In this document: positions 1 to 64,000 of the stretch, in pieces
Layout: the number at the start of each line of letters is the position of its first letter
Numbering within the stretch: the first letter of the stretch is position 1
Assembly (NCBI RefSeq): GCF_035083965.1
Contig: NC_089736.1
Coordinates: 4,095,501-4,159,500, forward strand
DNA length: 64,000 bases
Direction of reading: 5' to 3'
Source: Branchiostoma lanceolatum
Taxonomy: Eukaryota > Chordata > Leptocardii > Amphioxiformes > Branchiostomatidae
The notes under the pieces: model-generated
Seen by the model: the letters and a program-made list of their open reading frames with translations, nothing else
The model's database searches: none
Told to the model about the DNA's origin: nothing
Position numbers and translations under genes: made by a program

Positions 1-1853
1 GAACAAGTCCCGTTATCTAAAAGACATTCAATACACATTCTTTGTCAATATGAACGTGGGAATTTTTTGTGTGCGAGAGTTTTCACAGGGATTTATTATG
101 CTGTAATAAAAAATGATATAGAAAATTGTAGAAAAGATGTAGACGTTGTTAAAAAAACATATATTTTAGGCAGATGATGTAGCCACGTATATTTATACTC
201 TACGGCAGGACCAAAGTCTTTGCGGTCGGGACTCCCGGGATGGCTTCGCCCTGACCAGATAAATTCTCGAGACATCTACCAGTCATCCAGTAACTCAGGC
301 GTGTGATACCCGACGCGACCTGTGCATCTTCAATGGTTGTAATGTACACAACTGCAGATCTGGAAGTATTACAGATTCATATTAGATTATAAGCCTTGAT
401 AGGGATGCTTGGATGTAAAAAAAAATCTGTTAAATCTTGCCTGAAACGTTTATTTAGTTTACTGAATATACTCTACATCATTTCAAGGAAGAAATTATTT
501 TTCTCTGTACATGTTATGTTTTAGGAATTAAGTAGCTATAGAATAACAATTGTTTTTGGACGTGGAAGCTGATATCTGTTAACAGATCATACAATTGGCT
601 AGGTTTATTATTTCAGTGTTTTTTCCTGACGTTGTAGTCATGGCATTTATGTTTTGTTGTTGTTGTTGCGAAATTGACTTAGAATTGTTAAGCAAGGCAA
701 AAAGTAACGACTTAAGCGTTGCAGGTTTGATGATATTATGCGTATTTTGTAATTTTCTGCAGGTGAAAAAGATGCTCATGTTGTGTGATTTGTAGCATTG
801 TATTAGAAATATATAGACGTGTGCCATATGTGTGGATTTCGGAGTGAGAAATTGGCGCATGGGCGAACTGGCAATGTAGCAAAACGACCGGTTACAGAAA
901 CGCACACCATTGGTCAACCACCGCCTGTGCGAACAAAACAACACGAGCATCTGTATGACGTGCGTTTTATGTGTGAATCTCTGTGTGTTGTCCAAACATC
1001 TGAGACGAATCCGTGTGAGCTTGAGTGTAAACAATAAGCCTTGGTTTTCATTCTGATTTTGTATGTGTTTTTGAAAATAAGATTCATCATCAAAAACGTT
1101 GGCTTTCGAATAATTTACAACATTGTTCATTTTTCATAACAATTGCAATTACCGGCAGGCCTTTACTAATTTGGGATGATGATGATAAAACTAAATTTGG
1201 ACGTCTTTGTTTGTTTATTTGTTTGGTTTGGGTGTGATAGGTGTGAAAGGGTCACCCATTACGGTGTGGTCCAAAACACCAGTCTGTACTGTCCTATTGT
1301 GATTATTGCTATTAAGAAAATAAATGCATACTTGAAACAATATATCACCTGATGATTGTGTCTTTCTACCTGCACAAAATATAGATAAATATGAACCACA
1401 AAATAAGAGCTGTCTGAAATGTTTCATTTACAGAAAATCACTGAAAGATATGCCAGTACTAACATTAACGTTTTAGCTGCCCTCGCCCCCGTATCTAACC
1501 ATGTAGTGCTACACTAATGAAAGCAGCCCTCTAAACCCCTTCAGTGTTTACATTCTTCATAACGAGTGACATATTTTGGTGCATCTTTACCTGGCGTGGG
1601 ACTGACAGAACGACATACAATGAGATATATGATAACCATGACAGGGAGCAATGTTGCGGTAAAATAACGCCTTCTAACAAAGGCGAGAAACTCACCGGCG
1701 GTTGCCTAAGGCAAATGTGCCGTGACCCGTACATCACCTTTCGTTCTAAGTATTGCAGCTCTTTTGAGCTCAGCTCAGTCTAAACACCTACAGTTCACAC
1801 GGCGGCTTAGCTGTTGTGTGTCATCTCAGTGTAGAAAGCCAGTAGCCACCAAC
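1..1853. other. Intergenic, upstream of the TNF-family gene
   Basis: I see no supportable gene here. A 183-codon open frame on the minus strand (579-1130) is low-complexity, with a glutamine run that comes from a short TTG-type repeat near 656-668, and it has no recognisable domain. The last part presumably holds the 5' UTR and promoter of the gene starting at 1854. An in-frame upstream ATG lies at 1722. Confidence 0.5.
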
Positions 1854-4755
1854 ATGACTACACACAGCGGTTATGTAGAGTGCCGGAACCAAAAGATATA
1901 TGGAGATAAAAGACGTCTACAGTTCGTCTTGGTCGGCCTTGTTTGCCTGTTAGCATGTCTTCTCGTGGTGATCGTTCTTGTTTACGAGTACGTTCATTTG
2001 ACGGCGGCCATTGCAGACCTGTCGGGCAGACTTGAGTCTGTCGAAGGAAGGCTGGATTCACTCCGTTCTGCAGACGACCGCGAGAGCATTACTGTAGGGA
2101 GGAGCGCTGAAGGGCAAGGCTACAAGTACTTACGAGACTCCGTCGAATACCAGGTGACCTTATGATAAGCCTATCTGGGTTGTACTGCAGAGAATACATT
2201 GTAGAAAGACTATAATAAGAAATAGACTAACTCTATTCATTTATCTTAAACATCTATTGCTTGCCAACATCAGGCTAATATGAAGCTATCAGCCGCAATG
2301 CACACTTAAACTTAGGTACGTTGTGCCACGTACTATGTAATGAATACAAATCTTATCATAATGTGCTGATATTGACTATATGTTATGCATTGACTCAGGA
2401 GTTCATAGGACGGTCTCGTCGAAGTGATTTCAAGGAAGAGCTGACTGGTAACTGTCTCCTTATATTAAATGATTCTATTATGCCATATTGTTGATCAGGA
2501 ATTTAGTATTGATTATCAGTTGTCCAATCTGCCTTTCAAGTATCATGGTATTTATTCTATTTCGACTACCTAATGACAAAAATATGCAAGTCCTTTCAAA
2601 TGAAAATGAAAGCGATAACGGCCGTGTACTGTTTACAGACAACCGGCGCTTATATGTGACATTTGATTTATTCTACAGGCGCCTGTGAACCATACGAGTT
2701 CCAGTGCAGGAACAAAGACTGCGTCAACACTGCTTTTGTATGCGACAAAGAAGACGACTGTGGAGATAGGTCCGATGAAGAAAATTGTAGTAAGTCTTGG
2801 AATCTAATTAATATCTATAGATATAAGCTTACAGTAGCTGTCCTAGAACTTTTACACTTTAAAGTGCAAAATTAAGAATTTCGTGGACGTCCATCAAAAT
2901 GCATTGATTCTGACTTTGTCTAATGGTTGACATGTAGGTATAGATCAGTGTGAGGCACATCTATGCCAGAACAACGCCACTTGTCGCCCTAGGGAGGATG
3001 GCTACACCTGTACGTGTACTAAAGGCTGGTATGGGAAGTATTGCCAACACAGTGAGTACATGTTATTGTATAATCTAACATAACATTGAGTTCTGTATTG
3101 TAACATCAACAGAGGTAATATAACGTTTGATCCTATCTTACGGAAGTCACAATGTATACTTGATAAATCTAAGTAAAACGCTTCCATCTATTATTCATCT
3201 TTCTTGTATAATGTGTACATTTACTCATTTCCATCATAACAAATATTCGCTCATAGATATCTTGTATTTTTCGTTACTGTAGACATACTATATAAGATCA
3301 GAAGGATGTTCCATGTAAAGAATCATGAAATGGTAAGTTTGTCCTGAGGCTTACTTTATTAAAACTTTACTTCACAAAAGTAAAACTGCATCAGTCATGA
3401 CTTATAAGCTTTGATTTTATTTCATTTATTGCATATATGTGTACCAAAGCAAGCAAACTGCTTTTCAGGTACCCTTACTGTCAGTGCACATCCCAGCCAA
3501 GACAGGTAAGTTAAAAACAATGCCATACGTGATGTGCTTAAATTTTCTGCTTGTAGTTTCGTTTTATGGCCACTTTGACGCTTTCTGTATTTACGTTTTA
3601 CGTTTGCAAATGACGTCGTTTCTTTTTAACTTCTCTGTTTGGAAGATACGAGCACAACAACAGCTGGCGCAATACAAATGTCATCCGGTAGGTGAAACTC
3701 TTTGAATCTACGTTGTAGCATGGCCCAATATCGATGACCATTAGGTTTAGAGATATTTTAGTAGTTCTTGATAGAGGAGTAATATGTGTGAGGTTGGTTT
3801 GTAGACAGACGAGTAATATGAGGATGGGTTGATCAACAATAAACTTTTATTTGCAACTAAATGCCCGTAGGCTAATTGCAAGCATACAAATAGTAATGCA
3901 ACAATTGTCTATTCTATACATCTAGCTGCTATATTTCTGCATAGTTACATTACTGAAGGTCGAATTTATCATTCGGAATTATAGATTATTACACACATAG
4001 ATGGAGATATATGAAGACATGGATATTCATGAACGTTGTAGGACTTTAGGATTTTAAGTGACAGAATTCCTTTGTCCTCAGGCCCGTTTACACATTGGCA
4101 GGACATCACAGAGAGAAGGTTTGGGCTGCAGAATGGGCAGCTAGAGATAAAGGAGTCGGGAAAGTACTTCATCTACGGACAGGTATGTATTACATTCTCT
4201 CAGTGTAGTTAGATATTTCGGAAAAGTGTTGAGTAACCCCTACGCAATCCTTGTTACAACATCGTACTGATACATTGGAAATATTTACTCTTTCTTTCTT
4301 TCTTTCCTTCTTTTTCAACTTTCATATCGACATTGATTTATCTATAGCAGTTATGCATTGTGTAAATCAACTTTATCCACTTCTGATTCAGTTGTTTAGT
4401 TAAGCCTCTGTAAAAGCTAACTATGATGGAATTGATATTAATGTCACAGACATAGTCGTAAAGGGAACTAATAACAGACGAGTGAAATCTTTTACAGGTT
4501 GACTTCGACAAAGAAGAGCATACTTTCCAGGCCAAATATTCCATCAATAGGTTTGAAAAGCCCCACTTGACCTGTATATCACCGATGGAAGGCAGCCCAC
4601 CCAGACACACCTGTCACACCTCCGGGGTGCTGGACTTGGAGGAGGGAAACAGGCTAGTCATCTCTGTGAAGTGTACAAAATGCTGGATCTTCACAGACGA
4701 CGATACAACGTTTTGGGGCGTGATCAAATTGTCTGGTGACGTTGAATCTAACTGA
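1854..4755 (+). CDS. TNF-superfamily ligand with LDLa and EGF domains in its stalk
   Basis: Nine exons: 1854-2153, 2399-2447, 2679-2789, 2938-3051, 3283-3332, 3469-3505, 3646-3687, 4082-4182, 4498-4755. They sum to 1062 nt (353 aa) with every phase matching. The protein is a type II membrane protein: a short basic cytoplasmic N-terminus (DKRR), a hydrophobic segment at about 23-44, then a heptad-like stalk (about 50-71). Next come a furin-type RSRR at 105-108, an LDL-receptor class A domain (about 119-153, six Cys, acidic DCGDRSDEE calcium motif) and an EGF domain (about 156-189). After a linker, the TNF homology domain fills about 235-353, with HW near its start, then [19 protein letters not shown], and it ends [12 protein letters not shown] ligands form trimers that engage TNF receptors. 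The TNF fold assignment is firm. The receptor and any relation to EDA, BAFF or Eiger are unknown. I chose the ATG at 1854 because it gives a normal type II N-terminus; an in-frame ATG at 1722 would add 44 residues. Confidence 0.88.
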
Positions 4756-6797
4756 TAAAAGGCATCCGGTGTCGTAACCAAGTTAGATGCACGTCAACAA
4801 ATGTACAAGAAATAATGCTGAAATGTTGTGATGATACGATGGCGTTAAAATCAATGGCGTGAGTTGCAGACTTGCAGTACTTTTGATATGTTTATCAGAA
4901 ATAAAATATTTTGCTAGCCCTATGTAGCTGCCAGGAGACCAATGTTTGCTACTTACTAACAACGTGAGCGAACAAGAAAGCACCTATGATATGCATTGTA
5001 TGCTTTGGTTTCATACAGGACTAATGCATATACATGCACAAGCTCGTAATAAATAAACTGCTGACCTCAAGAAATTTCCAGATTACCAAAATGTATTTTC
5101 ATCATACATTGGACGCTATGATATTTATTTGGGAAATAGAAAGATGTCATCGAAAGATACTAATGTATACGGACATTTGGAATATTTGTATATTGGTCAT
5201 TTCGTTTTTGTTGTAATTAGATACCTACCTTCAGTAGTATGGTGATGATACGTGGAAATATTTGTTCCAGTTTGAAAAAAAGTACGAAAAAAAAACATTT
5301 TAAATGTAAAAAATATTTTCTTGTCTGTTTGTTCAGTAAAACTACTGTCTAGTTGTTTGATGTCATCATTGCAAATGCAATATCATAATATCAATATAAT
5401 AGCCGGGTTTTGTTTCATGCGTATGCTACATGCGAAGACTCTTGTACATATAAAAAAGTAACCTTAGACATGAAACACTTAGGAACATATCTTGGTTTCT
5501 TTAAAACAAAAACAAAAAAACGGCGAATAAACTGGTTTGCTGTATAAAAACATGCGTATTTTATTTCAATGATCTTGTGAATTATTGAAGCACGCTAGGT
5601 TTCATAAAAAAAGACTGGCGTGCAACTACGACGACAGCCATGCACGTTCTGAATAGTAATAACTAGGTTTTACTGGCCCCTTTCTATCTACAGCTCTGAT
5701 TAGAGATCACTTTCCCTGGACTAACACCCTGTTATTCATGTGCAGTCAACTGTATTATGTGTACACAATGGAGCGCACACACCTCACAATAGATCTTCTG
5801 GAAGGATCCATGTTAGTCTACAGGTAGGTCTATGATGTGTCTATCACTGAAAGACACAAATACCGTATTCAGGTACAACAGATAATCGAGGTAACGTACG
5901 TGCTAAAACGATTGTTATAAAAAATCAGTACTTACTTTCATGGAAATCAAAGGACAAAACGCCAACCTTAACCACCACCGCAAAACATGGCTAAACCCAC
6001 AACGGGGTCATTTCCGTCATGTCATGTGACAGCAGATAGAAACCAGAGGGGGTCCTTGAACACTGTGACAGTATCTTAAGATTGCCTGGACTACAAGTGA
6101 CCAAGTACGTGAAAGACTTGAGTAAGTGTAAACATGCCTGATATGGTGTGAGTAACAGGTGTAAACTGTCGACCGGCAAAGACAGCTCCAAAGATAAGGT
6201 AGGTGACATTACATCACAACAAAAGGGAACTATAACATCGGCTGCAGAAAAAATATAGTTAAAATTTAAACGGATAAGTAACACAAAATGTTGGGTACAC
6301 AAGATATGCATGTGACCACCTGACTGAAGACTCTACTCTGCTCTACTCATGTCCAATGAAACGTTGGATCGTCTATAGTGTGGCTGTACAGTGTAACGTT
6401 AGTCGAGTTGGCCATTTCGCTCTGACTCCGTTATTCAAATAGCCACAGTTTTAATCAAGAGTTACTGTAGTCACATTTCGATAAATACATGCTGTAAATT
6501 TACATAGGTAAATATTCAAATATTAACACTCAACAGTATATTTTACGCGGGATCAAAATACTGGTGGTGACTAACATTACACAAAAAGAGGAAGTCGTCT
6601 TTTGCACTTAACGTCGCTAATGCTGCTGACTCATTATCATACACAATTGTTTATATTTTTAGAAACACGACACAGTGGGTATTTCCAACCTACACACGGA
6701 GAAGCGTGGCTTTGTAACAGAGGGCTTGAAGGGATTCAATTCAACAGAGTGTTCGTGGACAAAACGCGGTACCGAATTTCGTACCCGGGGAAACAAA
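4756..6797. other. Intergenic, TNF-family gene to first LRR-TIR gene
   Basis: AT-rich sequence with homopolymer A runs and no exon-like open frame that I can support. The right end holds the promoter and 5' UTR of the LRR receptor starting at 6798. Confidence 0.4.
4900..4905 (+). terminator. Polyadenylation signal, TNF-family gene
   Basis: Canonical AATAAA 145 bases after the stop codon at 4753-4755. It is the first such hexamer downstream, so it is the likely 3' end signal. Confidence 0.5.
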
Positions 6798-9092
6798 ATG
6801 GCGTCGAGAAAAATGGCGTCTGGAAGGTCAAATACGTTACATCGTTTCTCCGCCATACAGGTTGCATTACTCATTACACTGAGTGCTGCCACAATCCAAA
6901 GTACCACCTCATCCTGCCCCGAGGTCTGCACCTGTGAGCCGGATGTGTACGGACAGGACGTAGCTTGCATCGGGAATGATCTGAAAACCATACCGAAGGG
7001 ACTACCAACCGACACCGTGCAGCTGAATATACGGAACAATGATATAGACATCCTCAACTTGGACGATATAAAGACCCTTTCGCAACTGGAAGGGTTGGAC
7101 GTTTCCAGCAACAAGATCAAGACCATTCGGGGAACATTTGAAGACTTCCCAAAGCTAACACAAGTTCAGCTTTACGACAATGAGTTGACGACTTTGTCGC
7201 AAAACAATTTCGGCAAGGCTACACGCATGCACTATGTGTCACTGTTCAACAACCCATGGAACTGTGACTGCAACTTGATATGGATGAGAACCCAGTTAGA
7301 CTCTGGGAATTCTTCCCTGTCCCCACAACGTGTAAAATGTGAAACCCCAGAGGAGTTACGTGGTAACTACACCGCTGATATTGACGTGGACAAACTAGTG
7401 TGCAAACAAATGCAAGGCCTGTCAAAACTTCAGATAATACTGATGGCAACTATAGTACCAATTGCTGTAGTCTTGTTTGCCATATTGGCTACTACAATTC
7501 ACTGTTACAAACGCCGTAAGCAACCCCTGACGGTTGCCCAGCCCGATACAGAACCTGTAGGCTCACGGTACGATGAACCATTGCTCCCTGAAGCCAATGC
7601 AGGTCAGATTGAGATACCGCATCATCCACCACCAGTACAAAGGCAACATGAAGTAATGATAAACGCTGAACCGCGACCGGACAATGTCAGTAACCTTGCT
7701 TCTCCTATCAAAGCCGACGATGGAATGGCCTGTGCACAAAATGCCCCAGAAAGTAAGTACCGTGTTACCTTATATACATATATAGAGAGAACTGAATGTG
7801 TATTTAACATCCTACTTCATATGCTAAGGTAATAGGTCTGATTGGCATATGTATGACAGGATAATAAAATAGGAGAGAATATGACGATAACTATTATAGA
7901 TGAATGTGTACTTTAATGCACAGTCTGATAAACTTATTAGGGTAGCATTGATGAAGAAAACTGTTAGTCGCATGTATATCTTTTCTTGTTTCTGTCTTTA
8001 AGAAAACAATATGCAAGGGAAATACAATGTACAGGAGTTAACTGTATACCACAGCATCGTTGGGGTGATGGTTTTGAGTTATTATATGTAGTGATATGTC
8101 TGTGTACCCTACAGCAGTCGAGACAATGCCGAAATTCTCATTGCTGGGATGTGTGCCAACAAGTACAACAATCGCACTGGAATGGCGCTTCCAATATGGC
8201 CGCCAACCAGACTCCTGTGAACTCAATCACGGGAAGCTGTGGATAGAAGGCATTTGGAGGGGCGAGAACGGACCCTGGAGGTACACAGTGGACAACATCA
8301 AGCCAGACACAGAGCACAGTTTCAAGGTCAGAGGCATCTTTGATGGCCAACATGGATGTGTCAGTGAAACCATCGAACTGCAAACCCTACTTACAGGTGA
8401 GATCAAGTATAAAAGCAGTACAGAAAAGTGGAATGAAGTCCTTCATGTATTTCTTTCTGACTACATGTTTGCTGTTTCAAATTTGGTAGCACACTTTTTT
8501 GAGTGGGTATTGTCATTATTAGATTTTTAGGCTGAAATCGTTAAACTGAGTTTCTGATCTAATTGTATATTCCTCATTTTCAGACAACCTGCAGAAAGAA
8601 TGTGAAGAAGGCTGCACAGCTAAACAGTATCTCAAAGACTTCTGCATCTTGGGTGACAAGACGTACAAAGAATGGATGGAAACACTCTGCAAAACGTTAG
8701 AAGGGACATGGGGGTTGACCGGGTGGTTACTAGATCGAGACGCAGAACCAGGCACGTTCAAGCTAGACAACCTCGAGTGGCAAAAGAAAAACTGTAAAAA
8801 GGTCATCTTGGTTTTTGGCGACAGTGCCGACAATACTTTATACGAAGAATTAAATCTACAGACATGTGTAACGGGATTTCTCAAAGACACGAAGCAAGGA
8901 GGTGAACAACGTCTGATACCGATCAAAATGTCGTCTGCAGTTGATCTTCCTCACTACATGTCAGCTTTGGAGGAACTCACCTTTGAAAACAATAAGTACT
9001 TCTGGAAGCGGTTGATCACAGGTCTGACAGACAAACACATGTGTGTGATGAAGGATGAAAACGGAGAAGTGAAGACTGCACACTCTGTATAA
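6798..9092 (+). CDS. LRR - transmembrane - FN3-like - TIR receptor (paralogue 1)
   Basis: Three exons: 6798-7752, 8115-8396, 8584-9092 (1746 nt, 581 aa, phases consistent). Signal peptide at about 14-36. LRRNT with Cys40, 44, 46 and 57, three or four LRRs, and LRRCT (NNPWNCDC at 151-158, Cys181, Cys202). Transmembrane helix at about 211-236 followed by basic YKRRK. Then a proline-rich cytoplasmic linker, an FN3-like domain (exon 2, about 319-412: TTIALEW, then YTVDNIKPDTEHSFKVRGI) and a C-terminal TIR domain (exon 3) with box 2 as LLDRDAEPG, a MyD88-like RLIPIK and box 3 as YFWKRL. TIR domains signal by TIR-TIR assembly, usually towards NF-kappaB. The start at 6798 has a good Kozak context (AAAATGG) and places the signal peptide near the N-terminus; the frame is open further upstream to 6675. 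The ligand is unknown. The FN3 between membrane and TIR is unusual. Confidence 0.85.
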
Positions 9093-10793
9093 CCTTGTTG
9101 CCAACATTGTCCAATGCAAGTATGTAATTCACCATATTGTGACAACAGCCAGAACAGTAAATGAAGTAAATAAATGACTAAATAGAGCCAGTGATGTGCC
9201 TTCCATGAGATACTAAAGTAAAGACTTTATTATCACTTTGTTATGTTTTGTATGTGTGTAGCATGTTTTACAATTTTGCGGGAAGTAAGTAGTGTGCTGG
9301 ATACAAGAACTTTCACATGAAAGATTAAGTTTGAAATTGCTTGCATGAATATAATTGTATTGTGCAAAACCTGTGTGAAAGTGTAAACATCTAGAAATCT
9401 ATTGTAGGCCTGTAGTCATTCGGTGTGATATGAGGAAGGGAAACCTATGTGAAGGTTCGGTTTGTTTTGTTTTGACTGACTGGCTGAGGTGAAAGGTCAG
9501 GTTGTGAATGCCTCATTAACCACACACAATAGGGTGGCCGCTACCTGTACTTGTGTCAACAACACTACAGACTGTACTGCCATCTGCATACAACCAGGCT
9601 CCGAGTACAAAACATAGAGTCTGATTTCTTTCGATGAAAAATATATAAGCATTCGTGTACCGGCATACCTAACATTCCACACGAAGACTATATTTATTGT
9701 CTATTTATCTACAATTTAAAACATCATTTTCATTGGAGTGATAGATACAAATGTGGTACTCTTACCTGACATTTTGGGTTAGTTATTGTTAGCAAATGTG
9801 TGAAGAAAATATCTGTTGTTTGCCGTCATTCTGTAATTGAAGCATTCATACTAAGCTCGGATCTAATCAAGCATAAAGACCTTTATAGGCGTTACCTGGC
9901 AGACTAAGTCTGCAGTCTGTATGTAAGATCAAGTAGACAATTGTTCAGACTAACCTTTGCAGACTGTTTGTATCGTCACAGACGCTGCCTATGGCTATGG
10001 CAGGCGGCTACGGTTTGCAGAGATTTTGTGCCATGATAGTAGAAGATTTATCGATCAACCAATTTGGGAACATTATTGGACTGGGTGTCATTTGTAGCCT
10101 GAGTTATCCTGAGTTATTGTACATGTATGGTTGATTATTTCGATATTGGAGGATTAATAAGGATTAATGTTATATATTACTGTGAATTCATCATTCATTC
10201 ATCCTATGTAAGTGATCTGTATCTTGATTTGTTATGATTTTGTTAGGGTTTCTTTGGAAATAAGTTACCAAGTTAACTGAAGGGACCACTCTTAAGATTC
10301 GTAAATAAAGGATGAATAAATTTGTAGCCTACGATTCTATACGCAGAACTAGATAGAGAGACAGCTGAGGGCAAAAATGAAAGTATGCTGGCATATTCGG
10401 GAAGTATCAGCAAGTACAGTGTACTTTTGTCTTTATTGAAATCACAGCAAACTATCCTGAACTTATTTACACACATTGATAATGTGTCAATATGACAATT
10501 TGATGAAAGTTGTGTCAGATGCTTCGAAAGTTTCTATTTCTTTGGAACACATCAGACTCAAAACATGATTCTTCATAAATATCAAAAGTACAAAATTGTT
10601 CATAAATAACTACAGCACATATATAGAAAAGAATAAATATCAGCTGCCAGTGACAAAAGCAGTAGAAATATTGTTTAGATTGAGGTATCTCGTATTACCC
10701 TGTTACAGCATCAATTACATTGACTGATACGGTAGATGTTTTTCTGTTCCTTTTTTTCACATCATGAGTCACAAAGTGGAAAGTTTTTTATGA
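9093..10793. other. Intergenic, convergent 3' ends of two LRR receptor genes
   Basis: This holds the 3' UTR of the upstream receptor, with AATAAA hexamers near 9168, and the 3' flank of the minus-strand receptor at 10794. I see no coding exon. Confidence 0.4.
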
Positions 10794-11591
10794 TTAAACG
10801 AACTCTGGGTGTTTGTTCCACCGCAGTTCGTACTTGTTCCCTAGCTTAATTCTTCTCTTCTGGTACAACATGGCGGTTAGAACCAACAGTAGTATCGTCA
10901 CAAGTCCAGTAATGCACCCGAACACCACGGCGACTCTGTACGCTACCGGAAAAGAGGTCGGCTCTTCCGACGTCGCGACTATGCCGTCGCCGTTGGGAAT
11001 GATCGCGCGACCGGAACACACGAATGAAGTAGGCGGGACTTCTGACAAACTCCGCCCGGCGAGGGAGGCCGGCGTGGCGCACTCCAAGTGCCTGTCCCCG
11101 AATGTCTTAGATCCACTCGCTAGTTCTTCAGCTAACCACGCCATCCTACAGTCACAGCCCCACGGGTTGTTCGCCAAGTAGACGAAGAAACGTCGCCCTT
11201 GCGTTTTTGCTGAAGATATCGGGAAGTCGAATAGCTTTTGAGACACGCTTGTCAACTTGTTCATTGACAGGTCGATGTCGTCGAGGTGTCCTTGATGCCT
11301 TAGCGCTGCTGAGGAGATGTGGCTGATCTTATTGTTGCTTAAGTCGATTCCTTGTAGGTTCTTAAGACCCTTGAAGCTGTAGGAGGTGACTTTGGTGATG
11401 TTGTTGTCTTTAAGGATGAGGTAGACGGCACGACGAGGGATGTCCTCGGGGATTTCCGTGAGTCCCATCCCGCCGCAGGACACGACCATCTCCCCGTACA
11501 GAGACACTGTACACTTACATGCTGACGGGCAGGCGTTCACAGTTACGGCCGTCATGGCCACCGACAGGAGGAAAATCTCTCTTAATACCAT
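10794..11591 (-). CDS. Short LRR transmembrane protein without TIR (paralogue 2)
   Basis: Single-exon gene of 265 aa. Signal peptide about 1-20, LRRNT (CPSACKC), about three LRRs including [14 protein letters not shown], and LRRCT starting [13 protein letters not shown] with later Cys residues closing near 205. One transmembrane helix at about 219-243 follows, then a basic 22-residue tail ending in NKHPEFV. The stop is in the same exon and I see no FN3 or TIR exon downstream on the minus strand. Size and layout resemble the vertebrate LRRC3 group, but the LRRs and LRRCT are closest in pattern to the neighbouring receptors in this window, especially the one at 17404-18255. It could be a co-receptor, decoy or adhesion molecule; the sequence does not decide. 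Confidence 0.85.
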
Positions 11592-12318
11592 GACTGGTGT
11601 TTTGCTGGTACTTTCAATATATTATCTGTGGAAATGAAAGAAACGTATAAGAATACATGTACGTAGATAATACAGAGTCGGTAGGGTGGCTTTCTTACGC
11701 ATCATAGGCCCTGTGTCCACCATTAATTAACTCTTAGATGTGTGACGAAATTAAAATGTAAGTTCGACGAACCATACATCATGGTAAGGTTCCTTCGGTT
11801 TTTCTTTATCTTCCCTCCAAAAACTACTCGCTATTTCAATTCTATAGCAAGTCTTAATGGGCGTCTTTTATTTGCCGTTTAAACTCATTTTTGTATAAGC
11901 AAGAGAGACTTAAGCCCTCTACCAAGAACGGTTGCCAACACGACACGATCATTTTATGAATCGAATACTGATAGAATACTAAGCTACCAAACATTTGATA
12001 TATGTGCGTTGAGACACACACACCCTTAAAGTGGCCACGTGCACTAAGTCCTTTCCTCAAGTGCCATAAGGCTTCCCCAATTTGTATTAAGACTTAGCTA
12101 GTCGTTAGAAATATAAAAGAACAAGATATCTTGTCCTACCTGTTTTATCTGTTGAAAATCCGTCAAATTTCTTGTTTTACAGCAGTAGAGTATTTTTCTG
12201 ACCACACGTGGGCTGCCTGTGCTTCTAGTGACTCTCGTCCTACGAGCACATGGTCTTATATGGCTGCCTCAAATATTTACCTGGTTGCCAGGTAGGATAG
12301 AGTTACATCTGAACAAAG

Positions 12319-12328
12319 GGGGATTCCC
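12319..12328. promoter_or_regulatory. kappaB-type site
   Basis: GGGGATTCCC matches the Rel/NF-kappaB consensus GGGRNWYYCC exactly. It lies 0.7 kb upstream of the minus-strand LRR gene start and 2 kb upstream of the LRR-TIR gene start. Function is inferred only. Confidence 0.4.
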
Positions 12329-13798
12329 GCGTGGAAAGGTGCTGATCACGGTTGCATCATGCGTTCCATTGTATTGCAGAGTGGCAGTTCACAACGGTTT
12401 AAACAGTTGATGATACTTTTTTAGTCTAGTCACGGTGATAATCCATTATGATAATCCAGTTTAGTCACGGTGATAAGCCAGTATACTCACACGGCATGTA
12501 TGGTATATTTCATAGTGTTAACAGTTCCAAGACTTATCAGACTTCACTACATTTCGACATTAGTGTGGGAACTCTTGGAAGTTTTGGTCTTATGTTATAT
12601 TTTTATACATAGCTTGAAAATCCTAGTATTTGCGTAATTGTTCAAAATATTACAGTGAAGTCATGTGGGACTGAATTACGTCTGTGCTAGGTTTGACTAT
12701 GTCTTTAAACATGTAATCTGCGATTATCTTTTCTCGATATCGCAGGAAGAGGATTAAGAGTTTGGAAGATCAAATATAACAGTCGTACTAGATGGTTAAA
12801 TGAGCATTCCCTTTATTTTCGACTATATGACTGTTGATATTAGTTCACATAATGATGTAGTCAGTGCTAAGTAGGTTGTATTGTGGTCTACAGCGCCACG
12901 TTGTTGGTAGTTCTGAAAGATAGTAAACATGGTCATTGCTAATCAAATATTTTACCTGTCTTGATAACCTCAATAAATGGTTGAACAGGCTGTACACCTA
13001 TTAAAGTATATAATTCTCTTGAATCATTGACATATAGTCAGCCAAAAGCACCCTATCTCCCATTGCCCGCTGAGGTACCATGCTGTATATAGTGCTAGGA
13101 GACAGTAAACACGACCTTTGTTTAGTGTCGCCAGGACGGTATCAGATGTTTCACCTCACCTGTCTTTCATGAGCGATGACCTGTAAAGGTCATGTCATAG
13201 GTAAGGAGTCAGTCATGTGAGAATCACAGGGTGATAATACCGTAACATTTTGCAACACGTAGTCTGGAAACGGTTCGGATTTAACAGCAGACGCAACAAT
13301 TTGCACTAGGGACACGCAATTGCAACTGTTGGCTGTGTATTTTGGGCTGTTTTACGATGGACAACAGGTGTGTGGTAACAACAGGTTACGGTGAATTGAG
13401 AACAGCTGGTGTAAAGGGTTCAACGTCATCCGGAAAAATCTTTCTTAACGTCATATGACCGTACTGTGGTGAGTAGATTCCAAAGTTTCTATATAGCACA
13501 GTTTGAAACAGCTCTGAACTATCTCATATTGGTGGTCGATCGTCGTAGAAATGTTGGCGATCTTATATTATATACTTTAGAGTTTTACGAAAGGGGAAAG
13601 GAACAAAATGTGATTGACAGTGCAATCAGCTAATAGTTCCCTTTTGGCGTTATAAAGTGTAGTATTACATTACCTTTTAGCCGACAACTTGCTACAGCAA
13701 AATCTAGTAAAGTGAGGCAAGAAATATTGTTTAAAAAAATACCTTATGACGAAATTTGAATATTCTCAGTAGACGATTTTCCATTACGTCATGCATTT

Positions 13799-13809
13799 GG
13801 GGATTCCCC
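13799..13809. promoter_or_regulatory. kappaB-type site, palindromic
   Basis: GGGGATTCCCC is a perfect palindromic kappaB sequence 489 bases upstream of the start codon of the LRR-TIR receptor at 14298. Its position fits an inducible innate-immunity promoter, but binding is not shown. Confidence 0.45.
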
Positions 13810-14297
13810 TTGAAGGTTTTCAATTTGTGACGGTTAGCACTTCAACAAATGAACGCAAGACATCGACGGGCTTTTGATTACAAAATCAAACACATTAGAT
13901 GTTTGTATACAAAAGGACTAATTGTCCCGTTATAACTCAGGTGCTATCAAGGACAAGCAACAGGAACAAATTTGGCGCTTGGATCCGACATTTTGAATAC
14001 ACAGTCACTTCCAGGTTGCCATCTTGTTCTTGCTGTTTTTTTGCCAACAAACAAAACGGGAGTCGACATCATTATTCAATACAAAAAGAAAATTGTTAGC
14101 CGTTCCCCATTCTATGATCACTGTCGTTTCTGTGTAAGCCAAGATTATGTTGACTAGTAAAACCGAGCTTCCTCGTTTGTTTAATACAGGCAAGTCCAGG
14201 CAAGTTCATAGTCCAGGGAAGTTCATGACAACTCGGGGCATTTGTTCCACCAAAAGAAGGTTTTAGGATCCATAGACCGATACATCCATTCCACACA

Positions 14298-16036
14298 ATG
14301 AAAGGGCTCGGATTGATGCTCATCCTATCTTCACTAGCAGTTTATACGTCGTGCAGTCAGAACGCGACGGACTGCGCGCCGTGTACGTGTACTCTTGACG
14401 TCGGCGGAACGGACGTGGACTGTAGCGGGCGGGGCCTCACCGAGCTACCAACCAACATTCCCAACAACACGATCTACCTCGCCTTCAAGTACAACAACCT
14501 CACAACTCTAAACCTGGACGAACTATGCAAGCTAAGACTGCTTGAAGGCGTAGACTTGTCAAAGAACAAAATATCCTCAATACATGGTTCTTTTCGTTGC
14601 TTCAAATACCTTGAGGTACAGCTGTATAACAATTTGCTGGAAACTCTTGACAAGAAAACATTTGGGCCTTCGCTGAGATGGCTGAAGCAGGCGTTCTTGT
14701 TCAATAACCCATGGAAATGTGACTGCCATTTGCAATGGTTAAGCAATGACATGCACAGATACAAAACCAAGCTTCCACCGAAGGGTGTGAGATGCCAAAG
14801 CCCATCTGGACTGAAAGGAAAACTATTGACAAATGTCAAACAAGAGAATTTCGTTTGTCCATTTCCATTATGGAAAAAGGTTGTATTCGGGGTGGTTGGT
14901 GGACTGCTTCTTGTCGGGGTATTAATCGTGGTACTATGTTGGTGGAAAAGAAAAGAGAACACAAGGAAACAGAGACCAGTTTTCTGCAGGGACGGGTGCG
15001 TGCCAACGGACAAATCTCTGAACCTAGAATGGACTTTTGCAGAGGGCTACAATCCAACGACATGCGTTGTGTGCATCACTGGTGGGTCAATAAAGACGTT
15101 TACCGTGCCAAATGACCAATGCGTGGATGGGACGTGGACATTTCAAGTTTCAGAAGGCATAACGTGTAATACAGAGTACACGGTTCGCGTGTCGGAGACA
15201 GACAGGGGACCTTCCAGCGACACCATCTGCCTCGTGACCGTCGGTCCAGGTAGGACAAGTTTTGTTCTTTACTGTATACTGGCCAGAGGGGAGGGCGTAA
15301 TTAGGAAAAATAAAATCTTGAAGTCTCTCAATATTTCGTCAATTTAAGATAGTTTTTCCACAGATGGCATACATATTCCCACAAATTTGTTGGCTAATGC
15401 ATGAAGACCATTCCAAGGTCTTAAACCATAGCCACAACCACCTACAAATATGTTATGAAAGATTGAAAATACGTATTTCAAGCAAAAAATGCCCCTAAAA
15501 GAAACTTAACTTCACATCCAGGTGTGCATGGGGTAGGACAGCGTGAAGACCATACAGAGTATGCAAGAGACTTCTGGATTATAGGCCACAAGAATGACCA
15601 AAGCCGAATAGAGAAACTGTGCAGATCCCTTGAGAATCACCACGATCTGACAGGCGGGACCGAGTATAGGGACTATGGAGGAGGCGACAGTGTTTTCGAC
15701 AACTTAGAGAATGCTATCTCCACATCTAGGATAGTTATTGTTGTATTAAGCAATAATACCAAAGGGGGCTGGGTCAAATACCAGATAGAAACCGCCCGTC
15801 ACTGTCTGATGGGCACTGATAATGAAACAGCTAATGACGTAGAAGGACACATAGAAACAAGCCGACGGCTGATACCAGTCAGGCTTACATGTTGTCGAAA
15901 ACCTCACTGTTTGCGGACTCTAACAACCTTAGATGTATGGAATAAATACTTCTGGAGAAAGTTGCTGGCTGCTTTCAACAAGAACAGTTGCAATGTAGAT
16001 GATAGAACGACTGAAAGTGCACCACTGATTAGCTAG
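14298..16036 (+). CDS. LRR - transmembrane - FN3-like - TIR receptor (paralogue 3)
   Basis: Two exons, 14298-15249 and 15522-16036 (1467 nt, 488 aa). Signal peptide 1-20, LRRNT (CAPCTC), about three LRRs, LRRCT (NNPWKCDCHLQWL at 136-148, Cys166, Cys187). Transmembrane helix about 195-215 followed by WWKRKENTRKQR. An FN3-like domain (about 226-316: SLNLEW, then TCNTEYTVRVSE) follows directly, then TIR (about 330-470). TIR features are RDFWIIG at strand A, a divergent box 2 (TEYRDYGGGDS), GGWVKYQIE in the WxxxE-type helix, RRLIPVRL and box 3 KYFWRKLL. It shares domain order and the phase-1 intron before TIR with the gene at 6798-9092, but it has lost or never had the intron between membrane segment and FN3, and its linker is much shorter. 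Ligand unknown. Confidence 0.85.
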
Positions 16037-17127
16037 AATTCTGACCCAATTGTCTTTTGCTATTATTGTATGGCGAAAGTGAAAGCAATAATGCCTATAT
16101 CCATGTCAGTGGGCAGACACAATGGCCCGCACGATGAAGTCATGTAAAAGGTATGTAGGTTTGGTGTGAAAGTGAAAGCTAATTTTCTACCTGCGTGTGC
16201 TGCTTCATATGTATCTTAGGCCAAATGTTGCACTTCTTTAAGCTGTAAGACTGATTTTATAGATCCAAAGTCGTTATATTCTACTACGACATTTAAGTTG
16301 TAAACAGAGATGTCATCGTTCTTGCATGGTGGAAATGATTCAGTAAAGTTATCAACTGGAAATGCACGACTTTCTACTTCTGTTTATTATATACTGTCGA
16401 TAGATTACAAGGGTAATGGCCCACACAGTTTTAATCTTATTAGACATGTAGCTGAACATATCACCCATGTTTATCTATGACAAAATTGCGTACTTATGAG
16501 TTTGCGAAGAAGCTGAAGTAAGTGTACATGTATGTAAATCAACTGAAGATGTCATTCACGTCCACCTATGACAAAGTTGTGTACATATTCTATGCAATAT
16601 GCATTACATCATTTCTGGTAAAGATGTACATTACAGAGAGCCTATTACAACGGTTACCTTACTAACAGATACACTTTAAGAGAAAAGCAGGGGCATTTGT
16701 ATACGTAGACACACGCCATGTGAACTTAATCCTTATACCTACCGTTTATATATGAAACACAAAGCAAACTATCTTGTTAACCTAACTTACATCTTCAAAG
16801 TGATAGACTTTATATTTCTTGGTCCCTTGTTCCTGTCAGAACTATGGTAGTCTGTACCTTTTAATCACTATATATATCAGACTAATGTATCTTATTAGCC
16901 CTAAAACTTTTAACCGTTGTTTACTCATACACATAGCTAATGTCCTGTGAACCCGACAGTGGCAGTGTCGTATTCTTAAGTCAGAGCTTAATGTTAAGTG
17001 CTCGAATAAACACTTGTACACCAGACTCTTTTCGAGAAGGTCCTACCTGTCTAAGTGTTCAGACTAGGTGCTATTTCATTATACTTAAGTCTGATCTCTA
17101 GTCCAACTCCTTCAGACCAATTTTGCT
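16037..17127. other. Intergenic, 3' flank of LRR-TIR gene
   Basis: AT-rich, no exon-like frame. It contains the 3' UTR of the gene ending at 16036. Confidence 0.4.
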
Positions 17128-17355
17128 ATTCTATATACTCTCCAAGCAGAGCTAGGGTTTCGGCTGGTTTTTGACGTGTTTTTAGGCGTTTTTGTCATGC
17201 CTTCTACTTTGTCATCGTTTTTGTTGTGTCGCCAACCCAACGGTGGGTTGGCGACACAACAAAAACGATGACAAAGTAGAAGGCATGACAAAAACGCCTA
17301 AAAACACGTCAAAAACCAGCCGAACCCCTAGCTCTGCTTGGAGAGTAATTCTATA
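17128..17355. mobile_element. Foldback transposon (212 bp) with 8-bp target duplication
   Basis: Positions 17136-17347 form an almost perfect palindrome: two 104-nt arms around a 4-nt centre (ACGG near 17240), ends TACTCTCC and GGAGAGTA, with one obvious mismatch near 17156. It is flanked on both sides by the identical octamer ATTCTATA (17128-17135 and 17348-17355). An 8-bp target duplication is typical of hAT, and also of P and Merlin elements. There is no coding capacity, so this is a non-autonomous foldback or MITE copy, and the arm identity implies it is young. It sits 49 bases from the stop of the LRR gene at 17404. Confidence 0.9.
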
Positions 17356-17403
17356 GTCCATAAAGGAGTCTGGTGGGGGCCAGCATATACATCTAGAGCA
17401 GTT

Positions 17404-18255
17404 TTACATGTAAACCTCTCTGTTATCTGTAGGGATCATCGGCCTTGTCTCAATGTCCGTGCCTGTGTCCTGTTTACCTGCGTGGTACTCTTTACCGATT
17501 CTACCCATGATCAACAAAGCTACTAAGACTGCTACTGCCACCACAAAAATGGTCGCAATTGTGGCTCCCTTAGACAAGGGTTTCGAGCTTCCGCTTTCAA
17601 CACGTGGGTCATTTTTGGGAGTGGCGGCATCGTCTCCTTGCTCTGCGTCCACAAATGTAACTTCTGGGTCACATTTGAAGTCAGACAAGGGCACGTCTGA
17701 TACATAAGACCCGTTCAGGTTGTCGGGACTGTTACAGAACACGAGCCGCTCGCTGTAGACGTCTGTGGCGTTCGCGTACTTTTCAGCCAGCCACTTCAGG
17801 TGGCAGTCGCAGCGCCAGGGGTTGTTGGCGAGGAAAACGAAGAACCGTCTCCCGTCTTGCCTGGCCGCGGCAAGAGGGGCTGCGAACGTTTCTTCAGAAA
17901 GGACGTGCAGGGCATTGCCTGAGAGGTCTATGTTGTCCAGGTGAACAAGATGGCGGAGAGCCCCTCGGGATATTTTCTTGATCTTGTTGTTGCTTAGATC
18001 GATGCCTTTCAGTTGTCTCAGACCTTTAAAGTCGTGGCTGCCAATTCTTGCCAAGTTGTTGTACTTGAGGACAAGCCATATAGTGGATGTGGGGATGCCT
18101 GCTGGGACTTGGTTGAGGCCTTGTCCGCCACAGGTTACAGTCATCTCACCATGGGAGTTCTCACAGTCGCACAGGGCCGGGCAAGTGTTGTCTTCTTGAG
18201 CCATGATCATGGCTAATAGTGTGGCCGAGATGAGGAACACTTCCTTTGGGCCCAT
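17404..18255 (-). CDS. Short LRR transmembrane protein without TIR (paralogue 4)
   Basis: Single-exon gene of 283 aa. Signal peptide about 1-19, LRRNT (CPALCDC), three LRRs including [19 protein letters not shown] (NNPWRCDCHLKWLAEKY) and an acidic, serine-rich juxtamembrane linker. A transmembrane helix lies at about 228-250. The short tail ends NREVYM. The match to the protein at 10794-11591 is clear in exon structure, in the GIDLSNNKI repeat and in the GRRFFV-LANNPW junction before LRRCT. No TIR exon is seen downstream on the minus strand. The role could be co-receptor or decoy for the neighbouring TIR receptors; that is inference from proximity. Confidence 0.85.
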   Translation of the reverse strand: MGPKEVFLISATLLAMIMAQEDNTCPALCDCENSHGEMTVTCGGQGLNQVPAGIPTSTIWLVLKYNNLARIGSHDFKGLRQLKGIDLSNNKIKKISRGALRHLVHLDNIDLSGNALHVLSEETFAAPLAAARQDGRRFFVFLANNPWRCDCHLKWLAEKYANATDVYSERLVFCNSPDNLNGSYVSDVPLSDFKCDPEVTFVDAEQGDDAATPKNDPRVESGSSKPLSKGATIATIFVVAVAVLVALLIMGRIGKEYHAGKQDTGTDIETRPMIPTDNREVYM

Positions 18256-21200
18256 CTTGACGATTAGTTGTGACTGCTTCGTCTTTTACTGAAAAGGCAA
18301 AATGTGTAAACAACATGAAGTGATGGCATAAAAATTGTGGCCTTCTTAATGTTATGTTAAAACGACAGCTCATTCTTACACGGCTATCAGAACTAAAGAT
18401 CATGAAAGAATTTGTTCACAACCATAACAGGAACATGTCTCATATTTCGAACATTTAACAAACATCCTCAAACAGTATGTAACTTACATTTTAGGCTGTT
18501 AAAACGACGCACACAGTACAAACCTTCCAGTATTCCATCGATCGGATATTCTATACACAACGCTACCAGGATGTAAACGTAACAGGACACAATATGTTTT
18601 CGCTTGCTATCGATTTTTAAACTCTCCATTTCCAACATCTGTTGTTACTGTTTTGTTCATGATATCTTGCCATATTTTAAGCTTGTGATACAATTTAAGG
18701 CTTGTCAACAACCAGGGGCAGGGCGTGGCTCAAGTATTTCAATCATGTGCACACTACCTTACCGTCTAAATGTCAAAGACCCGCGGTCCACAGCTACATG
18801 TGTCTATGATAGAACCGTGGTAAAAAGCATGCCTCTTAGTTGAGGACGGTACTTGTCCTGTTGTAATTAAGCTACAATAAACATGTCGCGAGGCAGACAG
18901 GATATATTTATCTATCATATACCATTAATATTTCAACAGTTTATACAGTCATAGTTCTGATGCCCCAACAAAACAGTTACTAACACAGTCACAGTTTCCA
19001 AATCCCACACTCAAGTTGCTGACATTATTGTGGTACAAAGCAATAAAAGACAATATCTATCAGGAATATCGCATATTATGCCCACTAGTGAGGCCACGAA
19101 TATAGAACGGTAGGTGAAACGCATGGGCTGCGCCTGTACCTGTTCACGTGAGGGTAAAAGAAACAGCACAATCCCCGATAGAAGCGTAGGTAGTGCCTGT
19201 TGAACATTACTATTCCCTACTAATGTCGTCAGCTACACAGTACTGTACCTCAAACTTTGATTTTTAAGAGACGTTTCGTGGGCTACAGTGGAAAGCATGC
19301 CTTCTATGAAGACGGCCATTTACTTGGAAAGACCTGTTTTGGCGGAAATGACAAATGACCCGTCTAGTTGTTTACCTGAGCCCCGCCAAATTTGACATGT
19401 GATTCTATTCTATTATGTAAACATTAACTGTCCCATTAGCTTGTACAGCGCTATCTATTCACTTACCTACCTGTATTTTGGTACGTTTTTGACAATCTTA
19501 AGGGTGATACCATTTTATTTGTTTACGTCCAAGCACTTAGTAACACATGTACATAGGAAATTTGACACCTGTGACCTCTGTCAGAGGTGAAAGGTGAGAG
19601 AAGGATAAGGCGGCCAACGGTTGAAGTATATGTTATTATGACTGTGGCTGATACTATCAGCTATGTACAAGTAACATAATCTTTGTTCGGTGCGGTAACG
19701 GATTCTAGTCCATCAAAAGACAATTCAGCATGTGTTGACCTAAATATATGTCGTTATTTTTTTATACGTTACCACTTATATCCAATTTATGCCTGAGTAT
19801 GTGACAAAGTACTTCCAAGCCTAGCCGCGGCGACTCTGGCGTGGGCAGACGTAATTACCAGTGTACACCTTTTTTTTTGCTGTCTGGGTCGATATTGACT
19901 TAAAGTAAGTCAGAAATTAGTAGTAGTGGCCATGTCGATCGCAGTTCCGTCAAATTTTTGTCAACAAACGAACTAAGTTAAACTGGATGATCGTTCTACC
20001 GAGACCCGACTGATACACCGTCCGACAATGACAAAGAAAAAAATAACGATTCCATTGTCTCAATTACGTACATTATACAACGTTAAAATACAACGCAGCC
20101 TGAAGTGTGAATTATCGACGCAGTAGAGTAACAAAGGGCCACAACGGCCTGCGCTGTCGCAGATCACATACAAAGGGAACGGGGAGTTACAGGCGCCACT
20201 CGCCGTAGGCTCGCATTTGGGTGTTACCCACATGAGCGAATTTCAGTTTCCCCAAACACCGAGTACCTACAATGTAGGATTATTGTTAATGCCCATAGAC
20301 AACGATTTGTCTTGCAGAATTGATTGATAGTCTCTAAAACGTATGAGCACGTCCAACTTACCTTCACTTGCTCCTTCCTTTGCTAAGATAACTGATTTTC
20401 CCGCCCATTCCATACAGGGAAAGTCCCACCTCTCATTGTTTCACTACTGGCGCCAAAATGCTTTGCTTTTACATGGTATGCCTGTCGTGAGGTGAGTTAC
20501 GTCACTACGCAAGGGTCGTAATACATGTACAGCACTTCTCTAAACTGGTATGGGCATTTTAGATAGCTTTTATCATCGCCCCTTTGTAACATGTAATAAA
20601 ACGATAATAATGGTCCTATCAGAGAGCTCAACGAATCCAATGAGCTGATTAAGTGTTGCCTTTGATACCCTGAGAAATATTTGCCTTGTTAGACAATAGA
20701 CTTAACCGAACCCCATGATTTTTACAGTGTTATTGTAAGATCATGATTATCTCAAAACTTAAACTGCTACTTCCGAGAATACAATGAGTCATCTAAATCT
20801 AAAAATTAGAAAGTACATAATATTCATCCTTAGACGACTCGAGCTGAGCAAGGGATTTCTTTTTAGTTCATTATCAACACTGGTAATCCATTCAACCACA
20901 ACAGACCCTCAAAAGCAAGCTCTAACAAATAACAGTCAGTGCGTATGTAGAGGGACTGAATGGGGGGGGGGGGTCCTGGAGACGCAAAACGGTAAACTTA
21001 AAAGGACTCGAGTTTATCGATCAGTGACAATGCTTAACGGTAAACTTCCATATTTAATTGTATTCAAGGAGCGTCTGGCTAACTACCCTACGAACAAAGA
21101 CCCAACCGAGCGCTAGCTCCGTTTGGATTTTTCGTCAACCTGCATGGAGTTGAATTCGACTTCGCCATACCAGAATATGTCAATATTAAACGTTTAACGA

Positions 21201-23104
21201 TAAATTTAGGATAACAAAAAACGGGCTACGTATTCGAAGCGACCAATTATGCTTCACTAATAATCTACAGGCAACTTTCAACGTTGAATTACAACAGGGA
21301 GGCTACGATTTACAGTTGATCAAAATAGCTTGCTACGGCAACCCACGGAAAAGGTACTCTATGTACATGCTCACCTACACACCATTCTGTAACGAGTTAA
21401 GGTTAAATCAGAATAACGTAACGTTACATACCATGTTTCTACTGGAAGTTTTTTTAAGAACAGCACTTCGAGTTTCCACTTCGTTCTTGTGCCCAGGCCG
21501 AAAAGCTGAATCTTATGCTGCAACGCCAACATACGGCGAGGACGCTTGGACACCGTTGTTATGTTACAAACATGTAATGTGCTTAATGATATTAAGGAAA
21601 CAAAACATATTGACGTCAGAAGGTTCTCACTGACGCACGCAATGTTTTTTGTCAGATAACTAAAGGCTTTAGTTACGTATACAGTCACTTAATTTGATCC
21701 AATGATAGCTCCGTAGTTATTTCTGGAAAGCTTTGACGGCGCCCGCAATGCATTTTGTAGTAATTGATGGACAACACAAAGTGGGCCTATAGATCAGTCT
21801 CAACAAAGACATGAAATGTTAATAACTTTTCACTTGAATCGTATAAAGTCGGTTTCATATCAAAGATGTTAGATTGCAACTTCTTACATCGTGTATTTGA
21901 TTAATATTGTTTGGCATGTCAGTTTCGTGCCATTTTTATACACACGTCATATATGTTTATCAACAGACAGCAATTGCATTATTGGCCGTGGAAAGTTGAG
22001 AAAACTATGACCGAGACGTGATCTTGGAGAATGTATATCTGTATAAGTCAGGTAATCATATATACAGAAAACATGCCACCTAATCTCGAGTGAAGATAGC
22101 ATGTCATGATTTAGAAATAAGGGATTATTTGGTCTCCTTATCAGTATTTTGATTATCAATGTCGCATTAACTACAAAATCTTAAACAGTTTGTATTCATT
22201 CCGATAACGATATCGCTGATAATTGTTCATCAATATCCATTAACAGTGAGACAATAATCAATAACAACATCATATAGCTTTGTGTATACGCAAAACTGGT
22301 TATTTAAATGTTTACAACAACAATGAAGTCTTCCTCAAGCTCATTTTAAGCCATTTGGTATCTGATCAAAGAAGCGGCTAATATTTGTGGATGGGCTTAT
22401 ACAGAAGTAACTATATACAAATCACAAATCTGTCAACATGATTATTCAATCAACTGAACATAAATATAACATTATGAATACAAAAACAGACCAAACTGAG
22501 GTGCATGATGGACATTGATATGTAAAGATTCATGTGCAAATTTTCCTAACTGACTATGTAGTAACTGGGTGCCCTAAATATAAACTTAGTATACAGCATC
22601 TAGTATCGTAATTTGCGATTATCTCGTATAAGTATAGCATCTAGTATAGTTTAGTATGTACATGTACTAGGAAGATGTTGGTTCCTCAGAGTACACAACG
22701 GACAATCCAATACGAAAATTTACCCATCCTTAATTACACCTTTTTCACAAAATTGGCATAGCCTTGCGGGTCTGTTAACCTTTGCGTGTCTACTTTTTTT
22801 ATTTTTAGTGAATGCGAAGAACTATTATAATGGTATCAGTATTCAATATATACATGTGCGAGAAATAAAATCCCGAATTTAATGTACACTTGGTACATCG
22901 GTGTCTAAACTAGTGGTTTGTTTTAAAGATTCACCATGAAAACGAACAGACATGCATGGATGAAAAAGGCAATCAATGGTAAAATTATGTCTCTCATTGG
23001 TTGGTTCAGTGTTTTATAAACTAACCACGCCATATGACACAATAAACACATTGGTGTGGATCATCAAAACACTAATAATGACCCTTTTGTTACTAGATGA
23101 TTTT
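18256..23104. other. Gene-poor intergenic stretch
   Basis: 4.8 kb in which I find no supportable exon on either strand. It includes the 5' flank of the LRR gene at 18255, a 10-base G run near 20961, and a moderately GC-rich patch near 20100-20500 that could be regulatory. All open frames are short and without recognisable domains. Confidence 0.4.
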
Positions 23105-24048
23105 CTACATCCTATCAGCAACAGCTCCAGCGCCAATGCCAGCCATAGCCATTACAGGAACGAATGTTGGCCCCACGCCTGGAATCAGATAGATTACCCG
23201 AAGAATCGCAGGTATAATGTCTGCCACAAACTTCAGTACCATCTTAGCGCCATGATATAGACATATTTTCCAACCCCTCATCTCCCATATGGGCTCGACG
23301 TCCTCCCTACTATGAAAGGCGACCTGGTTTGAACGCTTCCCGGCGTAGAAGACCCAATTGCAGGGTGGCGAAGTCGACGTCGTTCCGTAGACTGTAAGCT
23401 GTAGGTCACACAGCACCCAGGAATACTGCTCGCTGACCCATATGCTGGCTGTTCTCAGGAGTTCAGCATTCGGCGTCGTCGCAAAAGCTGGGCCCACTTT
23501 TTGTAATTGCCTTTGTATGTCAGCAGCTGTGACCTTGTCCGGACAGAACACCCTAACGTCTGTGTCCTTTCATTAAAGAAACAGGTGTGCACTTAAATCT
23601 TTTATATTTCTGACATTGTATTAAAAATCAGTTGAATTTTACGAGTACGTATTACAAAATATTGATATGTGCAAACATAAGATATTCAATACGTAATGTA
23701 AACATGAAAAATGTGGCATGAAGCGTAAATGGAATTATGCAATAAGTATGATTGTGAATAACTTTGCAAAGTATAACTGATATATCAACACATTCACTGA
23801 CATTATGCCGACATTCCTTTTTACACCCAAATATTCAACTTGGATTGATAGAAAAAAGGTGTCCCCATAACTGACCATAACTGTTTACTTGTACGAAGTA
23901 TTTGCTGTATCACGAAATGAAAAGACAACATTGGCCGAAATAGAAAGATAACTTTGTTATCGTAGACGTCTTTGTATAGCGTTACTATGTTTCAGCCATG
24001 ATAGTCAGTACACGTACTTACAGGGATTCTTCCAATAACTTGTCCCAT
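23105..24048 (-). CDS. Unrecognised protein with N-myristoylation motif and hydrophobic C-terminus
   Basis: Two exons on the minus strand, 24048-24022 (start MGQVIGRIP, donor GTAAGT) and 23566-23105, joined in phase 0, giving 162 aa. I do not recognise the family. Gly2 with small residue Gly6 fits the N-myristoylation pattern. The C-terminal third (after about residue 115) is strongly hydrophobic and glycine/proline-containing, ending AGIGAGAVADRM, like a membrane segment. The middle holds several Trp and Cys residues and the motif YSWVLCDLQLTVYG. It lies head-to-head with the gene at 25454, which has the same exon layout and a similar start. The first exon is only 27 nt and was placed by splice sites and phase, so the start is likely but unproven. 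Confidence 0.55.
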
Positions 24049-24392
24049 GGTGAGCAACACAAGGTGCAACAGTGCTCTGCAATAGTGCTCTGCACATATG
24101 TTGTCCTATGTGTGAAGTTGAAATATAGATAAATAGAGATATGCGAGTGGTTTAAATGTTGGCTCAACAGTTTACAGACGTCAGTCACATATGTAGTTTG
24201 ATATAAGCATAAATATACCAGGGATGGAACCGCAGGTAATGGCAATCATTACGTGTCCACAAAACAAAGAAAGTTGTCTCGTATTACGTACATTCATGTT
24301 TATCCACTGGTTGCCCCCCAATAGCGAGCTAGAATAGAGCATGCGCATTGGTTTAGAGTTGTTTTGACTGCGCTGGGTCCGACAGAACAATG

Positions 24393-24432
24393 AGAGACCA
24401 AGGAGGTTATTTTAACCTCCTTGGAGAGACCA
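24393..24432. mobile_element. 24-bp palindromic mini-insertion with 8-bp target duplication
   Basis: The octamer AGAGACCA occurs at 24393-24400 and 24425-24432. Between them is a 24-bp near-perfect hairpin (AGGAGGTTA ... TAACCTCCTTGG). It is the same sequence family as the insertion at 39853-39877. It looks like two hAT-type terminal repeats with nothing between them. Confidence 0.75.
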
Positions 24433-24503
24433 AACATATCTTTTGGGGTTAAATGCCTAGTGGATTCTTATATAAGCTATATGAAGGTTCAAGATTATCA
24501 TTG

Positions 24504-24534
<31 letters not shown>

Positions 24535-25453
24535 CAATTAAAATAACGGTACGTACTCGGCTCCTGGTTCGACTATTTCAGCATTCCAAATGAACTTGTA
24601 TCAACAGCAATGGGGAATACCTGAAGTTTCGGGTCAAAGTACTCGGACGTAAGTCGTCGTAGTCCGCTGCATGGAAGTAGTCCTTTATCAATAATCGTCA
24701 GAAATGACACTTACTTACATTGTACCACGACAGAAAAAGTACATTTCCTCTTAAACTACAGCTATATACATTCTAGTATTCATTAAACCTTACGAAACAA
24801 ATAGATTAAGTTCAAATGAATGCGCATGGTGTTCTTATTTCTAATGTGATGTGGCCTTGCATGACTCACCTAAAAATCAGGGTATTTCCATTAGTAGATG
24901 ACTCAATTTGGGTATTTCCATGACTAGCAGAAAACCCCTTCTACTTTTAGATACAGACCAGACGTGCTATATACATTCTCAGCAGTCATACCGTCGATAG
25001 AATACGAGAGGATTCTTTTCTGTACAAAACGTCGAGACAGAATCCAGGTACTTATTTTATAATAACTCAACATACACATTGCCTTATGGCAGGCAAGTTT
25101 CTTCTGATACAATTTTTCCGGATCTAGAAATTAGTTGTATTGGAAATTAATGTTGAGTTTGGACTAGGCAGCAGTTGATCTAGGGGTGATCTTGAAACTA
25201 TGTTAAACTTTGTAGTGTGTGTATGTGTGTATACATGCAGTTTTCCATCAATATTTAACAGTAGCAACTTAAGCAAAAATGTTCACACTTTAATACAAAG
25301 AAGGATTTGCATCATACATAGTCATCGTTTGGGTCACCATTCAGTCACTAGATTATAAATGTGGCGTTTCAGAAAATAGCACCTGCTTCTGGAGCTGAGC
25401 GTCCAAAGCTGATTAGATTATTTTGAACTATACACCATACAGATACAAAGAAG
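24433..25453. other. Shared 5' region of the two divergent Met-Gly-Gln genes
   Basis: Together with the mini-insertion this forms the 1.4-kb head-to-head region between 24048 and 25454. No exon is seen. A short near-repeat with GGGTATTTCCAT occurs at about 24880 and 24910. Confidence 0.4.
24504..24530. repeat. (AT)n microsatellite
   Basis: Uninterrupted AT dinucleotide run of about 27 bases. Confidence 0.95.
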
Positions 25454-26416
25454 ATGGGTCAGTCAATGAGCATTCACTCAGTGTCACCAGAAGGCCAACA
25501 GAGTAATGAAGTGGAATCCGATGAATATGACATAAAGGTATGTGATTTTTTATAATTGCATGATTGCATCCATGGCCTGGTACTTGGACTGTGATCCCAA
25601 AACAGGCAACATATTCAGTCTATCCTTCATACATTCAAGTAAGGAAATGTTGTGATAGAGAAACAAACGAGATTATTGTTTGTATCACCTCAGATTGTAG
25701 AAGAGATCAACAAACCCAAACTTGGAAAACTCATCATCGAGTACTGTGGAAACGAAGGATCAACAGATGATGAACAAGCAGCATCTATGCGCAAGTTACT
25801 GCAGCAAGCAATCACTAGCCTGGAACCCCAACAGAAGCAGTACCCAGGAGTATGGAGGGATGCAGACCTGACGATATTTGACCTGTATGGGAACGGTTAT
25901 GTGATTAGGTCTGGTGAGGGTTCTGTGAAGTTTATAGCTCAGATTACAGGGAAAGGTGACGTCCAGCTTAGCAAGGTCAAGGACGAAAGTTGGTGGACCT
26001 CCATGAAAGCACTTGCGTGGAGGCAGAATACTCCGCAGCTTTCGATAGAGGGCCCCCCACCTGTCCATAGTAATGCTAGTCAAAGGTGGTTGCTTCCGTG
26101 GCCTTTAAATTTTCGTGGCTCACAGCCAGAGGCCGATCAGGCAGGGGGTCTCTCTTCAAACGGTATAGAACATGAGCAAAGCACATCGCCATCTCAGATG
26201 GAACCAGATCTAGAGAGCATTGATACAGATGGGGCAATAGATGGCCATCGGTCAGGATCAACCTCCCTTGTTCCAAAAGACCCTACTCCTGACCCACGAA
26301 GAGGGGAGGATGAAAGCCAGGGTGGGTTAAGGGCAGTGATTTGCAATAACCGTTTAGTTTCGTGTATAAAAGAATACACTCCACATCTCTCACTACCTTG
26401 GGCAAAATTTTACTAA
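25454..26416 (+). CDS. Unrecognised protein with N-myristoylation motif
   Basis: Two exons, 25454-25537 (MGQSMSIHSVSPEGQQ..., donor GTATGT) and 25694-26416, joined in phase 0, 268 aa. MGQSMS fits the N-myristoylation consensus well (Gly2, Ser6). I do not recognise the family. The folded part seems to be about residues 29-135, containing LGKLIIEYCGNEGSTDD, a Gln-rich helix and YPGVWRDADLTIFDLYGNG. The rest is low-complexity, Pro/Ser/acidic and probably disordered, so the last part of the frame may be an extension past an unrecognised splice site. It has the same phase-0 intron position after a short first exon as the minus-strand neighbour at 23105-24048. Confidence 0.55.
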
Positions 26417-28904
26417 TCCAAGAATTTAGTTCAACCGTTAATATACATTGGTCTATTGAATATCTATTCTAATTTGTAGCTTCACCGTTTCAGATAATTG
26501 GACAGGGCCCCCTCTATAACATTCTCATTTACCATCTATCATATGGATATAACCAATTCACGGAACTGTAAATATTTTCAACTTTACTGGTTTAAACATT
26601 TAGGAATGGAACCCCTAAGTATACAATTCTGAAAAAAATAACCAATAAGCCCTGTCACATGCAACAATTTCTAAACTTTTGTACCATTTTGTACAAGCCT
26701 TGCTTAATCACATGCACACACTTCTATCAATTGTCAGCTTAATTAATTGCTTCTCATATAATGCAGTTCATTCGTAAAGCTTTAGATGCCAAGCATGGGT
26801 GTTGAGGATACATCATGCTAAAGAATTAGCAAGAATATCTGATATTGTTTAATGAACATGTACCATATCAATTAGTAGAAACTGCATATGACATACAATT
26901 TACAAATGTATGCTTATGATGGACTGTCATGTGTACTCCTGTAATTCATTTCACCAGAAATGTTTATCAATGTCTCAGAGAAAAGAACCAGATTCATTTC
27001 ATCCTGTAAGTGCTTGTAGTATAAATTTGTATGTTATCACTGTTAGGGACATGTACAAATGTATTCCCAGAAATTTCTGAACTGAAAATAGAACAGCAAC
27101 ACTGAATCATGTGCCATGGGGGATTTCCCCTGAAAATGCCAGCCATCGTTAACATTTCATGATTACTGCATCTGACTATGCTGTAGTTTTTGCACTCAAC
27201 GAGGGACAACTCACCATTCTCCTGCTTAGACTTCTAACACAATTCCTGATGTATGACACTGAAAGATGTGAATATGGCATAGATGTATACTTGTAAGACA
27301 GTAGAAAGAACAAAAGAAATCATGATCATTTTATTGGCATTCAGAAATTTACAATATCATCATACTCAGCTATGCATACATGAATACAAGAAATATTACA
27401 GAATTCCTCATTACTTCAGTGCTTTTACTGGAATTCACTGAAAGAAGTCATTCTTATGTGACTGAAGCAGCAAGACTCAGCTTAAAATGTCTTTGATATT
27501 ATTAAAAACGCTGCGGTAGTTTAAAAAAAAAAGTCCTAGTCAAGGAGCGAGGTTAAGCCACTAACAATTTTCAAAAGACCTGACAACTCTTCAATAAAAG
27601 TCTACTATCCAGGAGCTGAATTATGTCATTTTTACAAGAGCACCACAGCTAAGTTGAGAACACAAAAATCTGAATAGCTACTCTAAATCTCAATGATTTC
27701 TATCGACTTACTAAAATACCCCACACATTCCTACTAAAATTCTAGACTTATATGATTTAGCGTACTATGTGATACAAGCTAAACAGTGCCAGACAACTTA
27801 ACTACAACTAAACATTTTTCAGTCTAAAATATATCAATTTGAATGAGAAGTTTGAGCAAAAAACAACATTCAACTGAGTATATCTTTACACACTATCCTC
27901 CTACCAAAAATAAGGAAATAATACTGACACATTAATGCAAAATGTAAATTAGTTGAGGTAGCTGAAGAACCCACTGTCCTATTAGTATAATATTCTTAGC
28001 AGAGCAGAATGACTGAATGTCATTCATAATTCATACTAGAGCCGTAAGCAAAGTTTTACTTTGCCAAGAGTTGCTGACCTGCTATCATATTGGCCAAAAT
28101 ATTTCTTGAAATTTTGAAAGAAATCAGTGAATCTGTCCAAAAAAAGTTGTCTCTGCAACAGTTTTGACTTTACACTAGATGTACTTGTCTGGTTTCTTAC
28201 TTTACAAAGAACAGCTTTTGAAAATTTTCTCTTTTCTTTACAATGTTTCTTAATAATTTGCCTTACATTTTTAAATGTCCTTTGTTCTAGTACAAGGAGA
28301 AAATCTATGAAAGTCAATGATCTGTTGCGAATGCAAGTAGAACTGCCCCCTAAACACTGTCCCAATCAGGCCATACAATGTTTTTGATTTACCCCAGTAG
28401 CAAGTAGATAAGAAATTGCTGTAATTGGAGTGCTATCAACTGATGTATCTTCACCCCCTGTTACGGGTACAAGGAAAAACGATTATTGGTTGTTACACCG
28501 CATTTTGTCCATTCAATTTTTGTTACAACATAAGGCCATGGAATTCGTCACTTTTATTGGTCAATTCCACAGCTGTGAAAAAGGGCATTGGCTTGTCCAT
28601 GGTTGTAGACTTTTTCACATTTGCAAACCCAGGTTTACCTTTATCTACAGATGTAGGCCAAGTAAGTACTCTGTGTTATGACCCTTTAATAATAGACCAC
28701 TAAAGATGTATTCCACAGCTGTGAATTAAGTTACGCCATGGTGGTGAACTGTGTTACAAAAAGTCATGAAGTACATTCTCAAGCCACAGAAATCACCACT
28801 AAAAATGCTGAATTCCACAGCTGTGGAATCTATCTATCTAGTGTCTAAAACCAAGCTTATGTGGCCTATGGGGACAGGATATGATAAATTGCCTCTATAC
28901 TAGA
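26417..28904. other. Intergenic, 3' flanks
   Basis: AT-rich with no supportable exon. It holds a kappaB-like GGGGATTTCCCC near 27119 and three copies of a palindrome near 28565-28828 (separate entry). Confidence 0.4.
28565..28828. repeat. Three copies of the palindrome TTCCACAGCTGTGAA
   Basis: Copies at 28565-28579, 28711-28725 and 28813-28828 (the last is TTCCACAGCTGTGGAA). The core CAGCTG is an E-box. They lie within 264 bases just beyond the 3' end of NT5C3. Confidence 0.8.
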
Positions 28905-31900
28905 CTATAGAATCTTTTTCAAGATAGCATTTGGCACATCCATGGTACTGTCTGACACCAGCACAATGTCATATGCCTCCTTGTATTTTTCTAACCTCTC
29001 CTCAATCTGAAACAGAAAAAAGGTTGGCAAATGTTAGTGACAATAGATTTCTATGATGAATGATTGTTATTTCATGTTATACACCTTACAACTGACAGAA
29101 AATGACCAAAATACATCACAAAAAGTTCAAACTTCCCTCCAAAAAAATCATCCCAAACACATGTAAAAAACAATGACATTGATTTGCTCCAAGTTGGTAA
29201 AAAAGAAACAAGCCACATGATAGGCTCTCAAGAATCATGTGACAGATCTTGTGCCCAGAAAACTATGACTGCTCTGGGTACAAGATTATCCATTGCAGCA
29301 GACCCACCTATACATTTCATCCAGAACTGCAATTAAACTATTTTCCCCTTTCTACATTGATTTCTACGGCAAAACATGACTACTGAAGCCAGAAACGAAG
29401 AAAAGATAGTGGAAGGCTCAATGTAGCCCATTCCACTTAGCTAAACAAGGATGCATAGTATCTCTTCGCAATGTAACACTTGTAAAAACATTGTGAAACT
29501 CACATTGTCATTAAGAAAGCCTATCTTGAGGATATGTTGCATGTTTGGCACCCCGTCAGCCATCCTGAGGTCACCCATGGAATCCCCCATCAGGATGATA
29601 TTGCGGCGTTCCCTAAGCGTCGTAAAGTAGTCCGAGTTCCGCAGGGCTCCCTCGTTCTTGTTGTACGTGTGCACCAGGTCCCCCTTGAAACCCACCAACA
29701 TACCCTGTTGACAGACAAGATTATCTTATATACCTCAGAGTCTACAACAATTGTGAATGACAGAGAAATTAGATCTAGTTATACTGTATATACGTACATT
29801 CAAAACAAAATTAACAAGCTTCCAGGCAGGTTTCCTTGGAAGTGTCACAAGAAGTGAAATTACAATTCAAGCGGTATATTCTACACTGATTTAACTTTTT
29901 TTACCTCAAAGTACTATCTGGCATTCTATTGTCATACATGTTTCAACACTAGCCTGATTTAAACATACCTTTTAAAGTCAACTTGGAATCAACTCAGTGG
30001 CTTCAAGGAGCCGACTCAAAAAAATGCATATAAATCAGGCCATTATAAGACAGAATGCTGTGTGTATTATTATCAAAAAGAGAATGAATAGTCTTACATT
30101 CTGTAAATAATGCTTAAAATAAGATAGAGAAGACTTTTGCTTCCCAACATACATATGTAAAAAACAACAAATGTGACATTCTGAGGGAACTAAACCCACA
30201 TCATGGTTGAAGTCCATGTAGTTGGACACGACCCTCATGTTGGCGTACATCTGGGAGTGCTGCTTGATGATCTCCTCCAGGATGTCTCCGATCCCCGCCG
30301 AGAAGATCAGCATCGGCACGTTGTGCTCGTGAAGGGCGTGGAACTGCCAATCACAACCCTCTCTGGAGGACAAACAGATAAATGTAGGTCAGTGTGCTGA
30401 AGGTCATCATTTGCAGGTTACTCGAAAGCTTTTTAAAAAGAGACTCTGGGAAGGTGGCTTCATGATGCTTTTCTCTTTCTTTTTATATCCATGAAAAATG
30501 GAGATATAGTTTTGGGTGTGTCTCTGTGTGTGTGTGTCTCTCTCTCTCTGTGTTTCCAGACTATTGTAGTCAGCATAAATTAAGAGCCTCTAGATGGATT
30601 ATGAATTTGGTATGTGGGTGGGTGTTGGGAAGAGGAAAGTCAAGGTCGATCTTGGGCCCCCCTGATATGTGACCTTGACTTGAAGTTGTAAAGTATTTTT
30701 ATGCATAGGAAAAATCAGTGATAGTACAGAAAGCTACACTTGCTTAATGCTTGTTTCTAACCTAGAAGAAAGCAACCATTGTTTACATTCACAAAGAGAG
30801 AGGAAATTATTACTATTAGCAGAATTTCTGTTCAAATACACTATAATTGTACTAAGAATTAAGTATTTCTAAAACACATCATTGTGTGAGAAATGTGACT
30901 TTGATGTTGTTTTTACCATGATCTCAGATGGTTCTTAGCATAATTAGATTAAGAGGGATTACGGGAAATGATGTCATGGGTCAGGCATGTAAGGTCATAG
31001 GTCAAATCCAGGGCGACAGAACACTCAGCAACAAACCTCATTTGAGCATTTGACTCCTTAACAGCGAGGGATAGATCAGACTGCTTCAATCCGCACTCAA
31101 CGAGAACTCCGGTGCCCTTAGTATACCTGATGACACATCGAAACTTCAACATCACAAACAGGGGTCACTTAAACATCAACATGCACATATCAACAGCGCT
31201 GCTCTCTGAGATATAGAACGTCAAAACTGTCCTCTGTTCAAAAGACGTAGTACATGTAACTGACTTCCTTTGCCTTTCTTGTCATTTCTATTTCTAAGTG
31301 GCAAAAATATTTGATGAAGAAAATTCTTTCATATTTTTGTTCATTTTTCTACCACGAGAGGCAGCAAGCAGTTGACAGGCACATGTTTATCATTGTTTGT
31401 ACTGTGATACAAACCTGAGCATAGCATTAGACTCCCTGACAGCTCTGGTGAGGTCTTCCCTCCGGAAGTTGCATGCAACAATAGCTGACTGAGCCTTTGT
31501 CCACCTAAGTGTGAATTTTTGACACCTCAGCTCTGTCATATCAATATCATACAAACTTAGGAAAAAATGTTAATCTTTTTAGACATAACATACTTCTAAA
31601 TTTTGCTGTGAAACAAGATTTTAAAACTTTTTCTTGTAACTTACTTATTATGACTTTCTCAGCAATAAATCATCATGAAATAGAAAAAAATCACATTTCT
31701 AAAGAGCAAGTCTTAAAAGCAATTTACACAAGTTAGCATAAAATAAGCGCAATACCTCAGCTCAATAGAGAATGACTGCTTGTCTTTTTAATCTTTGTTT
31801 AGTACAACAGAAAGATTTGTCTGTTAAAAGCCAAACTTTTGACTGCAAAACTGCCAACAACATCATACAAAAGTAGTAGAAACAATAGCTGAATAAAACA

Positions 31901-34900
31901 GTTCATGGACTGGATGTATACAATAAAATATGTGAAAATGTACAGACAGTTGAACACTATCAAGCAACATTCTATACTGCATGCATATTGAAACCTACCA
32001 CTCCATCATGAAGGGGATCTTTTCCTCTATTGTCATCTTGGCATTGATCTCTATAGGGTAGTAGGTATCTCTCAATTCATCCAGCTGGAAAGAGAAATAA
32101 TAGAGATATGGTAAGTCAAATTCACTTCCAGATTTAATACTCGAGCATGGCAGACAATATTCATACCATACTCTCATCTCCCAAATAAACGTACCGGTAC
32201 GTTTATTTTTTTCAGCCTCAAAATCCACCCAGTACGTTCTTATTTTGGACAGTACGTTTATTAATTTTTTGAAAATCAGAGTTTTGCTAACCAGGGATCC
32301 CATCAAAATCGAAAGTTTGGGTATTCCTGCCCATATTTCCCCGACATTTTTGCTCATAATTTGCTATTTTTCGGCCTAGCGGCGTTGATTTCCCTGCTGC
32401 TATGACCCGGCATTTGTGAAATCCTGGCGGTACTAACATGTCAGTCGATCTCGATACAAAGTAAATGTTGTTATCTCAGACAAAATAAGACGCCACACTT
32501 AAGTTTTGAAATCTATTTTTCATATAAACAACATTGACAGTCTTTTCCCGTTCTAGACCATCTGAATTCTTACAGTGATCGCAAAATTTACGCTCGAAAA
32601 AGACAAAAACATTGCCAAAAGAACAACCTTGGAACAACGTAATCAACACCATGAATGCTCAAGTTACCATTGAGTCGCATGTAAATTCTACTCACGTGAA
32701 ATACAGCCTTTCCTCAAAACTTTTAGAATATGAAAATAACACCACATTATGACAGTGTCTTAGCATTAAAAACTGAATAATACTTTTAAAATCTACAAAA
32801 ACATTTAAATCCTACGGTTCCTACCACAAACATGAAAATTCAGCCCTTGGAAAATCGCCACAGTACAGTAACGCACGCCACTAGAAGTTTCCCACGGACG
32901 GAAGAACTCACTTCTACCAAGGGGAAACAGCTCTTTTTGATCTTCCAATAAAACTCTTTTGTCTTTGTCAGAAATGTGTGGTATTTCAAGAAAGTGAATT
33001 CCCACTTAATAGTTGATAAACAACACTAAGTTGCAATCTATATTCAGTAATTATCACCTACGATGTTTTGACAAAAATCACTCCCCTACAAACAAATTGG
33101 CTGAGTATTCTCAGAACTTAATGTAGCTCTCTGTTAGCCCCACCCCTTACTGTCTGTGTTCCTGTGTTCGGTGCCGCTCCGTCTGACTCGCGCTTTGATG
33201 TGTAACATGAGAACCCTGTGGTTTGTGGTAATGTTTTAGATGTAACCAAGGAACTTTTAATCAGAAAGAGAGAGCACAAAATAGAGCAAGCCTGAGATTT
33301 CTCACATCTAAACAATGAATTTGTTGACAACTAAGTTTCTCAAAATGAAAGATTTTTTCTGCATACATCAAGGGTAATTTTTGGATTTGAAATTATTTGG
33401 ATTGCAACAACACAATAAAGGAGAATATGTGATAATGTTCTTTATAATAAGGTGATTTTGTGGAAAGCATATACTTCTAGTAATGTTTACAAAATTAATC
33501 CATGTTTCTATATGCAATGCATACATGATAAATGGAAAGTTGAGCAAGAAAAAGTACTAGTAACAACTAACATCATACATGTCATAGTTCAACCTTTTCT
33601 ACATGGCTTTTACAAATACGTAATACTTGTATTTTCATCGGATATTCAGGATATGGTAATTTTCTGTTCAAGTTCTAAATGTTGATACATTTGTACAAGG
33701 TGTTACCCATGCAAGTGAACTGAGAAGTTTGGCAACTACTTCTGTTTTAATGATATGCCAGTTTATACAATAATTTTCCTTGATCACTTGGTTCAAGTTC
33801 CAAGTAGAAAATTATGTATCATGTACATTTTCACTTGTTGAATTTGAAGCACCGTTGGCCCCCGCGGGGAACCTATGCCCAATTTTTCCAAAAGTGGAGA
33901 AAATGATTATAATTTGAACAAGATATCTACAGTTATTCGGTTCATTATTTACATACTTATATAGAATATGTAAATAAAAAGAACCTACGTGCTTATCATC
34001 TTCTTTCCCTAAGACAGAAGTAGCATGGACACAGTTAACGTGTCGATTTGGTAATTTTCCGGGGGGTACGTTTATTCCGGGGGGTATGTTTATTAGATTT
34101 TAAAAATTTGTCCAGGGGGTATGTTTATTCCGGGGGGTATGTTTATTTGGGAGATGAGAGTAGGTCATTGTCATATTCCGATTCACACATGTAGTCACAT
34201 AGATTATGTCAAAATAATGTCTGCTACATTCTCCTACACAGGGCCTAACCTATACAATGTACCTTAGGGGGGCTCTGCTAAACCAGGCTCTCCTAAACTT
34301 TTGTGGGCGTGACCCTATCAGAGAATAAGCTTTACCCAAAGAAAACATGCAGTTTTCTGATTGGCTATCAGCTGGTTAGAGGCCATGCCCACAAAACCTC
34401 AGCCGGTTTAGCAGAGCTGAAACAAAGAAGAGAGTAGAACAGTCTCCTGGGCTCCCGGGGATCGAACACGGGCCCACCAGTCCAAAAGACTCCAAAAGGT
34501 ACATAGTATAGGCCGTGGGCAAGGCTCTGCATAGGAGAATGTTTAACTATTGATTATGAATACTTACAATTTGTTTTTTTGACTCTGGCACCAGTGTTGA
34601 GTCTTCTAGTACATCTGAAACAGGACAAAGTGGTTACAGTCTACTGTAAAAAGTGACAAAACCAGCAAAATTCATTTCAATGATTACCAAAATGTTGGTA
34701 TGTGGTAAGATATAACTCATACGTTTTAACCTGGTTCTATGATGATGTCACCTTGCACTGAATCACATGCATTTTAACATGTATGTATCTTGCTTCCAAT
34801 GATTATGGAAAAAAAAATAACGTAACATGAAATATTTACACCATGGACATGCGACATGCAAAAATGCACTACACAGCAGTTGCAGGGTAGGGTAGGGTTG

Positions 34901-37900
34901 GGTAGGGTTCAATGCGAGGATTTGGGAATAATAACTCTGCATAAGCATAGGTAGATTGTTTTGGAAACTTTTGTGTGTGGGAAGACTTTTCCCCACATCT
35001 TTTGCAACCAGATCTAGATTCAGACCTGAGAAATTATTCTCATACACTGTAACCAAAGCCTGATGTGATGCAGTGCTCTGAGGTCTCTGTTGATAATTTC
35101 ACAAACTGCAGCTAGAATAATGCACAATTTGCTGCCTTTGCGGAGGTTTTGCGCTCTACAAATGCATTTTTAACCCAATAATTTTGCATTTCCCAACTCA
35201 CTGAAACTTGCAGCAACTCTCGTGCCTTTGTAGGCCCATCTGGTGATTGTGTAGTCAAAATCAGTGATGACCTAAGATAAGAATTAACACATATGATCTG
35301 TAATGAACCATGCGACTTTGCGGGGACGCGGTTTCCCTAGCGACTTACTGTGACACGTGGCACACCGCTTCCCATTGATGGAGAAACGAGACAATGTCAT
35401 GTCAAAGTCCGTGATTATCTGGAAAAATGGTTGGAGAGACAGAACATTGGTTTATACAAGAGATGGGGACTAGGAACACTTGGACACCTTGACTGTCACA
35501 GTGGGTGATGTTTATGATATAATACATTGAATTTGAAAGTTATGAGAATCTACATGTAAAACAGAGGGAGAGGAACATTGTAAATACAAAAACAGGGAAA
35601 TTTTTCTAACGTGAAATATAATTGTATTAAAGAAAAGGCACAAAAGACTATTAACACATAGAACACCAATTTCACATGATGTGCCAGTACTGTAATTATT
35701 GGGATGACTCCTTTGACACTGCCATTCAGTTTCACTACTGATATTATTTCAAAGACTTCATGTCTACTCATTTATCATATGAGCTCCCACTAAATCAATG
35801 TTTAATTATGCATGTCTGAAAACTACCTGCATGTCATAAAATAATTTTTTCAGTGAAACATCAAAGATGGTATGAACTGCCTAACTCTAAGAAGTGTTTT
35901 CCTCTATTTTCTAGGACAGACTCCACTCTTCAGACTATCACTTCACCTGTAGTTTACTCTTTCCATCCTGGATCAGCTGACACAGCAGTTTCTCCACTCT
36001 CTCTTTATCCTTGATGTAGACATTTTCCTTCTGAAGTTCATCCATCTGTGGACAACACAAAAATGTGATTGTGAATCTTCACTTGATAATCGATATCTTG
36101 TCTTTACAAAAAACCTTATAAATGATACTGCAATGAACTTGCAAGCTTTTGTGTCCTTTGTGTATTTTTCAACCTCACAACTCGGTTTTAAATCTTAACC
36201 ATCTTCCTGCTGCCTATCCCAATTTGGTGCTGCAAGGCTGACTTACTGGGAGCTAACCCACTATTTGAGTTGATTTGCATACATCACAAACTTGTCTGTT
36301 TCACACCTGTAATTGCAAATTTACCATGCACAGATTTTTTTTGCATACAGAAAATCCCACCCTTTATTTGGGGTAACCCCTTGAGGGATCAAGTGCTCAT
36401 GAATATTCATGACTTCAGCTCCCTCCAAAACAGATGATGCAACGGCATCAGCTGTTACTATAAACAGATCCCACTCCGGTCATTGACATTGCACACTAAA
36501 TTAGAACAGACCAAAACAAACTGACCATGCCAACAAACACCCCTTGCTTGTGAGATTGCATACATTGGTAGACACACATATTACAGACTCAGATAGAGGA
36601 CATTCAAAGACAATTTACAAAAAGCAAGTTGTCTGCTGTCACTGCTGTGAATATTTGTCATGGAAATGAAATTTTGATTGATATTTCATCCCATGGGGTC
36701 CTCTTGGCGCATGATAAATTGAAGTATCGGTTGATCGATCAATGCCTAATTGTGTTTTTAATGGAAATTTAGGTGGACATTTGACCTACATTTGAGCTTC
36801 GTAACTTATATTGTCATATTCTTATTCGTGTCCAATTGCAGACTAACAGTAACATCTGTTAGTATATACATGATATAAATTGGCCTGGGCAATATCATTG
36901 TTTAGTTTATGCTTGCTCACCAGAAAGTGAAAATCAAGACAATCTAAAATTGCAAAATCAATATTTGAAACTGCATCCTCTGGCAAAATCCTATGTCTGG
37001 AACTCTACCACAGTATGCAGTGGCCTTATTTTTAGTCCAGAGATGGTCATATTTTCAGTTAAGGATAAAGGTGTCATGTTTATATTGAAAGTGCTGCCAA
37101 GGATAAGGTCAGAGTTGATGTTGGCCAAAGGTTGTTGTTATGAACAGAAATAGCAACAATTCTTGCACTGCTAGCACTTTGGATGTACTCTATGTAGTCT
37201 TGTCAGGAAACCACACCTTCAGATAAGGATAAAGGTGTCATGTTTATATTGAAAGTGCTGCCAAGGATAATGTCAGAGTTGATGTTGGCCAAAGGTTGTT
37301 GTTATGAACAGAAATAGCAACAATTCTTGCACTGCTAGCACTTTGGATGTACTCTATGTAGTCTTGTCGTCTTGTCAGGAAACCACACCTTCCAATTCTG
37401 TTATGTAAATGATTTATCATCTAGGACTAGTCGAGTAGGTTGTCTTGAAATGCACCTAGCAATTGGGACATTGCAAAGATGGATTGTATGTCTTGCATGA
37501 GCTGCAGGTGCAAATGGTTGAGATCTGTTTTTCAGTAAAGATACGTCAGACGTCTGAAACAGAATTACTGATTGCACCTGGTTATGATAATTTTTTTTGA
37601 TATTTCAACAAAGTTAACATTATTGCATAAGTCAGTAATTTACATGCATGTTTACCTCCCGCTGTTGGTATGTGTGAAAGGGACCTGTTGTAGCTGACTT
37701 TTGTGAAAACAGCCCATAATAATCCAATTTTGTGGACATACCTACCTGTGGCAAGGAGCAAGCTAAGACGTTTCAGGGCGGCGTCTTTAGACTAGTTTTA
37801 CCTTGCCGTGTGGTACAATGTAAGAAATGAGATAAGATACCAGACTACACTGAAATACACTTACTACAAGCTACTCTACAATTACAATCTACAAGATACA

Positions 37901-38436
37901 AAAAACACAACTACATACCTTAGATCCAAGGTCACAACTGACTCATAAGACAATCACAGCTTCCGAGATCTCCTCTGCTAACAATGGGTTACTATCTGAT
38001 TGGCTACTTTCACTAGCCAATCAATTGCTTACTTATCCCGGTAATTATTGCAAGCCCCTCCTGCATATAGCCAAGCTACTAAAAGTATGTCTCAAGACCA
38101 TGTATGTTACAGTAGTTTAGAAAAACGTAATAGTATAGTAATACTTATAACGTTACTTTAAATCAAATATTAAGTTATAGCGCAGTGGTAACATGATTTT
38201 TCGGCTGTGCGAATGTAGTACGGGACTCGGTGTAAACAATAAAAAGTGATTGAGGAAAACATTGTGTAAATCCCAAGTAAATCAATTTCTAAAGCACCCA
38301 CCATCTCAATGATCTTGGTCCGTTTCTTTGGGCGCCGGCCGGACAAAAGGTAGCCGGCCAGCGCGGCCCCGGCCAGGGCACAGGCGGCCCCGGTCACCAC
38401 TGCTGCCGTAGTGTTCCAGCCCGATGTCCGCGCCAT
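28905..38436 (-). CDS. NT5C3: Cytosolic 5'-nucleotidase III (pyrimidine 5'-nucleotidase), membrane-anchored isoform
   Basis: A HAD-family phosphatase that removes phosphate from CMP and UMP; some members also act on m7GMP. One isoform uses exons 38436-38302, 36045-35947, 35418-35349 (3a), 34614-34568, 32084-31999, then 31504-31415 (6a) or 31126-31037 (6b), 30362-30200, 29704-29504, 29006-28905: 993 nt, 330 aa. The N-terminus has a hydrophobic segment (about 9-31) followed by KKRTKIIEM, like the ER-anchored human NT5C3A long form. HAD motif I is DFDMT (Asp82, Asp84), motif II lies in [12 protein letters not shown], and the C-terminal acidic motif is [12 protein letters not shown]. It ends AILKKIL, as in the human protein. 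Exons 3b and 6b are tandem duplicates of 3a and 6a (separate entries). Head-to-head with CASD1. The introns hold several transposons. Orthology to the NT5C3A/B group is certain; which vertebrate copy it matches is not decidable by eye. Confidence 0.95.
29951..30041. repeat. MITE-like element in an NT5C3 intron
   Basis: About 90 bases with inverted ends AGCCTGATTTA and TAAATCAGGCC and an inner TTTTTTTGAGTCGGCTC on the minus strand. The segment near 55180-55259 shares this layout. No clear target duplication. Confidence 0.5.
31037..31126 (-). other. NT5C3: NT5C3 exon 6b, alternative copy of the cap exon
   Basis: 90-nt exon, same length, phase and donor hexamer (GTTTGT) as 6a. It encodes [19 protein letters not shown]... 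and ends [10 protein letters not shown], closer to the vertebrate sequence than 6a. Including both would keep the frame, so exclusivity must come from splicing regulation if it occurs. Confidence 0.88.
31415..31504 (-). other. NT5C3: NT5C3 exon 6a (cap region)
   Basis: 90-nt exon, phase 2 at both ends, donor GTTTGT. It encodes [20 protein letters not shown]... and ends [10 protein letters not shown]. It corresponds to human residues around WYTKSHGLLVQQAL, in the helical cap that shapes substrate choice. Confidence 0.88.
32171..34160. mobile_element. 2-kb terminal-inverted-repeat DNA element in an NT5C3 intron
   Basis: The left end CTCTCATCTCCCAAATAAAC and the right end GTTTATTTGGGAGATGAGAG are exact inverted repeats, each bordered by TA (32169-32170 and 34161-34162). 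Both subterminal regions carry further copies of a GTACGTTTATT-type repeat (three near 32190-32265 in one orientation, four near 34065-34150 with CCGGGGGGTA spacers). I find no intact transposase, so it is non-autonomous. The TA borders suggest a Tc1/mariner-like or related target preference. It lies between exons 4 and 5. Confidence 0.75.
34226..34542. mobile_element. Composite foldback element in an NT5C3 intron
   Basis: Outer inverted repeat ACATTCTCCTA (34226-34236) against TAGGAGAATGT (34532-34542), extending imperfectly through the CCTATACNATGTACCTT region. A second inverted repeat GCTCTGCTAAACC (34272-34284) pairs with 34405-34417. The minus strand near 34470 reads GTGTTCGATCCC, like a tRNA B box. 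No target duplication was identified. Confidence 0.65.
35202..35271 (-). other. NT5C3: NT5C3 exon 3b, alternative copy of the catalytic exon
   Basis: 70-nt exon with the same length and phases as 3a (acceptor TTAG, donor GTGAGT). It encodes [19 protein letters not shown]..., keeping both catalytic Asp residues and Thr of DxDxT but changing the substrate-facing residues after them. Using both copies (140 nt) would shift the frame, and the 77-base intron between them is very short. Both facts point to mutually exclusive splicing. Confidence 0.88.
35349..35418 (-). other. NT5C3: NT5C3 exon 3a (catalytic HAD motif I)
   Basis: 70-nt exon, enters in phase 0 and leaves in phase 1 (acceptor CCAG, donor GTAAGT). 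It encodes [19 protein letters not shown]..., nearly the vertebrate sequence, with nucleophile and acid Asp of DFDMT. It is 77 bases upstream of exon 3b. Confidence 0.92.
37061..37391. repeat. Two tandem copies of a 164-bp unit, NT5C3 intron 1
   Basis: The segment starting AAGGATAAAGGTGTCATG at 37061 is repeated almost base for base from 37225. The second copy has an extra 8-base GTCTTGTC duplication before CAGGAAACCACACC. High identity implies a recent event. Confidence 0.93.
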
Positions 38437-39420
38437 AGCTTGTTCGGAAGGAGAAAGAGCTAGCAGACGGTACAGCAGGATATTTATAGAGAAAACGGGA
38501 CGGATAAATACAGCAGAGCGACGCCAGAAATTTTAATCTATGGAAAGACCAGTAGACGATACCAATCAGAGGTCATCGGATAAATCCAAAAAATATTTCA
38601 AATACATGAATTTAACAATCTTATTCCCAAATGATAGCACTTTGAATGTAATATTAATTCTAAAAATAATATCTTCATAAGCTAGATAATCTAGATCAGT
38701 CTGGCTACACATTATTATATATATTGTAGCACTCCCCTACTTTTAGAATGAACTCTACGAATGACCTTAAATAGGGGCAGTACGTTTTACGTTACCCAAA
38801 ACATATCAGTTTCTTCTTCAACTATTACCAAGAAGGCTATTACATTTTATGTAAAGCTTTTATGTTAAATGGCGTAAAATTGAAGCTTTCTTGTGTCTAT
38901 CTCTGACTGATTGTTGAGATTCCTCTAAGTTCTAACAAGGAGGTTAAGCCTCATCATCTATTGACAATATTTAACGGAATGTCCCCCTATTTGTGAGGGG
39001 TAAACCAGAGGTGATCCCAAGGGATGTCATATAATGGGACAGGTGTATCAAGACAAATCACTATCATAGGACCGACAGGCGCTGAAAAATGCAAATATTC
39101 CTTCCACCTTCAAAATGTCCTAACGTTAGATACTGACTGCAACCTCCGTTTGCTTCATTTTAGCTGATATAAGAAATGACCATCCCTACCTCGAAAAATC
39201 AAACCGGACCATCCCCATTTTGAGCGCATCAAATGAATTGTACTAAACTGCGATTGCGTGGATGATAGGTATCATATATCATTACAATATACTAAATAAA
39301 ATTAGATTTATATCAATTTATTTATTCCTTAGCTTTTCTTTTTTCTAAAGTTCTGCTGATACGAACGTTTTATGGTACGTTCTTTCCGCACCGATTTTCG
39401 TTGTTTTGCGGTGAACCAAC
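38437..39420. promoter_or_regulatory. Bidirectional promoter region, NT5C3 / CASD1
   Basis: Only 984 bases separate the divergent start codons of NT5C3 (38436) and CASD1 (39421). The CASD1 start itself sits in ACATGGCGGC, a YY1-type element common at TATA-less promoters. No TATA box is evident. A fragment CAAGGAGGTTAAGCCTC near 38937 resembles half of the mini-insertions at 24393 and 39845. Confidence 0.5.
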
Positions 39421-42400
39421 ATGGCGGCTATTATGAACACCTGGAAGCTAGAAAACGCGTTGGACTACACCAACATGAACACTGCCAAAAAACTCGCTTT
39501 TACCGTGGCCACAGTCCTGATAATCATCCATGGAACACGTATATACAACAACGGTAAGTATGATGCTGTTTCTTTACAGTGGATCGCTTTTTTCGAGGTA
39601 GAAACTGGTTTTGTTTGCAGGCGAGTTGGCCAACATGGCACCTGTGAACCGGATTTTCAGGTCAAGTCGCCCAGGTGGCACTAAACAAGAGCGGAGCAGG
39701 TGGGAGGAGCTGCATTCCATAACAACAACAACAGACGATTAAATAGATAAAATCATGCTCACTATTGCTCAAATGGTCAAATCATCACATAATGATTGAG
39801 TCGGAATATGAAAAAATCGATATGATTTTAGTAATTTCAGCTTGTCACAGCAAATTGAGGTTATTTAACCTCCTTGGTCACAGCAGTTGACTTCACCATT
39901 GTGTGCGCCTTGACAGCTGTACAAAGCCTTATATTTGCACCAAGGCCACGGTTCATTTTTGCTTCAAACCCAAGGGAGGGAAGAATGTTTTTTAGCAGTT
40001 TACTTTAAACTGGAGAACACTCCTTCAGCTAAACAGAGACTCTGCCCTACTCTGCTGACTTTTTTTGCATGTCTGTCTGTCTGTCTGTCTGTTTGTTTGT
40101 TTGTTTTACTGTGTGTCTGAGCAAGTACCGTAGTTCTGTGTTTTCAGATCCTTCGTCTCTCCATGTTTCTTACCTTAACGAAATAAATTAAGAAGGTGAT
40201 ACCTATCCAGCTTACAATGGTTTAGCTCGCTGAAGTGAAGAGCTATTAGTCCACTGGTCGTGACAGAGTAATTTATGCTTACAGATTCAATGTATCGGGG
40301 AAATGCCCCTAGCACTTTTCAACAAGTAGTATGAACAGTGGTCCTAAGGAAGTTGCAACTCTTTCCAGTAGCGTGCTTGCCGTGTGCACAATTGAACTGG
40401 CTTATTTCAGGACCGCTAACCACTGGACTATGCACCTTAACTCATATTATAAGGCAGTGTGAGTAAATGGGGTGAAATCTGCCATCTCTGCTTTCCATGT
40501 TAACGTTGAAGAGCATCATCATCGTCTTTCGACCCCCTGGGGGGGGGGGTAGGCAGGTCAAGTCCATGCATCACCGCATCCACCTGTGAAAACTCATCTT
40601 GATTTATGTCGAGAATTCCTTGCTTTGGTCAACCAACATTCCAATCCTTAAAAAAAAAATGTTTTGAAGACACGTTTTGAAGGCACATAACAGCTTTGCA
40701 AAATCTGTACTGTTCAATTGGCCTTTTGGTAATTATTACACACGGGCTAGCTTTGAAGGCATGTGGTAAATTAAACATTGGCATTCAATTCAAAGGTGCA
40801 TTGTATTTTATATCCAAGAACAAGCTATATACCTGTCCAAGAGGCCTATGTTACATAGTATCAGTAAACATACAATGGAATTCCAAATGTGAGGTTAGCA
40901 CAGTTGAAGGGACAAATGCCATATCCGTCTGTCCACATGTAGTCTGTTTGAAAGCCTTTTGTAAACAAGTTGTTTGCCAAGGATTGTTTAGCTGTTGAAG
41001 GATTGTCAGTAATGTTGTTGTTGTGCTTTTTAGTCACGTAGTCAAGAATTAATGTCTGGACAACATAGATATGTAGAGTCATAGGTCAGGTTACAGGTGC
41101 ACTTGCTACAACTGTTTCTGGGCTACGAACTTGATAAAATGGAAGCTTTAACATCATTCTGTGTCAGTCATTTAAAGGAGCCCTATACTCCAGAAGAGGG
41201 TGTTATTTTTCAATAGATAGTAATTGATAGGAAGGGCCCTAAATTTGATTCCCATCATTCACGTTATTACAAATGTATGTCTACATTGTATATCAATTTT
41301 ATCCTGACAATGGGATTTCAATTTCTTTAGTAAGATTTTCAATGTGTTAAATTCAATTAAGTCAGAGTTATGAAATGCATTGATGTTGTGTTCTCAACTG
41401 TTCATCATAAATGTATCTTCACAGGAGGAGACACCTGCAACAACCTGTTGTCACGAGGACACCTAGCAGCTGATAAGAAATGGCAGCCAGAAGGATGTAT
41501 GCTGCACAAGTACTCCAAAATGTAAGGTCTAGTCTTGACATGTACATGTATCATAATGTTTTTCAAGCCACTTGATAAATGTGTACCATGTTTACACTCA
41601 CATTACAGGTTTGCCATAAGGCCTGTTTAGTTTTACACATCACTCATGTGGGCAGCAATCTTGGTCACCTGATACAGGCTAACCAATCTAGCCTGGAGTC
41701 CAGCCTATTTAGCTTCCGTCCGCTACCCAAGCTCCGCTGCAGTGGAGCTTGGGTAGCGCAGCGGAGCTAGGGTAGCGACCGGAAGCTAAATAGGATGGAT
41801 TCCAGGCTAAACCAATCAACACTGTTCAATTTTATAACAATTCTTTGCACATTGATGAATTTTGCTGTGCATTGCTAGATTTTCAACAATTCATTGAGAA
41901 AGTTCTTCCCCTCCAGGGATATGAGAAAGTGCCTATCAGAGAAAACCTTTACCTTTGTGGGCGACTCACGACAGAGGCAGCTGTACTTCAAACTAGTCAA
42001 GTCCATCAGTGTTTCAACTGTGAAGGAGGGGAAACAGGTCAGTACATGGAACTCCTAGAAATGCTATGTCTCATCAGAATTAGAAATTGCTGTTGGTGAG
42101 TTGGTAATAGCTTGCAATTGTGTCTACATCTGTCACTCCTTCCATTTTACAAGTTTGAATAAAGTACAGTCAAAATACTGTCCAATCTGGCCACTCAGGG
42201 GACCAATAAGATCTTGTCTATGTGGACACACAGGTGGTCACTATAGACAGGATTCTCATTGCTCCAGGATCATGAATTAGGGGTTCTGAAACCCAATTTG
42301 CATACCCGACTGATTGAAGTTTTAGTCAAACAGAACACAGCCTTTGGATTGCACACAATAAACATGATGCAACATTAGAATTGTAAATGTAACTTATAAT

Positions 42401-45400
42401 TGTTATATTTTTGTGTTTATTTTTCAGCATGAAGATATTGTCTACCATGAAGAGGATACAGGTATTTCTGTGGTAAGTTTATCAACAAGAACACTAGTAC
42501 TATAATTGATTATAGATAAAACAACTTTGTGGAAAAATCATATTGAACATAAAAAAAATGCATGTGTGTGATGATGCTAGTCATTCATGCCTGTATCTTA
42601 TACTGTATTTACTTTTTTGTTCCTTGTAGAATTTCCTGTGGCAGCCAATGGTGAACGGGTCCATGGAGAAAGTGTACAAGGAATGGAAAGAGGTGAGAAG
42701 TCAGAAAAATTACCGGCCTTCGTACAGTTGCGGGGTCTCTTGCCTGTTTTTGTTTCCAGCTTCAGTTCCATTATTTTAGTGAATAAGATTTCATGCTGAC
42801 CTCTGTGTCTCATTTTAGGGCAAGAAGAAGAAGCCGAGTATCATCATCACTGGATCTGGGGTGGTAGGTACACATTGCTACTTTTACTGTGGATCTTGCA
42901 GTATTTGGGGTGGTTTTATTTCCGCTGTTTTGGGGTGACCTCTCCACAAACACCTGTTTTTCTACTCCTTATAGTGGGCCATCAAGCAGATGAATGCCAG
43001 TGGGAAAGCCCTGACAGAGTACCAAGGTAAATTGCTCAGATTCTTTTAAAACATATCTCTGTTGAGCCATGCAGATTGTAAATCAAAGAAAAGAAAGCCA
43101 AAATATACATGTACCAGTGTGATATATAAGAATGATCTTTGAGACCAAGAGTCTAAAGTGTCTGTCCCTGACTGTATTGTTTTAGATATATATATTCATG
43201 ATAGTAGAAGTGCTTTAGAATATTATTAAGGAAAATACTTTGTTTCAGCTAACCTGACTCTGTTACGACCATTGATGGAGGAGGTTGCTATGGAAACAGA
43301 TGTGTACTGGATGCTGCAAGGTACTGGGAATTTTAGATTTTCAATATGCTTTTAAGTTCACACTTTCTATCAACATTTGTACCATTGTGGTTGGTACTAC
43401 TTGCCACATAGTTATGCAAGCACTACAGTAGGGGGCTAGTCCACTGGTAGTGGTGTGTGTTGAACTACATGTACCATACTCTTTCCCATTAGTTTGAACA
43501 CTAAGCAGAGAAAGCAGTACATGTACATGTATTTACCATTTTTGGAGTCATTAGTATGACTTGGCCAATGGTCTTGGATCAAACCCACAACATGCAAGGC
43601 AAGCATTGTACCCACTTGGCCATTTCAGTGATGACCATTTATTTATTGGTTTGGCTGTTCAGTACACACAGCCAGGGCTGCCCACCTAGACTGTTGCTAT
43701 TACAAAGGACTAGCCCTAAGTGGTGACCATGTACAAACATCTCCTGTTATTGTGTTATCCCACATTACAGACCCAGTCAACAACACTCAGCTCAGTAAGG
43801 AGAGAAAGATGATCACCAACACCCAGGTCGACAGCTATAACAACGTAGCCATGGAGATTCTGTGAGTATCAAGTAACAGTTTTCTTAATAGTTACTTTAC
43901 ATCTGTTTTGATTAGCTAACTGGTCTCTGGTCTTAAGCAGCTAGTACTTACTATACATTTGCTGGTGTGTTACGCTTTGAGGTGGCTTGCAGTTTATGCA
44001 AAACAAACAAACAAATGAAAGCTAGCATCATGGCATTCATACATTAGAAGCCAATTGGAATTTTACAAAGCTAGCTCAGCAAAATTTATTCATAGAAATA
44101 CCTATACAAGTTACGGATGTTGGTTGTATTGCAGCAATGGAGCAGTGATTTTAAAGTATACATACAAAGACAATTTAAGTCATAATCCTATGGTAGTATC
44201 TTTGAGATGTTTCACTTTGTAAACCTGTGATAAATCTGTGATAAAGTTTGAATACTGAGGTTAACAGAAATGACATGTTGTTGTGCAGTGAGGGCAGCCA
44301 TGTAGGGATCCTGCAGTCCACTCACCAGGCAGCATCTGAACTGTTACATGTGTCAGCTGATGGGATACATCTGGGGGAGCCTGCACTGGATATTGTGAGT
44401 ACAGTTTTATCCTGTTTTACCTGCATATGTAATCAAAACTTTTGCTTTTCCCAGATTTGAGCACACTCAGCTTTATAGTGGCTAAGCCCATGAGACCAAC
44501 TCTGACCGGTGAAAGTATTCATAGAACACATTAAGCTTTATCAAAGCAGTATGTTTAGTTTGGTGCAATTTCGAAAATGACCAGCGTGTCTCCTTCATGT
44601 TGGCTTATGTTTCCGTGTATCTTTCACCTTTCCTTATCAAAGACATTTTCAGCCCTCCCAGTGCATGAAGTTAACAGAGAGAATGTGTGTTATTGTCCCC
44701 CCCCCCCAGCACCTGTCCCTGCTGCTGAACCTGTTCTGTAATGACCAACTCCGCCCCATCGACGGGTCATGCTGCCAGTCCTTCCACCCCCCATCACTCC
44801 TGCAGGTCGGCACTGGGGTCTTCTTCGGACTATGGTAAGTTAGAGAAAATTTTAAACCTACTGTAATTCTTGATTTGTTAACGGTAACTTAATTTTAGCT
44901 ACTCTAAAGGTCACTTAGTAAGTTAACCGCTAAAATTTCATCATCACAAATATTTGATCACTTACATTTGAGACAGTGGTGTTTGTTCCCACATTTAAAA
45001 TTAGAAGATCTTTATGCAGTAAACTACTCTCTTTCCCCCCAACCGTTTGAATGACCAACTGCACTATTAAATGGATTTACAGTATTATGCTATTTTAGAT
45101 ATACCCCAAAGTATAAGAATATATTGCGAACCGTAGCGAGGCCGCATTGCACTACTAGCTAACGTCATGCTTTGTCCTCAGTCTGAGGTTCAACCACTTT
45201 ACCTTTTTTTTATAGAAAATCTAGTTGCTATTAATAGTAATCTGGCAACATTGTGTATGACCTTTACAATCCCTGTTCTATGTGACATTTCCTCTAACAT
45301 GACCTGTGCTGTTTGTTCCAGTCTGGTAGGAGCCATGCTGTTCTCTGTGACAAGAGGAAGATCCCCATCTATGTCTGAAGGTAAAGTTCCTTTAAGTAGT

Positions 45401-48066
45401 ACTATTCACTGGTACTCACTAAGCAAAATATATGACAGGGGCTTCTTTTTATCAGATTGCTTTAAACAATGATTGGATAGATACATATTCAAGGCTTTAC
45501 TGTCACAAATTGATGTAGTATAATCTATAACTTCCTTTTTAGTTCATGGCGCTTAATTTTTGTGGCAAAATTATAATCAAGAGTTCATTATTATATCTTT
45601 GGGTTTGTGGTTGAAACTTTAGTCCATGGTCGGCTATGTGTGAAAGGGGCTTAACTATCAGAATTGCTCTGTTATAGATGCGGAAACAGCACAGAACCAG
45701 AAGAAGACCAAGAGTAGTGCAGAGATAGCCAGGATGACACTAGTGGCCCTCGCCAAGTTTGGAGTCATCATGGCATACTTCTACCTGTGTGACAGGTCCA
45801 TACTTTAATTTTCAGCTCTCGAACTGTACAAAAAAATACAGCACAGTCATCAAATCCTGTTGTTTATTTCTAGGTTAATTTGTCACTGTGAACCTTATAC
45901 TATTTGAACCTGTCAGATGTGTGTGTTACATAATCAGACTAACGGCTGCCATGTTGTTTTTCCCAGAACCCCCCTCTTCATGCGGGAGAACAAACACTAC
46001 ACACACTTGCAGTTCTTCGTGCCGTTTGTTTGGGTGCTTCTGGTTGGTCTGTTCTTCCATGCTGACACCAAACAGGTTAGTACATAAGGTAATACATCAT
46101 GAGTCAAGCAACGTGAAAGTCAGGCAAAACTTTAACTCTAACATATGAATCAATACATTGATTGTTTCATTTACAAAAAATAAAATATATTCATTTTAAT
46201 CTTTAAAGTTCTTTTTGTAATAATTTTCCCCCAGACTTCTATCTTGAATCGAGACCAGACCGATGAATGGAAAGGTTGGATGCAGCTGGTTATACTCATC
46301 TACCACTACACTGGCACCAGTTCTGTAAGTGCAAGATTGTAGCACTCACATTGTGTTGTATTTTGTGTCATCCCTGCGCTGTGATATAGCTGTACCACAT
46401 CAGTGAGAGTTTACAGGATTGCACAGGCTTCTAGTCGTATCCACAGGTTTCCAAAGAATAATTTGAACACTTTACTGGATTTAGATGTTGGAATTTTTAG
46501 TTACAATTTTTTGTTTTGGAACACATCTATCTCAACATCTTGCACAATTCACAGTTTGTTTTCTCCTATGGGTATGTCATAAATAGAATACAACACGGTA
46601 CAATGTATATCCCACATCACCCTTGGTCCCAGCCCTCCCGCGGGTTGGCCACTTGGGCGATCTGACTCACGGTCAGGCTGGTACATTTGGTGATACAGAA
46701 TGCACTGTGTTGTATTCTCTATGTATTATAGTTTGATATGCCTACCATACACATCCATCTTTGATATGCCTACCATACACATACATGGTACAGTCAAAAA
46801 TGTCTATTAGTAAGAGAACCACCCAGAGGACCTATAGACCGGTCGTCTTAGACACACTCTTACAAAAAAAAAGGAGAGTGACAAGACTAGACAAGGTAGA
46901 GACACTGTGATTTCAAAGTTTAATATGTACAAAATTAATGTATCCATCAGTGTGCATGCTTCATTAGAGAAATGAATCTGTTTTTTTCTCCACAGTACCT
47001 CCCGATCTACATGCACATACGTATCCTGGTGGCCATGTACCTGTTCCAGACGGGGTACGGACACTTCTTCTACTTCTGGAACAAGGGAGACTACGGCATC
47101 GTCAGGCTTTGTCAGGTGGGTGTCTGCAAGGGTTGTGCTGTTACACATTGTAAGTTAGAGGTTCAAAGCAGGCTATTAGCAAGCAGGGCATCTGGACGCC
47201 CTCCAGAAGAACAGTTACAAAAAATTAGACGCCCTCCTTTTGCAGCTGGACACCTAGATGATGCTTGTTTCCCTTGACTGGTAATTGCTTACACATCTAC
47301 ATGGCATCAAAAGTAGCAACATTTAAGTATCAATATTGATATAATGAAACCAAACATATCGACTAGGACAGGTTCAGGTCTGGATCTGGACCTAAACCTG
47401 GACTTGGACCTGATTAAACTGAACCAGTATTAAACAAAGTTAAAGTGTGATTAATGTTTTACGAAATGTTGTTTCAGGTGAACTTCCGTCTGAACTTCCT
47501 GGTGGTGTTCCTGTGCATGGTGATGGACCGGCCCTACCAGTTCTACTACTTCGTGCCGCTCGTCACCTTCTGGTTCTTCGTCGTGTACGGCACCATGGCG
47601 GTCCTGCCCAGGGTCACCGCAAAGTCTTCAGGAGGTACGCTGGCATCTTTAAGGAGAAGTACTAAGACGGTGTTTTGGGAGGTGGTGCGGTAGTTCACTA
47701 TTGCTGTAGAGTATGGCTGAATAAAAAAAAATTCTTGTACACAACCAAGTGATTTATTCAACCGACGTTTCGGTGACCATCTGTCACCTTCCTCAGGGCA
47801 GTTCTGACTGGTTCACAAAATTTGCACTAGATGCATTGTCAGAATTGCCATAAGGAAGGTGGCTTTAAAGTAAGAACGAGTACAGCAGTGTATGGTGTTT
47901 CCCTGTAATTCTGTGGCAGTACATGATATTTTTGGTATACAGTACGTGTACAATGCCTTGGCTGTCCTACAAAAGTGGTATGACAGAGTAATTTTGTATT
48001 TCATAAAAGGGTTGCTTTAATTTTTAGTCATACAGCAGTTTCTGTGTGTGTGTTTGTGTGTGTGTG

Positions 48067-48098
<32 letters not shown>

Positions 48099-51000
48099 GC
48101 ACTGCATCCAGTATACATGTACACGTATCGTGTATGATACTGTTGCACTGGGAATCAGTTTTGGTATCTCACTGGAGTTTTCTCTGCCACCCGTGACCTA
48201 TTCCGGCATTTTCCTTCCCTCAAGTAAGCCTCTTTCGATAATTATGTTGCTGCACTATCCCCAATGGAAGCCTCTTATGATCAAGTTTTAGAGTCTGTAG
48301 TATCATCCATTTCCCTATTAGAGCCTCTCATCATATCCTCCCCAAAGAGAGCCTTCAACTATCTGCACAATCATATGAATTCTTTTCACTCTCTCTCTCT
48401 CTCTCTCTGTTCCTAGATTTTAAACCCAGGACTCAGGTGTTTAAACTTTAAGTGTCATTCTAATAGCAAGAAAAAAATCACCTTCCAAATTCCAATAGCA
48501 AGCACCTGTCCCCTGTTCTAGAAGACAAAAAGTTATGGAATGAAAATGTAAACCACAAGGAAGACAGTGCACAAACATATTTTGTTGTTTTTTGTAAGTT
48601 TTATGTCTTAGTTGTGTTTATTAACTGTACCAATTGTACCGTTAACCAGCATTAGATACAACAAAACTAACCGTAACTATGTTTAGAAAAATTTTATTTT
48701 CGAGCAATTAATACTGACACCAATAGTTATTTCCTTCTTTCTTTTGTGAAGGTTTTGTAACATGTTTGAATATTTATTTTCACTGACACTGCCCGTTCTT
48801 TGTTTTCCGTGCTGTGTTGGAACATGTACTATTCAGGCGCTGCCAACATGCCTGAAGCTTCTGGTTGTACAGCAAGGCTGTCCTTCAATGCCACTGGTCA
48901 GTTTTCAGTCACTCACTCAACCAATTAATCAGTATTAGTCTCTATTCACAGTGGCACCAATCACACTGTCATTGATTTAAAGCACAAAGTCTTTAAGCGT
49001 ATTCAATTGCCATAAAGTTATAAAAAAGTTACTACTGTACTGTATCACATACATGTAGGTCTGGATACCCTTAGAGATCAATTGTCATTTCATAAGTTCT
49101 TACAATACAGGTATGTATAGAGAAGATGTTGTACTTCTACTGTCCAAGGATAGCACCTGCCTTGCAACAGCCAGCCCTTGCCTGGACTCAGGGTACCCTT
49201 GCCCCTAACCTCCTTATTTTGTAAGAGAATCCTGCCAATAGCCACACCCCCACCAACCTCCCTACCAACAATTTCCCGTTTTCTGGGGATATCCCAATGC
49301 CAACAGCCCACCCCCCCTCCACTGCCATGTTTTTGAAAGATTCCCCCTTCAGTACCCCTGTGTTATCCCTGCCAACACCCTCCCCCATGTCCAATTGCCC
49401 ATTTCCCTGTTCCATGTAAGTTTCCCTATGTTTATAAAAAATTATTTCAAGGAGTCCAAAACGTAAACCTTTCAAGAGCCTTTTCGTGGTACCATATTTG
49501 CCACCGGAGTCTCATTTATCAAAGATTGCCTTTCCAACAGTGGCCATGTCATATTCATGAGTTTACCCCTCCAACATTGTGATGCGACTTTGTGAGTAAA
49601 CATGGTTGTTTGTTGTTTATTGTTTGTGCAGACAACAGCTCAGGCTTCGTGCTGATGATGTTCAAGCTCCTGGTGCTGTGTGGGATCATCGCCCTTCTGG
49701 CCTCAATGCAGGTAAATATATTGAACATGTATCTACTACTTTATGAACTTCCCAGTTCTTAACATTTCTGCACATTTATCTCTGCATGGAATACTGATAG
49801 TACAAGTACAGGTGGTAGTCTGGTTTATTGTCATTATTAAAAATCTTCCCTGGAATATAATTACAGACATTCACATTTGGTTTAGACTAAGAGTGCTCAA
49901 TTTTTCTTTTTGCTCTAATTACAACTTAATGGCTATAACAATGTGTACAGTAGATATAAGCACACGTTTTGGGTGAGACTGTGATGATTATGGCACTGTT
50001 AAGATTGTCAAGATTTGAAGAATAGTATATATGACATCATACATTAAATTTCATATTGTACATACTTTAGGTGCCTGTAATCTTCTTGAACATGTACGTG
50101 TATATCTGTGTGTGTGTATCACCTGGATGTTGTTTTGGTATTTATCCATGTAACTGCTGTTCCCTCATACAGGTGCTGTTTGAGTCGCTGTTCTCCTGGT
50201 GGCCAGCTGTGCAGCTGTTCCAGCTGGACGGCTCCATTAGAGAGTGGTGGTTCAGGTGGCAGCTGGACAGATATGTAAGTTTTACACATTGTTCTATTGT
50301 GAAGTTTTGACTCTCCATTGGTGTATTCTTTTGTTACCATGATTAGACAATGACATTTCAGGAGTAACACATTTTTTGATGCCCTGCCATGATTACACCA
50401 TAAGTACCAAAGGCACAACATTGGGACCTGTCAAGAATTCAAACTCAGTACCTCCAGTTTTTTAGTCAACAACCCTAGCCACAAGGCCACCATGCCATTT
50501 GTGGCCACTGCAGCAGTGCTGTGCCACCATACCACATGTACATGTACAATGTCAGCACATTATGTCCATGCATCCATTCACTTGCGTGTACAGGGTGTGT
50601 ACATTGTATTTGTATGTGTTTAACATGTATCCATTGTTGAGTATTCAAACATGCAATATACAATTTACTGTTCCATTGTCCATTTGTAGTTCTTTATTTA
50701 GTCTTGCTGATAATGCTATTCCTTGCCCCAGGCGGTGTCCTATGGCATGTTTTTCGCTTTCACGTACCTCGGCCTGAAAAAGCTGCAGATTATCGACGAC
50801 AGTTTCCATGGCAACCTCTTCACCCCTTGTGTGACTTACCTGATCGTGACCCTGTCAGTCTGTATCACACTGGTGAGTATAGCATTGTGTGTTAGATGTT
50901 GTTGAGCTATTTTAAGTACAGTAGTGAAAACAGTTGGGCATACTAGTAAGAGTAAAACATTACATGTATGATAGATTTAGACTTCTTATTTCTCCATTTA

Positions 51001-51831
51001 GAATAGATTAGATTTCCAGTTTTTTATGATGCTTCGGGTGTAAAAATCTATTCTACAATGTAGTTCGGGCACACATTCTTGTATCTAACACCATTTTGTC
51101 CCACTGTTCATTTCCAGGGCTACACTGTATTCATGACCACTTGTAGCAGCAAAGTGGAATGCAACAGACTTCACCCTTATATATCCTTCCTACCAGTAAG
51201 TCTGGTATATTTTGTACATGTTTGCCCTTTTCTGCTGTTTTGTGATTTTCTATCCTAAGGCTTGTAAATAAAAGTGAATTTTTAAAAAAAATCAGTGCTT
51301 GTTCTTCCTTCCCACAGATTACTTCCTTCATCCTTGTAAGAAATGTGCCAGGTTACCTGAGATCACGTTACAGCACATTCTTTGCCTGGTTTGGCAAGAT
51401 TTCTTTAGAGGTAGGTGGGATTCTGCAGTCTTGGTTAACATAGGAGACAAAGATTGAGGAAAAATTAGATATTGAATGTTTTTTTCTTGTGGTAATATAT
51501 TCAAACAGTTAAAGATTATTTTCCATCTGTCTAAACTGTATGTCACAATTTTCTCTCCCAGTTATTTATAGGGCAGTATCACATCTGGCTAGCTGCGGAC
51601 ACCAAAGGCATCCTTGTGGTCATACCAGGGTACCACACCCTCAACATGCTGGTCACTTTCTTCATCTTTGTCTGCGTTGCGCACGAGATCTCAGCAGTGA
51701 CCGGCACGCTGGCCACCACACTCGTTCCCAGGGACTTCCACACTGTGATGCAGAGGCTTATAATGTTTGTACTGTTCCTGTGCGTAATGCTGCTGTACGG
51801 ACACTTTGGGGACAAGATACAGCTGTTCTAG
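39421..51831 (+). CDS. CASD1: Sialic acid O-acetyltransferase CASD1
   Basis: 24 exons: 39421-39553, 41425-41521, 41917-42037, 42428-42472, 42630-42692, 42819-42863, 42975-43026, 43249-43320, 43771-43861, 44289-44394, 44710-44834, 45322-45380, 45678-45795, 45967-46075, 46235-46324, 46996-47115, 47478-47634, 48837-48896, 49632-49711, 50173-50274, 50732-50872, 51118-51195, 51318-51410, 51562-51831. They total 2427 nt, 808 aa (human 797). CASD1 is a Golgi multipass enzyme that transfers acetyl from acetyl-CoA to sialic acid, preferring CMP-Neu5Ac. An N-terminal membrane anchor is followed by a luminal SGNH domain with Ser94 in FVGDSRQRQ and Asp264/His267 in SADGIHLGE. The rest is a polytopic acyltransferase region, including [11 protein letters not shown]-like [15 protein letters not shown] and [10 protein letters not shown], as in vertebrates. 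The donor after exon 13 (GTCCAT) is weak. All phases agree. Confidence 0.97.
39845..39885. mobile_element. 25-bp palindromic mini-insertion with 8-bp target duplication, CASD1 intron 1
   Basis: TCACAGCA occurs at 39845-39852 and again at 39878-39885. Between them lie 25 bases (39853-39877) reading AATTGAGGTTA, then TTT, then AACCTCCTTGG. It is the same family as the insertion at 24401-24424, at a different target. Confidence 0.78.
40071..40107. repeat. (GTCT)n(GTTT)n microsatellite
   Basis: Tetranucleotide run in CASD1 intron 1, five GTCT-type units followed by about four GTTT units. Confidence 0.95.
41681..41817. mobile_element. Foldback transposon (121 bp) with 8-bp target duplication, CASD1 intron 2
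   Basis: Positions 41689-41809 are an imperfect palindrome with ends TAGCCTGGAGTCCA and TGGATTCCAGGCTA and inner GGTCGCTACC / GCTCCGCTGC repeats. It is flanked by identical AACCAATC octamers (41681-41688 and 41810-41817). This is a non-autonomous hAT-like foldback, a different family from the one at 17136. Confidence 0.88.
47761..47800 (-). ncRNA. Candidate hammerhead ribozyme core (Penelope-like element remnant)
   Basis: On the minus strand the order is CTGAGGA (47796-47790, matching the invariant CUGANGA), a 6-bp stem II (GGTGAC / GTCACC) with a small loop, GAAA (47771-47768) and GTC. That is a hammerhead catalytic core with a very short stem III, the form reported for Penelope-like retroelements. 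Stem I is weak by eye. It lies in the CASD1 intron after exon 17, in reverse orientation to the gene, next to an A-rich tract. Confidence 0.55.
48043..48098. repeat. (TG)n microsatellite
   Basis: About 56 bases of nearly pure TG with a few interruptions, in a CASD1 intron. Confidence 0.95.
48837..48896 (+). other. CASD1: CASD1 exon 18, probable optional cassette
   Basis: 60-nt exon, phase 1 at both ends, encoding 20 residues (AANMPEASG ... RLSFNAT) that fall between transmembrane segments. Human CASD1 has no matching insert at this point. Skipping it leaves the frame intact. Splice sites are TTCAG and GTCAGT. Confidence 0.65.
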
Positions 51832-52560
51832 TGAAGTCGTGCTGTTCTTTCTTCAATCTGACATGCTGTACATATACTTCAAGGACAAGCTTCTAGCTGT
51901 ACAGACACTTCAAAGACAATAGCTTCTAGCTGTATACACACTTCAAAAGACAAGCTTTATATACAGCTGTACAGTCACATTGAAGACACTCATGCCTCAG
52001 CTATAGAGTCATTTCTTCTAAGACAAGCTACAACTGCTCTTCTTCTGTTGAGGTCCACTATAAGAAAACGTTTAGCTGTTCATCAGGTCAATTGAAAGAT
52101 AGGATACAGCAGTGCTAGTGCTGTTCCCTGGGTCAACTGCAAGGTATATCAGTTACATCTGGTGTAGTGCTGTCCCAAGGTCAGTGTTGCTGTACAAATA
52201 CTTAGAAAATAGACAGCAGCACTAGAACTCCTGCAGCTCTAGTGCTGTTCCAGGGGTCAATTGAAAGATGGCATAAAGCAGTTCTAGTGTTGCCCCCTGT
52301 GTCAACTGCTGATGTAGTGCTGTTCCAAGGTCAGTGCTGCTGTACAATACACCTGTAGCTCTGGTGCTGTCCCATGGGTCCATTTGAAGATTGGTCACAG
52401 CTATTCTATGTGCAAATTGGAGATAACAAGAAGGTTTTGGCTGTTCCAGGGATCAGTTGGAAGCTAGATTACTACTATAGCTGGAGTAGTGCTGTTCCTA
52501 GGGTAGTACTGATGTACAAACAACACTCAACAGGGAGATAGGTTACAACTATTGGTACTT
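51793..52560. repeat. Degenerate minisatellite in the CASD1 3' UTR, first unit inside the coding end
   Basis: The last coding 39 bases (51793-51831, CTGTACGGACACTTTGGGG... to the TAG) are echoed by diverged copies at 51866, 51897 and onward, each with CTGTAC, ACTTC, GACAAG and TTCTAG-like blocks in the same order. From about 52100 a second array with GTGCTGTTCC and GGTCAACTG blocks continues to about 52560. Confidence 0.65.
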
Positions 52561-52953
52561 AATTTGTGGTGCTGCTTTGTGAAACAGTATAGTAAGATTT
52601 ATTATAACTTGCAGCACTACTTGTATACTCCTGCACTTATTTCTTCAGAAGTTGGAGCAATGTTAGAACTTTGTGTTGTTTCCAGGTTTTTGCTGCTGTA
52701 TGAAAAGTGGGAAGATATGTTACAACTGTACCAGTCCTGTATATTTGTCCTGTACAATACATGTGTACATGTAATGGGTGCTGCTATAAGCTGTAGGCCA
52801 CATTTATATGTTACAAAGGCTCTACAATGGAGGGAAGATTCAAAAATCAAGCTATAACAGCTTAATGGACCCTAGCACATGTACAGGCACCAGCAGTCAA
52901 GTCAGTTATAAAAGTTCATATAATTTATTGTCGTATAGACGTTTGAGAGTCAA

Positions 52954-52959
52954 AATAAA
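52954..52959 (+). terminator. Likely CASD1 polyadenylation signal
   Basis: AATAAA followed by a GT-rich stretch. It would give a 3' UTR of about 1.1 kb. Confidence 0.4.
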
Positions 52960-54554
52960 GTGGTATGGGATTCAGAATCAGTTATGAATATACCAATGCA
53001 ATTTGTTGCCTTTTGTGATATGCCTAGGTTTGTGAGTGCCACTTTTCAAGTGGCAGTTCCAAGAGATTAAGATATTATATACGTCTTGTAAAATAGGTTT
53101 TCTGTGTTGTTTCTTTGTCTTATAGGGTTGATAATATTCTGCCGCCTGACTTTATTCCTGGTGCAGGTTTGGCACCCTCAGGATTTTGAGATTTGATTGA
53201 CACCAATGATAAATGTTATGGGGTTGTATAGTTTATTTATGTGTATGATATTATATATATGGTGCCTATATGTAAAGGTATGAGTTCTACCTAGCAAACT
53301 GGTGTATTTATGTGTGTATGTTGTTAGACTGTAAGGTGGAAGAAATATGTTTATGTGCAGCTATGACTATGTAGATTCATGTATGTATATACATGTACAA
53401 TGTACTTAATATGATCAGATCACTAGTGAATCTTGTGTGAACAATCAGGATGTTGTACACAGGTTGTGAGCTACATAATGTGAACAATGCTGTCAAGTGT
53501 GAATACACAAGAATATGTAACTGATCTTGCAAAGAACAGAAACACAGTCTACTTCATTTCTGGAAAACAGTCTTTATTCTTTCTTCGTGTGACACATATT
53601 TGCTAGCGATTACTGTAAATGCATTTAAGTTCTCATGGTTTTTGTTTCGCGCTAAGGCAAAAATGTAGTGCTCACCATGGTTTTAAGTTTGCGGCAGCAC
53701 TATTGTCACATACTGCTACATTATTTGATAAGTATGTTTGCGGTGGTTTTAAGTTTGTGGTGGAACGGTCACCGCGAAAACCGTGAACATAAAACCACCG
53801 CGAACATTTCTGCATTTACAGTACTCTGCTAGCTTGGTTTACACATAATTTTGGAGTGTTTTGTGTATGTTGATTCGTCATCCTTGATTTCATCCGTTGT
53901 TTTGAGAGCCCCTAAGCACCTTTTTTATTTTTAAAACGAACGAGAATTGATGCGGATGTCATCCATACAATCGACTCAACGTGGCCTTTCTTCAGCATAA
54001 GGTTTCCTTCTGAAAAGCAATTCCCATGGCTCTTTCGGAATATAAAAAAACATGAACCTACCTAGATTGGACTTATCAATTGTACGTAATGGCAACTGGC
54101 AACTTTCTAAACAAGAAACTTTGTGAACAAGAAACATTTATTTCAGTACTCACACACTATAAAAAGATTGACAACAAACGCAGAACCAACTTCGCACCAC
54201 ATATATTATGAATACTGATGAGGTAAAAGAAAACAGGTTGTGTGAATTACAACCTTGTTTTATCTTGTTTTTTTGCGACTGTTAAACACTAACAGATGCA
54301 ATCGACTATACACAACTGCATATGGAAGGTAAAGGAACAACCATACATATTTTTTGTCTATGTACAAAAGCAATAAAACTGTAAATTGTGTCCTCTTAGA
54401 ACAAAACTTTCCTTAAAATCCACAGCTAACAGTATTTTTCTTACTAGAATATCAACTTCTGCACCATAGAAGCAAATCTAAAATAGGTTGTCGAAAACGC
54501 AACATAAACATACACAGGTCTTATAAAGACGTTTTATGTTAGGTTTCCCATAAA
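52960..54554. other. Intergenic between convergent CASD1 and SETD4
   Basis: No supportable exon. It contains the 3' UTR of SETD4 on the minus strand and the MITE at 53611-53823. Confidence 0.4.
53611..53823. mobile_element. MITE with TACTGTAAATGCA terminal repeats
   Basis: The left end TACTGTAAATGCA (53611-53623) and right end TGCATTTACAGTA (53811-53823) are exact inverted repeats. Inside are two GGTTTTAAGTTTG direct repeats and CGCGAAAACCGTGAAC-type sequence. If the outer TA is the target duplication, this is a TA-targeting element. No coding capacity. Confidence 0.8.
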
Positions 54555-57500
54555 TTACTCATGCCTCTCGTTATTCAGGCTTTTGAGGCCCTTTTGAAGA
54601 ATTTTCTTCTCTTCGTTTCTCATGGCCACCACAAGGTGTCGGACGGGAGTGTTGGACTCCCGTAGGATAGCCTCGTCATCCTGAAAGCAAAGGAACGTTG
54701 TAGCCATAAAACATGTTGTACTGTCATCTTAACCTAGCTTGTCCTGTTTGAAGCCTATATATAGGCTCTCTCTCTCTCTATACATAGCCTGTATGTTGGT
54801 CCCGTGTATATGTACGGGTTGGGGGTATTTTTAAGCTGAACGCATCACACTGCAGCGAAACGCACCGTATACGGAAGTAACTATGCCACCGCAGCGCAGA
54901 AAATGTCAAGGGAAAATGACCTGATTAATCATTAAGAAATCAAAATAATGAAATATACTGCGTAAAAAACGTCAGCAGGACAAGGGTTAACATTTTGTCA
55001 TGTTTGTGGAAGGGACACAGCTGAAGCTCAGTCATACAAACAGAGTGTGTGTAAATCTAACTGTCGGAAGAACAAGACTAAAGTTCTTGTCTTTCAACTC
55101 CGGGATCAGCTGAGCGTTTTTGGTCAAAGGAAAGTATTTCAGCACCAAGGACAGGTTGCAGCTGCACTAACACTGGCTGTTTTCGGAGCGTCTCCGAATC
55201 GACTTTGAGCCACGCTGAGTCAAAAGGTCGACTCAAAAACGTGTGTGTAAACCGGGCCAATGATCATATGAGATTGGTACTTTGCAACTTAAATGAATGA
55301 TTAACACTCAGCACTCACACGTCTGTCAGTTGCATACATTGATCTAAAACTTGAGAAGTATGCCTTAGCAACCCCGCTTATGATTTCGCATCACCAGATC
55401 CAGGGTGATAAAAACGCTATTCTATGAAAGCCATCGCTCCTTTGGAATACAAAATTCATCAAATTTCAATCGAAATTGTACAGCAGATAGACGAACTCGA
55501 GCACGACACAGTGTATAGTGGATGGCTTACCATTATTCCGTATGACAGAAGCCGTCTCTCCAGTAATTCCCGCGCTAGGCTCCTGGCCTGAACGGCTACC
55601 GGATGGTCCCACGGGAGGTCATCCGCTAGGACTTTCTTAAATAAAGGTCTGGGGGAAATCATCATAGCTATTTAGAAGATTTCAACATTTGTAATTAAAG
55701 CAAAATCTTACAGAAAGTATAGCATTGATTGCTTATGACGCAATTTGTTTTTTGCATTTTCATGAAATCAGGTATTGTTTGTTAAAACAAAAGCGAACGT
55801 AAAAAACAACGTCACTGACGTAAATATAGGACAAAAGCGAACGTAAACAAGAACGTGAATAACGTATATAGGACTGACCTGTCTTCTGAGTCACAGACAA
55901 GGATCCTCATGACAGTCATGAGCGTCCTGGACACCCCACGGTAGTCACAGGTCAGGTCGCTGGGAACGGGTAAACAACGGGACAGTTATTAAGAACGGCC
56001 TACAGACAAAAGCGCCATCAGTAGAATCTCTTTTAAAAATACTTTCTGTACTTAAACTTTTGTTATTCGACACATTTAACAGAGGAAACAAAGAAAAGGA
56101 TTTCTTGTTCATGGTGTTCGTGATCTTGTGCTTTTTAGTAACAGCTGTTCTTTACAACTACAAGATGGCTCAGGTGCTAAAGCACTGTTAAGGTTGGCGA
56201 GCATAGTTATTACTTACTTAGACAGAAATTTTATTACTCCAACTATGAGTTCATAAACCGTACAAGTAAAACATTTCTGTAAAACAATCCGAAAGTCTTG
56301 ATTAAATAAGAAATTATATGACTGTTAGAAGTAATCTAATGAGGTTTTGATTAACTTTGGAGAGAAGTAAAATGTACCTTGCCGTATATTTTGTGGCGAT
56401 GAGAAGTACTTTTCTCCTCCGGAATTTTGGATCTTCTTCTTCGACGAAGGGCATCAACTCTAAAATTCCGATGATATCTTTAACTGGAAAATATGATTGT
56501 CTTAATTAGTTTCTGCACAAACCTTCAAACCGGACACGAGGAAAACGTAAAGATATACAGACATCTGATGAAGTCTTACGTCTGAAGACTTACCGAGGAA
56601 GAACTTGATTAGGTCTAGATGGTTGTCGGGGAGAACAAAGCCGTAGTTCAGGAGTAAGGTCTGGTTATCCGCCCGGCGGTAGCAGAACAAGACCTGGTCA
56701 CCCCTTCCGTAGTCTTCCTCCGCCGTCACCGTATAAAAGTAGTTCCCGGCTTTACAGGATTTCTTGATCAACAAACCAGTCTGGAGAGAAAGAGACGATG
56801 TTCTTACAAATTATAAAATTCGTTTTAGAAATATGGAAATGTATGCCAGTGCGAAAAAACTCTGTTCAAAATTGTTATTTCTGCCATGCTAAATAGAATA
56901 ATTTTGTTATTGTTTTCACGTAAAATTAATGACAGAATGGCCATCTTATGGACCACCTCTAAGGGCACATCCAATCGACCAATAATAAAACCGCTTACCC
57001 GGGCACTGTGGGAGTGGTTCAGTAGATCTACCATGGGAACGAGAGAGGTGACGCCCAAGCCGCTCTTGTCCAGGTTCCTGAGGACGGTGCTGCCCTTGTC
57101 GTCCACGTACAGAGATCGGGTCTTCACTGTGCACCACGCCCATCTAGAACAGACAGCTTGTATTCATAAAAAATATAGAAGAAACCTTGCCGCTCAATAA
57201 AACTCGGTTGACGCCATTGAAAGTCTTCGAATTCGTCCTTCTAATTTGTCCCTGTGCACTTAGCACTTCTAGCTCCTTTCTGTGCATATTCCCCATTGCC
57301 TGGTACCTGGTCGACACTTTCGATGTGTTTTTTTTAAAATATTATTAGAATTACATAAAGAAGAAGGAAACTGTCACCTGAAAGCGTCAAATGTGAAGAT
57401 GTCTTCCCATTCGGGCAACAGCGGCTCAAGACTTGGAAAGAAAGGCTTCAGTTCTTCAAAACTCTTGATACATTCCTGCTTCTTGGCTTTGACGTTAGCT

Positions 57501-59216
57501 CTTAGAGAATGAGGAAGGTAAAGAAAATCCTCTTCGCTGAAGTAAACCGGATGCGTGTACTCTTCTGGAAGAACGTCCAAATATGGTTTCCAGAAGGAGG
57601 TATCGCCCAGGTGTTTCTGATAAATGAGGAAGGTGGTTATTGCCTGGATGGTAGATAGCTGCGGTTCCGCACTGAAGTTCGGGGAACAAGAACACAGGCA
57701 TTAAAGCAAGATAAAGAAAAAAGGATCAACGGCTTTAGAAATTAAAAAAAAAACACCGAACGAATCTAGACGACAAGAGAAAATAAAAGAAACAAGAACG
57801 CTTGGCGTTTTTCTTTTCACCGTTTTCAACAACGGAAGTGCGATACAGGGTTGATTGTTTTTCTTGAAACAGTCCTTGCTCCGAAAAGCTATTAAAATAG
57901 ACTTACTTTTCTATGTAGGGTCCCAGGACCGAGTCTAGAACCGTCTTAGTGCTGAGTATCAAATGTTCAGGCATCTTCATCATTGTCTGTCCTCGCTAGG
58001 ATATAGAATAATGCACATTTACAATCTATAATTTCTGTTCTGTACTGGCCTCAAAGTAGACTACGCAGAATCTTGTGTTTTACGCTTAAATTGATAATAG
58101 GAAGTGGTAGACAGAAAACAATAACCAACACATGCTGCCAAAAGACATACCAAACTAGCAAGACCTCCAGCCGCCATAATACGTCTATTTGAGGATCAGT
58201 ATCCTTGAACATGTAACTTAATTCTGGATGGTAAGAAAACAGAAATAGAAAGAAGATTGAAGTAGGGATTGAAGAACTAAAAAGAATTACCTTAATTCTC
58301 CGTGGTACCATCAGACCGCGTCCGGTATCTTAGAAGAAGAAAAAAGACACATACTGTCAGTAAAACGCACAGTTGCTTATACGTGTTTTTTTTTCAATAA
58401 TAAAGGCAACATTGAAAAAGACTGAACTACCTGGGAAGAGGGCGGGACGCAGAAAGAAGCCATTGAAACCGTTTTTCTTCAGGAACCGGAAGAACCGTAT
58501 GTAGTGTTCCTCGTGAGCAAGAGAAACTGTAGAACAATAACAAAGGCTCAGGTCAATCATCAAACAGTGGGACAAAGTCAGTCACATTTGTTTGTTTGTT
58601 TTTCAGCTTTTTCTCACTAATGGTAACCTATAATCATGTTCAAAGACCGTAAAATCATTCCGAATATTGCTATAACCGCACTATAGCTATGATATTTAAA
58701 AATCTTCATCGCTCCAATGGATAACAACAAAATTAAAGTTTACATGAATCGCCATCTCACAAGTAAAGTTCTCAAGGAGTCAGTAACCTATTGGTATGAT
58801 TTATTGCTATTCTAAGCGGTGTATGATATATGATATATCGAAGGTTACATACTTGGTCAACAGCGTAACGATTTATCAATGTCATATCGAGCATAGCAAG
58901 TACTGCGTCTGTTTATTTTGGGCGTGACGGTGTTTGAAAGTAAAACGGGCTACATATCTTTTTGAATCTATGACTTTAGGACGCAGGTCGCGGAATAGCA
59001 ATAGCTTTTTCTATCTCAGATAACGATGACTATATATACCAGTTTACAACATCACTGTGAAAAATTGCTGATCACATACACTAAACATATATGCATATGA
59101 TAATTATTGGTATCAACCCAAAACAAACATTTCATGGCATATGAAAACTTACCTGGTCTATTTTCATTTCTACGCTGCCTTCTGCGTCTCCAAGTGCGAC
59201 CCCGCTTTCCTGCCAT
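54555..59216 (-). CDS. SETD4: SET-domain protein lysine methyltransferase SETD4
   Basis: Eleven exons on the minus strand: 59216-59153, 58526-58431, 58328-58291, 57995-57907, 57671-57378, 57143-56999, 56780-56594, 56483-56378, 55959-55879, 55648-55531, 54680-54555. They total 1344 nt, 447 aa (human 440), all phases consistent. SETD4 belongs to the Rubisco-LSMT-like SET family, using S-adenosylmethionine to methylate lysine. Visible features: basic N-terminus (MAGKRGRTWRRRR, like human), the SAM-binding TGRGLM loop in exon 3, a family-typical inserted region (SFWKPYLDVLPE), LLNHS at 234-238, and DNQTLLLNYGF with catalytic Tyr288. The helical C-terminal substrate-binding domain ends NERHE. It is head-to-head with UBA5. 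Assignment to SETD4 rather than SETD3 or SETD6 rests on the N-terminus and on WAWCTVKTRS matching human WAWCTVNTRA. Confidence 0.94.
55180..55259. repeat. MITE fragment in a SETD4 intron
   Basis: On the minus strand it reads GGCCCGGTTTACACACACG then TTTTTGAGTCGACCTTTTG, the same arrangement as the element at 29951-30041. Only one end is clear. Confidence 0.45.
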
Positions 59217-61532
59217 GGCTGAAGTAAAAGATTTAAAAAAAATGGGTTTCAGATTTTATACTCACCGATGGCGCAAATACTTGGCATATTTTATCTTTTC
59301 TTCGGAAAGAAGAAGAACTTTATTGCGCGACAATTGTAAGTGGTACAATGTATGGCAACTTACGCACATGAGAGTTGAACTATTGCTAATTGTTGACAAT
59401 TATAGAGAACTAATCTAATCTATGACTACTAGTAAAAATGTTCATTAGAATAATGTACATGCTAACGCTCTAGAATACAGTATGATAGTTCGTTACTTAC
59501 GTCACCCGAACACACTATTTCACAGCTGTTCTTAATTTCACTTTCTTGTTACTCCTGCCAATATTTCCTTTCCGTGTCGCTAACCAGCCTGTCAGCCTCT
59601 ATAGTACAGTCTGGCCTGTGTCCACCAGACACGCTGTTATAACTCACCCACACGTCCACTTTCTGTCAGTACACATATTAGGGCCTGACCCGACCGGCGC
59701 TATTTCTGGACATGGTGTGCCAGCTAAACGAGGTTCCGGTCGTTTTGTCGTGCAAGTATTAACAGCCGAAACGTGGCACGTATTCTAACCAGAATACCGT
59801 ATCCCCCCAGTGTAACGTTACTATTTGTCTTCTCAACAGTTTACCAAGATGATGGTATCTATGATAATCTATGTGTCGTATTCTTTTGGCAAGGCGCTAA
59901 CATCAACATTCGACTCAGAGTACCGGTACCGAACACTGCCTATCGACTCGTCTCGTGCAGTGTATGTCCACTGAATACTGCGACAACTAGAGAGGTTTAA
60001 CTTCTGCACAGTGGAAGATCTAAAGTCTAATGAACATTGCAGGCAAGGGTAAACGGCTGACAACACCAATAAACGCCCACAATTGTGATAAAAGAGAAAA
60101 CACGGAAACTCACCTCGTTGTCGCCCTGGTCCAAACACTTATAGCCCTTACACCCACTGGTAGCTGAACATACATGCATGCATTTCAACCGGGAGGATTC
60201 GTTTCTGTCAGGGTAGGAGAGTGCTGATGCAGGCGGTACATGTTATATGACCAAGAATAAACCATTGCATGCGCTGGTAGTTAGAGTTGTTTAATATATG
60301 TAGCGCCCCCACTTACAGCTGCAGGTGCAGTGGTGTTGCGTGGGGGAATTCAGACAAGTGTACAACTAAACTTGAATGGAATCCAACAGTTGAAACAGCT
60401 GTCCTGTCTCAGGTAATTTTGCTGAATATATATATACGTACAAGACAAGCTAAGTTTGTAGATTTCCTTTTAACATCTTGATTACAGTGTACCACCCAGT
60501 GATGAGCGTCGGAATGAAAAGTTAGTCCATCTGCCTCCATGCCTGAGTATCTCGCTGGACTTGCGGCATCTTTTTAATTCTATGCTTTGTGTTTTTATTG
60601 TCTTTGAGTCATACTTGCAATTGTACATTTACTTGTGCATGATATTCCCATCATAAAGTCACGGGTAACACAAATCTAATTCAGGTCGCAGCGAGGTCGC
60701 CAACGTGCCGCAGTCCAGAGTGAGATACCCGCATAACGGATCATCCCGTCCCACACACGTATTGAGACAGTTACCAGACACAGGACTACCTTTAGATGCC
60801 AGAGGCCGAGACAAATATAGACATGTAGGGAGGACAGCTGGTCTTCGAGTCTGAGCAGCCCGAGCGACTGTCATAATATTTACCGTCCACCTCAGGCATT
60901 CGGGATCAATTTACGTCTCACGGGAGAGCCTTCTAGCGAGCTGTAGAACAACTGCAGTATTTTCTAATCGTCAAGCAAATGTGTGACTCAGGTCTCTTTT
61001 TTGTGGACAAAAAAGAATATTTACCAAAAAAGAATATGTACCATTCAGGATATGAATCAACCCCAAAATGCACATATTTTAGTACCGATAGTTGAACAAA
61101 GTCATTGTCTTCCTTGTTATAGTTTTAGCCATCTAACGTTAAATCAATGCATTGAAGATCATTGAAGACGTCATTGAAGGGCATTGAAAGAAAGTTGAAG
61201 TTGAAAATGCACTGTTCAGTGAAACGTTGATCAGCCTGATATATGTTGACGTTGTAGCTTATAGGATTTGGATCTACCATAGTATGCCAGCCACATCTTC
61301 TTCTTCCTCCTTTTTTTTCAAATTTACCCGCTTGCTCCAAAGCTGATACTGTACAATGTATTTAGAAACATTGAAACCCCCTCGGTGAAAATGGACTGTT
61401 CCGTCTTGCTGTGCACCTTGGGAAACCGGAAGTTAACGTGGACATCGTCTGGAAATATTCGTCTGTTAGCAACAACTCGTTTTATCGTTATTGCAGTCGT
61501 TATAAAACAGCCAAGTTAATTCTGGGATCACC
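59217..61532. promoter_or_regulatory. Head-to-head intergenic region, SETD4 / UBA5
   Basis: 2.3 kb without a supportable exon, containing both 5' flanks. An imperfect hairpin (AGCGCCCCCAC ... GCGTGGGGG) lies near 60303-60347. Confidence 0.4.
61425..61433 (+). promoter_or_regulatory. ETS/GABP-type site upstream of UBA5
   Basis: ACCGGAAGT is a consensus ETS-family (GABP) site 100 bases before the UBA5 start codon, a common feature of housekeeping promoters. Binding is inferred. Confidence 0.45.

Positions 61533-64000
<2,468 letters not shown>

Follow-up and report, generated by a model that had tools for sequence, protein, structure and literature searches.

The minus strand of the window, by which the whole analysed stretch of 64,000 nucleotides is meant, carries between positions 38436 and 28905 a complete-looking gene of a cN-III-type 5'-nucleotidase with eleven exon copies (1, 2, 3a, 3b, 4, 5, 6a, 6b, 7, 8 and 9), and translation predicts a protein of 330 residues for all four combinations of 3a or 3b with 6a or 6b. 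The Pfam profile UMPH-1 (PF05822), searched with a query that lacked exon 4 and had one residue wrong, is matched over positions 1-245 of its 246 with an E-value of 2.3e-95 and 319 bits, the cut-off being 23.7. The motifs described for cN-III enzymes are DxDx[T/V] as motif I, a motif II with a Ser, and a motif III with a Lys and two Asp (PMC3946280), and the translation contains DFDMT or DFDYT, LIFS with its Ser, and FKG/K..GDSMGD, respectively. By profile and motifs, the gene is that of a cN-III (UMPH-1) 5'-nucleotidase with a predicted enzymatic role. When the part from exon 5 on was compared with the PDB in its 6a form, human cN-IIIB (7zee, 1e-78) and human cN-IIIA (2cn1, 6.6e-76) were the nearest chains among seven distinct matched sequences, and the fly enzyme came last.

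All exons lie on the minus strand. Exon 1 (38302..38436) has a start codon and an open frame that encodes a hydrophobic N-terminal segment and a basic stretch (MARTSGW...KIIEM), it ends with ATG followed by the donor GTGGGT, and it is probably joined to exon 2 (35947..36045), which is recognized by its splice sites and a PDB match to cN-III chains and ends in phase 0. The 47 nt of exon 4 (34568..34614) begin with two bases, AT, that complete an Asn codon after the final A of either 3a or 3b. Exon 5 (31999..32084) ends with TG, which the base at the start of either 6a or 6b turns into a Trp codon and which becomes a stop codon if exon 7 follows directly. Motif II (LIFSAG) is encoded in exon 7 (30200..30362), motif III (the Lys and GDSMGD) in exon 8 (29504..29704), and the C-terminus with the stop codon in exon 9 (28905..29006).

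As to the surroundings, intron 1 contains a tandem duplication (37054-37368; a 164-bp unit in 1.9 copies with 98% matches), and a short repeated motif, gggggtatgtttatt / gtacgtttatttgggagatgagagta, was noticed by eye near exons at 34040-34160 and 32160-32200, perhaps a dispersed repeat. Open frames with leucine-rich repeats are found within 6663-18285, on the plus strand at 6663-7829 and 14229-15344 and on the minus strand at 10797-11621 and 17407-18285, with TIR-domain frames nearby at 15467-16033 and, weakly and below the cut-off, at 8550-9089, and together these frames resemble a family of receptor-like genes clustered at this place. Rfam and ARAGORN gave no match within the 64,000-nt window.

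Two pairs of duplicated exons

Exon 3 is present in two copies, 3a (35349..35418) and 3b (35202..35271), which, in agreement with the original prediction, are exactly 70 nt long each, have the same phases, and are separated by an intron of 77 nt (35272..35348). Both are preceded by AG and followed by GT (..ccag and gtaagt in the case of 3a, ..ttag and gtgagt in the case of 3b), and they are identical in 10 of 23 residues and in 39 of 70 nucleotides. It had been stated that the copies share DFDxT and differ after it, and indeed the motif is there in both, but it already differs itself, being DFDMTL in 3a and DFDYTI in 3b. Further on, 3a encodes a stacking His (35352-35350) and 3b a stacking Phe (35205-35203). 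If 3a and 3b are joined, a stop is reached three residues on and the translated product has 104 residues, and if neither is used, the passage from exon 2 to exon 4 reads Met-Tyr-stop and the product ends at 80 residues. As both or neither meets a stop, the frame alone permits exactly one of the two, just as the predicted either/or choice had it.

The gene has another such pair, which had escaped the first reading. Exons 6a (31415..31504) and 6b (31037..31126) have 90 nt each, the same phases and AG/GT flanks, lie 288 nt apart, and agree in 12 of the 29 residues from complete codons and in 50 of 90 nucleotides. Exon 6a encodes a pocket Trp (31503-31501) and an Ala at the motif S position, exon 6b a pocket Tyr (31125-31123) and a Gly. 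The first G of either copy completes the Trp codon begun by exon 5, and with the A of exon 7 in its place the codon becomes the stop TGA and the product is limited to 145 residues. Inclusion of both copies stays in frame, with an Arg codon retained at the junction and a product of 360 residues, and exclusivity is thus not enforced by the frame in the case of exon 6. Both 6a and 6b have an acceptor with few pyrimidines (9 of 17 in each case), as would suit regulated exons, but weakly used ones too.

The window was scanned for AG..GT stretches of exactly the same lengths. For 70 nt, there are 237 such stretches on the minus strand, 74 of them open, and 240 on the plus strand, 76 of them open; 3a and 3b score 54 with each other (BLOSUM62), no other minus-strand stretch exceeds a score of 3 against 3a or 5 against 3b, and for the open plus-strand stretches the highest scores are -1 (3a) and 1 (3b). 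For 90 nt (237 on the minus strand with 64 open, 227 on the plus strand with 39 open), the pair 6a/6b scores 68, and all other open stretches on both strands score 5 or less. In 200,000 shufflings of the residue columns, the observed score was never reached by either pair, and by tblastn 3a matches 3b at 3.7e-4 and 6a and 6b match each other at an E-value of 2.6e-6. Among the exact-length AG..GT stretches of the window there were no prominent duplicates of exons 2, 4, 5, 7 and 8, and tblastn gave no prominent duplicate of any exon among matches within 27000-41000 or with E under 0.01. A candidate for a second exon 4 at 33396-33355, hit by a human cN-IIIA exon-4 probe (0.037), lacks both a preceding AG and a following GT and was rejected as a chance match.

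The nucleobase pocket

The nucleobase pocket can be written as four letters, which are FGWW in the fly cN-IIIB (Phe75, Gly76, Trp120, Trp121) and HNWY in human cN-IIIA (His68, Asn69, Trp113, Tyr114), as described by Monecke et al. (2014, PMC3946280). For human cN-IIIB, Tyr60, Trp105 and Trp106 have been described together with Ala109 at the motif S position (PMC9144445), and the residue that follows Tyr60 in the 7zee chain is Asn. In the lancelet gene, the final complete codon of exon 3 gives the pocket its first letter (His with 3a, Phe with 3b), and the opening complete codon of exon 6 gives it its fourth (Trp with 6a, Tyr with 6b); the second and third letters are the split codons, Asn and Trp whichever copy is used. 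As these split codons are the same for either choice, splicing alters only the variable letters of the code, and the possible pockets are HNWW (3a+6a), HNWY (3a+6b), FNWW (3b+6a) and FNWY (3b+6b), of which HNWY is the pocket of human cN-IIIA and FNWW is close to cN-IIIB. It is the two duplicated exons that carry the variable letters, and a blind pick of two among the seven internal exons (2 to 8) would find them in 1 of 21 cases. The original prediction of two active-site variants from one NT5C3-type gene thus holds with respect to the duplicated same-phase exons and a plausible difference in the active site, but it had missed 6a/6b and the base-stacking His/Phe.

Three of these four codes have been measured as mutants of the fly enzyme, and in Table 3 of that study HNWW is absent and HGWW present (PMC3946280). 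The kcat/Km values given there for CMP and m7GMP are 166,300 and 545,300 with FNWW, 77,800 and 37,800 with FNWY, and 28,800 and 49,500 with HNWY (Monecke et al. 2014, Table 3, PMC3946280). From these values, the m7GMP:CMP ratio is 3.3 with FNWW versus 0.49 with FNWY, and the exchange of Trp by Tyr hence reverses the preference in the Phe-Asn context. The rest of the protein has an influence as well, as HNWY gives a ratio of 1.7 in the fly enzyme and 0.18 in human cN-IIIA, which favours CMP (human cN-IIIB: 0.74), and the direction of the preference in the lancelet protein is therefore a prediction. By analogy with the fly mutants, the choice of exons may be expected to shift the preference between pyrimidine monophosphates and cap-derived m7GMP.

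Probable exclusive use and its alternatives

It is likely that the locus harbors one cN-III-type 5'-nucleotidase gene in which two clusters of mutually exclusive exons tune the nucleobase pocket. Through exon 3, motif I would vary together with the His or Phe that forms one face of the nucleobase slot; through exon 6, the residue at motif S (Ala or Gly) would vary together with the aromatic residue, Trp or Tyr, that stands edge-on in the slot, and up to four enzyme versions could come from one gene. As far as can be read from the DNA, this anatomy is firm, with its phases, its stops, its pocket residues and the constraint on the encoded protein, and use of all four exons (3a, 3b, 6a and 6b) in RNA would be expected from it.

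The constraint was addressed by a simulation that starts from one copy, introduces random changes up to the observed number of differences, considers open products, and ignores repeated hits per site as well as indels. Of 100,000 runs per starting copy, 16 and 12 reached the observed protein similarity in the case of 3a/3b, and 0 and 1 in the case of 6a/6b. Identity alone is a looser measure, with 523, 532, 374 and 307 of 100,000 runs attaining the observed values for the copies of exons 3 and 6, and the constraint is therefore mostly visible as conservative replacement. Both copies of each pair look as if they were under protein-level constraint. This bears on the alternative that just one copy per pair is in use, its partner being a duplicate exon that is seldom spliced in or was silenced not long ago. 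Such disuse would agree with the donors of 3b and 6b scoring below those of 3a and 6a (by an approximate matrix) and with the larger distance of 3b from the vertebrate enzymes (12/23 identities with human cN-IIIB versus 15/23 for 3a, and 11/23 with human cN-IIIA versus 20/23 for 3a). However, all four copies are open and without indels, they have their splice signals and the pocket aromatic residue, 3b has retained the exact motif I of the fly enzyme, DFDYTI, and at a DNA identity of 56%, unconstrained change rarely retains such a protein similarity, which is why disuse of one copy is regarded as improbable.

In the case of exon 3, the choice of a single copy would be imposed by the frame, with nonsense-mediated decay expected for transcripts that contain both copies or neither, as these run into a stop. 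A too short distance between donor and branch point blocks splicing by steric exclusion, and in the 77-nt intron, the adenosine of branch-point-like sites lies 45, 65 or 71 nt away from the donor. The shortness of this intron may perhaps add to the exclusivity of 3a and 3b. Inverted repeats that could form an RNA pairing switch were looked for in 34500-36100, and the six pairs of 12-21 nt in this region show no clear docking arrangement. In the case of exon 6, a transcript that skips both copies would meet a stop, but one that contains both would stay in frame, so that exclusivity would call for a further control there.

The criteria that have been used for mutually exclusive exons are similar length, conservation of splice sites and of the reading frame, and homology, and such features were reported for 90 of 16,180 (0.56%) non-exclusive exons of the fly X chromosome (Pillmann et al. 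2011). The pairs described here have 70/70 and 90/90 nt, the same phases, and normalised scores of 0.43 and 0.46, with the default threshold at 0.15. The rarity of these features among non-exclusive exons argues against the second alternative, namely that 6a and 6b are not exclusive and that some transcripts contain both and encode the protein of 360 residues, in which the cap helix segment would be doubled. The open frame, the Arg codon retained at the junction, and the 288-nt intron, which is long enough for splicing, would all allow this, but the product would have a 30-residue repeat with a second Trp/Tyr-Thr-Lys in the cap beside the pocket, as suggested by the family alignment, and we consider joint inclusion very unlikely. 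That an error of the assembly or a mixture of haplotypes has produced the duplicated exons is a negligible possibility, for which no support was found apart from the fact that a real tandem repeat (164 bp, 98% match) does occur in intron 1, and the copies, identical at 39/70 and 50/90 positions in DNA, are far too divergent for two haplotypes or a one-exon mis-join.

Relation to vertebrate and fly enzymes and to other systems

If the exons are mutually exclusive, two pockets that vertebrates have in two genes, NT5C3A and NT5C3B, could come from one gene by splicing in the lancelet. The constant exons do not side with either vertebrate enzyme. Identities with human cN-IIIA and cN-IIIB are 13/26 and 14/26 for exon 5 and 90/154 and 93/154 for exons 7-9 (103/180 and 107/180 in sum), and at the 68 sites of these exons at which the two human enzymes differ, 15 match A and 19 match B, so that the constant part is nearly equidistant and assigns the gene to neither cN-IIIA nor cN-IIIB specifically. 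The two copies of exon 6 lean towards different human enzymes. Exon 6a shares 12/29 residues with human cN-IIIB versus 9/29 with cN-IIIA, 6b shares 11/29 with cN-IIIA versus 8/29 with cN-IIIB, and tblastn gives E-values of 1.7e-5 for 6a and 0.013 for 6b with the human B segment as query, and of 0.004 for 6b and 0.34 for 6a with that of human A. At sites where the copies differ and the human enzymes differ as well, 6 of 6 in exon 6 favour the correspondence of 6a to B and 6b to A, and 8 of 10 in exon 3 that of 3b to B and 3a to A. Along with this, 3a+6b has the pocket letters of human cN-IIIA, and 3b+6a resembles cN-IIIB, with which 6a shares the Trp-Trp and the Ala.

It may be speculated that the clusters are chosen jointly, with 3a+6b giving a cN-IIIA-type and 3b+6a a cN-IIIB-type enzyme, and that in vertebrates an ancestral gene with such exons was afterwards divided into NT5C3A and NT5C3B, either of which retained one exon set, but this scenario is rather doubtful. 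As a whole, exon 3 of human cN-IIIB is nearer to 3a (15/23) than to 3b (12/23), and convergence on the pocket letters is therefore as likely as a partition of exon sets. With the fly enzyme, 3b has 11 identities and a score of 53, and 3a has 6 identities and a score of 23. Drosophila cN-IIIB (4NV0, Monecke et al. 2014) has the same motif I, DFDYTI, and the same stacking Phe as 3b, as well as the Trp-Trp of 6a, but has Gly in place of Asn beside the Phe, and its motif S residue is Ser, not Ala.

Should RNA confirm the exclusive use, a base-recognition pocket would be tuned by two independent exon choices in one gene, and the isoforms would be natural counterparts of the already measured point mutants of the fly enzyme. 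Two questions would then become open to experiment: does splicing let cells alternate between salvaging pyrimidines and removing the m7GMP that comes from caps, and could alternative exons have come first and later given way to the two vertebrate genes?

Alternative splicing as such is known in this gene family from the reticulocyte isoform of NT5C3A, which, as described in PMC9700897, contains an additional exon (exon R) near the 5' end and differs from the arrangement proposed for the lancelet in that no pocket exons are swapped. Searches of the open-licence literature found no description of mutually exclusive exons in NT5C3, and as far as these searches show, the occurrence in cN-III and the presence of two clusters, one for each of two walls of the same pocket, are new. 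The kind of arrangement itself is known from exons 6a and 6e of coq-2 in helminths, annelids and molluscs (PMC7434440). That case, as it is described there, concerns one exon pair in another enzyme family and is backed by RNA and mutants, whereas the lancelet gene, known from its sequence, has two pairs, but in coq-2, as is proposed here, the swap of a duplicated exon alters substrate-adjacent residues and thereby redirects the enzyme to another substrate.
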